Source: Owenia fusiformis
Lineage: Eukaryota > Annelida > Polychaeta > Sabellida > Oweniidae
Length of the DNA stretch: 64,000 nt
Reading direction: 5' to 3'
NCBI GenBank assembly: GCA_903813345.2
Contig: CAIIXF020000002.1
Coordinates: forward strand, 22,148,455 to 22,212,454
Shown: piece after piece, positions 1-64,000 of the stretch
Position numbering within the stretch: position 1 is the first letter of the stretch
How the letters are laid out: each line of letters opens with the position of its first letter
The notes under the pieces: generated by a model
Told to the model about the DNA's origin: nothing
Database searches by the model: none
Seen by the model: only the letters and a program-made list of their open reading frames with translations
Translations under genes and position numbers: made by a program

Positions 1-492
1 CATTTCTATACAATTTAGAGTGTCGACTACAAGTCTATTTTCTTTATTCCTTGCTAATTCCCCTCTTTTCCACTTAATTTCCCATTTTAAAACATGACCA
101 CCATGTAATTTTTCGCGAGGCTTGATACCTTTGTCATTATTAGTCTGCAGCTAGCTCTGCTGATAGATCAATATTCACCCAAGGGATTACCTTAACGAGA
201 AATCTGCTCACCTGTGTAATAATAATGATCAATATATTCATGTGTATTACCTTATTCTAGGGATAATATAATCAAGCCTTTATTAACTATACATGAAATA
301 CAGCAATGGATAGAGGTATAGAGACTTATCATTTCAATAATATTTATTGCATTTATGATTTCATAAAAAATTCTGATATATGATTTCAATCGTAAAAATC
401 TGAGACATCATTTCTATCATAAAACCTGATATATTATTATTTTTGTATCATATCTATTGAAGCAATGATATAGGTAAAAGGGAGAGTAAGTT

Positions 493-538
493 CCCCCCCC
501 CTTTATTTACCCCCTTCATTTACCCCCCCCCCCCCCCT
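493..538. repeat. C-rich low-complexity tract
   Basis: Two runs of C separated by short T-rich stretches. Similar C or G runs occur near 4070, 6031, 12380, 30440, 61200 and 63630, several of them inside the short inverted-end repeats. No coding content is seen from 1 to 2384 apart from repeats; this stretch is probably intron of the GRXCR1-like gene. Confidence 0.8.
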
Positions 539-918
539 CCTACTTTCATCATTAGTATACAGGTAAACGGGACGAGGACTGATGACTTACACCCTGTAGT
601 AAAATTACATTTTATATTGTTTAGTAGGGACTATAAACAGTTAACAATTATTTTTAATTTGTTACACATAAAGTTCATAGTATTCAATATGGTGATAATA
701 TATCTCATACTCATCAATTGAAAGATATAGTTTATTGTGACAAATGAGATGTATAGACATATGTCATTGAATGAAATATGATCATGTACAGAATAACCTG
801 TGTATATTGAACATTTTTTCCTAGAAAAAACATTCAGTGTTTGTAGATGTTCATTTCAGAGAGGGTTATTTATACAGTAGTCAATAGAGTATGTGGGGAG
901 GAAGAGTCCATTGGAGAC

Positions 919-1025
919 AGGTGTTCACTAGGGAGAGGCGTTCACTAGAGAAAGAGAGGGAGGTGTTCACTAGAGAGAGAGGTGTTCACTAGAGAGAGGT
1001 GTTCTCTTAGACAGATTTTACTGTA
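919..1025. repeat. Tandem repeat, GGTGTTCACTAGAGAGA type
   Basis: About five imperfect copies of a 17-20 bp unit (GGTGTTCACTAGAGAGA), ending in ATTTTACTGTA. The same unit in reverse complement makes the larger array at 23697-24045. It looks like an internal expansion of the dispersed family that begins ACAGTAAAACCTGTAT (see 1499). Confidence 0.75.
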
Positions 1026-1498
1026 TATTTAAACAAGCCCTTCCTTCTAAATGTACATCTGATTGTTAATCATTAATGATCTAAATCTCAAAACTTAGAA
1101 TCTTTATCGCATCAACAATTACTTACACATAACAGCCTTTAAACAACATATATGAGATAGTAAATTTGAGGAAATATAATTTCCGTCTACAGTGTACATA
1201 TGTAGTATGTACATATCAACTCTTAAGTTTATGTTGTACCTAAATAATATACATCTATACGAGATAACAAATTTGAGGAAATATAATTTCCTTAAACTAA
1301 TGTATGTTTAAACTCATACCCAAATCTTATCTTATTTATCTATATATATTTGGGCTAATAAAATAATGTCTCCATTGAAAATGCTAACAAAAGTAGGTTT
1401 CTTCAAATAAACTAAATATATTAACAAGTAAAGCTGTTTACAGATGTCAGTCATCATTGGATTTGGCCTGGCCTCACCTGAGATAAGCATATACAATT

Positions 1499-1686
1499 AC
1501 AGTCAAACCTATATACTTAAACACCTCTCTAATTCTAACATCATTCAATCTAAATATCCTTTTTTCAGTCTAATTTTTCAATCTGCCATAGATTTCCATG
1601 TAAGAAATCTCAATATGTGACCATCTGCCAATCTAAACAGTTTTGGCTGGTTCTAATGGTGTTCGGATTAGACAGGTTTTACTGTG
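1499..1686. repeat. Inverted-end dispersed repeat (ACAGTMAAACCT family)
   Basis: Starts ACAGTCAAACCTATATACTT and ends with the complement (GACAGGTTTTACTGT). It contains ACACCTCTCTAAT and GTGTTCGGATTAGA arms. Related copies lie near 15746, 19480, 23697, 47570, 48055 and 48635. The structure is that of a non-autonomous foldback/MITE-like element; no protein is encoded. Confidence 0.65.
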
Positions 1687-2095
1687 CATTGTAAGACAGT
1701 TCAAGGCATTAAAAGGATATAAGAAGATAACTCACATGTCAATGTTTTGGTTTAACTTTTTTAAATACATTATACATGTGGACAAGACATAAATAGCATC
1801 CTTATTATTAAGGAGATTATTTTTTTGCCATGAATTATTACCAAGATTTGTTTTATTCTTAAACACAGGACTAAAATGGAAGATTTAAGACAATACTTAA
1901 GTAAATCTTTAGTCATGATTCCATCAAAATCATAATGGCTTTTCAGGTCACACTTATTTCACCTTAGTTTTAAACATAAGTTAGAAATGATATCACATCT
2001 ACATTTTAATATTGCCCCTGTCATCAAACTACTCATTTACAGATGTGATATTGTCAAAACCTGCAAAACAATAAACATAATTAATATCACATTCA

Positions 2096-2225
2096 GGGGT
2101 TCCATTAGCAGCAGGCAACAGGCGATTTTAACGGTTTTTAAGGGACTTTTCAACTTTTCCATGTTAAATTTATGATTGTTGTTTTCATTTATTTAGCCTG
2201 TTGTGAGAAATTCTAGTGAAACCCC
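2096..2225. repeat. 130-bp MITE, ends GGGGTTTCAYTAG
   Basis: Begins GGGGTTCCATTAGCAGCAGG and ends CTAGTGAAACCCC, which are inverted ends. A second copy lies at 63458-63604 and shares the interior (GCGATTTT, CATTTATTTAGCCTGTTGTG). The two copies lie about 61 kb apart in this window, as expected of a mobilised element. Confidence 0.75.
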
Positions 2226-2384
2226 TGACATTGGTATATTCCCATTATGTATCAGTCTCCCCCTAGGAATTGTTGTGACCAGTTCCAGCTCCTGCCTGTA
2301 CCTTCTGAAAACAAATCAAAAATTGAATTCCTACAATAAATAAATTGTATGTAAATAATGCTGAATAACGATCTATATACATAC

Positions 2385-2903
2385 CTTTATTTTATCTTCA
2401 GGAGTCGTCAGGAATGTTGCGATACCAGCCCGCACTCTATTTTTGAACCCTCTCACGGTCCCTTTAGAGCTCACAATCCGGCTTTCGTCCAAAGTTTTCA
2501 CATCGGACACATCTCTCCGTCCGACAAACCACTTTGATTCGCCAAGATTTTCTTTGGCATTTCTAAATGATTCTTCACTAACATAAAAATGTTCTTCATA
2601 TTCTTCATAATCACTCGTTATACTTTCTGTGTCCGAGATTTTCGTTCCGTGTCCATTTTCCAGTTCTGGACTAGACCCTTGTAGTCCATTTGTTATTCTA
2701 AACACAGCTAGAGGTTTCCCATTTTGATCTACCTTGAAATCTTCAGTTGAGGTAGATTTCCCATTTTGAAATATTTCATCAATTCTGGGATATTGATGCC
2801 TATGTTCATGTCTTCCACCAATTGGCTTCAACCGAGGCCAAGTCTTTTCTCTAAATTCACTTTTGGTGTTATCTGCCTTCGTGTAGCTTTCTCTAACGGA
2901 CAT
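2385..2903 (-). CDS. GRXCR1-like: GRXCR1-like protein, first coding exon (partial gene)
   Basis: Encodes the N-terminal 173 residues, from ATG at 2903 to a donor AAAG|GTATGT (exon ends 2385, phase 0). The first 145 residues are polar and probably disordered. The end, about residues 147-165 (KGTVRGFKNRVRAGIATFL), is the strongly conserved block that sits just before the glutaredoxin fold in GRXCR1 proteins (glutaredoxin domain-containing cysteine-rich; the vertebrate protein acts in hair-cell stereocilia, and insects have homologues). The glutaredoxin domain and the C-terminal Cys-rich zinc-ribbon are not in the window and should lie in exons left of position 1. Assignment rests on that single conserved block plus the correct splice junction. 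No in-frame upstream ATG was needed for the start. Confidence 0.82.
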
Positions 2904-3459
2904 ATTGACAGAGATATGAAGTAAGAATCCAAGTATTGTTATATCCAGCTGAAATAGTTGTATTGGTTTTCATTCATTGCCTGCCTGTATGTAGGTAGGT
3001 ATACAACTCAATACAGTGACAGCTTGGAAATAAATTGATCACATGACTACAACGTAATACTAATTATAGGGGAAACACCTAGGAATTCCATGTAAACAAA
3101 TCCATGTGCTTCTAGGGACTGGTCATTTTCTATAGAAATTTTAATAAAATAATTCACATGTACACTTTCCAAGAATAATTTCCATGCAAAATGAAACTAA
3201 ACTATAAAAATAAAAAGCTCTCATGGATAATCAATACATGGTTAACAACACTAAAAAACACTTAATCTTAGACAAGAAAATGAAATACAACTGTATTTAT
3301 ATTTTAGAGTACTTGAAGGTGCCAAATACTGGTTGCCTTATCAATTTAGTAAATATTGACATTAAAGCAACATGTTGTTACATATATGTTTATTACAAAT
3401 CTCAAGTAAAGTACATGATTAACATATAAGAACAGCGGTGTAGCCAGGATAAAAAATTT

Positions 3460-3830
3460 GGCAGGGCAAAAGACTAGTCTCGGTTTGGAGAACGAAGTTC
3501 ATCAGTCTACTGCACGTTATGCCTGCTTTGAACAATTTTTATATTTTTACATCTTGTACATTTAAATGGCTTCTTTTGAATATTCATAATTTAATTTGGG
3601 TGATATTTCTACATTTTTCATAAAAAATTATAAGCGCAGTACACTGATGAACTTCTTTCTCCAAATCGAGACATGTTTTTTATTGAAACGGTCTACTGAA
3701 TATTATGCCTGCTTCAGACAATTTTGATATTTTTACATCTTGTACATTTAAATGTCTTTTTGAATATCTATAATTTAATTTGGGTGATATTTCTATATTT
3801 TTCATAAAAAAATTATTAGCCCAGGAGACT
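3460..3830. repeat. Head-to-tail dimer of a ~190-bp repeat
   Basis: Two successive copies carry the same series of words: GTCTCGGTTTGGAGAACGAA, a block with TGCCTGCTT, ACATCTTGTACATTTAAATG, and TTTAATTTGGGTGATATTTC. The same dimer is found in reverse orientation at 57810-58160. Two dimers at distant sites suggest the dimer itself moves as a unit. Confidence 0.75.
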
Positions 3831-3992
3831 CACCGATCCAACCCCAGACTTGTCCTTTAAGCTAAAGGAGGTCCAAGGTATATTAGAACTTTTGAATTTT
3901 GATTCAACACTATTAGGAAAAAAAACATCAGAATAAAAAAATGTCCTTAAAATTTTGGTTAGGCACTTGCCTCCCCTGCATCAACCCTGACT

Positions 3993-4160
3993 ACACCCAT
4001 TTAGAGTACACCCATTTAGAGTACATCCATTTAGAGTGCACTGTACATACCAATGGCGGATCTGGGGGGGGGGGGGCTGGGGGCCCGGGTCCCCCCCCTT
4101 GAAAATTAAATTGGACTCAACATTTTTTTAGACTACACCCATTTAGAGTACACTGTACAT
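3993..4160. repeat. 15-bp repeats (ACACCCATTTAGAGT) and G-rich tract
   Basis: Three near-identical 15-mers at 3993-4037 and another near 4135, separated by a fragment starting AATGGCGGATCTGGGG with a long G run and CCCGGG. That fragment resembles the GGCGRATYCAGA repeats at 37612 and 56690. Confidence 0.6.
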
Positions 4161-4477
4161 ACATTGGATTCACTGGATTTTTAAATTCAGTAAATAAGGC
4201 ACCAGCTATACTTTGTATTGATAAAAGTGACATGACACTCTAATAACCAATAACCAATGATAGCTCATCATGATAATACACATGTATGGAATATGAAGTC
4301 ATTCTTCAAACAATGACCATGTACATGCAGAATACTTAAAATAATTAAACATATCATTATTTGGCATCATATCACCCGTGAAATTTTTGATTGGTGAATC
4401 ATTTAGAATGTTGATCGCAATTTCGAATTAAGTCAAATAATAGAATATAATTTCTGGGGTAATCAAACAATGTTAAG

Positions 4478-4618
4478 ACAAGGCATTAACATGCAAAATG
4501 TCATCAACTGCCATTTGTTACAGACATCAAACACCCATCCACAAAAAATGGAAATTACAGTTTTAATGCTGATAAGATCTTAATAGCCCCAATCACCACT
4601 TGCTGTGGTGACATAAAA
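4478..4618 (+). repeat. GTCACCACC/GGTGGTGAC family element, copy 1
   Basis: Starts ACAAGGCATTAACATGCAAA, carries GTCAtCAaC, TTGTTACAGAC and CAAAAAATGGA, and ends TGTGGTGACATAA. This is the commonest dispersed element in the window (about ten copies: 4478, 14996, 16498-18140, 19988, 26290, 34628, 48368, 52699, 53441, 57175). The ends are inverted (TGTCACCAC / GTGGTGACA). Confidence 0.75.
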
Positions 4619-6837
4619 AACCTAAGAAAAATGTACACCAGACACCAGTACACCAGTTAGCTAAAAATAACTTGACAAGGAGTGCTTTTCAGATAATCAA
4701 ATTGTATTTCTTAAATGTTGAAAAAGGTTAAGTGGAAAGTTTAGGTGACATGAGGCTCACATACGAATAATCTTTTCTTGGGTTTATTCAGATTTTGAAT
4801 GGCTTACAAATATGGTGAATGTGTCCATATCATGTCAATTCAGAATAGTTTAATTGAAATTGAAATTGGGAAAATGAAGTTTCATGTTTATCTTACTATC
4901 TTGCCAGCTAACACCTCACTTATTCTTATACAACTCTCTCTTGTTTTTATCTGAGACATGCTACTGACACCTCAACATTATTCAGAACCATTCAAAACTT
5001 GAATGATGTCTGGCTATAAGGTATTTATTAAAAAATGCTAATGAACGAATTGATGTGAATGAGATAGTCACAAAAATCTGTTAGCTTTTCATTAGGATTA
5101 AACCCAGGTTTAAAGAAAGAGACCAAAGTTTACATTAATTCAATTTATTAGTTCACCTTAACCCAACTTAGTATACGATGCAAAACCATATTTACATAAT
5201 TGGGCATATTACGCCTCTTATGTGCTATTGCGTAGTTTTGCACAAAAGTTCTTCACTCATTTGTGTTCATTTAGTGGATAGCCATAAAACTAATGATAAA
5301 AAGTATGTAAACTTTAGTGAACAGCTAGAAATCATAATTATTAGAATAAAGTAAAGAACAGTACAGTTAATATATTGGTAAATCTATCGATATAGACTGT
5401 GTCAATTGAAGTTTAGTTATTAAACTGCCATTATCCTTTCTCAGTTTGTACTTCTGTCAGTAAGTGAGAGGTCTCGCAGTTAAGAAAACAGATGAGTGGA
5501 CCATTAAGTGCAAAACTTTTGGGACACCCCCTTAAAGTGGTAGCAAATGATAGAGAAAATAAAATGTTGGAAGTAAACTTTTCAATCAACATCGAGTTGA
5601 GATATCAGATCATATATGATAATTATTCAAGACTTATGATGCAAATTCGGAATAATTTTCAGGAAATGGCGTCAGAATTCTTGACCTCAATAAGAAAACA
5701 AGCAAAAGCATATCCAAGAACCAAACATTTTATATTGTGAAATTTTGAAAATATTTTTTTCCCACTCATCTCTACCCTTTCCTGCATCTATACATATCAT
5801 AAAATACAACACAACTGAACAATACATATTTTCACTGTAGATGATTCAATATTCATACAGGTTGTCGTAACAAAGATTGAGATTATTAAGATCTTAGTAA
5901 CACTAAATGTCAGCCTACATTAGCACCACATATTCTAATTCCTATTTTTAAGTTAAATATACATTGAATGAGTGACTATACATTCAAACCCTTGTTCTCA
6001 GGTATCAATGGCAAATACATACCTCTCTACCCCCCCCCCCCCCCCCCCCCAATGCAACACAACATCTTAAAATAAGAAATATGACAAAATCTTCAATTTA
6101 AGGAATGAAAATCTTCAATTTAAGGAATGTTTAACAATATTCCTTGATAATGGCAAACTCTAAGGCATCATATATTAAGCCCTTAATTTCAGTATTATAT
6201 TAAGCCCTTAATTTGGTTATAAGCCTTTACATGTACTTCAAATACTGCATTTTTACCCTTGCACCATTTTTAGTCATAATCTCGAATAACTAAGGGTTAA
6301 TTCCAATACTAGAATGTTACAGGGTGATCTAATATGAGTACATTAATGGTCCCATTCAAATGTATATCAGTCAAAGATTCTCACTGTCATAAAACTTGGT
6401 ATTTAAAAGCCATTGAGAAATCCCGACTTTGAAGTTCAAAAGACCCGATGCTAGACTAATTTTATATCTTCTTTATTATAAAATCAACCTGCTACAGTCC
6501 TGCCATCTTTATAACATTCTAGTACTGAAATCCCTTTATATAAAACATGGGGCTGGCAAAATCTTTAGCAAAAGTCCAACATCCAAAATTTGCCAAATTA
6601 AATAAGAATTAATCCTTGGAGATTTTAAAATATTTTCTTTGCCAAATTTTGATTTTGGAATGGATCTATCAGACTAGACTCTACAGGGCCTATGATAATT
6701 TGATAAAACATGTTCATGTACAGATAAATATAATGAGTTCAACACATAATTCACATAACATTTAAACCATTTTTAAAACAAAAAGTTAAAATGCTTGTCT
6801 TTATTGTTGCTTTATACTAGCAGACATTTGTCTAAAT

Positions 6838-7512
6838 ATGACCTCTTGGGATATCTTCTCCTGCTACTTCATCCACATGATTATTTTGACCTTGGCCTCT
6901 ATTTCAAAACAAAATAACCATCTTGGAGGCAAAACAGCCCTTATTCACGTCACCATACTAGTCAATGGGCAAAAGCGCAAACGCCTGACTTTTTATCTCG
7001 AGTTATGGATTTATGTGGCCCCACTGGCCTATCTGAAGTTCAAAAGCAATGTCTATATGCTACATTTTGACTAGAAACTCAATTGGGGTCAAACATCTAC
7101 TTTTTGAAATAATTGGTCATTTGTGACACAACCCCCTCTCTGCCGACAGAAATTGAAATTCAAATTAAGCCAAAATTAATACGCCACTTGACTCGAAAAT
7201 TCCCTTCAGATAACCCAAATAAATGCATTTTCAGAAGAAATGGCATGTTATAATTGCAAAAAGATGACAACTGTACCTACATACTAGCTTACTGACTCTT
7301 CATGATCACAATTGTGTTGGGACTACATTCATTTTTTAAAACTACTTTTTCTATTCAGCGGAAGTGACGTATTAGGGTAGTTTGGCCGGATAGTAGATTT
7401 TAACTTATTTTCAAAAACAAACATGGCTGCCAGAATTTGAACTACGAGGTCAAGGTCAAAATAATTCTATGGTTAAAATAGCCCAGTGAGAAAATAACTC
7501 CAGTGGCCCAAA
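6838..7512. repeat. Foldback element with TTATTTTGACCTTGRCCTC arms
   Basis: A left arm near 6882-6925 (TTATTTTGACCTTGGCCTCT) is matched in reverse complement near 7430-7480 (GAGGTCAAGGTCAAAATAAT), and neighbouring words in the arms also align imperfectly. The 78-residue open frame 6838-7074 lies in the left arm and is most likely chance. Confidence 0.5.
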
Positions 7513-8136
7513 TAAAAATGATGTCCGATAGAGCACTGTAAGACATTATTGCACATACACTAAATAAAGCTTAATCTAACGCTAATTGATATAATAATGC
7601 TTCATAGGCTAACAATAAAATAATAAAACACACAGTGTTTAAACAATAAACAAAATTCTAGACAACATATTTATAAATGAAATTAATATGCAGGAAACAT
7701 ACTAGTAAGCAATTAAGGATGTACAAACTGATTTTGCAATGGCTTGCCCAGCTTTGCATTCCCAAAAAATTACAATATCCAAGTGTAACATTCTTATAAC
7801 AAGTGAACGTTATATACATGTATCACAAATTACTGAGATTATCTATCAAAACAAAAGTTTAAAAATGAAATAATTCTACTCCAGCACCTTAAATATTTCC
7901 AAAACAAAGCTGGCAAACAGATAATACATGTTGAAAACTACATTGATTTTGAAGTTTTGTTCAGGCCTCGTTTCTACCATATAAGCCACATTAAGGCACC
8001 ATTGTTTACTTTTTCTAACAATCTAATCTTGGACTTAACCAAACTAAAAATTCATTGGCCATCTGGGCCATTTTGACCAGATGAATATTGATTTTTGAAC
8101 AATTACTTGAATCTTGAATGAGCATTTTTCAAGTGC

Positions 8137-10793
8137 TCAGGGATTATTCATGGGAACTTGGGCATTGTCCATGGGAACTTGGGCATTGTCCATGGGAACT
8201 TGGGGATTGTTCATGGGAACCTGGGGATTGTTCTTTGGGACTTTGGCATTATTCATAGAGACTCGATGATTATTCATGGGGACTTGGGCACTATTCAAAG
8301 GGATTTGGGCATTATTCATGGGGACTTGGACATTGTTCATGGGGGCTTGGGCATTATTCAAAGGTACTTGGGCATTATTGTCAAGTTTTGGGGCATTATT
8401 CATGGGGACTTGGGCATTATTCCCTGGGACTGGGGCATTAATCATGGGAACTTGGCCATTAATATCAAATGCTTGGGCATTATTCATGGGGACTTGGGCA
8501 TTATTCAAAGGTACTGGGGCATTATTGTCAAGTTTTGGGGCATTATTCATGGGGACTTGGGCATTATTCCCTGGGACTGGGGCATTAATCATGGGAACTT
8601 GGCCATTATTTATGGGGATTTGGGCATTGTTGTCAACTGAATGGGCATTATTCCCTGGGACTGGGGCATTAATCATGGGAACTTGGCCATTAATATCAAA
8701 TGCTTGGGCATTATTCATGGGGACTTGGGCATTATCCAAAGGTACTGGGGCATTATTGTCAAGTTTTGGGGCATTATTCATGGGGACTTGGGCATTATTC
8801 CCTGGGACTGGGGCATTAATCATGGGAACTTGGCCATTATTTATGGGGATTTGGGCATTGTTGTCAACTGAATGGGCATTATTCCCTGGGACTGGGGCAT
8901 TAATCATGGGAACTTGGCCATTATTTATGGGGATTTGGGCATTGTTGTCAACTGAATGGGCATTATTCACTGGGACTTGGACATTATTCATTGGGACTTG
9001 GACATTTTTCAAAGGGACTTGGGCATTATTTAAAGGTCGTTGGGCAACATTATTCAGTGCCTGGGCTTTATTCAAAGGGACTTGAGCATTATTTAAAGGT
9101 CCTTGGGCAACATTATTCAGTGCCTGAGCATTATTCAAAGGGGCTTGGGCATTATTGTCAAATGCTTTGGCATTGTTGGTCAGATCTATATTGTCTTGCA
9201 CTTTGTCCAGATCTATGTTATCCTGCACTTTCTTCAGATCTCTATTGTCCTGCACTTTATTCAACTCTATATTGTCAGGCACCTTGTCCAGATCTCTATT
9301 GTCCTGCACTTTATTCAACTCTATATTGTCTGGCACCTTGTTCAGATCTCTATTGTCCTGCACTTTATTCAACTCTATATTTTCTGACACCTTATTCAGA
9401 TCTCTATTGTCCTGCACTTTATTCAACTCTATATTGTCTGGCACCTTGTTCAGATCTCTATTGTCCTGCACTTTATTCAACTCTATATTGTCTGGCACCT
9501 TGTTCAGATCTCTATTGTCCTGCACTTTATTCAACTCTATATTGTCTGGCACTTTGTTCAGATCTTTATTGTTGTTCAGATCTATATTATTCAACTCTAT
9601 ATTGTCAGGCACCTTGTCCAGATCTCTATTGTCCTGCACTTTATTCAACTCTATATTGTCTGGCACCTTGTTCAGATCTCTATTGTCCTGCACTTTATTC
9701 AACTCTATATTTACTGGCACCTTATTCAGATCTCTATTGTTCTGTACATTATTCCGATCTCTATTTTTCTGTACATTATTCAGATCTGTATTGTCTGGCA
9801 CTTTGTTCAAATTATTGTTTTGACCTTTGCTCAGCTCAATATTGTTCTGTACTTTGTTGAGACCTCCTTCAACATGATGAATATTTTCATCAGATATACG
9901 TGGATTATTAATTTCTGGAATGGCATTTTTTTGTATGAGGTTGTTTGGAATGACTTTGTTTGGAATAAGTTTGTTTGAAATATGGTTGTTTTGAACATGA
10001 CTATCAGATAATAATGGATTCAGATTCACTGATAAATCCTTATGCTCCATTTTGCTATTGTCATGCTCCTCTTGAGCCACAATGGCTGGTTGTCTTTTCA
10101 CTTCAGGATTCATTTCATTCACTCCCTTAATAGAGTTAACATTATTTTCTGCATGCTTCATGTTCTGACTATTATGAGTTAATACATGATCTTCATCTTT
10201 TACCTCTTTATTGAATTGCAAGGCAGCATTTTGGTTATCATAATCAACAACTTTGTTGACGCTTTCAACTTGGTCATTATCCCCAGCATGATTATTGTCA
10301 TCACCTATATTATTGTCCTTAGTTTTTTTGTTATCGTTAGTGTCTTTCTCTACATTGTTACCATCAACATCCATATCTTTTATATCATTAACCTCATCAT
10401 GATTGATATTGTTGTCAGTGTTATCAACTGGGTTTTTATCATCATTTCCATCCTTTTCATCATCATCTAAATATTCCTTCTTACCATCAACAATTTCAAC
10501 ATCTTTAATATTATCAACTCCCTTGTTCATCTTATCTCCCAGTTCTAAGTTAACATACTGGTTCATTTTGATTTCTTCGTCTGTTGGAGCCTTGTTTAAC
10601 CTATCATAAGCCTCAACATTATCAATGCCTTGGTCAATTTTTTCATTTAGCTTCGATGCTGTCATTTTTATACATTGACCATTGACGAGCGCCAAGTTTT
10701 TGTTGCACGTGCAGTTGTAGACTGCTGGCTCCACCTGTTGGCAAGATGAGTTGTTGGGACAATTGAAGTTGTTCAGCGTGCAGTAATCCAGAT
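8137..10793 (-). CDS. Terminal exon: EGF end, acidic Asn/Asp region, repeat tail
   Basis: One 2,657-bp exon encodes the last EGF (about 38 residues) followed by about 850 residues of low complexity. An acidic Asp/Asn/Lys-rich part (about 10250-10560) comes first. A part with about a dozen copies of an 18-residue unit ([18 protein letters not shown] type) follows, and then a long stretch of 7-residue NNAQVPM-like units. There are no cysteines in the repeats and very many possible N-glycosylation sites. The reading frame is open for the whole length while the unit lengths (54 and 21 bp) are multiples of three, so the frame has been kept through repeat expansion. The function of the tail is unknown; a flexible, mineral- or glycan-contacting spacer is only a guess. 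Open frames on the plus strand here are repeat artefacts. Confidence 0.85.
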
Positions 10794-13700
10794 CTACAAA
10801 GATAATATTCAAAATATGGATATTCTATCATGGTTTATTTTTATATCATTTGTTTATTTGAACTATAGCCATATTACTTGACCAGGTATGTAAATATTGA
10901 CTGAAATCCTAATTAGGGATATTTCATATCGACCTGCTCCAAATAGATGTAACTGAACATTTACTGGTTTCCTCATAGTCCTTTCCTTTTAAAACTTGAT
11001 GTACAAGTCAAAGCACTAAAAATTTATGTTTCTGGCTATGTAACAATTTATTTATTTTCTCCCTAATAGATGTTGTGTTATTACTTACCCAGTATAAATA
11101 GGCCTGTCCCTGGAGAGTGTCCTTGAGGGGCCTGTTTCCAGTTTTGTGGGGGAGAGACGCTCTTCTTGAACACTCCTTCTGTAGTAAACGCTGCAATGAT
11201 AATGAGATTTAATTAAAGTAGTAATCCTTTAAATTTGCATTGAAGAGTATTAAGCTCAACTTATTGAGGTTCCAAACTACCACGCTTTAAAAGGGTACAT
11301 TGAAAGTTGAAATTCCTCACCTAAGCAAATTTCCATCTCCAAGCATGCTTTCTTGAGACTCTCATTAGAGCCACTCAGGTCTGGTGCAACCATGAAGTCC
11401 CCACCAGGACTCTGGACACCCTGAAAATAAACAATTTTTATGTTACAATAACTATGATTCCAAATAGAAATCAGTGTGGAGGATAATTTCTCAACTGAGT
11501 GCTCAAATGCTGGGGGATCACTGCAAATCATAGGAGTGAAAATAGATAGGAGGAATACCAGAAAATGGTGCAGTTGGGAATTTCTTGAAGATAAAAGTTT
11601 GGATTGAACAGGCATGACATGAAGAAAATATTTGAATATAAAAGCTGAATTAAGCTGAATGAAACAATTGTGACTACTATGTATCCCATGGCCATAATTA
11701 ATAAATAAATAAATTCTACACAAATCAAAATATCCATTTACTCTTACCTCAAAGAAAACAAACTCTGCATTTTGTTTAAATCTTCCAAAGTTGATTGGAC
11801 CAAAGAATTCAGCCATATTGTCAACATGGATGTCAGCCATGGTCATCTCGTCATGTCTGGGCAGACATGTTTTCCCATCCCCAACGTATTTGTCGTTACA
11901 TTTACATGTGTACTCTCCTGGCCCTGTAATATGTATATTTGATTACATTTACATGTGTACTCTCCTGGCCCTGTAATATGTATATTTGATTACATTTACA
12001 TGTGTACAAATGTACTATCCGGCACTGTAATATGCATAGATGATTTTTACACTGCATTAACATTACTGTCCTTGCGCTGTAATTTGTCAAATGGTTTAAT
12101 AAGGAAATTATTATTACAGAACCCCCATTTATATGTGACATTCTTTTTCATTGTTAAATGTGAGTATCATTGAGGCATCAGACAATATAAGATTTATCAA
12201 AGTATCTATTCAAGCTTTTTCGCTGAAAATCACAAGGGAAAATACCTTAATAAAAAGAACACAGCCCCATAGCCAGCTTTTGCCAAGGGGGATTCACTAT
12301 TTTTAAAATTGATCTAAAAATGGCCAAAATCACTTAAAAAATGTTTGGAATGGTAAAAGGTTCGCTCGAACCCATAGAACTCCCCCCCCCCCTGGCTATG
12401 GGCCTGAAGCTTCAATAGCCACAACAAAAGATGAAATACTTACGCTGTTGAGAACATGTAGCATGTTTTGAGCATTCGTGTAGATTCTTGGTGCAGATAT
12501 CAATATCTGTAAATACAATAAAACAAATATTCATGAAGCATTCAGTTGACCATGCATGGTCTTAATAAAATTGAGGTCCAATGTCAGTAACAGAATCAGC
12601 ATAGGATACATTTATTTTCCTCAAATCTATGGAAATACGATAAGTATAAGATATTTTCTATATTTTTGGCATTTAAAAATGATATGAGGATAAATGTATG
12701 AAATAATTCCTCATCTATAAAATAATCTTGCAAATGAATGAAAGTACAAAATTGGAACAATATCCAACAAGAAAACTAATGAAAAGAAAACCTTTCTAGA
12801 CTTTCTTGAAAGTGCATGATATAAACTACCATTCATTTGGAGATGTGTTGGTGTCTCATAACCACTTACCAGCAATAAAGAGTCCATCATCTGGTGTCTC
12901 ATACATGCCTTTCATCCAGCTAGTTTTTGGTGACAGCTTGTTCTTCAGATAACCTCTGCTATTGAAAGCTAAACATGTGTCACTTCTATCACAGTGTGTC
13001 TTCAAACCCTGAAATATTAATTAACATTGGAAATACTGAATATACATTTCCAATATATATGGTCAGTAGGCACAGGTTAAGAAAATTGTTTATCTTGTAG
13101 TTATTTCATACCATTATAAAAAAAAATTAGTACCATGGGTACTGGGCTCCATGGTGACAGAAAAAAACCCAAAAAGCAGATGTAATTTTTGCTGATTTTT
13201 TGTAACAAAATTATTTCAAGCCACTTGCCACTATTTTGGACTGACTGAGAGACAGATGGACAAATCGATGTTAAGTAAAATGGCCAATTATTTGTAACAA
13301 AATTATTTCATACAACTACTCTTTACAGTGACATGGATTTTTACAATGTAGGACACTTGAAATTCTTTGTAAAGCTAGGAAATGGGTCAAAAGTGAATTT
13401 CGCGTGTCAAAAATGGCGGCCATTTTGAAAATAGACGAGCTTTTGAACCAGGAGTCATAGGGGAGTTTTCTGTATTGATGTTGAACAGAAATAACTTAAA
13501 ACAGGAATCCTATCGACAGAGGTTTTAAAACGTGCCACTATTGTTGACGGACGGACGGACGGACAGACAGATGGACAAGTGAGTGATTGCAAAAGCTCAC
13601 CATGTGAGCTAATAACAAGACAAACACACAGTAATAAATGTTGCACTTTGAACAACAAAATGGCCACCATGTAATTAACCGATCATGCCTGAAACCTAAT

Positions 13701-16700
13701 CAATAGCACTAGCCCACTCTTACATCTGCAATTTTTTTCAGTTGAATAATTGGTTTTCCTGAAATTTTAAAGATGGGATTTATGCGGTATCTGCCCACCC
13801 AGGTGCATGCTCAGAAGCCTAAGCAAAAACAATATAGCACTAATAATGATAATATATCACTGCACTATATTATTACATCATATCAGACTGTATTAACATA
13901 CCTAGTGAAGCATTTGTATGGAAGTGAATGGGAAAGTTAGCGGGCAATATTTAGCAGTTATGTCTCCATCATTGAATATATGCCTGAGTTTTGTCATCAA
14001 TATAGCCCGAGCTTGCGAGTTTGGCAGCTATACTGAAATACATAGCCGACCTTCAGCTCCATTGACTTCCATACAAAATGCTTCGTTAGGTATGCAATAC
14101 CCACCAATATATCCTTTTGATATTAGCTTCTTTAATAACCATGACAATATCAAGAAGTCATGTTCCATTTCGACTAATTTCTACTCGCATACAGATGTGT
14201 GATGTCATTGATACAAAGTAACCATGGGAATAAAGGTATGTAATACATCAGTTATATCACTATGACGTGAAATAATGCCTTCGTTCTTCCCCCAATATAG
14301 AGCCTCCAAAGGTTGGCCTATACTACAAGAAATCAGGCATATTTCACATAATAGTGACATAACCTCAATATTACATTCAATCAGAAGATATCATATTTTT
14401 TCTTGAAACATGAAATTTTGTAATAAATCATCTGATTTCAGTCTGATTTTACAGGTGGAAAGTAATGATATTTACTTTAAGATTTCCTCTTAATTTTGGC
14501 AAGTAAATAAAATCCCCATCTGGAGAGTCCACTCCTTGTAGATAGATGTAGGACCTGTCTTCCTTTGTAGGGACCTTTGCTCCTTTAGACTTAGCCATGT
14601 CTACAATTCTGCAAATTTAAATCATAATGAGCATTTTTATACGAATATATAGATCACCCCTTGTATATCAAATAAAAGATGTCCAAAATGTATATCTAGA
14701 TGAAAATTGAAAAGTTATTTACTGGGAGGGACTGAATATGAGTTTTCACAGTCAGTACAATTTTTTCGCCAATCAGTGTGACGTTTGTTTAAAAATGCCC
14801 CCACTTTGCCATGATAAAATATTTAACAGTGTGACATAATAAATTGATAAATTTGACTTACAGTTGTTTCTCTAGATATTGTCTGTGAGCGAATCTTGCA
14901 TTCTCTCTAAAGTATTTGTCCTTATTGTATCTTCTCTCTCTCTCCTCCTTTTCTTGTTTCAACCTGGATTATCAAGAGCACTTTGAGAAGAAGAATCAAG
15001 GCATTAATATGCAAAATGTTACCACCTGCCAATTGTTACAGATGTCAACCGCCATTTGTTACGGACGCCAAACACAGTCCACAAAAAAGTTGGAGATCAT
15101 TACAATATGTCACTTCTGGTGGTGACATAAAAATTAAAATAATATATAATTCAATGTTAATATGCCAAATATCCCAAAATACTACCAAACTGCCGACTTT
15201 TTCGACTTAAATGCTGGCTCGATTTTTCAATTTCTTTCCTACATCCGGCATACTGATAATTTTTTTTTATTTATTTATTAAAATCATATAAACATAATAG
15301 TGATAATGACACCCTAGTGGGTGTTTGTCTTATCACAAGCTAAAATATTTGAAAAATGGCATATTGTTAGTTACATTTATCATTGATGTTACAAAGTGTC
15401 TCAAACTATAAATTATGTAAGCCAAACTGGGAAACAAATAAATATGATGTACTGTAAAAAAGATATAATAGACTTCCAACAATAACATGTTTTAAAGTTC
15501 AAGACAGGATTTTGAGATTTTTTAATATTGAAGCTGAATTTTATTTTTGTGAATGTATTACTACAATGTCAGTGTGCGTGTGAATGTAATGAGCAGAATA
15601 TCTCATACTTTTCAAAATAGATCTCCGACTGTGTGACTTCTCCCGTCTTTTCCTCGCGCTCTCTCTGAAGTCTATACGCCTTATACCAGCCAACAAATTT
15701 GGTTATACCTGAAATACAACATTAAATACTAGCAATTTGCAATAACACCTGTATACCTGAACACCTCTCTAATCTGAACACTTTCAATATGAACTTTCTG
15801 TTCCCATTTTTCAAATTTGCCATAGAATTTCATGTTAAATAACCTTGAAATGTGAACACCTGGCACTTTTGGCATGTCTAAGTGGTGTTCGGATTAAATG
15901 TCCTTTTTATCACACCATTATGTCTTTCGAAGGTGTTCACATTTCCAGGTTTCTTAATATGCCAGTTCTTGGAACTCACAAAATTAGGACAAAACGTTCA
16001 CATTGAGAGGTGTTTCGATAACAGAGTTGTTGAGATGAGAGACGAGTTCAGATATACAGGCTGTTCTGTACTTAATTCAAATTATCACTAGCCAATGTTG
16101 GCTCATGAGGCACTGGTCTTTACATGATCAGTTTATGTCATAAGAGTACATCACATTTTATATAATACATAAACATAATCAGATCACTAGTTTATGAGTT
16201 ATTATTATCAGACTGATGGTGGACTGGTGAACTTAAATGCGATTAATCATACCTTCTTTGAGGCCTGTCTTTGGATCAAGACCTAACAGTCTTCGTGACT
16301 CACTAATATCAGACCACGTCCTCAATATTTCCGTAGGAGGCATTGGAAGTTTTTTCTGAAAAATTAATCAAATGAGGAAAACAAGGCATTAACATGACAA
16401 AGTGTCACAGACTAAGAGTAACTGTTATTATAGACATTGCAGCGAAATGCAAGCCATGAAAAATGGCGTCTTTTAACAACAAAACATGGAGAAATCACAA
16501 GGCATTAACATGACAAAATGTCACCACCTAAAACAATTTGGTCAATTTAAAGCAAGTTGGAAAATACCTTTTGACCTTAAGAATGTTTTTGAAGATTTGA
16601 GCTTCTGGGATCTTGTAGATGATTTTGAAAAAAGAAATTGTTCAATCTGAAGCAAGTTAAAACTAGTTGCACACAAATCTTAAGTCAGATTTGAACTTCT

Positions 16701-19700
16701 TAGAACATGTAGATGATTTTGAAAAAAAAATTCGTCAATTTGAAGCAAGTTGAAAAAATACCTCTTTGACTTTTTTTGACATTGAGAAGGTCATTGAAGG
16801 TCAAATGTCAAATGTAAAGTCAGATTTGAACTTCTGAGAACATGTAGATGATTTTGAAAAAAAATTAAGTAAATTTGAAGCAAGTTGAAAAAAGACCTTT
16901 TTGACCTTGAAAAGGTCATTGAAGGTCAAATGTCAAATCTAAAGTCAGATTTGAACTTCTGAGAACATGTAGATGATTTTGAAAAAAAATTAGTCAATTT
17001 GAAGCAAGTTGAAAAAAGACCTTTTTGACCTTGAGAAGGTCATTGAAGGTCAAAGGTCAAATCTAAAGTCAGATTTGAATTTCTGAGAAAATGTAGATGA
17101 TTTTGAAAAAAAAAATTAGTCAATTTGAAGCAAGTTGAAAAAAGACCTTTTTGACCTTTTTTGACCTTGAGAAGGTCATTGAAGGTCAAATGTCAAATCT
17201 AAAGTCAAATCTAAAGTCAGATTTGAATTTCTGAGAAAATGTAGATGATTTTGAAAAAAAAATTTAGTCAATTTGAAGCAATTTGAAAACAGATCTTTTT
17301 GACCTTTTTTGACCTTGAGAAGGTCATTAAAGGTCAAATGTCAAATCGAAAAGGCAGATTTGAATTTCTGAGAACATGTAGATGATTCTGAAAAAAAAAT
17401 TAGTCAATTTGAAGCAAGTTGAAAAAAGACCTTTTTGACCTTTTTTGACCTTGAGAAGGTCATTGAAGGTCAAATGTCAAATCCAAAGTCAAATCTAAAG
17501 TCATATTTGAATTTCTGAGAACATGTAGATGATTTCGAAAAAAAAATTTAGTCAATTTGAAGCAAGTTGAAAACAGACCTTTTTGACCTTTTTTGACCTT
17601 GAGAAGGTCATTGAAGGTCAAATGTCAAATGTTAAGTCAGATTTGAATTTCTGAGAACACGTAGATGATTTTGAAAAAAAAATTTAGTCAATTTGAAGCA
17701 AGTTGAAAACATACCTTTTTGACCTTTTTTGACCTTGAGAAGGTCATTGAAGGTCAAATGTCAAATCTAAAGTCAGATTTGAAGGTCAAATGTCAAATCT
17801 AAAGTCAAATCTAAAGTCAGATTTGAATTTCTGAGAACATGTAGATGATTTTGAAAAAAAAATTAGTCAATGTGAAGCAAGTTGAAAAAAGACCTTTTTG
17901 ACCTTGAGAAGGTCATTGAAGGTCAAATGTCAAATCTAAAGTCAGATTTGAACTTCTGAGAACATGTAGATGATTTAGAAAAAAATTGAAGTCAGTCTAA
18001 ACAGTATTTGTTAAGTTATAGGAAGTTGTAAGAAATTGTTACAGACGCCGGACGCCAACCGCCGGACGCCAACCGCCGGACGCCGTCGCAAAAAAACGGA
18101 GACCATAACAATATGTCACCACTTTTGGTGGTGACATAATAAAATGATGGGACCCATTTTATATTTTTATCTATGATTCTAGTGTTGTAAAAATGCCTCT
18201 CAAGCCACACAAAGCAGTGTGACAATGAGTGAAATGTCAGTCTGAAGTTTCATCTATTTTTTATTAAATGTGAGACATAGAAATGCATATGACTTAAGGT
18301 GAAATTCTAACCATTATATTAATGCAAATTTCTGAAAAACATAACCTTGCGAACACAGGGCTCCAGACATCATCCACTATATTCATTCTTGGAGGCCTGT
18401 GTTCAGACATCCTCCTAAGCAGGTGTCCAGAATCCGTTCCTCCTTCTTCAGATTGCGAGTTCTTAATCGGGGAAATGCTAACTGCTTATCGCAGGGGGTA
18501 AAAATAATTTTGAAGCCCTGTGATCGGAAGATGATGTTCAGATGATGGAAAAAAATTTAAATACTAATTACCACTTTAGCAGGTATGAGTAGTTCTTCCT
18601 CTAAGTACTTAATAAGCTCAGGGACGCTGACTGGGTTCCCATTTCCCAAATTAAACACCTCTCCACACCTTGCTGGAGTGTAGTCAAGTGACGCAAGCAA
18701 CCCGTCTATGATGTCATCAACGTATGTGAAGTCTCGGGATAGTGGCCGGTCATCGCTGAATGTAAATTAACAAGTGCTTCAATGAGATTATAGTTCATAA
18801 CTTTTTCAACATTTTTATTTCATGTTATTTTTCATAAAACCGAATTACAATTCTGGATATATGCTGCTCTTAAGTGAAAAAGGGGTAACCCTGTCCGTCC
18901 GGACATAGAACAGCTTAGGTGTCACAAATACCAGGCATCACATAAATAGGGTGTGACACTATGAAAAGTTGTCACATTTACATTTACCTTAAGTGGAAGA
19001 GAGGCAGATCTTCCCTGTCCAGAATAGACTTAGCAAAGACCATCATGGCCATGTCAGGGCGTCCCCACATCCCATACACTGTGAAGAATCTGAAGCCCAC
19101 CCCTCGTAGATTCCACTTTGAGCAGTAATGGTAGCCTGAAATATACAAACAAATTAAGGGAGAAAAATAAAATATGTGTGAATACTTTGATCACATCCAC
19201 ATAAAAGCGATGAGTAGTATCAAGGTTTTGTTGTGAAATTCTGTTGATTTTTAATCCTCGCTGAGAAATTCATCTCTTCAGATCTTTTCCCATCTTTTGT
19301 CATTGCGGTTTATGAATTACATTCAAATTCAGACTGTTTTACTAAATCCGATTATGTAGTACTATGTATCTGTTCTACTATTTTTCAACATACCATTTTA
19401 GAACATACATGTGTTTTGAATGAATGAATTCTCATCAGCAATAACTGGTGAAAGGCCAATTTTGCAGTAACATACAATAAAACCAGTCTAATTAGAATGC
19501 CATTTGGTCTAGCCGTAAAGTGTATGGTTCAGCAGGTGTTCAGATTTTAAAATTTTTCAACATGTGAGTCAATGGGGATAACAAATTTGGTACCCAAAAT
19601 GTTCATCACATTGAGTTTATTGTTGATTAGAGAGGAGTTTACTCCACACAAGATAAATTTACTCTAGAGAGTGTCTTGAACAAAATGATACCCTCAACCT

Positions 19701-22700
19701 TTTTTCCCAGCCGAGTAACGAAATCGGAGCTAGGGACAGCATCAAGAGGTGTTTGGATTACTCTTAAGAGATGTTTGGATATACAGGTATCACTATCATT
19801 GTACTCAATGATGGACTAATTGGGTTAAATGCTTACCTAAGAGTTCATCTGTTTTCTTAGATGCTGCATACATATTCCCTGGCAGATCAGTCCTAGCATC
19901 AAGAGTGAATGGAATGGTACTTTTCTTGCCATAGACACTTGATGAGGAGGCGTATGATAACTTTATATGCTGCAATTGAAAAGAAAACAAGGCAATCACA
20001 TGCAAAATGTCACAACCTACCATTTGTTACATACAGGGTGTCCCGAAAGTATGGGGCCCCCCCTAGGCAGACATATACCAGTGTCGCCATAGTATGTGTC
20101 ATATATCATTTTAAAGCTTATCCAAAGTTACATTGATTTGCCAAGTATCATGGTTTAACTCCCACATTACCACTGGCACCAAATGTTGAACGTCAATCAC
20201 TAAAAAAATGAAGGCTCTTAATTTAAAAATACTTCAACACTTAAGGTGGTAATAATTCAATGAAGCTAGGGACAAAGCAATACCTTATTATTGTAAAATA
20301 AGTGCATTAGCATGGGCAGTATGCCCAAAATGGCTGGCAAAGATTCTAATTTTAATAGTATGGTCATTTTTCTGCCAGGAATAAGGTCATACACACCACT
20401 ACATTACAAAATCTGAGACATTATGATGTAACATATCTTGTAATGTTTAAAGGCAATGCATAAGCCTAATGATATGGTGAAAATCCAATGACAAAGTACT
20501 ACCAAAGTATAATACATAAGTCATCTATCCCAACATTGCTATAGACTGGTGGTATACTTACAGTGTAATCCTTCAGAACTTCAAACAGTGCAGTTTGACA
20601 CTGTACATTCCAGTGGACGTATGTTGTAGGGTGATCCAATGAGTAACGTACCCCTGCCTGGGCAGCCAAATGAATCACGTGTGTGAAGTTCATTTTCTCA
20701 AAAAGCTCTTCAAGGAAGTCTTCGTTACATATTGAATCAAATGCAACCTCAACACCCATCTTGGAGAGCTCATAGGCCCGATCCTAGTAAATACAAGATC
20801 ACACAACCAATTCACATCTACATGTTCAAATTGTTCATGTATGTGGTCTAAAAGAATGGCACATTAGAATATAAAGACTATTAGATACAAGACTTATTCA
20901 CTAGGAAAGAATAGAGAGAGAATATGTTAGATAGTTAGCATACCTACCTATATAAGATGGTAGGGAAATGATTACAGTCCCAGTAAAAGGTAGTCCATTG
21001 AAAGTAGTTCTTAAAAAGATAAGAACCAGCACCATGTTATATATAGCACCTAGTTGTGTTAAAAAGCATATCATATTTTAAAACACCATAGTTATGAAAG
21101 CCCAGGGTTTTCACCAGGAAATGTTTAGACCCCAGATTTTTTGCAGTATCACGACTACATCTCCCCCATGTGAGATTTCCTATTAGCATACTTTTCAAAA
21201 TACAACTACATGTATTAAGATTATCTTCCTATTTTAATAACAATATACATTTCTAAAAGGTTTCTGACTTCCTATTCCTTGTTTGTCTCCAGTTTTATGT
21301 ATTACCACAAATAATGTGACAAAAATGTAAAATTAGACTCGGTAAAAACATTTTAGACGGGAACGTTTTTAGACTCTGGAGCAAGAGGGTCTAAAGACAT
21401 TAAACCCCAGAGAATCTTCGGAGTCTAAAACCTAGTGAGAACCCTCAGGATAATTTATAAGTCATTATTCATTTTGAGCACATACTAGTAAATTATTTAT
21501 GAATGTACTCTAGTATCCCCTCCAAGTTGTTTTCCCCTTATATAAAATATCATAAAACATTTAATGATTGTAAAGATTCTCAGTGAGGTATAACAAATGC
21601 ATGCCCATAGCTAGGGGATGTTCTGGGGGATTGAGCGAACCCATCCCCTTGGCCCAAAAATTCATGCAGTTTTTCACCATTCTGAGCACTTTTCAATTGA
21701 TTTTTGGCCAAAGTTGTGAAACGTTAATCTCCCCTGCAATTTTTTGAAAAATGAATCCCCCTTGGAAAAAGCTGGCCATAGGCCTGAAATGTCTCATTAG
21801 AAACAGACATGCAAATGATTTTATTGAGTGTACCTTGGGTTATGAATAAACAAATCCTTGCTTCTATTTTAATGTATCATAACATGTATATGAGACACAT
21901 TTTAACTTCAAGCTTTGTGGAGCAATAACTCCAAGGAAATCAACATTTTAATTTTTTTAGCATTTTTCACACTTTTAAATCAATGAATGTACCAACATAA
22001 GGATTTGATTTTTGGAATGGAATGGGGTCCTTGATCCATATTTTACCCAAGTTTATCTTTCAACAAGTATTTTTGAGCAAAATATGTTTAATTACATGTG
22101 CCCTTGGGGGTAAATCTGACAATTTTGGCCCAGAATCACTGTGAAAAGTGCTCAAAATGGTGACAAGGCACAGGACGTGAACGAGATCACACCATCAAAT
22201 AGCCAGACACTATGAACCAGGAAAACTGTTCTCCTATTATGTTTACAAATTTCAAGAACAAGAAACAAGATTTTTCAAAAAACCTTCAAAATGGCCACCA
22301 GAAAACAAGATGGCCGCCCAAAAGTTAATCAGCTCTAGTACTTGATATCCTCTATCATTTGTGTAAATTTGAAGGAAATCCGATAAGCGGATTTTCTGAA
22401 ATGGCGATGACAAGATTTTTCGAAAAATCTTCAAAATGGCTGCCAGAAAACAAGATGGCCGCCCAAAAGTTAATCAGCTCTAGTACTTGATATCTTCTAT
22501 CATTTGTGTAAATTTGAAGGAAATCCAATGAGCGGTTTTTCTGAAATGGCGATGACAAGATTTTTCGAAAAACCTTCAAAATGGCCGCCAGAAAACAAGA
22601 TGGCCACCCAAAAGTTGATCAGCTCTAGTACTTCATATGCTCTATCATCTCTGCGAATTTGGAGAAAATCTGATGAGCAGTTTTCCTTAAACGGCGATGA

Positions 22701-23657
22701 CACAAAGCGGGACGATCACGACCACGATCATGACCACGATCACGACCACGATCACGACCAGTATGACGACTATATCCCACCGATGGTGTGATAAAAAAAC
22801 TGCATCATTTTGTAAGGATTTTTGGCCAGGAGAGGTTCACTTGAAAATCCCAGGCTACAAGCTGGCTACAGGCCTGATGAGGTCAGAATAATCTTTTCCT
22901 GACAGCACAGAAAAATAATGAGAGAACGTAAAGATAAGACTTACCATTTTAAGTTTTACATCATAGTAGTCATTATAGTTATCAATGCCATAAACAAAAT
23001 GATTGGGGTTTTCTTTTTTCAATCCACGGGCCATGTGGAAGCCTATGAATCCAGCAGCACCAGTGACAAGTACTCGCTTTGGGATTTCAGGTGTACGAAT
23101 CGCTGGCGTAGAACCTAGAAATACAATTCAATGTATTGCAAGTGATACTAATTCTACCTCCTTCAAGAGCAATGACTTTTGAGTCCCTGATTTCAATACT
23201 TTTACGTAACATTTTTTATTGATCAATCGGGGATAAATAGAAATTATACCATGTCCTACTCAAAGCGAATCCCAATCTAGTTTAGAGCAGTCAATCAGTT
23301 TATAATCTAGGCACTTTATAATATTTGCTACATAAACAGCATTTTGAAAAGTTATGGATAACTATTGATCTAAACAGTATCATGTTTATCACAAATGGAC
23401 TGATTTAATCCATCCATAATGCGGTTTGTTTAAAAATTAACGGACAAGAAAAGTGAGACACAGCTGCTCATTCGTCGAGCTGATGACAATATCATACTTT
23501 TTTAAAAATGATTTAAAAATTACAACTCACCATTGTTGTTGTCATAGAACTTAGAGAAGATGATAATGAGGCTGCCAATGACAAGGATCGTCAAGACAAC
23601 ATGTAGCACATTCTCCCAGTGAACCTTTATAGACATCTTCGAAGAAGGTACTTGCAT
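8137..23657 (-). CDS. Membrane-anchored UDP-GlcA 4-epimerase fused to PAN-like/EGF modules and an Asn-rich tail (16 exons)
   Basis: Exons (descending): 23657-23531, 23114-22945, 20783-20562, 19969-19837, 19135-18988, 18755-18572, 16355-16253, 15708-15609, 14963-14862, 14608-14476, 13008-12870, 12506-12444, 11923-11748, 11420-11321, 11190-11089, 10793-8137. All junctions are GT-AG and the phases join without a gap, giving 1,552 codons. Residues 17-35 are hydrophobic after a short basic stretch, so a type II membrane protein is likely. The SDR/epimerase domain (about 56-385) shows GAAGFIG (61-67), [16 protein letters not shown]207-A-A-S-K211 and a [11 protein letters not shown] block, as in CapI/GAE epimerases that convert UDP-glucuronate to UDP-galacturonate. 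Then follow a charged helix (about 370-430), two PAN-like plus EGF units (450-705) and an Asn/Asp-rich tail. The exon with ATG is preceded by an acceptor at 23669 and stays open upstream, so an earlier start is possible. The fusion is inference from splicing; no transcript is available here. Confidence 0.8.
8150..9180 (-). repeat. Coding tandem repeat B (7-residue NNxQVPM units)
   Basis: Units of 21 bp encode N-N-A-Q-V-P-M and variants. Higher-order blocks are repeated: a 28-residue block with [18 protein letters not shown] occurs three times, and longer blocks containing [12 protein letters not shown] also recur. This indicates recent unequal exchange. Confidence 0.9.
9190..9840 (-). repeat. 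Coding tandem repeat A (54-bp, 18-residue units)
   Basis: About twelve 54-bp units encode alternating LNKVPDNIE and LNKVQDNRD half units. Some units are shortened, for example near 9565-9600 where LNN replaces part of a unit. Confidence 0.9.
11089..14608 (-). CDS. Two PAN-like + EGF units (exons 10-15) of the fusion gene
   Basis: Unit 1: [16 protein letters not shown], then C-x5[12 protein letters not shown], then GLFIADIDIC opening a calcium-binding-type EGF ([28 protein letters not shown]). Unit 2: [15 protein letters not shown], then C-x6[13 protein letters not shown], then GLFILDLDYC opening a second EGF ([23 protein letters not shown]). The shared order SPxGDF ... C...CLAF ... GLFI-D resembles the PAN/apple style of short disulfide module, but the family match was judged by eye only. 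In both units the intron before the EGF falls in phase 1 right before the Asp, so the two units are a tandem duplication at DNA level. The modules suggest a luminal or extracellular location. Confidence 0.72.
11870..12020. repeat. 47-bp tandem duplication of an exon edge and splice acceptor
   Basis: The edge of exon 13 (acceptor plus the first 25 coding bases, words CTCTCCTGGCCCTGTAATATG on the plus strand) is repeated 47 bp upstream at about 11945-11990, and a third diverged copy follows near 12000-12020. The duplicate acceptor at 11971 is intact. Using it would add 47 nt and shift the frame. Confidence 0.85.
12263..12412. repeat. MITE, ends GCCCATAGCCAG, copy 1
   Basis: Left end GCCCCATAGCCAG and right end CTGGCTATGGGCC are inverted. 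The interior has AATGGCCAAAAT and a C run. Other copies are at 21600, 61187 and 63606. Confidence 0.75.
13385..13625. repeat. Dispersed element with GACG microsatellite
   Basis: Has AATGGCGGCCATTTTGAAAA, then a (GACG)n run at about 13545-13566 merging into GACAGACAGATGGACAAG, then AAAGCTCACCATGTGAGCT, a small hairpin. The layout (unique head, short tetranucleotide array, hairpin tail) is that of a Helitron-like or SINE-like invertebrate repeat; the class is uncertain. Confidence 0.5.
14996..15134 (+). repeat. GTCACCACC family element, copy 2
   Basis: AAGGCATTAATATGCAAAAT, TTACCACCTGCC, TTGTTACRGAC twice, and the end TGGTGGTGACATAA. Lies in the intron between exons 8 and 9 of the epimerase fusion gene. 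Confidence 0.75.
15249..15600 (-). repeat. Possible 5'-truncated LINE 3' end
   Basis: Starts with a T run followed by ATTTATTTATT, the same arrangement as the 3' end of the full LINE at 30258 (T run, then AATTTATTTATT), and then a small hairpin CACCCTAGTGGGTG. No reverse-transcriptase reading frame is seen, so the identity is tentative. Confidence 0.35.
15746..16070. repeat. ACAGTMAAACCT family element(s), intronic
   Basis: CACCTGTATACCTGAACACC, ACCTCTCTAATCTGAACA, a GTGTTCGGATTAAA arm, then a second inverted set ending TTCAGATATACAGGCTGT. Probably two nested or adjacent copies of the family described at 1499. Confidence 0.6.
16253..23114 (-). CDS. Epimerase domain exons (2-7) of the fusion gene
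   Basis: Six exons encode a full extended-SDR domain. Exon 2 has the dinucleotide-binding glycine motif GAAGFIG and an IDNYNDYY block that in this family binds the nucleotide ribose. Exon 3 has [11 protein letters not shown]. Exon 4 has the serine-rich ASSSSVYG and the catalytic YAASK. Exon 5 has [16 protein letters not shown]. Exon 6 has the [11 protein letters not shown] and [11 protein letters not shown] blocks. Exon 7 closes with a typical C-terminal PKTGLKEG. Every hallmark residue of an active enzyme is present, so this is not a decayed copy. A decarboxylase (UXS) or dTDP-glucose dehydratase is less likely given the RPDMA block. Introns hold several repeat arrays (16.4-18.1, 22.2-22.8 kb). 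Confidence 0.88.
16380..18140 (+). repeat. GTCACCACC family element expanded by an ~11-unit tandem array
   Basis: The family head (ACAAGGCATTAACATGACAA) appears at 16384 and 16498 and the family tail (ATGTCACCACTTTTGGTGGTGACATAA) at 18112-18138. Between them are about eleven units of about 120-175 bp, each with GTCAATTTGAAGCAAGTTGA, TTTTTGACCTTGAGAAGGTC, ATTGAAGGTCAAATGTCAAA and TGAGAACATGTAGATGATTT. At least eight units hold AGGTCATTGAAGGTCA, two AGGTCA half-sites in direct repeat with a 4-bp gap. GGACGCC repeats precede the tail. The array lies in intron 6 of the epimerase fusion gene. Confidence 0.9.
19480..19795. repeat. Diverged ACAGTMAAACCT family element
   Basis: AAACCAGTCTAATTAGAATG at the left and GTTTGGATATACAGGTATCA at the right, with a GGTGTTCAGATT arm inside. 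It lies in intron 4 and ends just before exon 4 of the fusion gene. Confidence 0.45.
19988..20165. repeat. GTCACCACC fragment interrupted by a mariner-type MITE
   Basis: A family head (AAGGCAATCACATGCAAAAT, GTCACAACCTACC) stops at 20033, where CAGGGTGTCCCGAAAGTATG begins. The latter is the left part of the element complete at 49107-49267, here without a recognisable right end. The order shows the mariner-type copy inserted into the older element at a TA. Confidence 0.7.
21600..21790. repeat. MITE, ends GCCCATAGCYAG, copy 2
   Basis: GCCCATAGCTAGGGGATG at the left and AAGCTGGCCATAGGCCTG at the right; interior GCACTTTTCAATTGATTTTT is shared with 61187 and 63606. Intronic in the fusion gene. Confidence 0.75.
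22245..22700. repeat. 145-bp tandem repeat, three units
   Basis: Units are 145 bp, measured between the words TGGCCGCCCA at 22311 and 22456 and its variant at 22601. Each has CCTTCAAAATGGCCRCCAGA, CAGCTCTAGTACTT and TGAAATGGCGATGACAAGAT. Small open frames on both strands are products of the repeat. Lies in intron 2 of the fusion gene. Confidence 0.9.
22705..22770. repeat. Short (GATCACGACCAC)n array
   Basis: Four to five copies of a 12-bp unit directly follow the 145-bp array. It would encode Asp-His pairs in one frame, but there is no exon context. Confidence 0.85.
23531..23657 (-). CDS. First coding exon of the fusion gene: signal anchor
   Basis: Encodes [12 protein letters not shown] followed by a hydrophobic segment ([19 protein letters not shown]) and YDNNN. 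Positive residues lie before the segment, so the N terminus should be cytoplasmic and the epimerase luminal. Plant UDP-GlcA 4-epimerases have the same topology (known), which supports Golgi placement (inferred). Confidence 0.8.
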
Positions 23658-23696
23658 CTCACTTAGCCACTGAAAAATAAATAAAACGAGTATATA

Positions 23697-24045
23697 GTTA
23701 CAGTAAAACCTGTATAAGTGTACACCTCTCTCTAGAGAACACTCTCTCTAGTGAACACCTCTCTAGTGAACACCTCCCACTAGTAAATACATCTCTCCAG
23801 CAAACACATCTCTCTAGTGAACACATCTCTCTAGAGAACAACTCACTTGAGCTAACACCTCTCTCTAGAGAACACTCTCTCTAGTGAACACTCTCTCTAG
23901 TGAACACATCTCTCTAGTGAACACTCTCTCTAGTGAACACATCTCTCTAGTGAACACCTCTCTCTAGTAAACACATTTCTCGAGTGAACACCCCTTTCTA
24001 GGAAATACCTCTCTGATGAATATCCACCTCCAGTAAAACAGTGTT
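23697..24045. repeat. Large TCTCTCTAGTGAACACC tandem array
   Basis: Begins ACAGTAAAACCTGTATAAGT, the family end described at 1499, then about sixteen imperfect 17-20 bp units (ACACCTCTCTCTAGTGAAC). It lies directly 5' of the first coding exon of the fusion gene, within a presumed 5' UTR intron. Confidence 0.85.
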
Positions 24046-24108
24046 GTAGCTGCAAAAATATTTACTATACATGTACAGCAATTACTGTAGTTTTTTATTT
24101 AGTAAGTA

Positions 24109-24311
24109 GTGATCTCCCCTGTACTAAAGCAAGTGGGCGCGGCACCCACCTGAGATTTTGAAAATAGGCTTGCACCCACCTGAAAATCCATTTGCACCCA
24201 CTTGAAAATGAGAAAAGTCATGAAAACTTGGCATATTCTTGACCAATTTTAGTCTGAATTGTGAAAATGAGAATTTTGCACCAACCTGAGAAAAAATCCT
24301 AGGGAGATCAC
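24109..24311. repeat. MITE, ends GTGATCTCCC, copy 1
   Basis: Starts GTGATCTCCCCTGTACTAAA and ends AGGGAGATCAC. The interior has several GCACCCACCTGAAAAT words. A second, inverted copy is at 25769-25943. Confidence 0.8.
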
Positions 24312-25768
24312 AGGTAAGTGTACTTTTATAAAGTTTTTGAGTCAATAAGGAAGAAAAGGACAATGTTACATCATCCAATTTGGAATTCTGGTAGTTGCAT
24401 TGCATGCGTCTTGTCTTGATATGCCAATATATACTCTTACATTCTGTTATTTATTGCTCAAGGTAGACAGAAAATAACCTGCAAGCTATATAGGCTATAT
24501 GTATATAAGCCCCTATATATGTAAAATGCATCACAAATTAATCAGTCAGCTTATTCATTGCACTTTGCCTACCTTAGGTTAGAATAATTGACCCCCAGAA
24601 TTAAACCTTATATCTCCTAATTTAAGTATAATCCATAAAATATTTAATGAATATAATTTTCCTTACCAAATATGATTAAAACATCATCAAATCAAAATCT
24701 TATGTGAAAGGTATGTGAGAAGAGGCTTAATTAATTTGTATTTGCTTTGCAGTACAATTGAAATATTGATCCCATGTGACAAAATAACACAGGTATGTCA
24801 AGCGCTGCTGTTTCCACTACAAATATATATGCACCACTTGCAACAACAAGGGATTTATCTAAGCTTTGTATTAATGAACAATCAAAGGTTTGAGGGATCA
24901 AGGCCCCAGATGTAGGAAGGGTTGGGAATTTGACGCACAGTTTTGTCTAAGGATGTCTACTAGACAAAGTTGAAATGTCTGATGCTCACTCCTTATTTTC
25001 ATTTTTAAAATAGAAAGAATGTACATGTACCATAACTTAGTGTTTGTGTAAGTTTATGAAACAGTGAATCAATGTGTGTGATTGTGAGTAAATGTGAGTG
25101 ATTGTGAGTGAATGTTGTGTGATGATGTCAAATCGGTATACAAGTACATGTATATCTTATAATTTTGTAACATTGCTATATCCGCAAAAATCACTTGTTG
25201 ATGTAAATAAATAATTAATAAAAAAAGTTGATGAAACAGTTTAATGCTGTGTTTTGGGGTGAAAATCTGATTTTTTTATTCAAAAACATGTAATGTAACC
25301 TCCGTGTTATGTAGCACCTACCTGTTCTTTCAATCAGTTTGGAAAGTGGAAATTCTACCTGTCTTACCTGCCTTCATGATTACAAAATTACAAATTCAAC
25401 TTCCAGGTAAATAACTTGAAATGTATAAATACACTAACACATGTATGGTTGACTGATAGGTCAGTACACACAAGTCAGATTTGTTTTGTTCTGAAGTGTT
25501 ATATTTTGATCTAATTTCATGGAAATGTTTGTCACTTGTCATTATGAAATGTGAACTAAGGACACATGTACCAATGAGTTGTACCAACATGTGGCCTAAT
25601 TAAGGTAGTTGTATCCTGGCAATAAATGAATCCATGTTATTGCATAGGAGCAATGATTTGATGAGTGTTCAGTTTTAGGTCAAATATATTTTGTGAAATC
25701 CCTTTTGAAGTTTCATGATTATATTTTGTGAAATCCCTTTTGAGTTCCATGATCTTCATGGATTTCAG

Positions 25769-25943
25769 TGATCTCCACAGGATTTTTTTTCAGGTGGGTG
25801 CAAAATTCTCATTTTCACAATTCAGACCAAAATTTGTCAAAATATGCCAATTTTTCATGATTTTTCTCATTTTCTGGGTGCAAGCCTATTTTCAAAATCT
25901 CTGGTGGTAGCTCCGCCTACTTGCTTTAATACTGGGGAGATTA
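25769..25943. repeat. MITE, ends GTGATCTCCC, copy 2 (inverted)
   Basis: GTGATCTCCACAGG at the left and TTTAATACTGGGGAGATTAC at the right, with TTTTCAGGTGGGTGCAAAAT inside, the reverse complement of the copy at 24109. The two copies form a potential 1.6-kb inverted pair. Confidence 0.8.
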
Positions 25944-26289
25944 CTGGATTTAATGAATTATATCCAGTAATACATTTTTAGTGTAAAATCAGGGCTGTCG
26001 CCAGGCTTTTAGACTGTGGCGCAGCACCACACTCTAATTAACTCCCACCACAACCTATTGGCAAATCATGATTGTACCCACACACCTTGACTGAATATGC
26101 AATAATAGCATGTAAAAAGGTTCAAATATAACATAAATATGATTTATCATGATTGAACGATTATGCTGAAGATGTATGCACAAGACACTAAATATTTCCT
26201 GGTGAGCCCTGAAAATTGTTGACACTCCCAGATGGATAACCAGAAGGATATGGGCAATGTGAAGCGTCAGAAATTTATGATTAAATTTT

Positions 26290-26393
26290 TGCTGAAAATG
26301 TCACCACCTCTCATTTGTTACAAATGCTGAGCATCAACGATCAAACACCAACTGCCAAAGAGCCACCACAAAAAAGTTGTAGCGGTGACATAA
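26290..26393 (+). repeat. GTCACCACC family element, short copy
   Basis: AAAATGTCACCACCTCTCAT, TTGTTACAAATGC, CAAACACCAACTGCC and the end AGCGGTGACATAA. Confidence 0.7.
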
Positions 26394-26429
26394 CAACAAC
26401 TCATTCCTTATATGAGTTATTCCATACTT

Positions 26430-26720
26430 AGTAGCGTTATAGGAAATATAATTGATATGTGACGTGAGCGGATGATATATATATCACCCGCTCATCAGAT
26501 CTATGATGTATGACGTCACAAATTCAGGGCGTAGAAACTGAGCTAGGGGACTTGGCTATTATTCATAATTTACTAAGTATAGAATAAATCAGTTATTTAA
26601 TGCTCGATTTTTGATACAGGGTATATCTCTCGGTCCCTCAAATTGATATATTGTATTTTCCTCAGATATACCCTATATCAAAAACCTCCCATTAAATAAC
26701 CTCTATAAATTTCAAATCAA
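26430..26720. repeat. Region of nested hairpins
   Basis: A perfect short palindrome at 26465-26494 (TGAGCGG ... CCGCTCA around a TA-rich centre) is followed by a looser inverted pair near 26608-26695 (TTGATACAGGGTATATCT and AGATATACCCTATATCAA). The flanks TTATTTAATG and CATTAAATAA extend the second stem. Probably a foldback element. Confidence 0.6.
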
Positions 26721-27320
26721 ATAATACGATCTTATCAGAATCATTCAGGTGAACATGTTACACCTGACCACCTGCTTATGTGATTATTAGTATAATCTTA
26801 CTAGCTTATGAATAAATCAACAAGTTAAACCCAATCCAGCTAAAATATATCTGAATTTTTTGTATTCATGTACGACAAATTCTGGATTGACTGAAACCAA
26901 TTTTCCTTATAATAATATATGACAGATACTGAACAATAATGTAGAAGCCCCCGCCATTAAACATCCCATGCAACATTTTTGCGATAAATGTTTATCTATA
27001 ATAGTTTAATGTGGCTATTTATTCTGATCAATTTCTGAAAAGTATTTTCGCATCCATCATTTGTGTCTGATTGATGATAAAATTAACTTTTGGCGAAACG
27101 GAATTGTAATCTCATTAATTGATAATGTATTCCTAGGGATATCACTTATAGGCAAGGCCACTGTATTATCAGGGCATGGCCAAACTGTACATTTTATACA
27201 GTACATAGAAATAATCCTACATGAGGTTCAGGATATTGGGATTATATTAGGGCCAATTTAATATATCAGCCCGAAGACCACACATATCTACTGGGAGAAT
27301 AATGTGCAATTCATACTCTG

Positions 27321-27540
27321 TCCACCCGTATAGCTCAGTGGTAGCACGGGTACCTCTTAGGCAATAGGTCCCACATTCGATCCCCAGTTCAGGCAAAACT
27401 TAATTTGCTTGTTTGCATGAAGTACTTATGGGTGTTTGACTGAGTGGTCCACAATTCAGGACCCAGAAATGCAGTATTAAATTAAGTGGTAAGTTGCATA
27501 AAAATTCCAAAGGTACACATTCACCTTAAAATACTTAAAA
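27321..27540 (+). repeat. tRNA-derived SINE (Pol III A and B boxes)
   Basis: An A box TAGCTCAGTGG at 27331-27341 and a B-box-like ACATTCGATCCC at 27373-27384 have tRNA spacing. Acceptor and T stems do not pair, so it is not a working tRNA. About 150 bp of unrelated sequence follows, as in a SINE body. Confidence 0.6.
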
Positions 27541-28079
27541 TCACATTTCTTATGTCATATGATATCCATCATTTCATCATCCTTTTCTGCTGAAGTAATG
27601 TCTGGAGTACTTGCAAATATGGTTAAATAATCAGTATATGTAAACAAATCAGTACATTATATATCTAGGCAACATTTTCATCAATTGATAATCATATTCC
27701 TGCCTCAGGTTATACCCTTTGCATTGATCGACTTTCATTTTTACTCTTTAAAATACTTTCTATGGTAATTTTCTCTGATGTCATCACATAGTTCATGTCA
27801 TTTTTAGCATGTGCTCCTTCCAATTCATTGACTGGTTGAGAAAAGGTCAGCACGTTAGGTTTGAAATAATTTAGTCTAGAGCAATATACAATCATTCTCT
27901 GTATATCTTAAAAAATTAAGGTCATTAAGTCTGCATGTTCGGCATTTTGCTGCAAATCCTCAATAAGGAATGATCTAGGAATCACTCCTTCTCCACATAA
28001 TCTACATCTTTCAGTTTTGCACAAAGAGGGCACTTACACTTATATGCCAAGAAAAGACTGTAGAGAAGATTTTTGTAAA

Positions 28080-28380
28080 ATATTAAAGGAACTTACCCTG
28101 CGTGCAGAGTCTAGTTAAACTACACTCTGCCTAGTAGAGACCATATTACAGTTTAGTAGCCCCACCCCCAAGACGGGTACTGGTGACAGTTCGGGTAAAT
28201 CACTTTTGATATACGCGCTGACATTCCACCAATCAGTTAGCTTGAAGAAACTGTACACCAATGCGTTCTAATTAAATATGCGTAATTCCGGGCTGAACGA
28301 TGACGTCAGAAGGAATGACCAAATAAAGAACATCGGTCAAATTTGGCCAATGAACACTGATTGGTGCGGTGAGTTCACAG
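28080..28380 (-). promoter_or_regulatory. Candidate promoter and 5' UTR exon of the epimerase fusion gene
   Basis: On the minus strand a strong donor (CACGCAG|GGTAAGTTCC) lies near 28092-28098. Upstream of it, at 28229-28370, are three CCAAT/ATTGG boxes (ACCAATCAG, GGCCAATGA, TGATTGGTG) in a stretch richer in CpG than its surroundings. The first coding exon starts after an acceptor at 23669, so a non-coding first exon is needed somewhere upstream. The link to this gene is inference. Confidence 0.35.
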
Positions 28381-28565
28381 GTTTATTGTAGTTCGAAAGA
28401 GTTAAGACGAAGCTCTCTTTTAAGAAGTGAAGTCAAACGAATGCAAAGAGTAAAAGGAACTAAATGCGTATTATCGGCAAATTGAAGTTTTACTTTTGAT
28501 CTTCATCATGTTTTCAATGGATTGATAAGTACCTGATCTTTCATTTGACACCAAAAGAGTTGACA

Positions 28566-29395
28566 CTACTATTTTCTTCATGGCCTGAGTTCGTCGCTAA
28601 CATGCTAAATATAAGAGTTAGCTGACGTTTGGGAGTCTGACTTACGTTCTAAAGGTTAGAACCCGAATCTTAATGAAACCATATCAATTTTGTTGCGTCG
28701 ATGATGCATAAACACAGCATTTGATAGAAATTAGTGTAAATGCTTTTCCGACTTTTTCATTTTTCATCAATGTTGACTTCCGGGAAGGTGTTGTAGTTAT
28801 CACGAAATAACGCATTGACCCTTGAACTTTACTTTGTTGACGTGTCAACCAAGCATGTCTGGTGTGAAAATTAAAATAATATTAAGCAATGATCTACATC
28901 CACCAAGCTAAGTGAAGTAGCCAATATTTAAAATTACCAATTTCAAGTGTAGTACGCAACGAACGAAACTGCGTGATCTGCACACCCACTGTTGGTCTGA
29001 ACGAAATGCTACGTACAAATATGAGCCGTCTGCTGTATTAGTCGATTAATAGAGTAAGACCTGTTGGTGATGCTTTATAATTTAGACCAAAACATTGGAG
29101 AACAAACGAACCTGTAAATCGTGAAAACAACGAATAAATATTCGGTTTTCACATATGTTCGGTAATTTTTCGTATTGAAACTTCCGGAACTTACAAGGAA
29201 ATCATTCATTTTCACGGTCAATGATTTACCTCTTGGATGTTGTGGCAAATGCTCCATGGTTGACGGAACAAAGGTGATATGGTTTCATTAAGATTCGGGT
29301 TCTAACCTTTAGAAGGTAAGTCAGACTCCCAAACGTCAGCTAACTCTTATATTTAGCATGTTAGCGACGAACTCAGGCCATGAAAAAAATAGTAG
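28566..29395. repeat. Near-perfect 121-bp inverted repeat around a 590-bp spacer
   Basis: The arm at 28566-28686 is repeated in reverse complement at 29275-29395 with only two or three differences (arms start CTACTATTTT and hold CTGAGTTCGTCGCTAACATG). The spacer looks single-copy and is richer in CpG than the flanks. No open frame of note. Confidence 0.92.
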
Positions 29396-30494
29396 ATTAT
29401 CAAAAAAATATTTTCCATATATCAATTTATATATTCAAGTTTTTAGCAATGCCTATGAAAGATAGCAAAGTTTTTTTACATGACATCCATTACTTTTTGA
29501 TAGACTTTTCAACAGTACGCCATCATTTAATCCAAGAGGAAAAACATTTTGCGAAAAGTGGTAATTCACTCTTTTTGATCTCTGAACTTCAAATGCTGTT
29601 TTCTATGCGAGTAATTTTTTTCACTTCAGTATTATCACAGGTAGGGATCAAATTCGCCCCTTCCCGTTCATACCGCCGTTTTCCGTAGAGGTTACCGCGC
29701 CTTCGAGTAGAAATACCGCCCCTTCGAGTAGAAATCACGGACAGGTAGGTCATAGAACTGCATCTAAATCGTAATTCACAATAATTATCCGATCTGTTTA
29801 TGGTCTAATAAGTTGAATCACATATTTATCTACCATTTTCACCCATATCGCACGCCAGCTTACCTCAAGTTTCTTCATAAACGGGCGCACAGTCGGGAAT
29901 TATCATTCGAAAATCTCTCGTGGCCAGTTGTTTTGGTAAAACTCGTGTTTGTATTAGTTCCCCCAGCTACCACATATAATTGGAATTGTGCCATGAATGT
30001 TAAAGATAATATCCTTTTGTTCGTTCATATAATATTCCATCCCATTTGACGATCAACACAATTTGACACGAAGCTCCACTGTTTCTTTGTAACAGTTCCA
30101 CACCTTATTAGTAGGTGTACTGTACGTACATTGATCTCAACCCTTGGTCAACTCAACCCTTAGTCAACTCGACCCCACCATATTTAAATATCTATAAAAA
30201 CAATTAGATGTACCTTTCATTATGATATTGATGAATTTTGAAAGAATTAGGGATAAATTTTTTTTTTTTTTTTTTATAAGAATTTATTTATTCAAACTTA
30301 TAAGCAAATACATAATTCCAATCGCCCGAAGGCATTATAGGAAAAATGGACATTTAAACAATATATATTAATACATATAATAAATCATAATATTACACTA
30401 TACAACAATTTAAGGGGGATGCACTTGTAGGGTGGGGATAGGGGGGGGGGGGTGTTTGGAGGGGAGACTAAACAGGTTCACTTATGGAGGGAAT

Positions 30495-33400
30495 TCAGAT
30501 ATTGGCAGAGATAAAATCAGCCACTTTGGACAAGAGTTGCGAATTTGTTTCTAAAGATAGATCAGGATCTCCATAATAGAATAAAAAAAGTAAATCAGCT
30601 TGATTTTTATGTTTATTTAAGACTCCTGGTGCAATCAGTTCAATGTCATTTTTTAATGTTTGAAAATTCAAATCATTATTTGGACACTTCAGAAGAAAGT
30701 GCTTTGGCGTACAGATAGCTCCACATGAGCAATTTGGGCCATCAATAAAAGTAAAGTTATGGGCGTATAGTTGAGCCCTAAAAAGTAAATCAGCTCTAAG
30801 TCTGTTTATGATTATTTCTTGTTTTCTTGTCAAATTAAGAAAGGTAGATGGCAGAGTAAGTTTTTTGGGAGCAAAATAAGTTTTTTGATATTTTTTGAAA
30901 GTCTGGAGTGTTTTCTTTTCTCTGATATATGATGGCAGCATTGACCATGAACTGATTGCACCTAGGACTGCTGACTCCAAGAATCTATTGCTACAGCGGA
31001 TCGGTAGCTTAAAGTCAAATTTGTTGCGATTAGTTCTAATGCTTTTATTTTTGTACTTCTCAAAGATCTCATTTAGATATACAGGAGTTGTTCCATTGAC
31101 AACCTTGTACATGAAATTATTAATTTGCATCTTCCTTCTGTCCTCTAATGTATGCCATTGTAATAAAGTGAGCACTTTAGTGGTGTTACTACCATGGTAA
31201 CAGCCTGAACACAAGATGGCTGCTTGGTAGTAGAGCTTGTTCAACCGTTCAAGTAAATATTTGGAAGATTTGTTGTATAATACAACACCATAATCAAAAT
31301 ATGGACGAATAAATGAGGTAAAGATTGTCTCCAAATGTTTGGCTGTCAGTTTGCCTTGGAGTTTTTTTAAAGGATTTAGCATTTTTTTTACCTTTGTACA
31401 TATCTCATCAATATGATTTATATTTGAGAGGCATTCATCAAAACAGTAACCAAGATGTTTGTGGGTTGCAATTCTTTTGATTTCAGTGTTATTGAGAAAT
31501 GATGTGGTCACGTTTTCAGTTGGCATTCTTGGAGTATGAAAAATAACTTCGCAGCTCTTCTCAGGTTTAAACTGGAGCTTCCATAATTTGGACCAATTTT
31601 GAATCGCTTCCAGGTTACTTGCAACAGATTGATCTATCTCATTTGGATTTTTGGGGTCAAAAGAGAACTGCAGTGAAGTATCATCTGCGTATATATAGCA
31701 CTCTGTGTCAATTTTATCTGGGAGATCATTTATGTACAATAAAAAAAATAGGGGTCCCAAAATTGATCCTTGTGGAACACCGCAATTGATAAAATTGGCC
31801 TCCGACATTGAAGACGAAGCACCAGCTAAATTTACATACATTTTTCTGTCAGAGAGATAGGATTTTATGACATTTAGTAACTGTCCCCTTATACCATAAG
31901 ACTTGAGTTTCAATATGAGTAAGTGATGAGGGACTTTGTCAAATGCTGATGCAATATCAAGAAATATTCCTTTTGATGCCTTTCCTTCTTCAAAATTATT
32001 CTGAAGGAAGTGTTCTATGGTCAAAAGTTGGGCTTGTGTGCTATGTCCAGGAAGAAAACCTGCCTGGTGTTTATAAAGTAAATTATTAGAGGTCAAATGC
32101 GTTCGGATTCGATCAGCTATAACCCTTTCAAACAATTTGGATATAGTATTTAATAAGGTAATCGGGCGGTAATTGTTAATGTCAGACTTGTCACCTTTTT
32201 TGAAAATTGGACAAACTATGCCTACCTTCCATGGTTCTGGAAATACATTTCTTGAACATAGTCTGTTAAATAGGGTAGATAGAGGTCTTGATATTGTGTG
32301 TGCTGTGAGGTTAAGCATTTTGTTGGTAATCATATCAGGTCCACAGGCTTTTGAAGTGTCAAGTGACAAAATTAATTTCATCAATTCATCTGGATTTGTC
32401 GCAACTGAAATGAGTAGAGAGTTGGTTCTGTCAGGAAAATTAGGTAATTGGTCAAAATTGATATTATCCATATGATTTTTGGATGCAAACAGCTTTAGGA
32501 AGGCATTTGCCTTCTCAAGGTTATCAGTTATTGGCGGTTGATTTTGATTAAACAGTGGTGGAATTTGGGAATCAGCACTTTTACCAAGAAACAGCCTTAT
32601 TAGTTTCCAATAATTCTTATCATTTTTACTAAAGTTATTAATGGAATCGCGGGTTTTTTTATCATGATATTCTTTAAGATTTGTAATAAGAGTCGTTACT
32701 TTAATTGATTGATTGTCATAAAGATGTCTATTGAGGGTGGTAGGTGATGATTTGAGTTTCCTAAAAAGTAATTTCTTTTTGTTAATTTCTTGCCTAAGAT
32801 TTTCATTAAACCAGGGCTGATCCTTAGATTTGATAGTGATTTTCTTATTTGGAATGTGTTTTGAGTAAATATTCATAAGTGAATGGCCAAAATGTGAGGT
32901 CACTTTATTCATATCAATGTCTGAATCAATAATTTTAAGCCAGTCGGTGTTTCGTATTGCATTGTTTAAATTTTCAAGATTACACAAATCATATTTCCAA
33001 ATAGTTTTCCTAACAGGCTGTTCCTTTGTGATGCTTAGTTTTAAATATGATACAATGGTGCAGTGATCTGCTCTTCCAATTGGGTCAGTTATACTCCAGG
33101 ATGTAAAAATATCAGGTGAATCAGTAAGAATATGATCAATGCATGATTGAGAGTTTTTTGAGAACCTAGTAGGTTTGTTAATTAGTTGGGTGAAGTCAAA
33201 ATCATCAATAAGATCAGATAATAATTTCCCAGCCAGATTATCATCATTCTGGTACCAGGTTGAGTTTTTGGCATTTAAATCACCTGAGATAATGACATGG
33301 TCAAAATTAGTAGGGTTGTTTTTTATTATTTGGAATTGTTGTTCAAGTTTCGAAAAATATTGTCGAGTTTCCTGTGCTGTTTGACTTGGTGACCTGTAAC

Positions 33401-34241
33401 ACACCCCTATCAGGATGTGCTTGTGATTCAATATTAATTCAGTAAAGATACAGTCAAGGTCAGGTACATAGAAATTTTGATCAAGTTCCTTAGTTGGTAT
33501 ATTGGAATTAATATAAAGAAGTAAACCCCTACCAAGTTTAGAAAAGATAGGTCTTTTATAGTTATTTATGTCAAGTTGGCCTAGTGCAACCATTTCTTGT
33601 ACTTGACCTGCCTCACATATACTAATGACTGATGGAGAATCAAAATTTGCTCTGATTTTTAGATCCTCAAATCTAGCCCCATTATCAGCATTTATGCTGT
33701 TTATATTTGAGAATAGGCATGTCAAATTGCCATTTTCAGGCCCAGGATTGGGGTGTATGTCACCACATGAGTGCAGGAGAATAGATACGATATTTGGAAT
33801 ATATGCAAAATTACATATACCTGGCACAAATAAAGTTGAGATAAGAATTTTAGATAATAATACAATTGCATGGGCACTATATTTACATTTAACCAGGTTA
33901 GTCACTGTAATAGTGATCAAGATGGGGGTTGTCATATAAACGGTGCAAATAATTATGCTATAAAGAGTCAGAATTGACAACTTGATGAAAGAAATGACAG
34001 CATCAGGAGCTACACTGTTTACATAGTAGATGATCAGAGAAATTATGGAAATTAGTAACAAGGGCACTACAAGTTCTCCAAATAGGTCAAAATGGGTATT
34101 TGAGTGGTTTTTTCGACTGGTATTGATTGAGCAGTGACCCTTATTAAAATTGCCAATAGCTACCCTCCATTGCTGGATGCTAATACCTATCCTATCCCAA
34201 GTCTCCACTCCAACCACCCTACCCCCCATAAACAAGTGCAA
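30495..34241 (-). CDS. LINE ORF2: endonuclease and reverse transcriptase with hydrophobic leader
   Basis: 1,248 residues. Residues 50-160 contain three or four hydrophobic segments (about 57-73, 84-112, 124-140), then C-G-D-I-H-P-N-P-G-P at 159-168, a 2A-like ending. The APE-type endonuclease follows (SNINSI near 178, SGDLNAKN 319-326, IDHILT 368-373, GRADHCTIV 389-397). The reverse transcriptase (about 665-930) has FKKGDKSDINNYRPI, FLDIASAFDKV, the conserved GVPQGSILGPL, and catalytic YADD at 851-854. A C-terminal Cys/His knuckle (CSCGAICTPKHFLLKC) comes after residue 1150. The RT motifs place it with the jockey superfamily (CR1/L2/jockey). The start could be a later Met; the long leader is in frame and open. 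Confidence 0.92.
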   Translation of the reverse strand: MHLFMGGRVVGVETWDRIGISIQQWRVAIGNFNKGHCSINTSRKNHSNTHFDLFGELVVPLLLISIISLIIYYVNSVAPDAVISFIKLSILTLYSIIICTVYMTTPILITITVTNLVKCKYSAHAIVLLSKILISTLFVPGICNFAYIPNIVSILLHSCGDIHPNPGPENGNLTCLFSNINSINADNGARFEDLKIRANFDSPSVISICEAGQVQEMVALGQLDINNYKRPIFSKLGRGLLLYINSNIPTKELDQNFYVPDLDCIFTELILNHKHILIGVCYRSPSQTAQETRQYFSKLEQQFQIIKNNPTNFDHVIISGDLNAKNSTWYQNDDNLAGKLLSDLIDDFDFTQLINKPTRFSKNSQSCIDHILTDSPDIFTSWSITDPIGRADHCTIVSYLKLSITKEQPVRKTIWKYDLCNLENLNNAIRNTDWLKIIDSDIDMNKVTSHFGHSLMNIYSKHIPNKKITIKSKDQPWFNENLRQEINKKKLLFRKLKSSPTTLNRHLYDNQSIKVTTLITNLKEYHDKKTRDSINNFSKNDKNYWKLIRLFLGKSADSQIPPLFNQNQPPITDNLEKANAFLKLFASKNHMDNINFDQLPNFPDRTNSLLISVATNPDELMKLILSLDTSKACGPDMITNKMLNLTAHTISRPLSTLFNRLCSRNVFPEPWKVGIVCPIFKKGDKSDINNYRPITLLNTISKLFERVIADRIRTHLTSNNLLYKHQAGFLPGHSTQAQLLTIEHFLQNNFEEGKASKGIFLDIASAFDKVPHHLLILKLKSYGIRGQLLNVIKSYLSDRKMYVNLAGASSSMSEANFINCGVPQGSILGPLFFLLYINDLPDKIDTECYIYADDTSLQFSFDPKNPNEIDQSVASNLEAIQNWSKLWKLQFKPEKSCEVIFHTPRMPTENVTTSFLNNTEIKRIATHKHLGYCFDECLSNINHIDEICTKVKKMLNPLKKLQGKLTAKHLETIFTSFIRPYFDYGVVLYNKSSKYLLERLNKLYYQAAILCSGCYHGSNTTKVLTLLQWHTLEDRRKMQINNFMYKVVNGTTPVYLNEIFEKYKNKSIRTNRNKFDFKLPIRCSNRFLESAVLGAISSWSMLPSYIREKKTLQTFKKYQKTYFAPKKLTLPSTFLNLTRKQEIIINRLRADLLFRAQLYAHNFTFIDGPNCSCGAICTPKHFLLKCPNNDLNFQTLKNDIELIAPGVLNKHKNQADLLFLFYYGDPDLSLETNSQLLSKVADFISANI

Positions 34242-34627
34242 AAAGTATATACTGTCTTCATGTCAGTGATAGTTTGATTTGGATTTATATGTGTAATGAG
34301 CAAAAACCATGTGAGCAGATTGCTGAAGCATAGATGATATCAACAAAAACTTAGAATCAGATTAAGTCTTTAAGACATATGTACATTACAATGTAATACT
34401 GTCATTGCATACAATACATGTAAGTTCTAACAAACAGTAATAATCGAAGAAACAAGTCATATATTGTGTGCAGGTGAGCACGTCTCTCTCAAGCTTAAGT
34501 TCTGGATGAGCAATAAAAGATTATAAACCAGGCTTGCTCACTGGGCCATTATACTTATTGCCAGCAGTCTAGAGAAGTAATGCTACATGTATGAACAACT
34601 AACCCAAGTTTAAATATAATATGCATA

Positions 34628-34735
34628 GATGCCACCACCTAGTTCCCAGATATGGAACCTTAAATCAGATTTTAATCAAGAAAAAGAATGGAGACCAGAA
34701 CAGTAAGTCACCACTTTTTGGTGGTGACATATTAA
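34628..34735 (+). repeat. GTCACCACC family element inside the LINE
   Basis: GATGCCACCACCTAGTTCCC at the left and AAGTCACCACTTTTTGGTGG near the right end. Its presence within the LINE between ORF2 and ORF1 means this family moved after the LINE inserted, or that the LINE carried it. Confidence 0.7.
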
Positions 34736-35793
34736 TGAGGGAAGAATGACCTAATCCCTCCTAAAACACTTGAGAAAGATAAAAAGGTTATAACCCGGGT
34801 TAGTCCATCAAATCAATATACTTTTTTGACAGCTGCCAGAAGTTTTTTAAAACTAACTATTACTAATATGCATTTACATATAAAGTACATTCTGTATCAA
34901 GTTTAGAAGAGAAAAAAATGACCCAATGAACATCTGTTCATTTATCGATGCTCCATAGATCCTTGAGTAGGATATCTATTTAGGAAGAAACGTAAACAAT
35001 ATCTAATCCCTTAAAGTAAGAACAAGTGTCCACTAACTGTGCAGACTAGTATGTACATGTACAGGTACTGAGTTACAGGAATTGTACTATTCAAACTTGC
35101 TTAATGGCAATCAGGCTTGCACAGAATAGAATGTGGGGTGCAGCTAGGATGCAGGTACCAAAAATAGCATGGGTATATCTGTCCCAATATAAAAATTGCT
35201 AATGTCAATACTGTAAGAACATTGAGAGTGTAAGACAGGTTGAAATCGCGCTCAGATTCAACAACATTCCAGAGTCACAAAAATACTTTTAGAAATCAAT
35301 GTCGTCGGTTGATTTTGCAAGTTAAGACACTAGCAGCCTGATTCCCGTTAGCAATTGTGATTATATTACAAAATTAGAACATAAATCACAGGTTAAAACC
35401 TACCTGTTGACCAGCATAGCTTGAGAGGAGACAGAAACTGTATGAATTTCGCTAGGTTTTTTAAAATATAGAAACCGGAAGTTGTATTTGACCTTGTGAA
35501 GTGAGGTCAACAAGTGTACTCTGAAGTGTACTGGTCACGTGTCAAAACAAAGCAGAAGAAAAAGTGACACGAAGTGGATCATGTTTATACAGTCTATTTA
35601 TAATGAAAATTGAATTAAATTCACATTAAGATGTGCTGGGGCGTTAGCCAGATACTCAAATATACCAACTCAATCAAGATTAAACAAAATAACTTGCAAT
35701 TTAACCATTGGCGACCAGTTTAAGCCAAGGGGTTATAGAGAAGTTTTATATACATGAATGTCATTATCCGTCATTTGGTTGCGGATTTCAGAG

Positions 35794-36729
35794 TTATTCA
35801 TCGAGATCAATTATCTCGTCCACAGAATCAAGTATATTGAATTGTTTAATGTGGCCAGACTGTTTGATTTTACCGAAAACTTTACCATTCGACATCCAGC
35901 TACTGTCAATTCTTTGGTTTTTTCTGAGGTCGTACAGCAGCTTGCTGTTGAGAGGACTTGCGTCTTCGTATACTCGTATATCAGTCCCTTTTAGTTCTTT
36001 TTTGTGACGCATTACGAGGTCCTTGTCTGCCCGGAACTTGAAGCGGACTATCATCTTCCTTGGTCCAGTTTGCCCAGGTCTCGACCTACCAGGGACTCTA
36101 TGTGCCACCTCAATCATAGAACGCTGAATGGGAACATTGTTCTCATTCAGGTTGGAAACGACAAGATCAGCACATTGTGCGGCTGTTTCCTCAGCCCCTT
36201 GGGCTTCAGGCAATCCAAAGATGTTTACATTATTTTTACGTGAGTATTGATTGTTATGATTTGTCTCAAGGGTTATTTCGTTAAGTCTCACCTCTAGTTT
36301 CTTAGTCTTAGCATCCAACAGGATAACTTTCTCCTTGAGATTTTTATTTTCGACTTCAATGGAGCTCATTCGATCAGAGACTTTCTGCCAGCGAGAGTCA
36401 AATTTCGTAAACATTGAAACAATCCATTTTTTTAGACAGTCATTGGACATGATGACGTCATCATCATCGACATTATCCCCAAGACCCTCGCCGTTTTGAG
36501 CCAGTTCGTTAGAGGGTTCGGTAACCAGGAATTCGGACGAAATGTGTTCCGTTTCATCTAGACGCTGTCTGTTGACGGGGGCCTCTTCCTGAGGTCCACT
36601 ACGGTCCAATATTGTGCGTTTATTGCCAGCCTTGACAGATTCATTCCTAGATCCGCCATTTTGATTTTCGGAGACTGGGGTGCTTGTGATGAAGCTCGTG
36701 AGCTTCGACTGTTCTTTGACTTTTGACAT
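35794..36729 (-). CDS. LINE ORF1: L1-ORF1p-like RNA-binding protein
   Basis: 311 residues from ATG at 36729. The first 90 residues are polar. A likely coiled coil follows (about 105-160, with ENKNLKEKVILLDAKTKKLE). Next is an RRM-like segment containing NNVNIFGLPEAQGAEETA, and a C-terminal domain with AHRVPGRSRPGQTGPRKMIV and KIYEDASP-like RVYEDASPLNSKLLYDLR. This order matches the transposase_22/L1 ORF1p family: trimeric RNA-binding chaperones that package the LINE RNA. No frameshift is seen. Confidence 0.85.
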   Translation of the reverse strand: MSKVKEQSKLTSFITSTPVSENQNGGSRNESVKAGNKRTILDRSGPQEEAPVNRQRLDETEHISSEFLVTEPSNELAQNGEGLGDNVDDDDVIMSNDCLKKWIVSMFTKFDSRWQKVSDRMSSIEVENKNLKEKVILLDAKTKKLEVRLNEITLETNHNNQYSRKNNVNIFGLPEAQGAEETAAQCADLVVSNLNENNVPIQRSMIEVAHRVPGRSRPGQTGPRKMIVRFKFRADKDLVMRHKKELKGTDIRVYEDASPLNSKLLYDLRKNQRIDSSWMSNGKVFGKIKQSGHIKQFNILDSVDEIIDLDE

Positions 36730-37419
36730 AATCCTGAGTCAGTAGTAGAATCCGTATATATTCATACACATTCACATTAGAATACAAGCGTCCTAGGTGT
36801 GTCTATAGACTTACAATATAGCAATCTTTTCACACGATTTTGCAGGGTTCTTATTCCATTACACTGCCATCTATCAGGGATAAATTAGAAACTAGATATA
36901 AATCGGAAATGTTAAGTAATTTTCTGAATTTATTGATTGTAAAAAAGTTAGGTGAATTAATTCTAAAAGATTAAATCATATTGGTTTTATCTAGAGAAGT
37001 TTATGCTAAACACTTTTAATTTAACAATTTATAATTTTTATGAATATGACATTTATTTACCAAAATAATATGTGATTAATATGAGTATAGTTTTAACAGA
37101 ATAAGCCTAGCCTATCTTAATAGGGCTATTCACGATGCTATTCATATATTTCACACCTTCAAGGTAAATTGGCTGGCTATTGGATTAACTTTCCAATATA
37201 AATTTGTTTATTAAAAATTATTTCAAATAAATGCCCAGTTGGCAAAACATTCGAGAAAAGGGATGAAATTGCGAATAGTACATATGTAAGGTAATACGTG
37301 ATTAATGTCGTTCAAGTACAAATGATAAATAAAAATGAGGTCACATATTGGTCAACGTTTTTGCCCACGTTCGTGATCATACTAGTGCGTGAGTATGAAG
37401 GCCATGTGTCAACTATACA

Positions 37420-37590
37420 ATCGATAATATCCCCCTAGCTATTCCTCTAAATAAACGCCTATCCTCCTTGGAAAATTGTTTTCTCCCTCTTAATATAGGC
37501 CCATGGGCGTTTATTAAAAATTCTTTCAAATAAACGCCCTGTGCAAAATAAACGCCCGTAGGCCTATTCGCGAGAGAGAGTAAAGAATAA
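37420..37590. repeat. AAACGCCC-rich repeat remnant
   Basis: Several AAATAAACGCC words in both orientations (GGGCGTTTATT, TAAACGCCC). They resemble the GCGCCC-rich ends of the element at 51036, so this may be a rearranged relative. Confidence 0.4.
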
Positions 37591-37611
37591 CTTGTAGATT
37601 TGTGATCATAA

Positions 37612-37800
37612 CCACTGGCGAATCCAGAAGTTAACAAGGGGGGGTGTACATTTCAAATCCAAAAACTTTGAATGCCCATTTTTGATAATTTGACCTAAAA
37701 AGGCCCACTGCAAAAATTTTGGGCACACAATTGTTTGTGGGCCCCGGTAATTTGGCTCAATAACATAAATGTGACGACGTTTTTGCACTTTAACCAACCA
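37612..37800. repeat. GGCGAATCCAGA dispersed repeat, copy 1
   Basis: CCACTGGCGAATCCAGA, GCCCATTTTTGATAATTTG and CTAAAAAGGCCC, with TGGGCCCC-like GC-rich words. Copy 2 at 56690-56945 keeps the same order. Confidence 0.7.
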
Positions 37801-39436
37801 GGACAGCAGAGGTTTTGATTTTCGTGGCCTCTTTGTTTAAATGTTTACGACATAAAGGAGAGAAGTTCTGCTTATTTTATTGCAATTCTTTAAAAATCGA
37901 TGGGCTGCGATTTGAGAAATTCTAATCTATTTACATAGACTATGATTTGTATCGTTTGTATCGTTTTTGAAAGAACTCTAAAAACGACACAAATCACGTG
38001 TAAATAGTTCTCTGTGATCTGAACTTTGCCAATTTAACATTAATCTGAATAAAAGGAGAGTTCTACCTAACTGAAACCAAAATACGATTAAGGTGCGTAA
38101 TCCAAAAACGAAAACGGCGGAATTTGACAGAAACTGTAAAGTCGAAACAATGCTGGTATAACAGGTATATATTCTTATACATTTAGCCATTTAAACAGTA
38201 AAATCAATCAAATTTTACGTTGGACGAGGTGTGAAGGAACAAAAATGACCCCAAATCCAAGAAAAACGTACTTAACTGAAATGATGGATGTCAGGGGGTA
38301 ATTTGTGTGCTGTCCTACGAGCAACCTAGACATATGTAAGTACCCTTAAAAACGTAGATGATATGAAACACATTCCTCTAACTGAATATACTATGAAGAA
38401 AGGGCTAGGTTGACTGAATTAAAAGATAGAGCCTTTGTATTCGTAAATTCTGCCGATTATCTACTCGAAGGAGCGGCAACCTGTACGGAAAACAGCGGTA
38501 TGGACGCGAAGGTGCGATCTGATCCCTACCTGTGATTATCCCAAATAAAGATTTTATCATATTTGATTAGTGTGTACATGTCTCAAATAATATTTTATCC
38601 CTTTTCTCTTCAAAAATAGGCATATTGCCTGTTTAAAATATAAAAAACGAAAAAAATTCAGTGAGAAATGTTCTCGTTTTTTATACATTTTACAAAAAAA
38701 TCTTCTCACCAGTCTTGCAGAGTTACCTAACAAATCAGAATTATAGATCTAGTTTATAAGATTATAAGTGAATTACGATTTGCATGCTTGCCTGTTAATC
38801 GATCCTCAAAGTTGGTAAGTTGAGAGACAAACTTGTTTTACATCAAATAACACAAAAATATCAGGGGGGCTATTCGAATTGTGCTTGTGATCCCTTAATA
38901 ATTTTAAAAATCACTTCTACTGCATCTAAATAAACCATGTGTCCTCATTTCAATCAATGATGAATGAACAAACTGTACTTTTAGATCTAGTCTGGTGAGA
39001 TCTCTCAACAAAGTTACAAATAAATCATTATATACGTACCAGCCAATATCAGTTTGGAAATATCTGTGAATTGGAGCCATGTGAATCAGTATATCATGAG
39101 TAATTATAATCCTAATGGGGTTATGAAAATCAAAATAAAGTTTAAAACTTTGGAAGCCAACACCCAAGTTGTCCGAAGTAGAATGAAACAACGAATTCGA
39201 TTGGTTTATCTTGGTGTCAAAAATTTTCAACCAATAGAAATACGTGTAACAAAATTACTCGGAAAATATTAGAAAAATGAAATAATCAATAAACTTTACG
39301 AATTCTTCCAGTTTTACACGAATAAGCCCGTAAAAGAACACCATATTAGGTAAATATATTATCAAGAATTAGACTAATGAAATAGTCTAGTTTAGATTTT
39401 GTACATTTTGTTTTGATTTATTCTTCAACCTAGACT

Positions 39437-39634
39437 AGGTGGAGGTGCTGCATGTGAATGTGATTGTGAACTTCCAAGTGCAAGCTTTGATGATGGAGAC
39501 TGTTGTAATGGGCACCCTGGGGCACTGGTCAACTCTTTGTACAAGGGCGTGCTGCTGGTTAAGAGATATTTTCATCAAATAGGACCAATATCAGGCTCAT
39601 ATCTAGTTCAACAAGACCACGGCTTTCATTTATA
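39437..39634 (+). other. Short Cys-rich open stretch, LNR-like fragment
   Basis: After CTAGACTA the frame reads GGGAACECDCELPSASFDDG, then DCC. The CxCxC spacing with FDDGDC is reminiscent of a Lin12/Notch repeat. It is alone, without a clear exon pair, so it may be a remnant or chance. Confidence 0.25.
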
Positions 39635-39751
39635 ATCTGAGTGTTCTTGTTGCCGTTTTTGGGTTTAACTTCCGTGCTATGCTTTCATTGGTTGCAAATT
39701 CTCACTATCAGTTATTAATAAAACGCGCATAAAATTCTATGCGCTGCCATA

Positions 39752-39988
39752 CAGTTGGGGACATAAATAAATGACAGGTGGATTTGCTGAAGTGAGGATT
39801 TCCCATGTTAAAAATAAGAGAATTTACAAGAGGCCATAAATCAGTGGATGAGATTATACAAAATGTAAAATATACAAATTTTAAGGGATATATATCTAGA
39901 CAATATTGGAAATTATGGGCTTTCAGACCACCATAATTAGGAAATGGTGATCGAAAATCGACCTGTCATTTATTTTTGTCCCCAACTG
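39752..39988. mobile_element. 237-bp Tc1/mariner-like MITE
   Basis: Ends CAGTTGGGGACATAAATAAA and its complement TTTATTTTTGTCCCCAACTG, extending through ATGACAGGT. TA stands at both sides (39750 and 39989). No coding capacity. Confidence 0.85.
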
Positions 39989-40099
39989 TAGGCCATCATT
40001 AAAATTTTTTGCATCAAGGGCCGAATAGGCACGGATGTTAAACCTAGGGCGGGCCACAAGAAATGTCAGATAAGAAATAAGGCCCAGACTAGGTTTAAC

Positions 40100-40700
40100 T
40101 TGTTGAACTAGCTCATATCGAGGGTTTTTTCTCCAAAATGGGACCCACTTCTAGGAGTTTTTCGGTTGGTGAAAAAGTGACCCACTTTAGCGGCACGTCC
40201 TCATATACCCAATATATGGGAGTACCCCCCTATAATTACATTGGTTTTGCAATAAATGAAGCTAGGCATTTGTAACTAAGCGTCCCGGGGTTCATTGTAT
40301 AAACCTTGACGGGGATCCTCTGCACACATGGGGTACATGTATCTTTTTTGACATTTGGTATGGCAATGGACCCACATTTTGGGATCTGGTATGAGATTGC
40401 ACCCACATTATGACTTTTTGGTTATGGCAATGATCAGATTTTTCCACTTTCTTGTATGAGAATGGTCATGGAAAATAGTTATCTCACACTTGTGTATGGC
40501 ATTGGTCTAGTAGTTACACATATCCTTAATTTGAGGTTGTTCTTCTTGGGACCTTCTTCAGTTTAAATATTAGCTTTTTCCCGGGATGTATTATACTTTG
40601 GACCAGTCATAGCATTGGTATGGCTTTGGTCCTATATTGAGACATTTGGTATATGGCATTGGTCCCCCTCCAAATTTTGTACAAAGTGACCCCCGGGCTA
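40100..40700. repeat. Degenerate internal repeats (GACCCACTT / GGCAATGGACCC words)
   Basis: Words such as TTGGTATGGCAATGGACCCA, TGGTATGAGATTGCACCCAC and TTGGTATATGGCATTGGTCC recur about every 60-70 bp, bounded by GACCCACTT at the left and AAGTGACCCCCGGGC at the right. Confidence 0.55.
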
Positions 40701-41140
40701 AGCGTCCACATGTAATACTAGGTAATCAGTAGTCTAATACTTATTAAGACACTCTCTAATAATTATACTCCTTCTATATGTTTCAAAATTTCAAAATTTT
40801 GCTTCATCTCAGTTGATAATTGGCACTGTAAATCGAGTAGATATCGATAAATACTTATAATGTATTTTGAGATGTTCCTCATAAGCGTAATTTGATTGTA
40901 TTTCTATCAATATCTTTTTGTAATTAAACTCAGGCTATAAAAATACTGATGTTTCCACATCGTAATATATTGATTATATTGTTCTGTTCATGCGTACATA
41001 ATACCACTCAACAAATAACATGTCAATATTTTCAGGATGACGATGATTTCCACCCAGATGTATAAAATTATGAGTCCTACACCCAAGTTATCAGAATGCT
41101 GAAAACGTCATTTGATTCTGGAATCAGATTATTGTGAAAA

Positions 41141-44100
41141 ATGTCAGAAATGGGGGCAATCTTCAAACGTAACAAGACACTGATATTAAAATGGCTTGGA
41201 AGCATATTCATCTGCTACATGGTTTACATAAATTTTGAACCAGTAATTATCAAACTACGTGAAGATGCAGCTCAGCTAGATATATCAAGTTTTGGATATG
41301 CCGCTATTAAACCTACATCCCACAACCAAGGTGGAAGTAGTCGGGAAGATAAACAACCACATACTACCGCAAGTACTTTACGATCTGGTGATGAAATTTG
41401 TCCCATGACTCGTTTACATGGTGCTACTAAAAATATGGCTCAGTGTAGACGAATCAAGCCATTGAAGGGTTCGTGTAATATTGCAAATGAACTATTTAGG
41501 AGCAAACCACCAGATACCTGTGAACATCAAACCCATCATGAAATATGCAAATTACAGGTAACTACAACCATTTCCTTAAAACACATGTTGTCATTCATAT
41601 TTTACCTTTCAAAAGATGATGATGACATAACATTTTGAATAAAGACTATTTAGCTTTGTTTTGCATTGCCTCTAAGATCATATAAATGTATTTTACCATG
41701 GGCTTTCAATAGACTACTGAATGCCCATGATTTTACTAAACTACAGTGTATGTTCTTGTTTTTAAAAATGAAGTCTGATTTGTCAAAGTTATATTTGAAA
41801 GTTCCACAGACATTCATTGAAAATATAATGAAATATTTGTTTTATTGTATCACATGTGGGAGTGATAAACATCAATAAAGGGAGCCAGCTTGACAGAAAA
41901 GTGTAATTTGTCTTCTTACTTCCAGGTGTCACCTAAAGATGGCACCACTGTATCATGTGATGGAAGCAAATGTGCTGCCCCCCATGAACTTGGTTCAGTT
42001 AATGAAGATACCGGTGAACTTATATGGGAACGCCACAACAATATTGCAGACATCGAGATTAAACTACTTAAAATGACATCACAAAGCTATACAAAGCGAC
42101 ACTATGGGTATTGCTACATAAGATGTAAACCAAACGATGGCGAACATGTAGAATATTTTGATGAAAATTATGATACAGATTGGAGTCAATATACATATCA
42201 GCTTCTTGTTCTTCCCCCTCAGTTGTATTTGAACTCAAAACATATGCCAACCCCTCAAAATAAAGAATCTCCAATTAATCGTATTAATTTAAACATTATG
42301 CTTCTTGATTCAGTGTCTCATAATCACTTTTATCGGTCTTTACCGAAGACGATAAAAAAGTTTAATCACATTAACATTCATAGAAGCATACCAGCAAATG
42401 TGTTGGATTTCCGCAAAATGCAAGCAATAAAATCAAGGACTTATGAGTCTTTACAGGCTCTTTTTTCCGGGGAAGTTTATTTAGAGGAAAAGCCATTCGC
42501 TGTTCTGGATTTACCCCCCAGACCATTGAAAACAGAAGACTTATTTGTGCCATTTAAGAATGCTGGATACCAGACACTATGGTTGGAAGACCTGTGCTGG
42601 GAATGGGAATGGGGGATTACAAAAAATCTACGGGTTCACAATAAATCCATCCCGCATGATGTCAAATGGAGGAATTTACAGAAAGTTTTAGAAAAATCTG
42701 GCATTGATGCATTGGATCTCACTCATGCAAGCTGTGAAATTTTACAACTCGGTGAACACCCTGATCCATTTCATGGTCCAGATGTACTATGCTTCAATGG
42801 AAAATTCCAACATGAATATATATTGGAGTATCTGACAATGTATCAATCGTACTTAAGTAAAGACAAATCACCTCATGTGATATTTTGGAATAATAATATC
42901 GCCCATGAGGACACTCAACGCAGGGTTCAAACTTTAGACGAACATCTCAGTCGTTACGTTGACTTCTTGGTCACCCAGCAAAATACTCTATCTATCATCG
43001 TAGCTGATCATGGCAATGCATATGGTCAATTTCTCGACCAATCAGCAGAAGGGCGAGTTGAGATGTTTCATCCTAGCTTATTTATGATAATACCAGATAC
43101 TGTCGCAAAAATAATCGGCCCTACAAAAATGAAAGCTTTATATTCCAATCAAGACAAGCTTATCACCATGTTAGATTTACATTACATGTTACAGTATATC
43201 CTATCGTTGGTATCACCCTTAACAGACAATCCTGAAAAAACTAAAATCAGAGAAAATTTTTCCGTGAATCCTTCTGGGTTGTTTTCTCCGATATCAGCCA
43301 ATAGATCCTGCAGTGATCTCCCCATGCTTCGACCTAATATGTGCATCTGCCAGGGGTATGAATCTACAGTGGCTAATGACTCATCGCACATTCTCCTAGC
43401 AGAGTTTGCCTTGGGAGAGCTGAACAATGTAATCTCCAAGCAATACAGGGCAGGGCATCCCCATGCAAAATCTGGATTTGGGGCCTGCCAGAGGCTTGTG
43501 GCCCATAGTTTTACTAATGTCAAAGAAAGCCATGAAAAGGTTAGTATTTATGTTTGATTCCCAATCACTCTCTCCTAGTAGAAACTAGTTCAATAAGGTG
43601 CTTTGCAGAAATTCAACTATATATTTAAATTCAACACATTCGATAACTTAAACTACATGTATAATTATTTGGGAGAGGTGAGATACTATCATATTTTGTT
43701 AATTTTATTAAAGGTGTGCTCAGTTCTATTTTTGTGAGAGGGGGCTGAAATATAATTTGTTCCATTTTGGGCATCTTTATTAGTGCTAATTAAGGAGTTA
43801 ATATTGGTTATTTAACTTTTTGAGGATGTAAAGTATTACATTGAGAGACGCTAAGATCTCAAACAAATCTGTTTCACTCTACTATACCTTGCATTTAAGG
43901 TTCATGAGCAACCCATTTGGCTTATTAGTAATCATTATGTATTTGTTTTTATTTGTCTGTTCCTTATTAATGGTTTATCGGTTGAATGTTAGATGTTACT
44001 AAGGCACTTTCAAAAATATACTAAACAATACAATTTGACAAACAGAGTATCTTATGCATTTCTAGGTGTTAGGTATAGTAGTGTGTGTTTCCACAATTAT

Positions 44101-45202
44101 AGGTCAGCAAATCTCTGTTTTTTGCAATTCAGTAACTCATACATAATAGACTAGATGCGAGTAGAAATAATCTTGATTTATGTCATTAAAAATTCAGTCA
44201 AACTGATGTTATATTTGGAATCTACATGTAAAATTACATGTAGAAATGTGGTTTTGAAAAGAGTTCATCAACTTTGAAAATTCAATTTTTTTTAAAAATG
44301 TGACTTCTAGGTCGGGGAGATTCCCCATAGACCCCATGTTGTAAACTCACGAAAAATGAAATATCTTTTCTTGTGTTGCGCAGATGCTAATTTCTTTTAA
44401 TGGACATATTTTAATTTGTACAACTATCAGATACTTAAGGGTACTATGAGAAGTGAACCACTAAAACCGATGAAAATTCAAGTTTAAGGGAACTTTGTAA
44501 TAGCCTACCCTGCCATGTTATTTCCACCGAGGTAGCCACCTGGTGGCGAAACTTGTAACTACTTACTCGCATCTGAGTAATTGAGCTGGTTTGATCCTTA
44601 ATAAAATAAATAAATTCCATATAATGTTACTTCTTGTTTTTCAGGACCGCTCAAAAATAACAAAGTTTGACCTTAACATTAAAGGTCCGCAATTTGAAGA
44701 AGTATTTTTTGTAGCAGTGAAAACAAAACACTCTAGTAACTTCACTATGGAGCTTTTAACATTTGAGCGAATGTCCAAATATAGTCATTTCTCAAAATGT
44801 GCTGATACAGATGTTAAGTTACCACTTTGTATTTGTGACATCAATCAGGCTCAACCAATCAAATCACAAGATTTTTCTGCCATATTATCATCACCGCCAT
44901 ATATTTTACAAACTGAGAGTGAGATCTTTACCCCAGAGGAAATATCGGGGAAATGTCTTCACGTTATAACACGACGATACAAACAGGGTGCAAATTTTGA
45001 GATCTACAACAGCTGTAACGATAAAGGATTTAATATCGGATTTAGTTTAAAAACAGAAAATATGGAAATTACATCTGAGATGCCTGTGGAAAAGCACCTG
45101 TTGCCCGGTGATGTGACATTCCTAGTGGTTGCCATTGGAAATTCACCGAAGGTTAAATGGTCATGGAAGTACTCTATGGTATTTGCTCCATTCAATGTGT
45201 GA
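41141..45202 (+). CDS. DUF229 (sulfatase/alkaline phosphatase-fold) protein, three exons
   Basis: Exons 41141-41557, 41926-43539 and 44645-45202, all junctions phase 0, predicting 862 residues. A basic N terminus and hydrophobic residues 14-31 give a type II signal anchor. The DUF229 domain starts around residue 250: NIMLLDSVSHNHFYRSLPKT (D267), FKNAGYQTLWLEDLCWEWEW, and the metal-site-like VADHGNAYGQF (D500, H501), followed by FHPSLFMIIPD. These elements match the alkaline-phosphatase-like superfamily core; the substrate of DUF229 proteins is unknown. Exon 3 adds a roughly 185-residue Cys-containing C-terminal region that I do not recognise. A second ATG at 41150 is possible. A polyadenylation signal AATAAA lies at 45582. 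It is a secretory-pathway or cell-surface protein by topology. Confidence 0.85.
43866..44096. repeat. 230-bp dispersed repeat, copy 1
   Basis: TATACCTTGCATTTAAGGTT, TTGGCTTATTAGTAATCATT, ACTAAGGCACTTTCAAAAAT and TAGGTGTTAGGTATAGTAGT, about 90% alike to 51905-52125. Located in intron 2 of the DUF229 gene. Confidence 0.85.
44150..44590. repeat. Possible element with AGATGCGAGTA inverted ends
   Basis: AGATGCGAGTAG near 44154 and TACTCGCATCT near 44564 are inverted. It occupies most of the remaining intron 2 of the DUF229 gene and ends just before exon 3. Confidence 0.45.
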
Positions 45203-45852
45203 AAGATCTTATTTAACTTTTCATATTTACTTGAGTATCCAAAATCACCTTTTTGATTTCGGTAGAGGATGATCTTAGGAGTTATACTCAGCTTGAAGTC
45301 CTGGACTAAATTTTTTTACCATTTTAGTTTTCATCGTGTTTAGTCAACAGGTTGAAATTTAAGCTTTTTTTCTAAAATGCTATATTTCATGGTTTATTGA
45401 TTTTTGACAAAGAAGGATTTTCCTTTGCTTATTGAGAAAATATGAGAACAATATTTTAAGAATTAGGATGCATTTTAAACAGTTAACAAACAGGATTATT
45501 TTACTTTTTGTTGAATATTTTAAGCATCTGCTCTCATTTCAGAATTTTCTTGACCTACTAACACATATTCATCTTTGTCAAAAATAAATGTGTCATGAAA
45601 TATCCCTTTTTTTAAATAACCATGATTTTTCTTGTTGATCTTTATCTGGAGAAAACTAAAACTGGAAGTTTGTCAGAGGTTACGATTGAGAACCAAAGCT
45701 GAAAATAACTCCCAAAACAATCTGCCATAGGAATAAAGAAGGTGATTTAGGGGACAAAATGGTTTCCTCAAAGCTGCTAAGGGACACAAGAATGATTATT
45801 TGTTGGAAATTCATGTACTGTTTTTATTTGTATGTTTCCAATTTACAGTTTA

Positions 45853-46093
45853 CTAATGCCTGGGTCACATTTGCTCTGATTTATCGGCCGACGCCTGGCA
45901 GATGGAGTATTTTGTTCAAAATTTAGGGTCAAATCTCAAATTTGAGGTCAGATGTGAACTCCTGAGAACTTGTACATGATTTTAAAAAAAAGTTTGGTCA
46001 ATTTGAGGCAAGTTGAAATCAGTTTTGAACAAAGTACTGCAATCGGCCAGGCGCCCGGCCGATGAATCGAGGCAAATGTGACCTAGGCATTAG
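45853..46093. repeat. Foldback element, ends CTAATGCCTGGGTCACATTTGC
   Basis: CTAATGCCTGGGTCACATTT at the left is matched by AAATGTGACCTAGGCATTAG at the right (one or two mismatches), with CGGCCGACGCC / GGCGCCCGGCCG just inside. The centre contains one unit of the array seen at 16.5-18.0 kb (GTCAATTTGAGGCAAGTTGA). Confidence 0.85.
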
Positions 46094-47569
46094 AGGGGTT
46101 TTTCAGGTATTACGCAGTTAGGTTAATTAAGGCCACTTTAAAAGGGTCACAGTAAAAAAGGGTACATACTTATTGCCAAGAAATTCTCAAATCTAAAATT
46201 CTCTTTTGTTTCATATAAGATATTATAGAAAAAGTCAATGAACATTTTTTGCGATAGGCCTTTGTTATTATTTCATATCAAGCATACCATAATTTTTAAG
46301 GTGAGACCTAGTTCATTAGCATGAGGATAACTGATGAACCTTGTCCCACCTTAATTAAGACAACAGGAAAATGGCAAAATCAGAATAGACTGGCTTGTCA
46401 AATCTTTTTAATTCTGGTGAACAGAATTATTCAATCTGGGTCTTAACAGGTTAGACTTAGAAATGTTTGTGTTGTTATTAGCATTGTAAATTTACATTGT
46501 AGTATTGACACAATGTTGTTTTACTCATTTTTAAGGTTCGAGAGTTCATATTTTTTCACATACTGATGTCAAAGTTTATTTTCATTAATACAGTAATGCC
46601 AAGGTAAATAAGAAATGATGAGGAATCATGAATTTTGTAGATAAGCAATTTATCTTTATTTTCTAGACTGTGTGCTCAGTTGTGCACTATGTACTTAATT
46701 AGGCATGTACTTATGATTTAAAAGAGTGAACCCCCATATCCAATCATCTACAAGCTTAAGACAAAATCTACATAAGATATTCAGTGTATTTTAGATGTAA
46801 AAGACTGTTTGTAATTCAACAGCAATCCTAAATAATTCTAAATTTTTAATTTATAATGCTATGTAAATTGCATCATCAATAGACTGGTATAAACATATTT
46901 TTTTTGAAAATATCAGAGCTTGAAAAAAACTGACTATCCAATCAGTAGCATACAAGTACCAAATTGAATTTTACTATCTTTTTTAACTATTAAAAGGCAA
47001 TTGATTCACTTTATACATGAGCGATGCTTTACAGGAATCAAGGTTTGATAATTCCACAAAAGGGTATCCCAAAGTCAATTGATGGTGCAAGGTGAATTGA
47101 ATATATTTTGAGGTAATTTAGAATGAGATTTTGATTTTTTTGAGGTAATAAAAGAATGTGTCAATGGTTGCCATAGAAAATGGAATAATCAAAGTACATG
47201 TATATTTAGGGTATAAATAGTGAACTAGTCTATATAACCTTCTATTTTAGAAATTGTAGTATTTACTAAGATCATGTCGGCACGTGTAAGAGAACGCAGT
47301 CATCTATCAAATCCTTGCTAGTTTGAAAACAGAAAAATGTGATGAATAACAGAATGAGATTGAAGATGATTGACTGCATTATATAATGAAAATATTCATT
47401 TTTAATTTGAGATTATTTTTATTTTTTGTCCCTAAAATGTTAGATGTGTTGATATTTGACTAGTGTTCCATGTGTGTGTTTGTGTTAAAATAACTATAAA
47501 CATCAATATTGTTCAAAATATAAAAGACGCAATTTAACAACAGGTTTTTCTCACTGAAAAGTATTTAGT

Positions 47570-47695
47570 AAAACCTGTGAGGGTGGAACCCCCTTTGAAC
47601 CAAAGAGTACTCCTTCACTTCCACTTGTGAGGTGTTCCATTTACAAAGGTGTTCCACTTACAAAGGTGTTCCACTTGATAGTTTTACTTCAGTAC
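47570..47695. repeat. TAAAACCTGT family copy (GGTGTTCCACTT type)
   Basis: AGTAAAACCTGTGAGGGTGG to AGTTTTACTT, with three GGTGTTCCACTTACAAA units. Similar copies lie at 48055-48220 and 48635-48800. Confidence 0.6.
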
Positions 47696-47861
47696 TTTAT
47701 GAAATATGATTTTTGATACCATTGCTGAGTTTGAAGTACTTAAGTGATTTATTTGCCATACACCATACAATACATATGATGTTCCATGTTTGTATAAATT
47801 GAATGGTGAAATACTTTATAAGGGGACTGTATCTATTACACCCCCAAAATGCAATCTGATT

Positions 47862-47986
47862 TTCGACGCCGTTTCGGTGCCAAATTTCGGTAACAAAATT
47901 TGGTGTCGAAAGGTTTCGGTGCCGGAATGGTGTCGAAACGGTGCCGGAACAGTGCCGAATTTTTTCGATGCCGAAACGGCGTCGAA
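47862..47986. repeat. 125-bp GC-rich palindrome of TTCGGTGCCG words
   Basis: TTCGACGCCGTTTCGG at the left pairs with CCGAAACGGCGTCGAA at the right. Between them the word TTTCGGTGCCG or its variants is repeated about five times. It stands out as CpG-dense in A+T-rich surroundings. Confidence 0.85.
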
Positions 47987-48054
47987 TTATATTGGCTGTG
48001 TATATTACACTATCAAGTTAGTATTTCTTTCCCCTTCTGTCTACATGAATTGGA

Positions 48055-48220
48055 AGTACACTAAAACCTGTAAAGTGGTACACCTCTGTAAGTGGAACAC
48101 TTCAGAGTCCTATTATATGAAGTTGACGAAAAATGTTAAATGAACCTCAGTTATTTTAACATCACCCAAGTGGAATACTTTTTGGGGCTACCAAAGGTAT
48201 TCCACTTACATAAATTTTAC
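48055..48220. repeat. TAAAACCTGT family copy
   Basis: ACACTAAAACCTGTAAAGTG, GTGGAACACTTCAGAG, and the right arm GGTATTCCACTTACATAAAT. Confidence 0.55.
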
Positions 48221-48367
48221 TTTGCTTGAATTAATCTATGTATGTACACTCCCGACATAAGTTTGAGAACCATGATTTCCCATTGGATAGCATGTTAAAA
48301 TCTGTTCCTGTTTGGTTTTAAATTTTTCTCTCTGTTAAACTTACAATTGATCCAATATGATGATTTT

Positions 48368-48545
48368 TATGTCACCGCTAGAAAGTTGTATGACATATTG
48401 TTAATCTTCAAATATTTTTGTGTATGCTGTTTGGCTGTTGGTGTTTGGTCATTGGTGTTTGGCATGGCCTCCAGATGTTGGTGTTTGATTTCTGTAACAA
48501 ATGGCAGGTGGTGACATTTTGCATGTTAATGCCTTGTTTTAAATG
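48368..48545 (-). repeat. GTCACCACC family element, inverted copy
   Basis: ATGTCACCGCTAGAAAGTTG at the left; GGCAGGTGGTGACATTTTGC and ATGTTAATGCCTTGTTTT at the right. Contains short GTTGGTGTTTGG repeats. Confidence 0.75.
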
Positions 48546-48634
48546 TATGGCAAAATCAGGTTTTAACACATTGTTTGGTTGAATATGGGCTGCCAAACCC
48601 TAGAGAGAAGTGTACTATGGGGTTGGATAGCATT

Positions 48635-48800
48635 TATAAAACCTGTCTAAGTGTAACACCTTTGGTACCTCTAAAAGGTGTTCCAGTTGGGGGGGGTTTC
48701 CACGTAGAGGTTCATTTAACATTAAGGCAATTGATCCTGGGACTCCAACAGAGGTGTTCGACTTCTGAGGTGTTGCACTTTAAAGGTTTCACTGTACTTA
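48635..48800. repeat. TAAAACCTGT family copy
   Basis: ATAAAACCTGTCTAAGTGTA, GGTGTTCCAGTT, and the right end AAAGGTTTCACTGTA. Confidence 0.55.
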
Positions 48801-49106
48801 TTACCCCACTCACTCTCAAAAATAGTATAGATGAAAGTGTGGCTACTTTATCACAGGGCTATTGTAAAATACAAATTATAAAAGGCTGTGTATTTGTATT
48901 TGGATTGAATTATTATTTATTGCATGTTTTTCATGTACTGGTATATTCACATATTGTTTATTTTATGACATCATTTAATAGAATAAACATTTTATCTTGC
49001 TTAATTGTTTTTGTGTATTTTGTTGATATGGTAAGTGAAAAATATGCAAAGTTGTTTCAGTTATTGAGATAAAGGCACTAAATTGTTCTACATGTTGCTT
49101 TATATA

Positions 49107-49267
49107 CAGGGTGTCCCGAAAGTATGGGACCCCCCCCAGACAGATCCATATACCGATGTCTTCATAGTATGTGTCATATATCATTTTAAAGCTTATACAA
49201 AGTTACATTCATTTGCCAAGTATCATGGTTCAACTCACAAATATTGAAACAATTTGGGGACACCCTG
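49107..49267. mobile_element. 161-bp mariner-type MITE
   Basis: Ends CAGGGTGTCCCGAAAG and GGGGACACCCTG are inverted and TA flanks both sides (49105, 49268). An incomplete relative starts at 20034. CAGGGTGTCCC ends are common in mariner-like elements. Confidence 0.85.
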
Positions 49268-50587
49268 TACTCACCAGTTTAAGATGTATATGTTGCATTT
49301 TCTCATGCACCCATAATGTATCATTCAAAGGTTTGTTCGAGGCCTCCTACATTGGAAGAGATGGGGATTTTGACAAATATATTTAAGTGGGCTACCAAAT
49401 TCTGGGAGCAAACTAATGTTTGGCATTTTTCCCACTCATAGAGCAATAATAAATAGTCAAATATATTAAAGTCAAAATTCCAAAAATATGCTTTCAAAAG
49501 TCCCAGGATGAAGTACTATGTCAAAATCCCACACTTTTGGACAATACTGAGTGTTAAATCCCCGAACCTCACCACATCAGTGTCTCATGCAAACCTTTGA
49601 ATGGTGCATAATGCTGAAGTTAGTTATTTAAGCAACTATTTGAGAGGAAAGTGGGTGCTTCGATGGGATAAAAAGCAAGCAAATACACAAACCAATCAGC
49701 CTCTCAATTACATTCATTTATTTCACTCTGAATAAATTATACACAAATCCATTTACAAACAATCAGTTTATCCCAGGGACACAGAATATTGATATAAACG
49801 CTGGTCAGGTGGTGACTATTCACACCCAGGTGTATAATCCCAAGTATCAAATGTAAAAATGCCAAATATTGAAATGTTGGTCGATAAAATCACATGGATT
49901 TGCAAAGTGAAGTAAATGTTCATTGATTCTAGATTGATCTCTTTGATCCGGGGAAGATCCATAGGCCTTGGGATTAAATGAAGACTACTGGATCATATGG
50001 ATTGGTGGACCTTTTTTGTAGGATAGTTACATCTTGAAATAATTAGACCCAGATCTGTTCAAAATAAAATTGAAGACTATGTCTTAAGTCTCCGTTAATC
50101 TAATAGTCCCTATGACAACAAAGCTCACTCTCTCTCTCTAGAGGCAAAGTCAAGACTTTACTCTCCATCTTTCAATAAGGATTATGGCCAGGGTGCATGT
50201 TGGAATTTTTTTGCAATTTCGAAAAGTAAATCACTGAATATTTTAGTTATTAAAATATTCTGAAGAATTATCAACCCTCAATTAATAGTCAAGGTACACT
50301 AATGCATCTTTTGTGCAAGAATGAAAGATGTACTCGTAGATGCTGTGTGGAATGAATTATGTTTATCTGAAAAAAAATAGCACATGGTCATGAAATTTCA
50401 TTGAAGTGCACCCTGACCTTAATTTATATGTAGAATTCCAATATACTGCAAGTGTGATCTACCTCTTTATAATAGTATACACCTATTATATAGTAATTAA
50501 TCTAACACTTTGCAAAAACATAATAATTTATCAAGTATTTTTTTAAATTTTGTGTAGCAATTTTTCTAAGGTGTTCTTAAATTATTG

Positions 50588-52471
50588 TTAGCTCTCTGTA
50601 GTTGTCTCATAGTCTGGTTTGTCAGTTGTGGCATTAGTTACATTTGTACTGTCATTGATTGTTTGATCTTCAGTCTTTTCCGAGTCATTTCCAACAGCCA
50701 CACTTTCCTCAACTGCATCATTTGATACTTTAGTATCACCATCTTTGATTTCAAATCCCTCTTTTGGTGGCTCGAAGCCACTTTCAGTTGTGCCCTCTTT
50801 GTTTTCTCCGAAGTCAAAAATGATGTCTTCAGGGTTTGGTGCCTTAGGGCAGAACTCTTCTCCAGGACATACTTTCTCAAACAGCTCTCTGGCCTACAAT
50901 AGTGAACATAATGTTTAAATGTGCTAATATATACAAGTTCCTATTATGATCAAGCCTGCTCTAATGTAGTCACAAGTCCAATACAAGCATTTGACAATCT
51001 TTCAATGGCCAAAAATGTAGTATTAATTGTACATACCGTATTCTCTGTAATTACCGCCCACTCTCTAATAAGCGCCCACCCCGCTTCACAAAGTTCAAGA
51101 AACATCGAGGAATCAACAAGAATTGAAGAATATATCAGGAAAAAAATATTTCTCAAAATCCAGGAGCGGGCGATAATAGAGTACTTACCCTAAAACTGCT
51201 GTAAACACGACGCGTTTTGTAATTCTATGCATCCTCTCGATACATATCTATCGATGGGTGCTTCCCACACCATACCATGCTAATATTGTCTCCAAATAGT
51301 CCATAATGAATGAAGGAATTGTTCTTTATCGGCATTCAGAAATTTCAAAAGCTACTGCGCAGATGTTCTGCGCATGTCAAGGTCGTGAACTTTCTGGTTT
51401 CTTTTTAATGTTTCTCGACTTTTACACGACTTTTGCACGAATAATGATGATCTCTCATCAAATTAGAAATAATGTATAACTTTAGATCGATATCCAGCAG
51501 TCTCTAGTGGAAATATTGAAGGTAATCGGCGATAATGACAAAGTGGGCGTGCCGGAAATAAATTAGACATAGACGGGTCTTCAACCACTGTCAATATTGT
51601 CTAAGCGATCTTTACCGTATTCTCTCCAATAACAGCACTTGTCATATTATTATAAAAATATGTTGAAGAAAATGCATTCTTGTCAAGAAAAATTGCCATA
51701 CATGAAATTCCTCGGGATTTCTGATTTCTTTCATACATGGGCGCTTATTAGAATGGTCTAAATAATGTATTTTCAATTTTCTAAACGCCCTGGGCGCTAA
51801 TTACAGAGAATACGGTATATACAATGCAGGCTTGCATACTTACAATAAAGGCTTGCAAACTTAAATTTTGTTTTCTACACATCATATTACATGTATTACA
51901 TGTATTATCACTCTATTATACCTTGCATTTGGTGTTCATGAGCAATCCATTTGGCTTATTAGTAATGATTATGTATTTGTTCTTATTTGTCTGCTCCTTA
52001 TGAATGGTTTATCAGTTGAATGTGAGATGTTACTAAGGCACTTTCAAAAATATACTAAACAATACAATTAGACAAACAAAGTATCTTATGCATTTCTAGG
52101 TGTTAGGTATAGTAGTGTGATTATGTAGGCCTGTCCACATACAATTTTGCCCTGTAATGCATTTGAGTCTTTTCACATAAAATAGAGGCTTGTAATGTAC
52201 ACTGTCTAAAATCTCATTATCACTAACTAGTGAAGCATGCAATTACATGATATACTATTTGCCTTCTCAATGATTAAATTTGCTATTCTCCAATTCAGAA
52301 AATATTATCAAAGTATCATTACTTGAAGAACTGATTGCTCATAGTCCATGTCTGAATTTGGTCCAGATACAAGAAGAAGGTTTTCGGGGGTGACGTCACT
52401 ACTGGCATTGTCCCCACGCTCAATCTGGTTGAAGAAAAGACTCCACAAGATATTTGGCCTCTCTCTTGAAG
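50588..52471 (-). CDS. CHM-like: Rab escort protein (REP/CHM-like), last two exons (partial gene)
   Basis: Exon 52471-52323 (49 codons) joins in phase 0 to exon 50893-50588, which ends in TAA. The joined part reads RPNILWSLFFNQ, VSGPNSDMDYEQSVLQ, then ARELFEKVCPGEEFCPKAPN and PEDIIFDF. This is the conserved C-terminal block of REP proteins (CICPxExFCPxPPNPEDII type), followed by an acidic, low-complexity tail of about 70 residues. REPs present new Rab GTPases to geranylgeranyl transferase II and deliver them to membranes. An exon giving one base before CT should lie upstream (higher coordinates) but none was found up to the start of the next gene at 53731. It may lie within introns of the opposite-strand GMC gene, or the gene may be broken. 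Confidence 0.85.
51036..51815. mobile_element. 780-bp non-autonomous DNA transposon
   Basis: Ends CCGTATTCTCTGTAATTA and TAATTACAGAGAATACGG are inverted, and TA flanks both. GCGCCC words lie just inside each end. No transposase. It sits in the last intron of the REP gene. A diverged relative is at 58860. Confidence 0.85.
51905..52125. repeat. 230-bp dispersed repeat, copy 2
   Basis: Same words as 43866-44096. Lies in the last REP intron. Confidence 0.85.
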
Positions 52472-53225
52472 CTGAAATGACATATTTTAAATAACAAAAT
52501 TAAGAAATTGATAAGTAATATCTTGGCCTCTCTATTGAAGCTGAAATGACGCATTTAATATAACAAAAAAATTAAGATTTTGACAAGTTATACCTTGGCC
52601 TCTCTCTTGAAGCTGAAATGATAGATTATAAATAACAAAATTAAGATTTTGATAAATAATATCTTGGCCTCTCTCTTGAAGCTGAAATGTCATATTTTAT
52701 ACAATTAACATGACAAAATGTCACCACCTACAGTAAATTGGTCAATTTGAAGCAAGTTGAAAAATACCTTTTTTGACCTTGAGAAGGTCATTGAAGGTCA
52801 AATGTTTTTTGACCTTGAGAATGTCATTGAAGCTCAAATCTATCGTCAGATTTGAACTTTTAAGAACTCGTAGATGATTTTGAAAAAATTGGTTGATTTG
52901 AAGCAAGTCGAAAAAATACCTTTTTGACATTTGTTAACCTTTTTTGACCTTGAAAAGATCATTGAAGGTCAAATCCTAAATATAAAGTCAGATTTGAACT
53001 TCTGAAAACTTGTAGACAATTTTGAAAAAAAAACAGTTTTTGTTAAGTTATTGGAAGTTTTAAGAATTTGTTACAGACGCCAACTGCCACCCGCCATCGG
53101 CGCCACAAAAATACGGAGACCATAACAATATGTCACCACTTTTCGGGGGTGGCATAATAACAAAATCAAGATTTTGATAAGTAATATCTTGGCCTCTCTC
53201 TGGAAGGTGAAATGACATATTATAT
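52450..53225. repeat. ~70-bp tandem duplication of a REP splice acceptor
   Basis: The edge of the penultimate REP exon (TTGGCCTCTCTCTTGAAGCTGAAATG on the plus strand is the exon start plus acceptor; shown here as 20-mers TTGGCCTCTCTCTTGAAGCT and AGCTGAAATGACATATTTTA) recurs with acceptor positions at 52471, 52540, 52612, 52681 and about 53207. Spacings of the first four are 69, 72 and 69 bp. The last is separated by an inserted element at 52699. Confidence 0.88.
52699..53160 (+). repeat. GTCACCACC family element with array units
   Basis: TTAACATGACAAAATGTCAC at the left and ATGTCACCACTTTTCGGGGG near the right. Two to three units like those at 16.5-18.0 kb lie inside (GTCAATTTGAAGCAAGTTGA, GAAGGTCATTGAAGGTCAAA). 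It interrupts the acceptor array. Confidence 0.85.
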
Positions 53226-53440
53226 ACTATTCCATAGTTAGCATGATATTTATAAGATAACATGTCAAAATAAGAACTGAATTTTTGTAATCAGTGGTAA
53301 AATATGATATTTTTGACAAATTTTCCCTTAACCATAGCATACAGTGTTTAAGCCATGACATACGGCGCCGTATGCTATGAACTATGGATTTTTGCTACTT
53401 CAGACTCAAAACGAGGCTTAGTGTCAACATCGCTGGATCA

Positions 53441-53500
53441 AAATGTCACCACCTGCCAATTGTTACAGACACTGATTGCTGAATGCTGAACACCAACCAT
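53441..53500 (+). repeat. GTCACCACC family fragment
   Basis: AAAATGTCACCACCTGCCAA followed by TTGTTACAGACAC and ACACCAACCATAA. The right end is missing. Confidence 0.6.
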
Positions 53501-53730
53501 AATAAATGATAAAAACATATTTTCAAACTTTGCATGAGGCCTTTAAACTAATACTTTTTAGATGGTAGCTGGAACCTAACAAAACACATAATTTATTTCA
53601 GTCTTTTAAGTAGACCAGGTTAAAGTTTAACCTCTTGTTCGCTCTGCACTACATACCCTTATACCAGACATATAAAACATTAGGATTTTGTCTGCCTTGT
53701 TTGTATGCTCCACAATTACATAAGCAGAAA

Positions 53731-56700
53731 ATGTTGCAGAAGCTATCAGCTGTCATTGCTCTTGTAGCTGTGTATCTGTATTTCACAAAAGAAAATTTAG
53801 ACATTGATTCTATGATAAGGGATGTTCTGGAAGAGGAATATGACTATGTAATAGGTAAGCTTAATATCACTTCAATATCTAGTACTATACAGTACATGTC
53901 TTTATCTTTATCACAGATAAAAGTGAAGGTCATATTCAGCTAATTTTGCTGGCATTCATTTTGTCATAAAATATATTTATGATAACTATTTGACTCTAGC
54001 AACAGTGTATTCATTGTCATGTTGATGATGTTTATACACCTGTGATGTCATAAGTAAATCTTATCTTGCACGTGTGGCTTTTTAGGATGAAAAATGTCAA
54101 TATGTTGCATGGGGTAAAGATGCCTGTATCTTTGTCATGAGAAAATGATATCTTGTTTGAATAGTAAAATCTTGATATCTTGATATCTCTGTATTTCGAA
54201 CGTCTCTCAATATGAACATCTTTACTCGGTTCTCCCTGATTTCCAAATAGCTTCTTTGTTAAAGAAGCCCTTAAATGTGGAACACATGCTATTCTGAAAA
54301 GCACATTTGATAAAGAAACCTTTAAATGTAGAACACATGCTATCCTTAAAAGCTCATTCATTTGATAGAGAAGCCCTTAAATGTGGAACACATGCTATTC
54401 TGAAAAGCTCATTTCATAAAGAAGCCTTCAAATGTGGAACACCTGCTATTCTGAAAAGCTCATTTGGTAAAGAAGCCTTTAAATGTGGAACACCTGCTAT
54501 TCTGAAAAGCTCATTTGATAGAGAAACCCTTAAATGTGGAACAGATGCTATTCTCAAAAGCTCATTTCATAAAGAAGCCTTTAAATGTGGAACACCTGCT
54601 ATTCTGAAAAGTTTATTTGATAAAGAAGCCTTTAAATGTGAAACACCTGCTATTCTGAAAAGCTCATTTGATAGAGAAACTCTTAAATGTGGAACACCTG
54701 CTACTCTGAAAAGCTCATTTTGATAGAGAAACCCTTAAATGTGGAACACCTGCTACTCTGAAAAGCTCATTTCATAAAATAAAGAAGCCTTTAAATGTGG
54801 AACACCTGCTATTCTGAAAAGCTAATTTGATAAAGATTTTAATGTTGAACACCTGCTATTTTGAATAGCTCTTTTGTTAAAGATTCCTAAAAAGTATAAA
54901 AACCTAATATTCACATGGCTGGTCCAAATGGGGTTCAGAATAAGCAGTTGTTTAACAAACATTCATCAGCATGTTATTGTATTTCTTAATTTTAATTGTA
55001 AGTAAATAAATATGTTTTAGTTGGAGCTGGTTCAGCAGGAGCAGTGATAGCTAACAGACTGTCAGAGGATCCCAACACTAGTGTGCTCTTACTAGAAGCT
55101 GGAGATGCATGGTACCCTACAACTGCTCTCCCCATAGGAGCATTATTCAACCTAGGCACTCGGATAGACTGGCAATATAAGTCAACACCCCAAAATCACT
55201 GCTGTCAAGGATTTAAAGATTCAGTATTTAGATTCTTCACTCAATAGATTAAAGAAAAGAAAAAATCGTGATAAAAATTGCACTTTTTATTCAAAATGGC
55301 CCACAAATAATTTAAAGGGTAGTGCTTATTGTCTAGCAAATCAAACGCTTGTTTGTGGTGTTGCGCACCTTTTAATATAAAAGGCGCAGGATGAAGTCAC
55401 TGTGTAATGACCTCTGCCTGTTTTTGTGCCACATGTATAATATAGATTGTCGCGGATTTATCAAAGAGAGATTTTTATATTGACAAATCAATGTCACATT
55501 TTATTGGTGAAATTTCAGGATCTTTTATTTGTGATTAATGGGAAAACTGATATCTAGATTTACCTATCATGTATTAGCACAACACATGGTCTTATGAAAT
55601 GTACTGTAAGTGAAACAAGGTCATTTGGATTTGCATGAGGCTTCATATTGGCTGATGCTTATGCATCCTTTGTATAATTCACTTTCTCAAAGTTTATTGT
55701 AAACTCATTTTATCTTCAAGACGATTTCAAAAAATGGAAATTAAAAAACTTCCCTTCTTCAGAATAGGCTGATCCAGTACACATGCCTTGAGCTGCCATA
55801 TTGTTTTTATACGGGAAGCTTATCGTAACCCTTTAAAAGGCCAGTTGACATTGGGTACAATATTAGCTAGGAAACCTTGCAACCTATTAACATGTTGGTG
55901 AGAGCCATATGATACCTAACTTGAACAGGTTACCATGCTCTCTAAACTCATTTGAATGCTGTTTATGAATACACTTATTTCAAGTTAATATAGTACCCTG
56001 GACAGGTTGAATGATGCAGTCGTGTTTTTCTCTATATTTGCAATAGAACAACCATTCTTATTGAAATTTTCATATTTTATTCTGGAGACAATTTCCAGAA
56101 TGGAAAAAAATATTTTAACGAAATTCCTAGTTTTATGATACTTTTTTCAAAAACACTCCACTGTCAACAAAATACAGGTTTTTGCTTGAACAATTGAACA
56201 TTTAACGTCATTTCAAAGATTGTCTAGCTATTCAATTTTTGGCCGCCTAAAGTCTTTCCAGATGTATTTGATGCCATATTAATTATGGCTGATTATTGTT
56301 ATACAATAGCCAGACAATATTTGAAATGACGTTAAAAGTTCAATTGTTCAAGCAAAAACTTGACAGTGTAGTGTTTTTGAAAAAAGCCTGTCAAAATCAT
56401 TAAATTGGAAATTTTGATAAAATGTTTATTTTCCATCTTGGAAATTGTCTCGAGAATAAAACTTCAAATAAAAATTTCAATAAAAATGGTTGTTCCATTG
56501 CAAATATACATGTAGAGTAAAAACAAGACTGCATCATTCAACCTGTCCGGGGTACTATCATTGCACATAGCATAATCTCAGGGAGAGTTTCAAGGTTAAA
56601 CAGCTTTTCAACAGCTGCAAATTAATAAACATAAGGACCAGTCTTTTTCCTCATAGGTTTACATATTAAACCTAATGTATGTATCACTGGCGGATTCAGA

Positions 56701-59700
56701 GGCTAACATGGACGGGGCCCAAATTCTAAGTCAAGAAACAAGAAAAAAATATTGCTAGCTTGCACTGTAAAAACTTTTGGGCCCCTAAAACCAAAAATTG
56801 GGCTTACATTTTGAAAGTGTAAGGCCCATTTTTGATAATGTAGCCTAAAAAGGTCCAAAAAAGGCCAAATTGTGCCCCCAAAGGCCTTTTTTGAGCCCCT
56901 ACAAAATGTTTGGGCCCAAAAAACAGAGCGTAAATGTGAAACGCATTAGAAAATGAAGTTACATAAGTTCACTTTCTAGTCTGTGTGAAAGATTCAGGGA
57001 TTTGCCTGTAAAGAGCTAAGTCAAAGTAATGTGGTGCTCATTATGCAATTTATTTTCCTTATGTTTTAGCAAGACCATTCACACAGCCATTATTAAAGCA
57101 TTTGTACTTGGTTGTTACATTGGTTTGGCCCCATGATTCTTCATTATCTTTATAATCTGCTGTTAAAGCTAAAATATGTCACAACTTTTTGATGGTGACA
57201 TAGTAAAACAGAAATTAATGCGTCATTTTTGACTTATAGGTGCAAAATATAGCGAGAGGCAAAGTGCTTGGAGGAACCAGTTCAATTAACTTTCATGCAT
57301 ATGTAAGAGGCAGCAAGCATGACTATGATATGTGGGCAGAGATGGGCAACACTGGATGGAGTTATGAGGATGTGCTTCCTTACTTTAAGAAATCTCAAAC
57401 ACAACTAGACCCAGATTTACAGAAATCAAGTAAGAAAACTTAAATTTTCATTTTATTAAGCAATGTTACAATATCTACTGAAAAGAGAATTTCGAGAGAT
57501 ACTTTAAGTTTACATGATAATATTAATTTGTAAAATATGATAACATTACTTTGTAAAATATGATTGTATCCATTTGTAAAAGATGATAATATCAATTTGT
57601 AAAATATGATAATATCAATTTGTAAAAGATGATAATATCAATTTGTAAATATGATAATATCAATTTGTAAAATATGATAATATCAATTTGTAAAATATGA
57701 TAATATCAATTTGTAAAATATGATAATATCAATTTGTAAAATATGATAATATTAATTTTTAAATATGATAATATCCATTTGTAAAATATGATATCATTAC
57801 TCTGTCAAAGGACAATTTAAGTCTCGGTTTAGAGAAAAGTCTAAAAAAGAGAATGGGCTAATAATTTTTTCATGAAAAATATAGAAATAACACCCAAATT
57901 AAATTATAATTATTCAAAAGGAGACCAAAGCAGGCATAACGTGCAGTAGACCGTCTCAATAAATGACAAGTCTCAGTTTGGAGAACAAAGCTCATAACTC
58001 TTTAACTGCACTAATTTTGTTATGAAAAACATAATAAAATTATGAATATTGAAAAGAGGACATTTAAATCTTCAAAATGTAAAAATATCAAAATTGTCCA
58101 AAGCAGGCGTAACGTGCAGTAGACTGATAAACTTCGTTCTCCAAACCGAGACTAGTCCTTTCCCATTTTTAACATGGATTTTACTTGAAAGAGGGTTCCA
58201 ATATCCAAAACTAATCAGCTCATACCAAGAAACATCCCTAAATATTTCAGATAAATCCAAGATCCCCGAAAGACAAGATTTTAGGATGGAAAGTCCAAAA
58301 TGGCTGCTTTAACATTTACCCTGAATGCCCAAAAACAAATCAGATCTCAATCGAAACTTCCCTAAAATTTTAGATCAATCCATGAAACGGTTTGGCTGGA
58401 AACCTGTAGACAAGCCTCAACAAACAAGATTTTAAGACGGAAAACTGGCTGCCTTAACATTTACCCAAGAAATGATGGTTAATTCATACTGTGCATATTT
58501 TTTATAACAGAATACCATGGCAACTCAGGACCTCTACAAGTATCTCCTGTACTTAGACTAGAGGGAACAGAGTATGTACACAAAGCAGCAGTTGAAGCAG
58601 GCCTTGAAATATCCAAGGATTTCAATGGAGAAGAACAACTAGGTTAAACAGCCTTTCAAATACAGTAACTAATAACTGTTACATGGTTGAGTCAATATGG
58701 ATCAAATATGTATGCGTAATATGGAAACAACTTAAACGTGTCAAAGGAAAATGAAACGTCCAAAATAATCTTTTCAACCACAATGTATGAATAATCATTT
58801 TCATGACCAAAACCATAAAACAATGGGACAACTTTTGTCAATTCTTTAAATATGTATTACCGTATTCTCTGTAATTAGCGCCCACCAAAGAAATTTAAGT
58901 GGGTGATAAAACTGATCTTACACTAAACTGCTGTAAACGTGACACATTTTGTAATTTGATGCATCCTCCCGATAAATATCTATCATTGGGTGCTTCCCAC
59001 ATCATATTAACTAATATTATCTCAAGATAACCATAATGAATGAAGGAGATTTCCTGTGCACATAAGGGTCATGACCTTTCAAGTTTCTTCTTAACATTTC
59101 TCCTTAATCTCATGACTTAAACACAACTTTTACACGAGGAGAGATGATCAATCATTAAATTAAAAAGATAAGGTAAAACTTTAGATCAATATTCAACAGT
59201 CTCTAGAAGAAATATTGAGGATAATCGAGGAAAATAATCCATTCGATTCGGGGCTCTGCTGGGGATTTCTTTAATCACTGTCAATATTGTCTAGTTAGAT
59301 TCTTGCAAAATCCTTGCTTTATTTCAGTGATCTTTACCGTAATATCTCCAATAACAATACATATCATTATTGTAAAAATATGCTGTTACTTCATTTTGGT
59401 GTTGCAAATAAGGCATTCTTGGCAAGAAAAAAATGACCAGGGATGTTTGACTTCATTCATACAAGAATGGTCTGAAGGATGTATTTTTAGTTTTCTTAGC
59501 ACCCTGGGTAATTTATTTATTAATTTTAATTCTAATTGTGGCTCGGTCTTAAAGTGCCCGATAAAGTATAAAATGCGCATGCGTCCAGGTGTTGATAAAC
59601 TATAAATAGCGAAAACCCAGGGTTTGTCACCACAAGGTAAGCCAGGACGTGTTGAGAGAACAGCTAGTGTTGATATTGAATTTATATGTAGCCAGATAAG

Positions 59701-62700
59701 TTTCCTTATTGAAATTACATATGGTTATTAGCAATACTTTGTAGGTGCTAAATAATAAAATATTTAGAGTATATATGAGAGAAATTGGTCATTTCGAACC
59801 TGTTGAAAAGTTTGTGGCTCTCGGCTACACCGGGGAATTTGCTTCCATGAGTACACACATAAATGTGGGGTTCCCCAAGAGGTACGCGACAAGGTGACCT
59901 GGCATCAAATGTGCGACTAAATGCTACTATCGAGAAGATAAAATAACGAATACGACAATAAGTTATTGCATGTGACAATTCCGAGCCTTCATCTCACTGA
60001 AGTATTTTGAAGTGAAAATAGGATTTTTGTTTTCATACATGGATTCAGATGAACGTAACTTTATTCTGACAACTAATCAAAACTGAACAAAATTGATTGT
60101 ACGTAACAGACAATTTATTGTTTTACAATGTTTTGATTGGCTAAACGAATGAAACCAACAAATTATGACATGTAAAATGACAATTTTGAAATGTAAAATT
60201 TAAAAGTGACAAACACAACCTCCCTATCCACTCTTTGGGAGCCCTAGTAAATTAGTAATATGTACATGCAGCAGTGGTAGTGTGCAGCTTATTATCACAC
60301 TACGCTTTGTATTCTAAAGCCTGTTGTTTGTAATAACACTGTTCACTCAACGTATGTTTTGTGTGTGGGCAGTCAACGATAATCATTGTTTTATCCCGGT
60401 TATATGACCTCGGCAATTATAACAAAACCGTACTAAACTAAAAAACGCAAATAAGAGAAAGCTTTCACACACATATAAAAAATGAACTAGTCTAATCCGC
60501 CAGTATAAACTCTGTGCTATACGTAGCCGGGTCGGGCGCACACTTTAACAAGACATTATGAGCCAATTTTACAGTGCATTGTTACAACATTTTATTTATG
60601 GGTGAAAAAAAAATGATGAACTGGACCAGTCACACTGTTGAACCCAGCCAGTCATTATTTTCGCAGTGTATTCCAAGGGTTTATTTGTGTATTTATTATA
60701 TCAAGGTATGAGTTTCAACCAAGTGACTGTAGACAGTAAAGGAGAAAGATCCAGTACTGCAACTGCTTTTCTCTATCCAGTTATGCACAGAGATAACCTG
60801 CATATTGCGACAAAGGCTCATGTCACTAAAGTAAGGTTTTTTGCAGTATCATGCCCTAGACACCAAAAAAATGACAAAGAAAAGAATAAAATCCCAAATC
60901 ATATGCTTCCTGGAAACAGTGACGACACCATCTATCACTATAACCATTCAGTGAAACCTATACCTAATTTTTTCCATTTTGTATCTAGGTGCTTCTAAAA
61001 GGAAAAAAGGCTGTTGGCGTGGCATTCATCAGGGACTTGGTAAAGAGAAAAGTGAATGCAAGAAAAGAGGTGATAATTTCTGCCGGTGCTATTGGATCAC
61101 CGCATATTCTTTTACTTTCTGGTATTGGACCAAAGAACCATTTGGAGGCAATGAATGTGAGTATGTTACAGCCTTATAAATTCAGGCCTGTAGCCAGGGG
61201 GGGGGGGTTTGGTTCCCCCTGGCCAAAAAATCTTTCAAAATCATGAAGTATCAGAAATCAGAAAATTCTGAGCACTTTTTAAGTGTTTATTTTGGCCATT
61301 TTTGGACCAAAATTGTCAAGATACTTTTTTAAATGAACCAAACTTTCCTTTAATTTCAATATTGAGAGACCTTAACACATTGTGTATGTGTCATTTTCTT
61401 AAAATTAGAGTTTTTTCAAAATATAAATACATATGTAAGTAGTACTGAAATTTTCTTTACACAAAAACGTCACACTACCTCACAGGACTTGGGATAGGGC
61501 TCGCGATTACAATTTATATTACTTCATTTCATATTATTTGAAGTCGTCAAATGAAATTCGACCAAATTGTCGAAAAATAGTGGCTGGTCACAACTTAAAT
61601 GATTATGGTAGATGTGCATCAAATAAGTTTTTGTATGTGCTAAACTTTTGAAATGCTTAAGAATATTAACATGCAATAATAATGACAACTTAGATATTTC
61701 TTTAAAAAAAAGGTTTTGGTACAGATGAAACTCATGGGTGTTATCCTCTCCTAGATCCCAGTGGTCGCAGATTTGCCAGTTGGGGAGAATTTACAAGACC
61801 ATATTGCAGCTCAGCATATCAACTTCCTCACTAAAGCTCAAACAATAACAGAGGAAGACATTAACTCCTGGCAAGAAAGATTGAAATATTATTTGTTTGG
61901 GACAGGTCAGTTTTACTTTTCAAAATAGTTGTACAAAATAATGATTCAATGGTTTCTTAAGACATTTCACTCCATTACTGAATTCTTTAAATGAGATAAT
62001 TTATAAAGATTCAACAGTGAATGGGACTAAATAGTTTTTAACCTCAACACTGTTGTGTTACAATATGTCACTGTTCAACAGTGAATAGGACTATTATAGT
62101 TTTTACCTCAACACTGTTGTGTTACAATATGTCACTGTTCAACAGTGAATGGTACTATCATAGTTTTTAACCTCAACACTATTGTGTTATAATACGTCAA
62201 AATAATTTTAATATTCTTAGGTGTTAGGAGGAGAACTATGGGTGATATGCTTTACTATATGAGGACTTCACATCAACCAGCTTTCCACAAATTCCCATAT
62301 ATACAAATTTTAATCAGTCCAGCATTAGTTGGAGATATATGGAAAGACATATTAGGGATCCGTGATGAGGTACACATTGATCTACATGATCTCTATGTGG
62401 ACAGCTGAAATTGCATTGCAAGGCTAAATTTTTTCTTTTAACAAATAGTAACAACCGTTAATTATAAAAAACCTCGCTGCCGAGTTTTTACTTTCTCACA
62501 AGTAGCGGATAAAACATTTTCTGATATCACTTTACATTTCATTCCTCCTTAACTGAGTAAAATGTGAATGCCAGTCATTTTCACTAAATGTGATAAATTC
62601 ATGATTGTAAAAAAACAAATTTAAAACAAACTTGCCATTATTAATTTACAGGCTTGGATAGATAATGAGTTTGAAGGCAAGATGGGTATCTCCTTTGTTG

Positions 62701-64000
62701 TTGTGCTACTTCACCCAGGTAGTAATGGGACCATTAGATTGAGATCTACTGACCCATTTGATCATCCCCTGATTGACCAAAAATACCTGAAGGATCCAGT
62801 TGATGTGAAACATTTAGTAGAAGGTATAAATTAAACAACTTGTACATATGGGCACTATAAGCACTCTGGCAGAAGAACCAAAGTTAAAGAGGGGTGGAAG
62901 GGGGAGGAGTCTGAACTGGGGTGATAATGGGGGAAATACAGGGCAGTTAAGATTTGAGGGCTTTAAGGTTTTTTTGAGTTTGATCATTTTATTTCAAAGT
63001 CCTCTAATGTGGTCCTATATGCATGATGATGTATCATGGTGCCGGACAAATGAGTAATTTCATTCACCACTGACCATTTGAGCCATAAGAGGTACATTTA
63101 TGCAGATAGAGTCAAGTACATTTTGACATTCAATTATTTTTATAGGAATCAAGGTGATGACTGAAACACTTCCTAAAACTCAAGCATTTAAAGATGGGGG
63201 ATTTCAAATGAGTACTAAACATCACCCATTATGTACTACACATGCATTTAATAGTGATCCATACTGGGAGTGTTATATTCGTGCAACCCCTCTGCATTTA
63301 TACCATCCTACAAGTACTTGCAAGATGGGCCCTGAATCTGACAACAACTCTGTTGTTGATCCACAATTAAGGTATTCAGATCTATAAAATTGCATTAATT
63401 TTATTTGCTCAGACTGACTGAGGACATATTTCATGTTCTAGAAATTCAATACAAGCAGGGGTTTCATTAGCAGCAGGCAGCAGGCGATTTTCACCGGTTG
63501 TTTTCACAAATCGCCTGTTGTTACTTTTCATTTATGATTTGCATTAATTTTGCCTATTGTTTTCATTTATTTAGCCTGTTGTGAGAAATTCTAGTGAAAC
63601 CCCCCCAGGCCCATAGCCAGGGTAAGTTCGCCCCCCCCCCCCTGGCCAAAAATTCTTTCAAAATCATGCAGTTTTTCATCATTTTGAGCACTTCTCAAGT
63701 GATTTTAGCCATATTTGTGTCAAAATTGTCAAATGTGAACCCCCCTTCGAAATTTTTGAAAAGTGAACCCCCCTTGGCAAATCCTGGCTACGGGCCTGCC
63801 CCTGATAAGTATGTAACTTGATAGGCTATCAAGGCTATACCCATAAAACATATGGTAGAGTTGTTTTAATGTTATTATTGCACTAATACTAGTTATTTAT
63901 TTGTTTCAGAGTGAAAGGAATTGAAAATCTGAGGGTAGCGGATGCATCAATCATGCCATTCGTCATCTCTGGAAATACTAATGCGCCATCTATCATGATT
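53731..64000 (+). CDS. GMC oxidoreductase (choline/glucose dehydrogenase-like), 11 exons, 3' partial
   Basis: Exons: 53731-53854, 55021-55223, 57240-57429, 58511-58642, 60706-60830, 60989-61156, 61755-61905, 62221-62369, 62652-62823, 63146-63371, 63910-64000 (runs off the edge). Phases join throughout, giving 577 residues; about 20 more are expected. Residues 5-18 are hydrophobic, a signal anchor or signal peptide. FAD binding is shown by [14 protein letters not shown] (37-50) and LLLEAGD. GMC signature 1 ([19 protein letters not shown]) opens exon 3 and signature 2 ([18 protein letters not shown]) is in exon 6, followed by [10 protein letters not shown]. The active-site histidine is in [11 protein letters not shown] (H525), and the second proton-relay residue is N571 in SGNTNAPS. 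All catalytic features are intact. The substrate cannot be told from sequence: glucose, choline and ecdysone-type family members share these motifs. Confidence 0.93.
54247..54890. repeat. 51-bp minisatellite, about 12 units
   Basis: The unit holds TTAAATGTGGAACACCTGCT and ATTCTGAAAAGCTCATTTGA. Because 51 is a multiple of three, a long open frame (54307-54723, [11 protein letters not shown] units) arises on the plus strand. It lies wholly within intron 1 of the GMC gene and is not considered a gene. Confidence 0.9.
55991..56557. mobile_element. 567-bp foldback element with ~235-bp arms
   Basis: TAGTACCCTGGACAGGTTGA at the left pairs with the right end TCAACCTGTCCGGGGTACTA, and the arms keep pairing inward through TTGCAATAGAACAACCATT, TTTTTGCTTGAACAATTGAA and ATGACGTTAAA-like words. 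The loop is about 95 bp. Non-coding; in intron 2 of the GMC gene. Confidence 0.88.
56690..56945. repeat. GGCGRATYCAGA dispersed repeat, copy 2
   Basis: TCACTGGCGGATTCAGAGGC, GGCCCATTTTTGATAATGTA and TTTGGGCCCAAAAAACAGAG; compare 37612. Confidence 0.7.
57530..57795. repeat. 23-bp tandem repeat
   Basis: About ten units of AAAATATGATAATATCAATTTGT, given here as AAAATATGATAATATCAATT plus TGT, with occasional 1-bp losses. In intron 3 of the GMC gene. Confidence 0.92.
57810..58160. repeat. ~170-bp repeat dimer, inverted relative to 3460
   Basis: Two successive copies with AAGTCTCGGTTTAGAGAAAA / CAAGTCTCAGTTTGGAGAAC and AAGCAGGCRTAACGTGCAGT, matching the dimer at 3460-3830 in reverse complement. 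Confidence 0.75.
58860..59515. mobile_element. Diverged copy of the CCGTATTCTCTGTAATTA element
   Basis: Left end CCGTATTCTCTGTAATTAGC is intact. The interior (CACTTTTACACGA-like words, CAGTCTCTAGAAGAAATATT) follows 51036-51815. The right end is degenerate (CACCCTGGGTAATT). In intron 4 of the GMC gene. Confidence 0.75.
59520..60700. other. Rest of GMC intron 4
   Basis: A TATA-like box (TATAAATAGC, 59601) followed 30 bp later by a donor-like CACAAG|GTAAGC is the only regulatory-looking signal. A minus-strand frame at 59748-59978 has no recognised motif. Otherwise nothing is seen. Confidence 0.4.
61187..61340. repeat. MITE, ends GCCTGTAGCCAG, copy 3 (right end lost)
   Basis: AGGCCTGTAGCCAGGGGG at the left with CCCCTGGCCAAAAAATCTTT; the interior CTGAGCACTTTTTAAGTG matches 21600 and 63606. 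It starts 30 bp after the exon 6 donor of the GMC gene. Confidence 0.7.
63458..63604. repeat. MITE, ends GGGGTTTCAYTAG, copy 2
   Basis: GGGGTTTCATTAGCAGCAGG and TTCTAGTGAAACCCC; compare 2096. It directly abuts the next element at 63606. Confidence 0.8.
63606..63802. repeat. MITE, ends GCCCATAGCCAG, copy 4 (complete)
   Basis: AGGCCCATAGCCAGGGTAAG at the left and TCCTGGCTACGGGCCTG at the right. The best-preserved copy of the family in the window; in the last visible intron of the GMC gene. Confidence 0.82.

Follow-up and report, generated by a model that had tools for sequence, protein, structure and literature searches.

In a 64,000-nucleotide stretch of the Owenia fusiformis genome (contig CAIIXF020000002.1, positions 22,148,455 to 22,212,454; hereafter the window), we find a single gene that likely encodes a type II, probably Golgi-luminal epimerase converting UDP-glucuronate (UDP-GlcA) into UDP-galacturonate (UDP-GalA), fused to two units of a glycosyltransferase-associated module plus an EGF domain and to a long Asn-rich tail. 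The gene resides on a chromosome-scale contig, in an assembly of 12 such contigs (498 Mb; contig C12 is 36.7 Mb and contig C13 is 0.66 Mb). It occupies window positions 23657..8137 on the minus strand, and its 16 exons, which we rebuilt independently from the window sequence, are as follows.

Exon 1, 23531..23657, minus strand: start Met and putative signal anchor (residues 1-43), with donor GTGAGT in phase 1.
Exon 2, 22945..23114, minus strand: Rossmann motif TGAAGFIG (residues 60-67).
Exon 3, 20562..20783, minus strand: SDR core.
Exon 4, 19837..19969, minus strand: the Ser182-184 carboxylate/catalytic segment, Tyr207, and Lys211.
Exon 5, 18988..19135, minus strand: Thr236 and Arg243.
Exon 6, 18572..18755, minus strand: SDR C-terminal lobe.
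Exon 7, 16253..16355, minus strand: SDR C-terminal lobe.
Exon 8, 15609..15708, minus strand: SDR end (FVGWYKAYR) and beginning of the charged linker.
Exon 9, 14862..14963, minus strand: charged linker with RERR (residues 404-407), phase 2-2.
Exon 10, 14476..14608, minus strand: linker and first half of module 1.
Exon 11, 12870..13008, minus strand: second half of module 1.
Exon 12, 12444..12506, minus strand: first part of EGF 1, phase 1-1.
Exon 13, 11748..11923, minus strand: second part of EGF 1 and beginning of module 2.
Exon 14, 11321..11420, minus strand: module 2.
Exon 15, 11089..11190, minus strand: module 2.
Exon 16, 8137..10793, minus strand: EGF 2 and the 843-residue Asn-rich tail, with the stop at 8137.

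All 15 introns are of the GT-AG type, and exon phases are compatible throughout (intron phases in order: 1,0,0,1,2,0,1,2,2,0,1,1,0,1,1). The spliced product contains 1,552 residues in one frame, with the sole stop at the end, and its domains are arranged as signal anchor, SDR domain, charged linker, two consecutive module-EGF units, and the tail. The rebuilt exon ends agree with a preliminary description of this DNA, which had proposed sixteen exons on one strand in a single frame, and exons 8-11 fall at the same coordinates (15708..12870). Exon 9, with 102 nt and phase 2-2, may be skipped with the frame intact, and an acceptor-like cag at about 23670 suggests that a 5′ UTR exon may exist upstream of exon 1. 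A 47-nt perfect tandem duplication (window 11896-12007) spans the acceptor of exon 13 and results in two identical acceptor sites; our model takes the second one, and the frame is kept. Minisatellite arrays are found in or beside the introns of the gene, at 16674-17783, 22265-22702, and 23717-24014, with units of 136/148/284 nt, 145 nt, and 17/133 nt.

The N-terminus of the fusion protein contains hydrophobic residues at positions ~17-36, preceded by Lys7 and Lys11 and followed by a sequon at N42. These features are compatible with the membrane anchor that had been placed ahead of the enzyme, and the putative anchor would be type II-like. The fusion is probably a type II protein with its enzyme domain in the Golgi lumen. 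Plant GAE has a type II anchor and a type II Golgi topology. Animal UXS1 is also a type II protein, with a luminal SDR domain that acts on UDP-GlcA, which makes it the closest animal analogue in topology.

The SDR domain covers residues 55-375 and matches the Pfam family PF01370 over residues 57-304 (E 4.5e-40). Its best relative in the PDB is 5u4q (E 1e-70), deposited under the name dTDP-glucose 4,6-dehydratase, and the next matches are the characterised UDP-GlcA 4-epimerases BcUGAepi (6zl6, 134 bits) and MoeE5 (6kv9, 91 bits). WbgU and GalE rank below these two, at 86 bits and lower, and UXS entries score about 50 bits. The NCBIfam equivalog cut-offs for galE, rmlB, and heptose epimerase were not reached. 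In BcUGAepi, the carboxylate of the substrate is contacted by Thr126, Ser127, Ser128, and Thr178, and Arg185 holds the carboxylate in the product; in decarboxylases, Glu replaces Ser128 (PMC7984243, PMC12338863). Alignment with BcUGAepi places Thr126/Ser127/Ser128 at Ser182/Ser183/Ser184 of the fusion, the catalytic pair Tyr149/Lys153 at Tyr207/Lys211, and Thr178/Arg185 at Thr236/Arg243. The fusion thus retains every mapped catalytic and carboxylate residue of UDP-GlcA 4-epimerase, among them the catalytic Ser/Thr (Ser182) and the Tyr-x-x-x-Lys motif (Tyr207 and Lys211), and the NAD-binding G-x-x-G-x-x-G motif is found as TGAAGFIG at residues 60-67. An identity as UDP-xylose synthase (UXS) is not supported, as the decarboxylase Glu is absent: in UXS, which is a decarboxylase, Glu stands in place of Ser128, whereas the fusion has Ser184. 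Of the 87 alignment columns in which at least 95% of the 51 bacterial relatives agree, 72 are kept in the fusion and 15 are changed. Based on the PDB relatives, the mapped residues, and these conserved positions, the SDR domain is most likely an active UDP-GlcA 4-epimerase. The complete domain of this type recognized in the preliminary description is confirmed in its fold, motifs, and specificity residues.

The branch of the SDR domain is long (1.67-1.95 changes per column, compared with a median end branch of 0.38), and, together with the 15 changed positions, this means that the domain could have moved to a different substrate or activity. The domain might use another nucleotide sugar, as a UDP-uronate 5-epimerase or a UDP-N-acetylhexosamine(uronate) epimerase would, or it might be a non-catalytic scaffold, and the clearly degraded SDR domain of a paralog on contig C7 (see below) points in the same direction. 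We consider this unlikely, as all residues described for catalysis and carboxylate binding in UDP-GlcA 4-epimerase are retained, and the PDB comparison gives lower scores to GalE, WbgU, and other specificities. As a putative UDP-GlcA 4-epimerase, the domain shares the extended-SDR type, the Gly-rich motif, the Ser-Tyr-Lys residues, the Thr/Ser carboxylate pocket, and the Arg with plant GAE, CapI/LpsL, BcUGAepi, and MoeE5. Unlike the plant and bacterial enzymes, it is found in an animal, and module-EGF repeats and a long tail are attached to it.

UDP-GlcA 4-epimerase has been described from plants and bacteria (PMC7984243). A family known mostly from these groups could have reached the assembly by recent bacterial gene transfer or by contamination, but we regard this as extremely unlikely: six introns lie inside the SDR coding part, the contig is of chromosome scale in a 12-chromosome assembly, identity to bacterial forms is about 44% at best among the at least 594 confirmed stretches listed, and a diverged paralog with introns exists. 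An old transfer is possible.

When exon 8 is read past its donor, a stop is reached, with an AATAAA at 15545, so an enzyme-only isoform is possible. The same signals might also indicate that two adjacent genes, an epimerase ending after exon 8 and a module/EGF/tail gene, were joined in error, and, apart from the paralog, no homologue is known for the linker (exon 9 and the beginning of exon 10). However, no convincing signal-peptide start with a usable donor was found upstream of exon 10, though EGF domains need the secretory route. The one hydrophobic start candidate, at 13670, was rejected, as it is located in repeat-like sequence and would cost the protein half of module 1. The paralog, whose features are given below, has the same junction with the same phases.

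Paralog (loci L225-L227), C7:7086136-7104148, plus strand: 13 exons in the same domain order, without the tail.
Degenerate Rossmann exons of the paralog, C7:7086136-7086314 and C7:7086841-7087032, plus strand: matching fusion exons 2 and 3.
Candidate anchor exon of the paralog, C7:7075536: with a phase-1 donor.

The paralog was found by searching the whole genome with each module, which gave a weak match at C7:7098706, and by then reading 40 kb around it. It is laid out as two exons for the Rossmann half, four for the other part of the SDR domain, the linker, module-EGF-module-EGF, a stop, and an AATAAA. The module/EGF region is 29% identical to that of the fusion over 293 residues (E 1e-38). 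The SDR part is weakly but significantly similar (E 6e-5 in a two-sequence comparison), and the exon candidates corresponding to fusion exons 2 and 3 reach scores of 43 and 51, compared with shuffled-reference maxima of 29 and 33. On the SDR half of the paralog, the family HMM gives 3.8 bits, below the best shuffle of 6.0; homology of this half is therefore based on the pairwise E value, the exon scores, and the intron phases. The phases agree with those of the fusion at eleven boundaries (2/3, 3/4, 6/7, 7/8, 8/9, 10/11, 11/12, 12/13, 13/14, 14/15, and 15/16; phases 0,0,0,1,2,0,1,1,0,1,1), and the 5/6 boundary is one base off. Fusion exons 4-5 and exons 9-10 each correspond to a single exon in the paralog, and a GC-AG intron follows its second listed exon. 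The Gly motif of the paralog reads NGASFLG, and Tyr-x-x-x-Lys and the tail are absent. Lacking both an intact Gly motif and Tyr-x-x-x-Lys, the paralog should be a pseudoenzyme. No third copy was found in a genome search with the paralog as query.

As the paralog repeats the whole domain order, including the enzyme-module junction, the case for one gene becomes much stronger, and two genes joined in error are very unlikely. No convincing separate start was found for the second half, and the junction and phases have been kept in the paralog after long divergence; we therefore consider the fusion a real single gene, as it had been proposed to be. Two forms may come from this gene, either through alternative polyadenylation, which would yield an enzyme-only isoform that terminates in intron 8 beside the full fusion, or through furin cleavage at RERR (residues 404-407), which would free a module-tail part. 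RERR is the only R-X-K/R-R motif in the fusion protein and is located in the linker that separates the enzyme from the modules. The stop and AATAAA in intron 8 and the position of the motif are consistent with such an outcome, but AATAAA is frequent in AT-rich introns and RXRR easily arises by chance in an Arg/Glu-rich linker, and we see the existence of both forms as possible, if somewhat improbable.

The two modules of the fusion, each of ~78 residues with one Cys pair, are 39% identical to each other. Both end at a phase-1 intron in the same position, followed by an EGF domain beginning with D-x-D-x-C. The shared intron and the identity between modules indicate that the module-EGF unit was duplicated inside the gene. 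The two EGF domains, recognized as such before, contain six cysteines each and match PF12947 in two stretches (E 2.4e-10). No Pfam family matched either module even at E=10. The modules had been called PAN-like, and PAN/Apple is also a small Cys-containing module; this identity did not hold, as no Pfam PAN match was found at E 10 and the module has only a single Cys pair. A profile of the two modules has a sole match in the whole PDB, the C-terminal domain of Mimivirus R655 (E 0.0072), and a four-module profile of the fusion and paralog, with R655 excluded, has 9crz residues 261-329 as its sole PDB match (E 9.4e-6). R655 is a putative collagen glycosyltransferase (PMC9546862). Its C-terminal domain shares with the modules the pattern D-S-x-G-G-D ... 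C-x-A-F-N-T-x-G ... G-(I/L)-(Y/F)-I, but sits after a glycosyltransferase domain, not an epimerase, and has neither the first Cys nor an EGF domain. As the R655 domain is the sole PDB match, the module is best called glycosyltransferase-associated. Relatives of the module were found neither in viral contigs (by scans and a degenerate DNA pattern) nor in phage records and PHROGs, and a search of the same genome with the R655 module, which had no positive control, gave no match.

The tail (843 residues; window 8137-10665, minus strand) is 22% Asn and is made up of an acidic stretch, 9/18-residue units, and 7-residue units of the NNAQVPM type. Its 251 non-repetitive codons are open in the frame of the gene. 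In the other five frames, 10-57 stops occur, and base shuffles of this part never stay open (0 of 2000). Differences among distinct 9-residue repeat units fall mostly on the third codon position (186, compared with 70 and 82). The sole open frame, the shuffles, and the third-position bias establish that the tail is coding and not a chance open frame, in line with the giant Asn-rich repeat tail of ~850 residues described earlier. No N-x-S/T sequon is found in the 843 residues, compared with a shuffled expectation of about 5 (P about 0.003, a rough value given the repeats). Ser and Thr are scarce, together accounting for 25 of the 843 residues. Asn-rich frames elsewhere in the genome were rejected as relatives of the tail, as their identity of 15-41% was taken as low-complexity similarity. 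The tail is presumably disordered.

The window also contains the following features.

41869-43557, plus strand: DUF229 sulfatase-like gene (PF02995, E 3.5e-40), which lies at a distance of about 18 kb to the fusion and may encode a glycan-modifying secretory protein; a preceding exon, at 41138, contains a possible N-terminal anchor.
30498-34262, minus strand: non-LTR retrotransposon; a single open frame of 1,255 residues contains both its endonuclease and its reverse transcriptase.
35794-36738, minus strand: open frame of 314 residues upstream of the retrotransposon frame, which by reading looks like its ORF1.

A UDP-glucose dehydrogenase domain is encoded on contig C2 of the same genome. In the pathway we propose, UDP-GlcA from this enzyme would enter the lumen, where the SDR domain, judging from its conserved residues, would oxidise C4, rotate the 4-keto sugar, and reduce it to UDP-GalA. 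The modules and EGF domains may position the enzyme among acceptors, transferases, or other enzymes of the secretory pathway, and the tail may act as a disordered spacer or an adhesive part. Cleavage might take place at RERR 404-407, and the C7 paralog would probably be a non-catalytic partner or scaffold.

Galacturonate is a plant-wall sugar (PMC6994554), and our literature search, which covered few subscription papers, returned nothing direct on an animal UDP-GlcA 4-epimerase or on annelid galacturonate. No GH28 (polygalacturonase family) gene was found in the same genome, which so far gives no hint of galacturonate turnover. Galacturonate and glucuronate are of equal mass, so the former could have passed for the latter in mass spectrometry.

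Tentatively, the fusion and its paralog could represent an animal-lineage family, comprising a catalytic member and a pseudoenzyme, that combines a UDP-GlcA 4-epimerase with R655-like modules and EGF domains and that might supply Golgi UDP-GalA for galacturonate-bearing glycans, such as those of secreted mucus or tube material. In the fusion, an enzyme is joined to a module whose only other occurrence in this analysis is in the glycosyltransferase of a giant virus. With the key residues and a putative secretory anchor present, and the fusion kept in a second copy, the question of whether an animal makes UDP-GalA and galacturonate-bearing glycans becomes directly testable.
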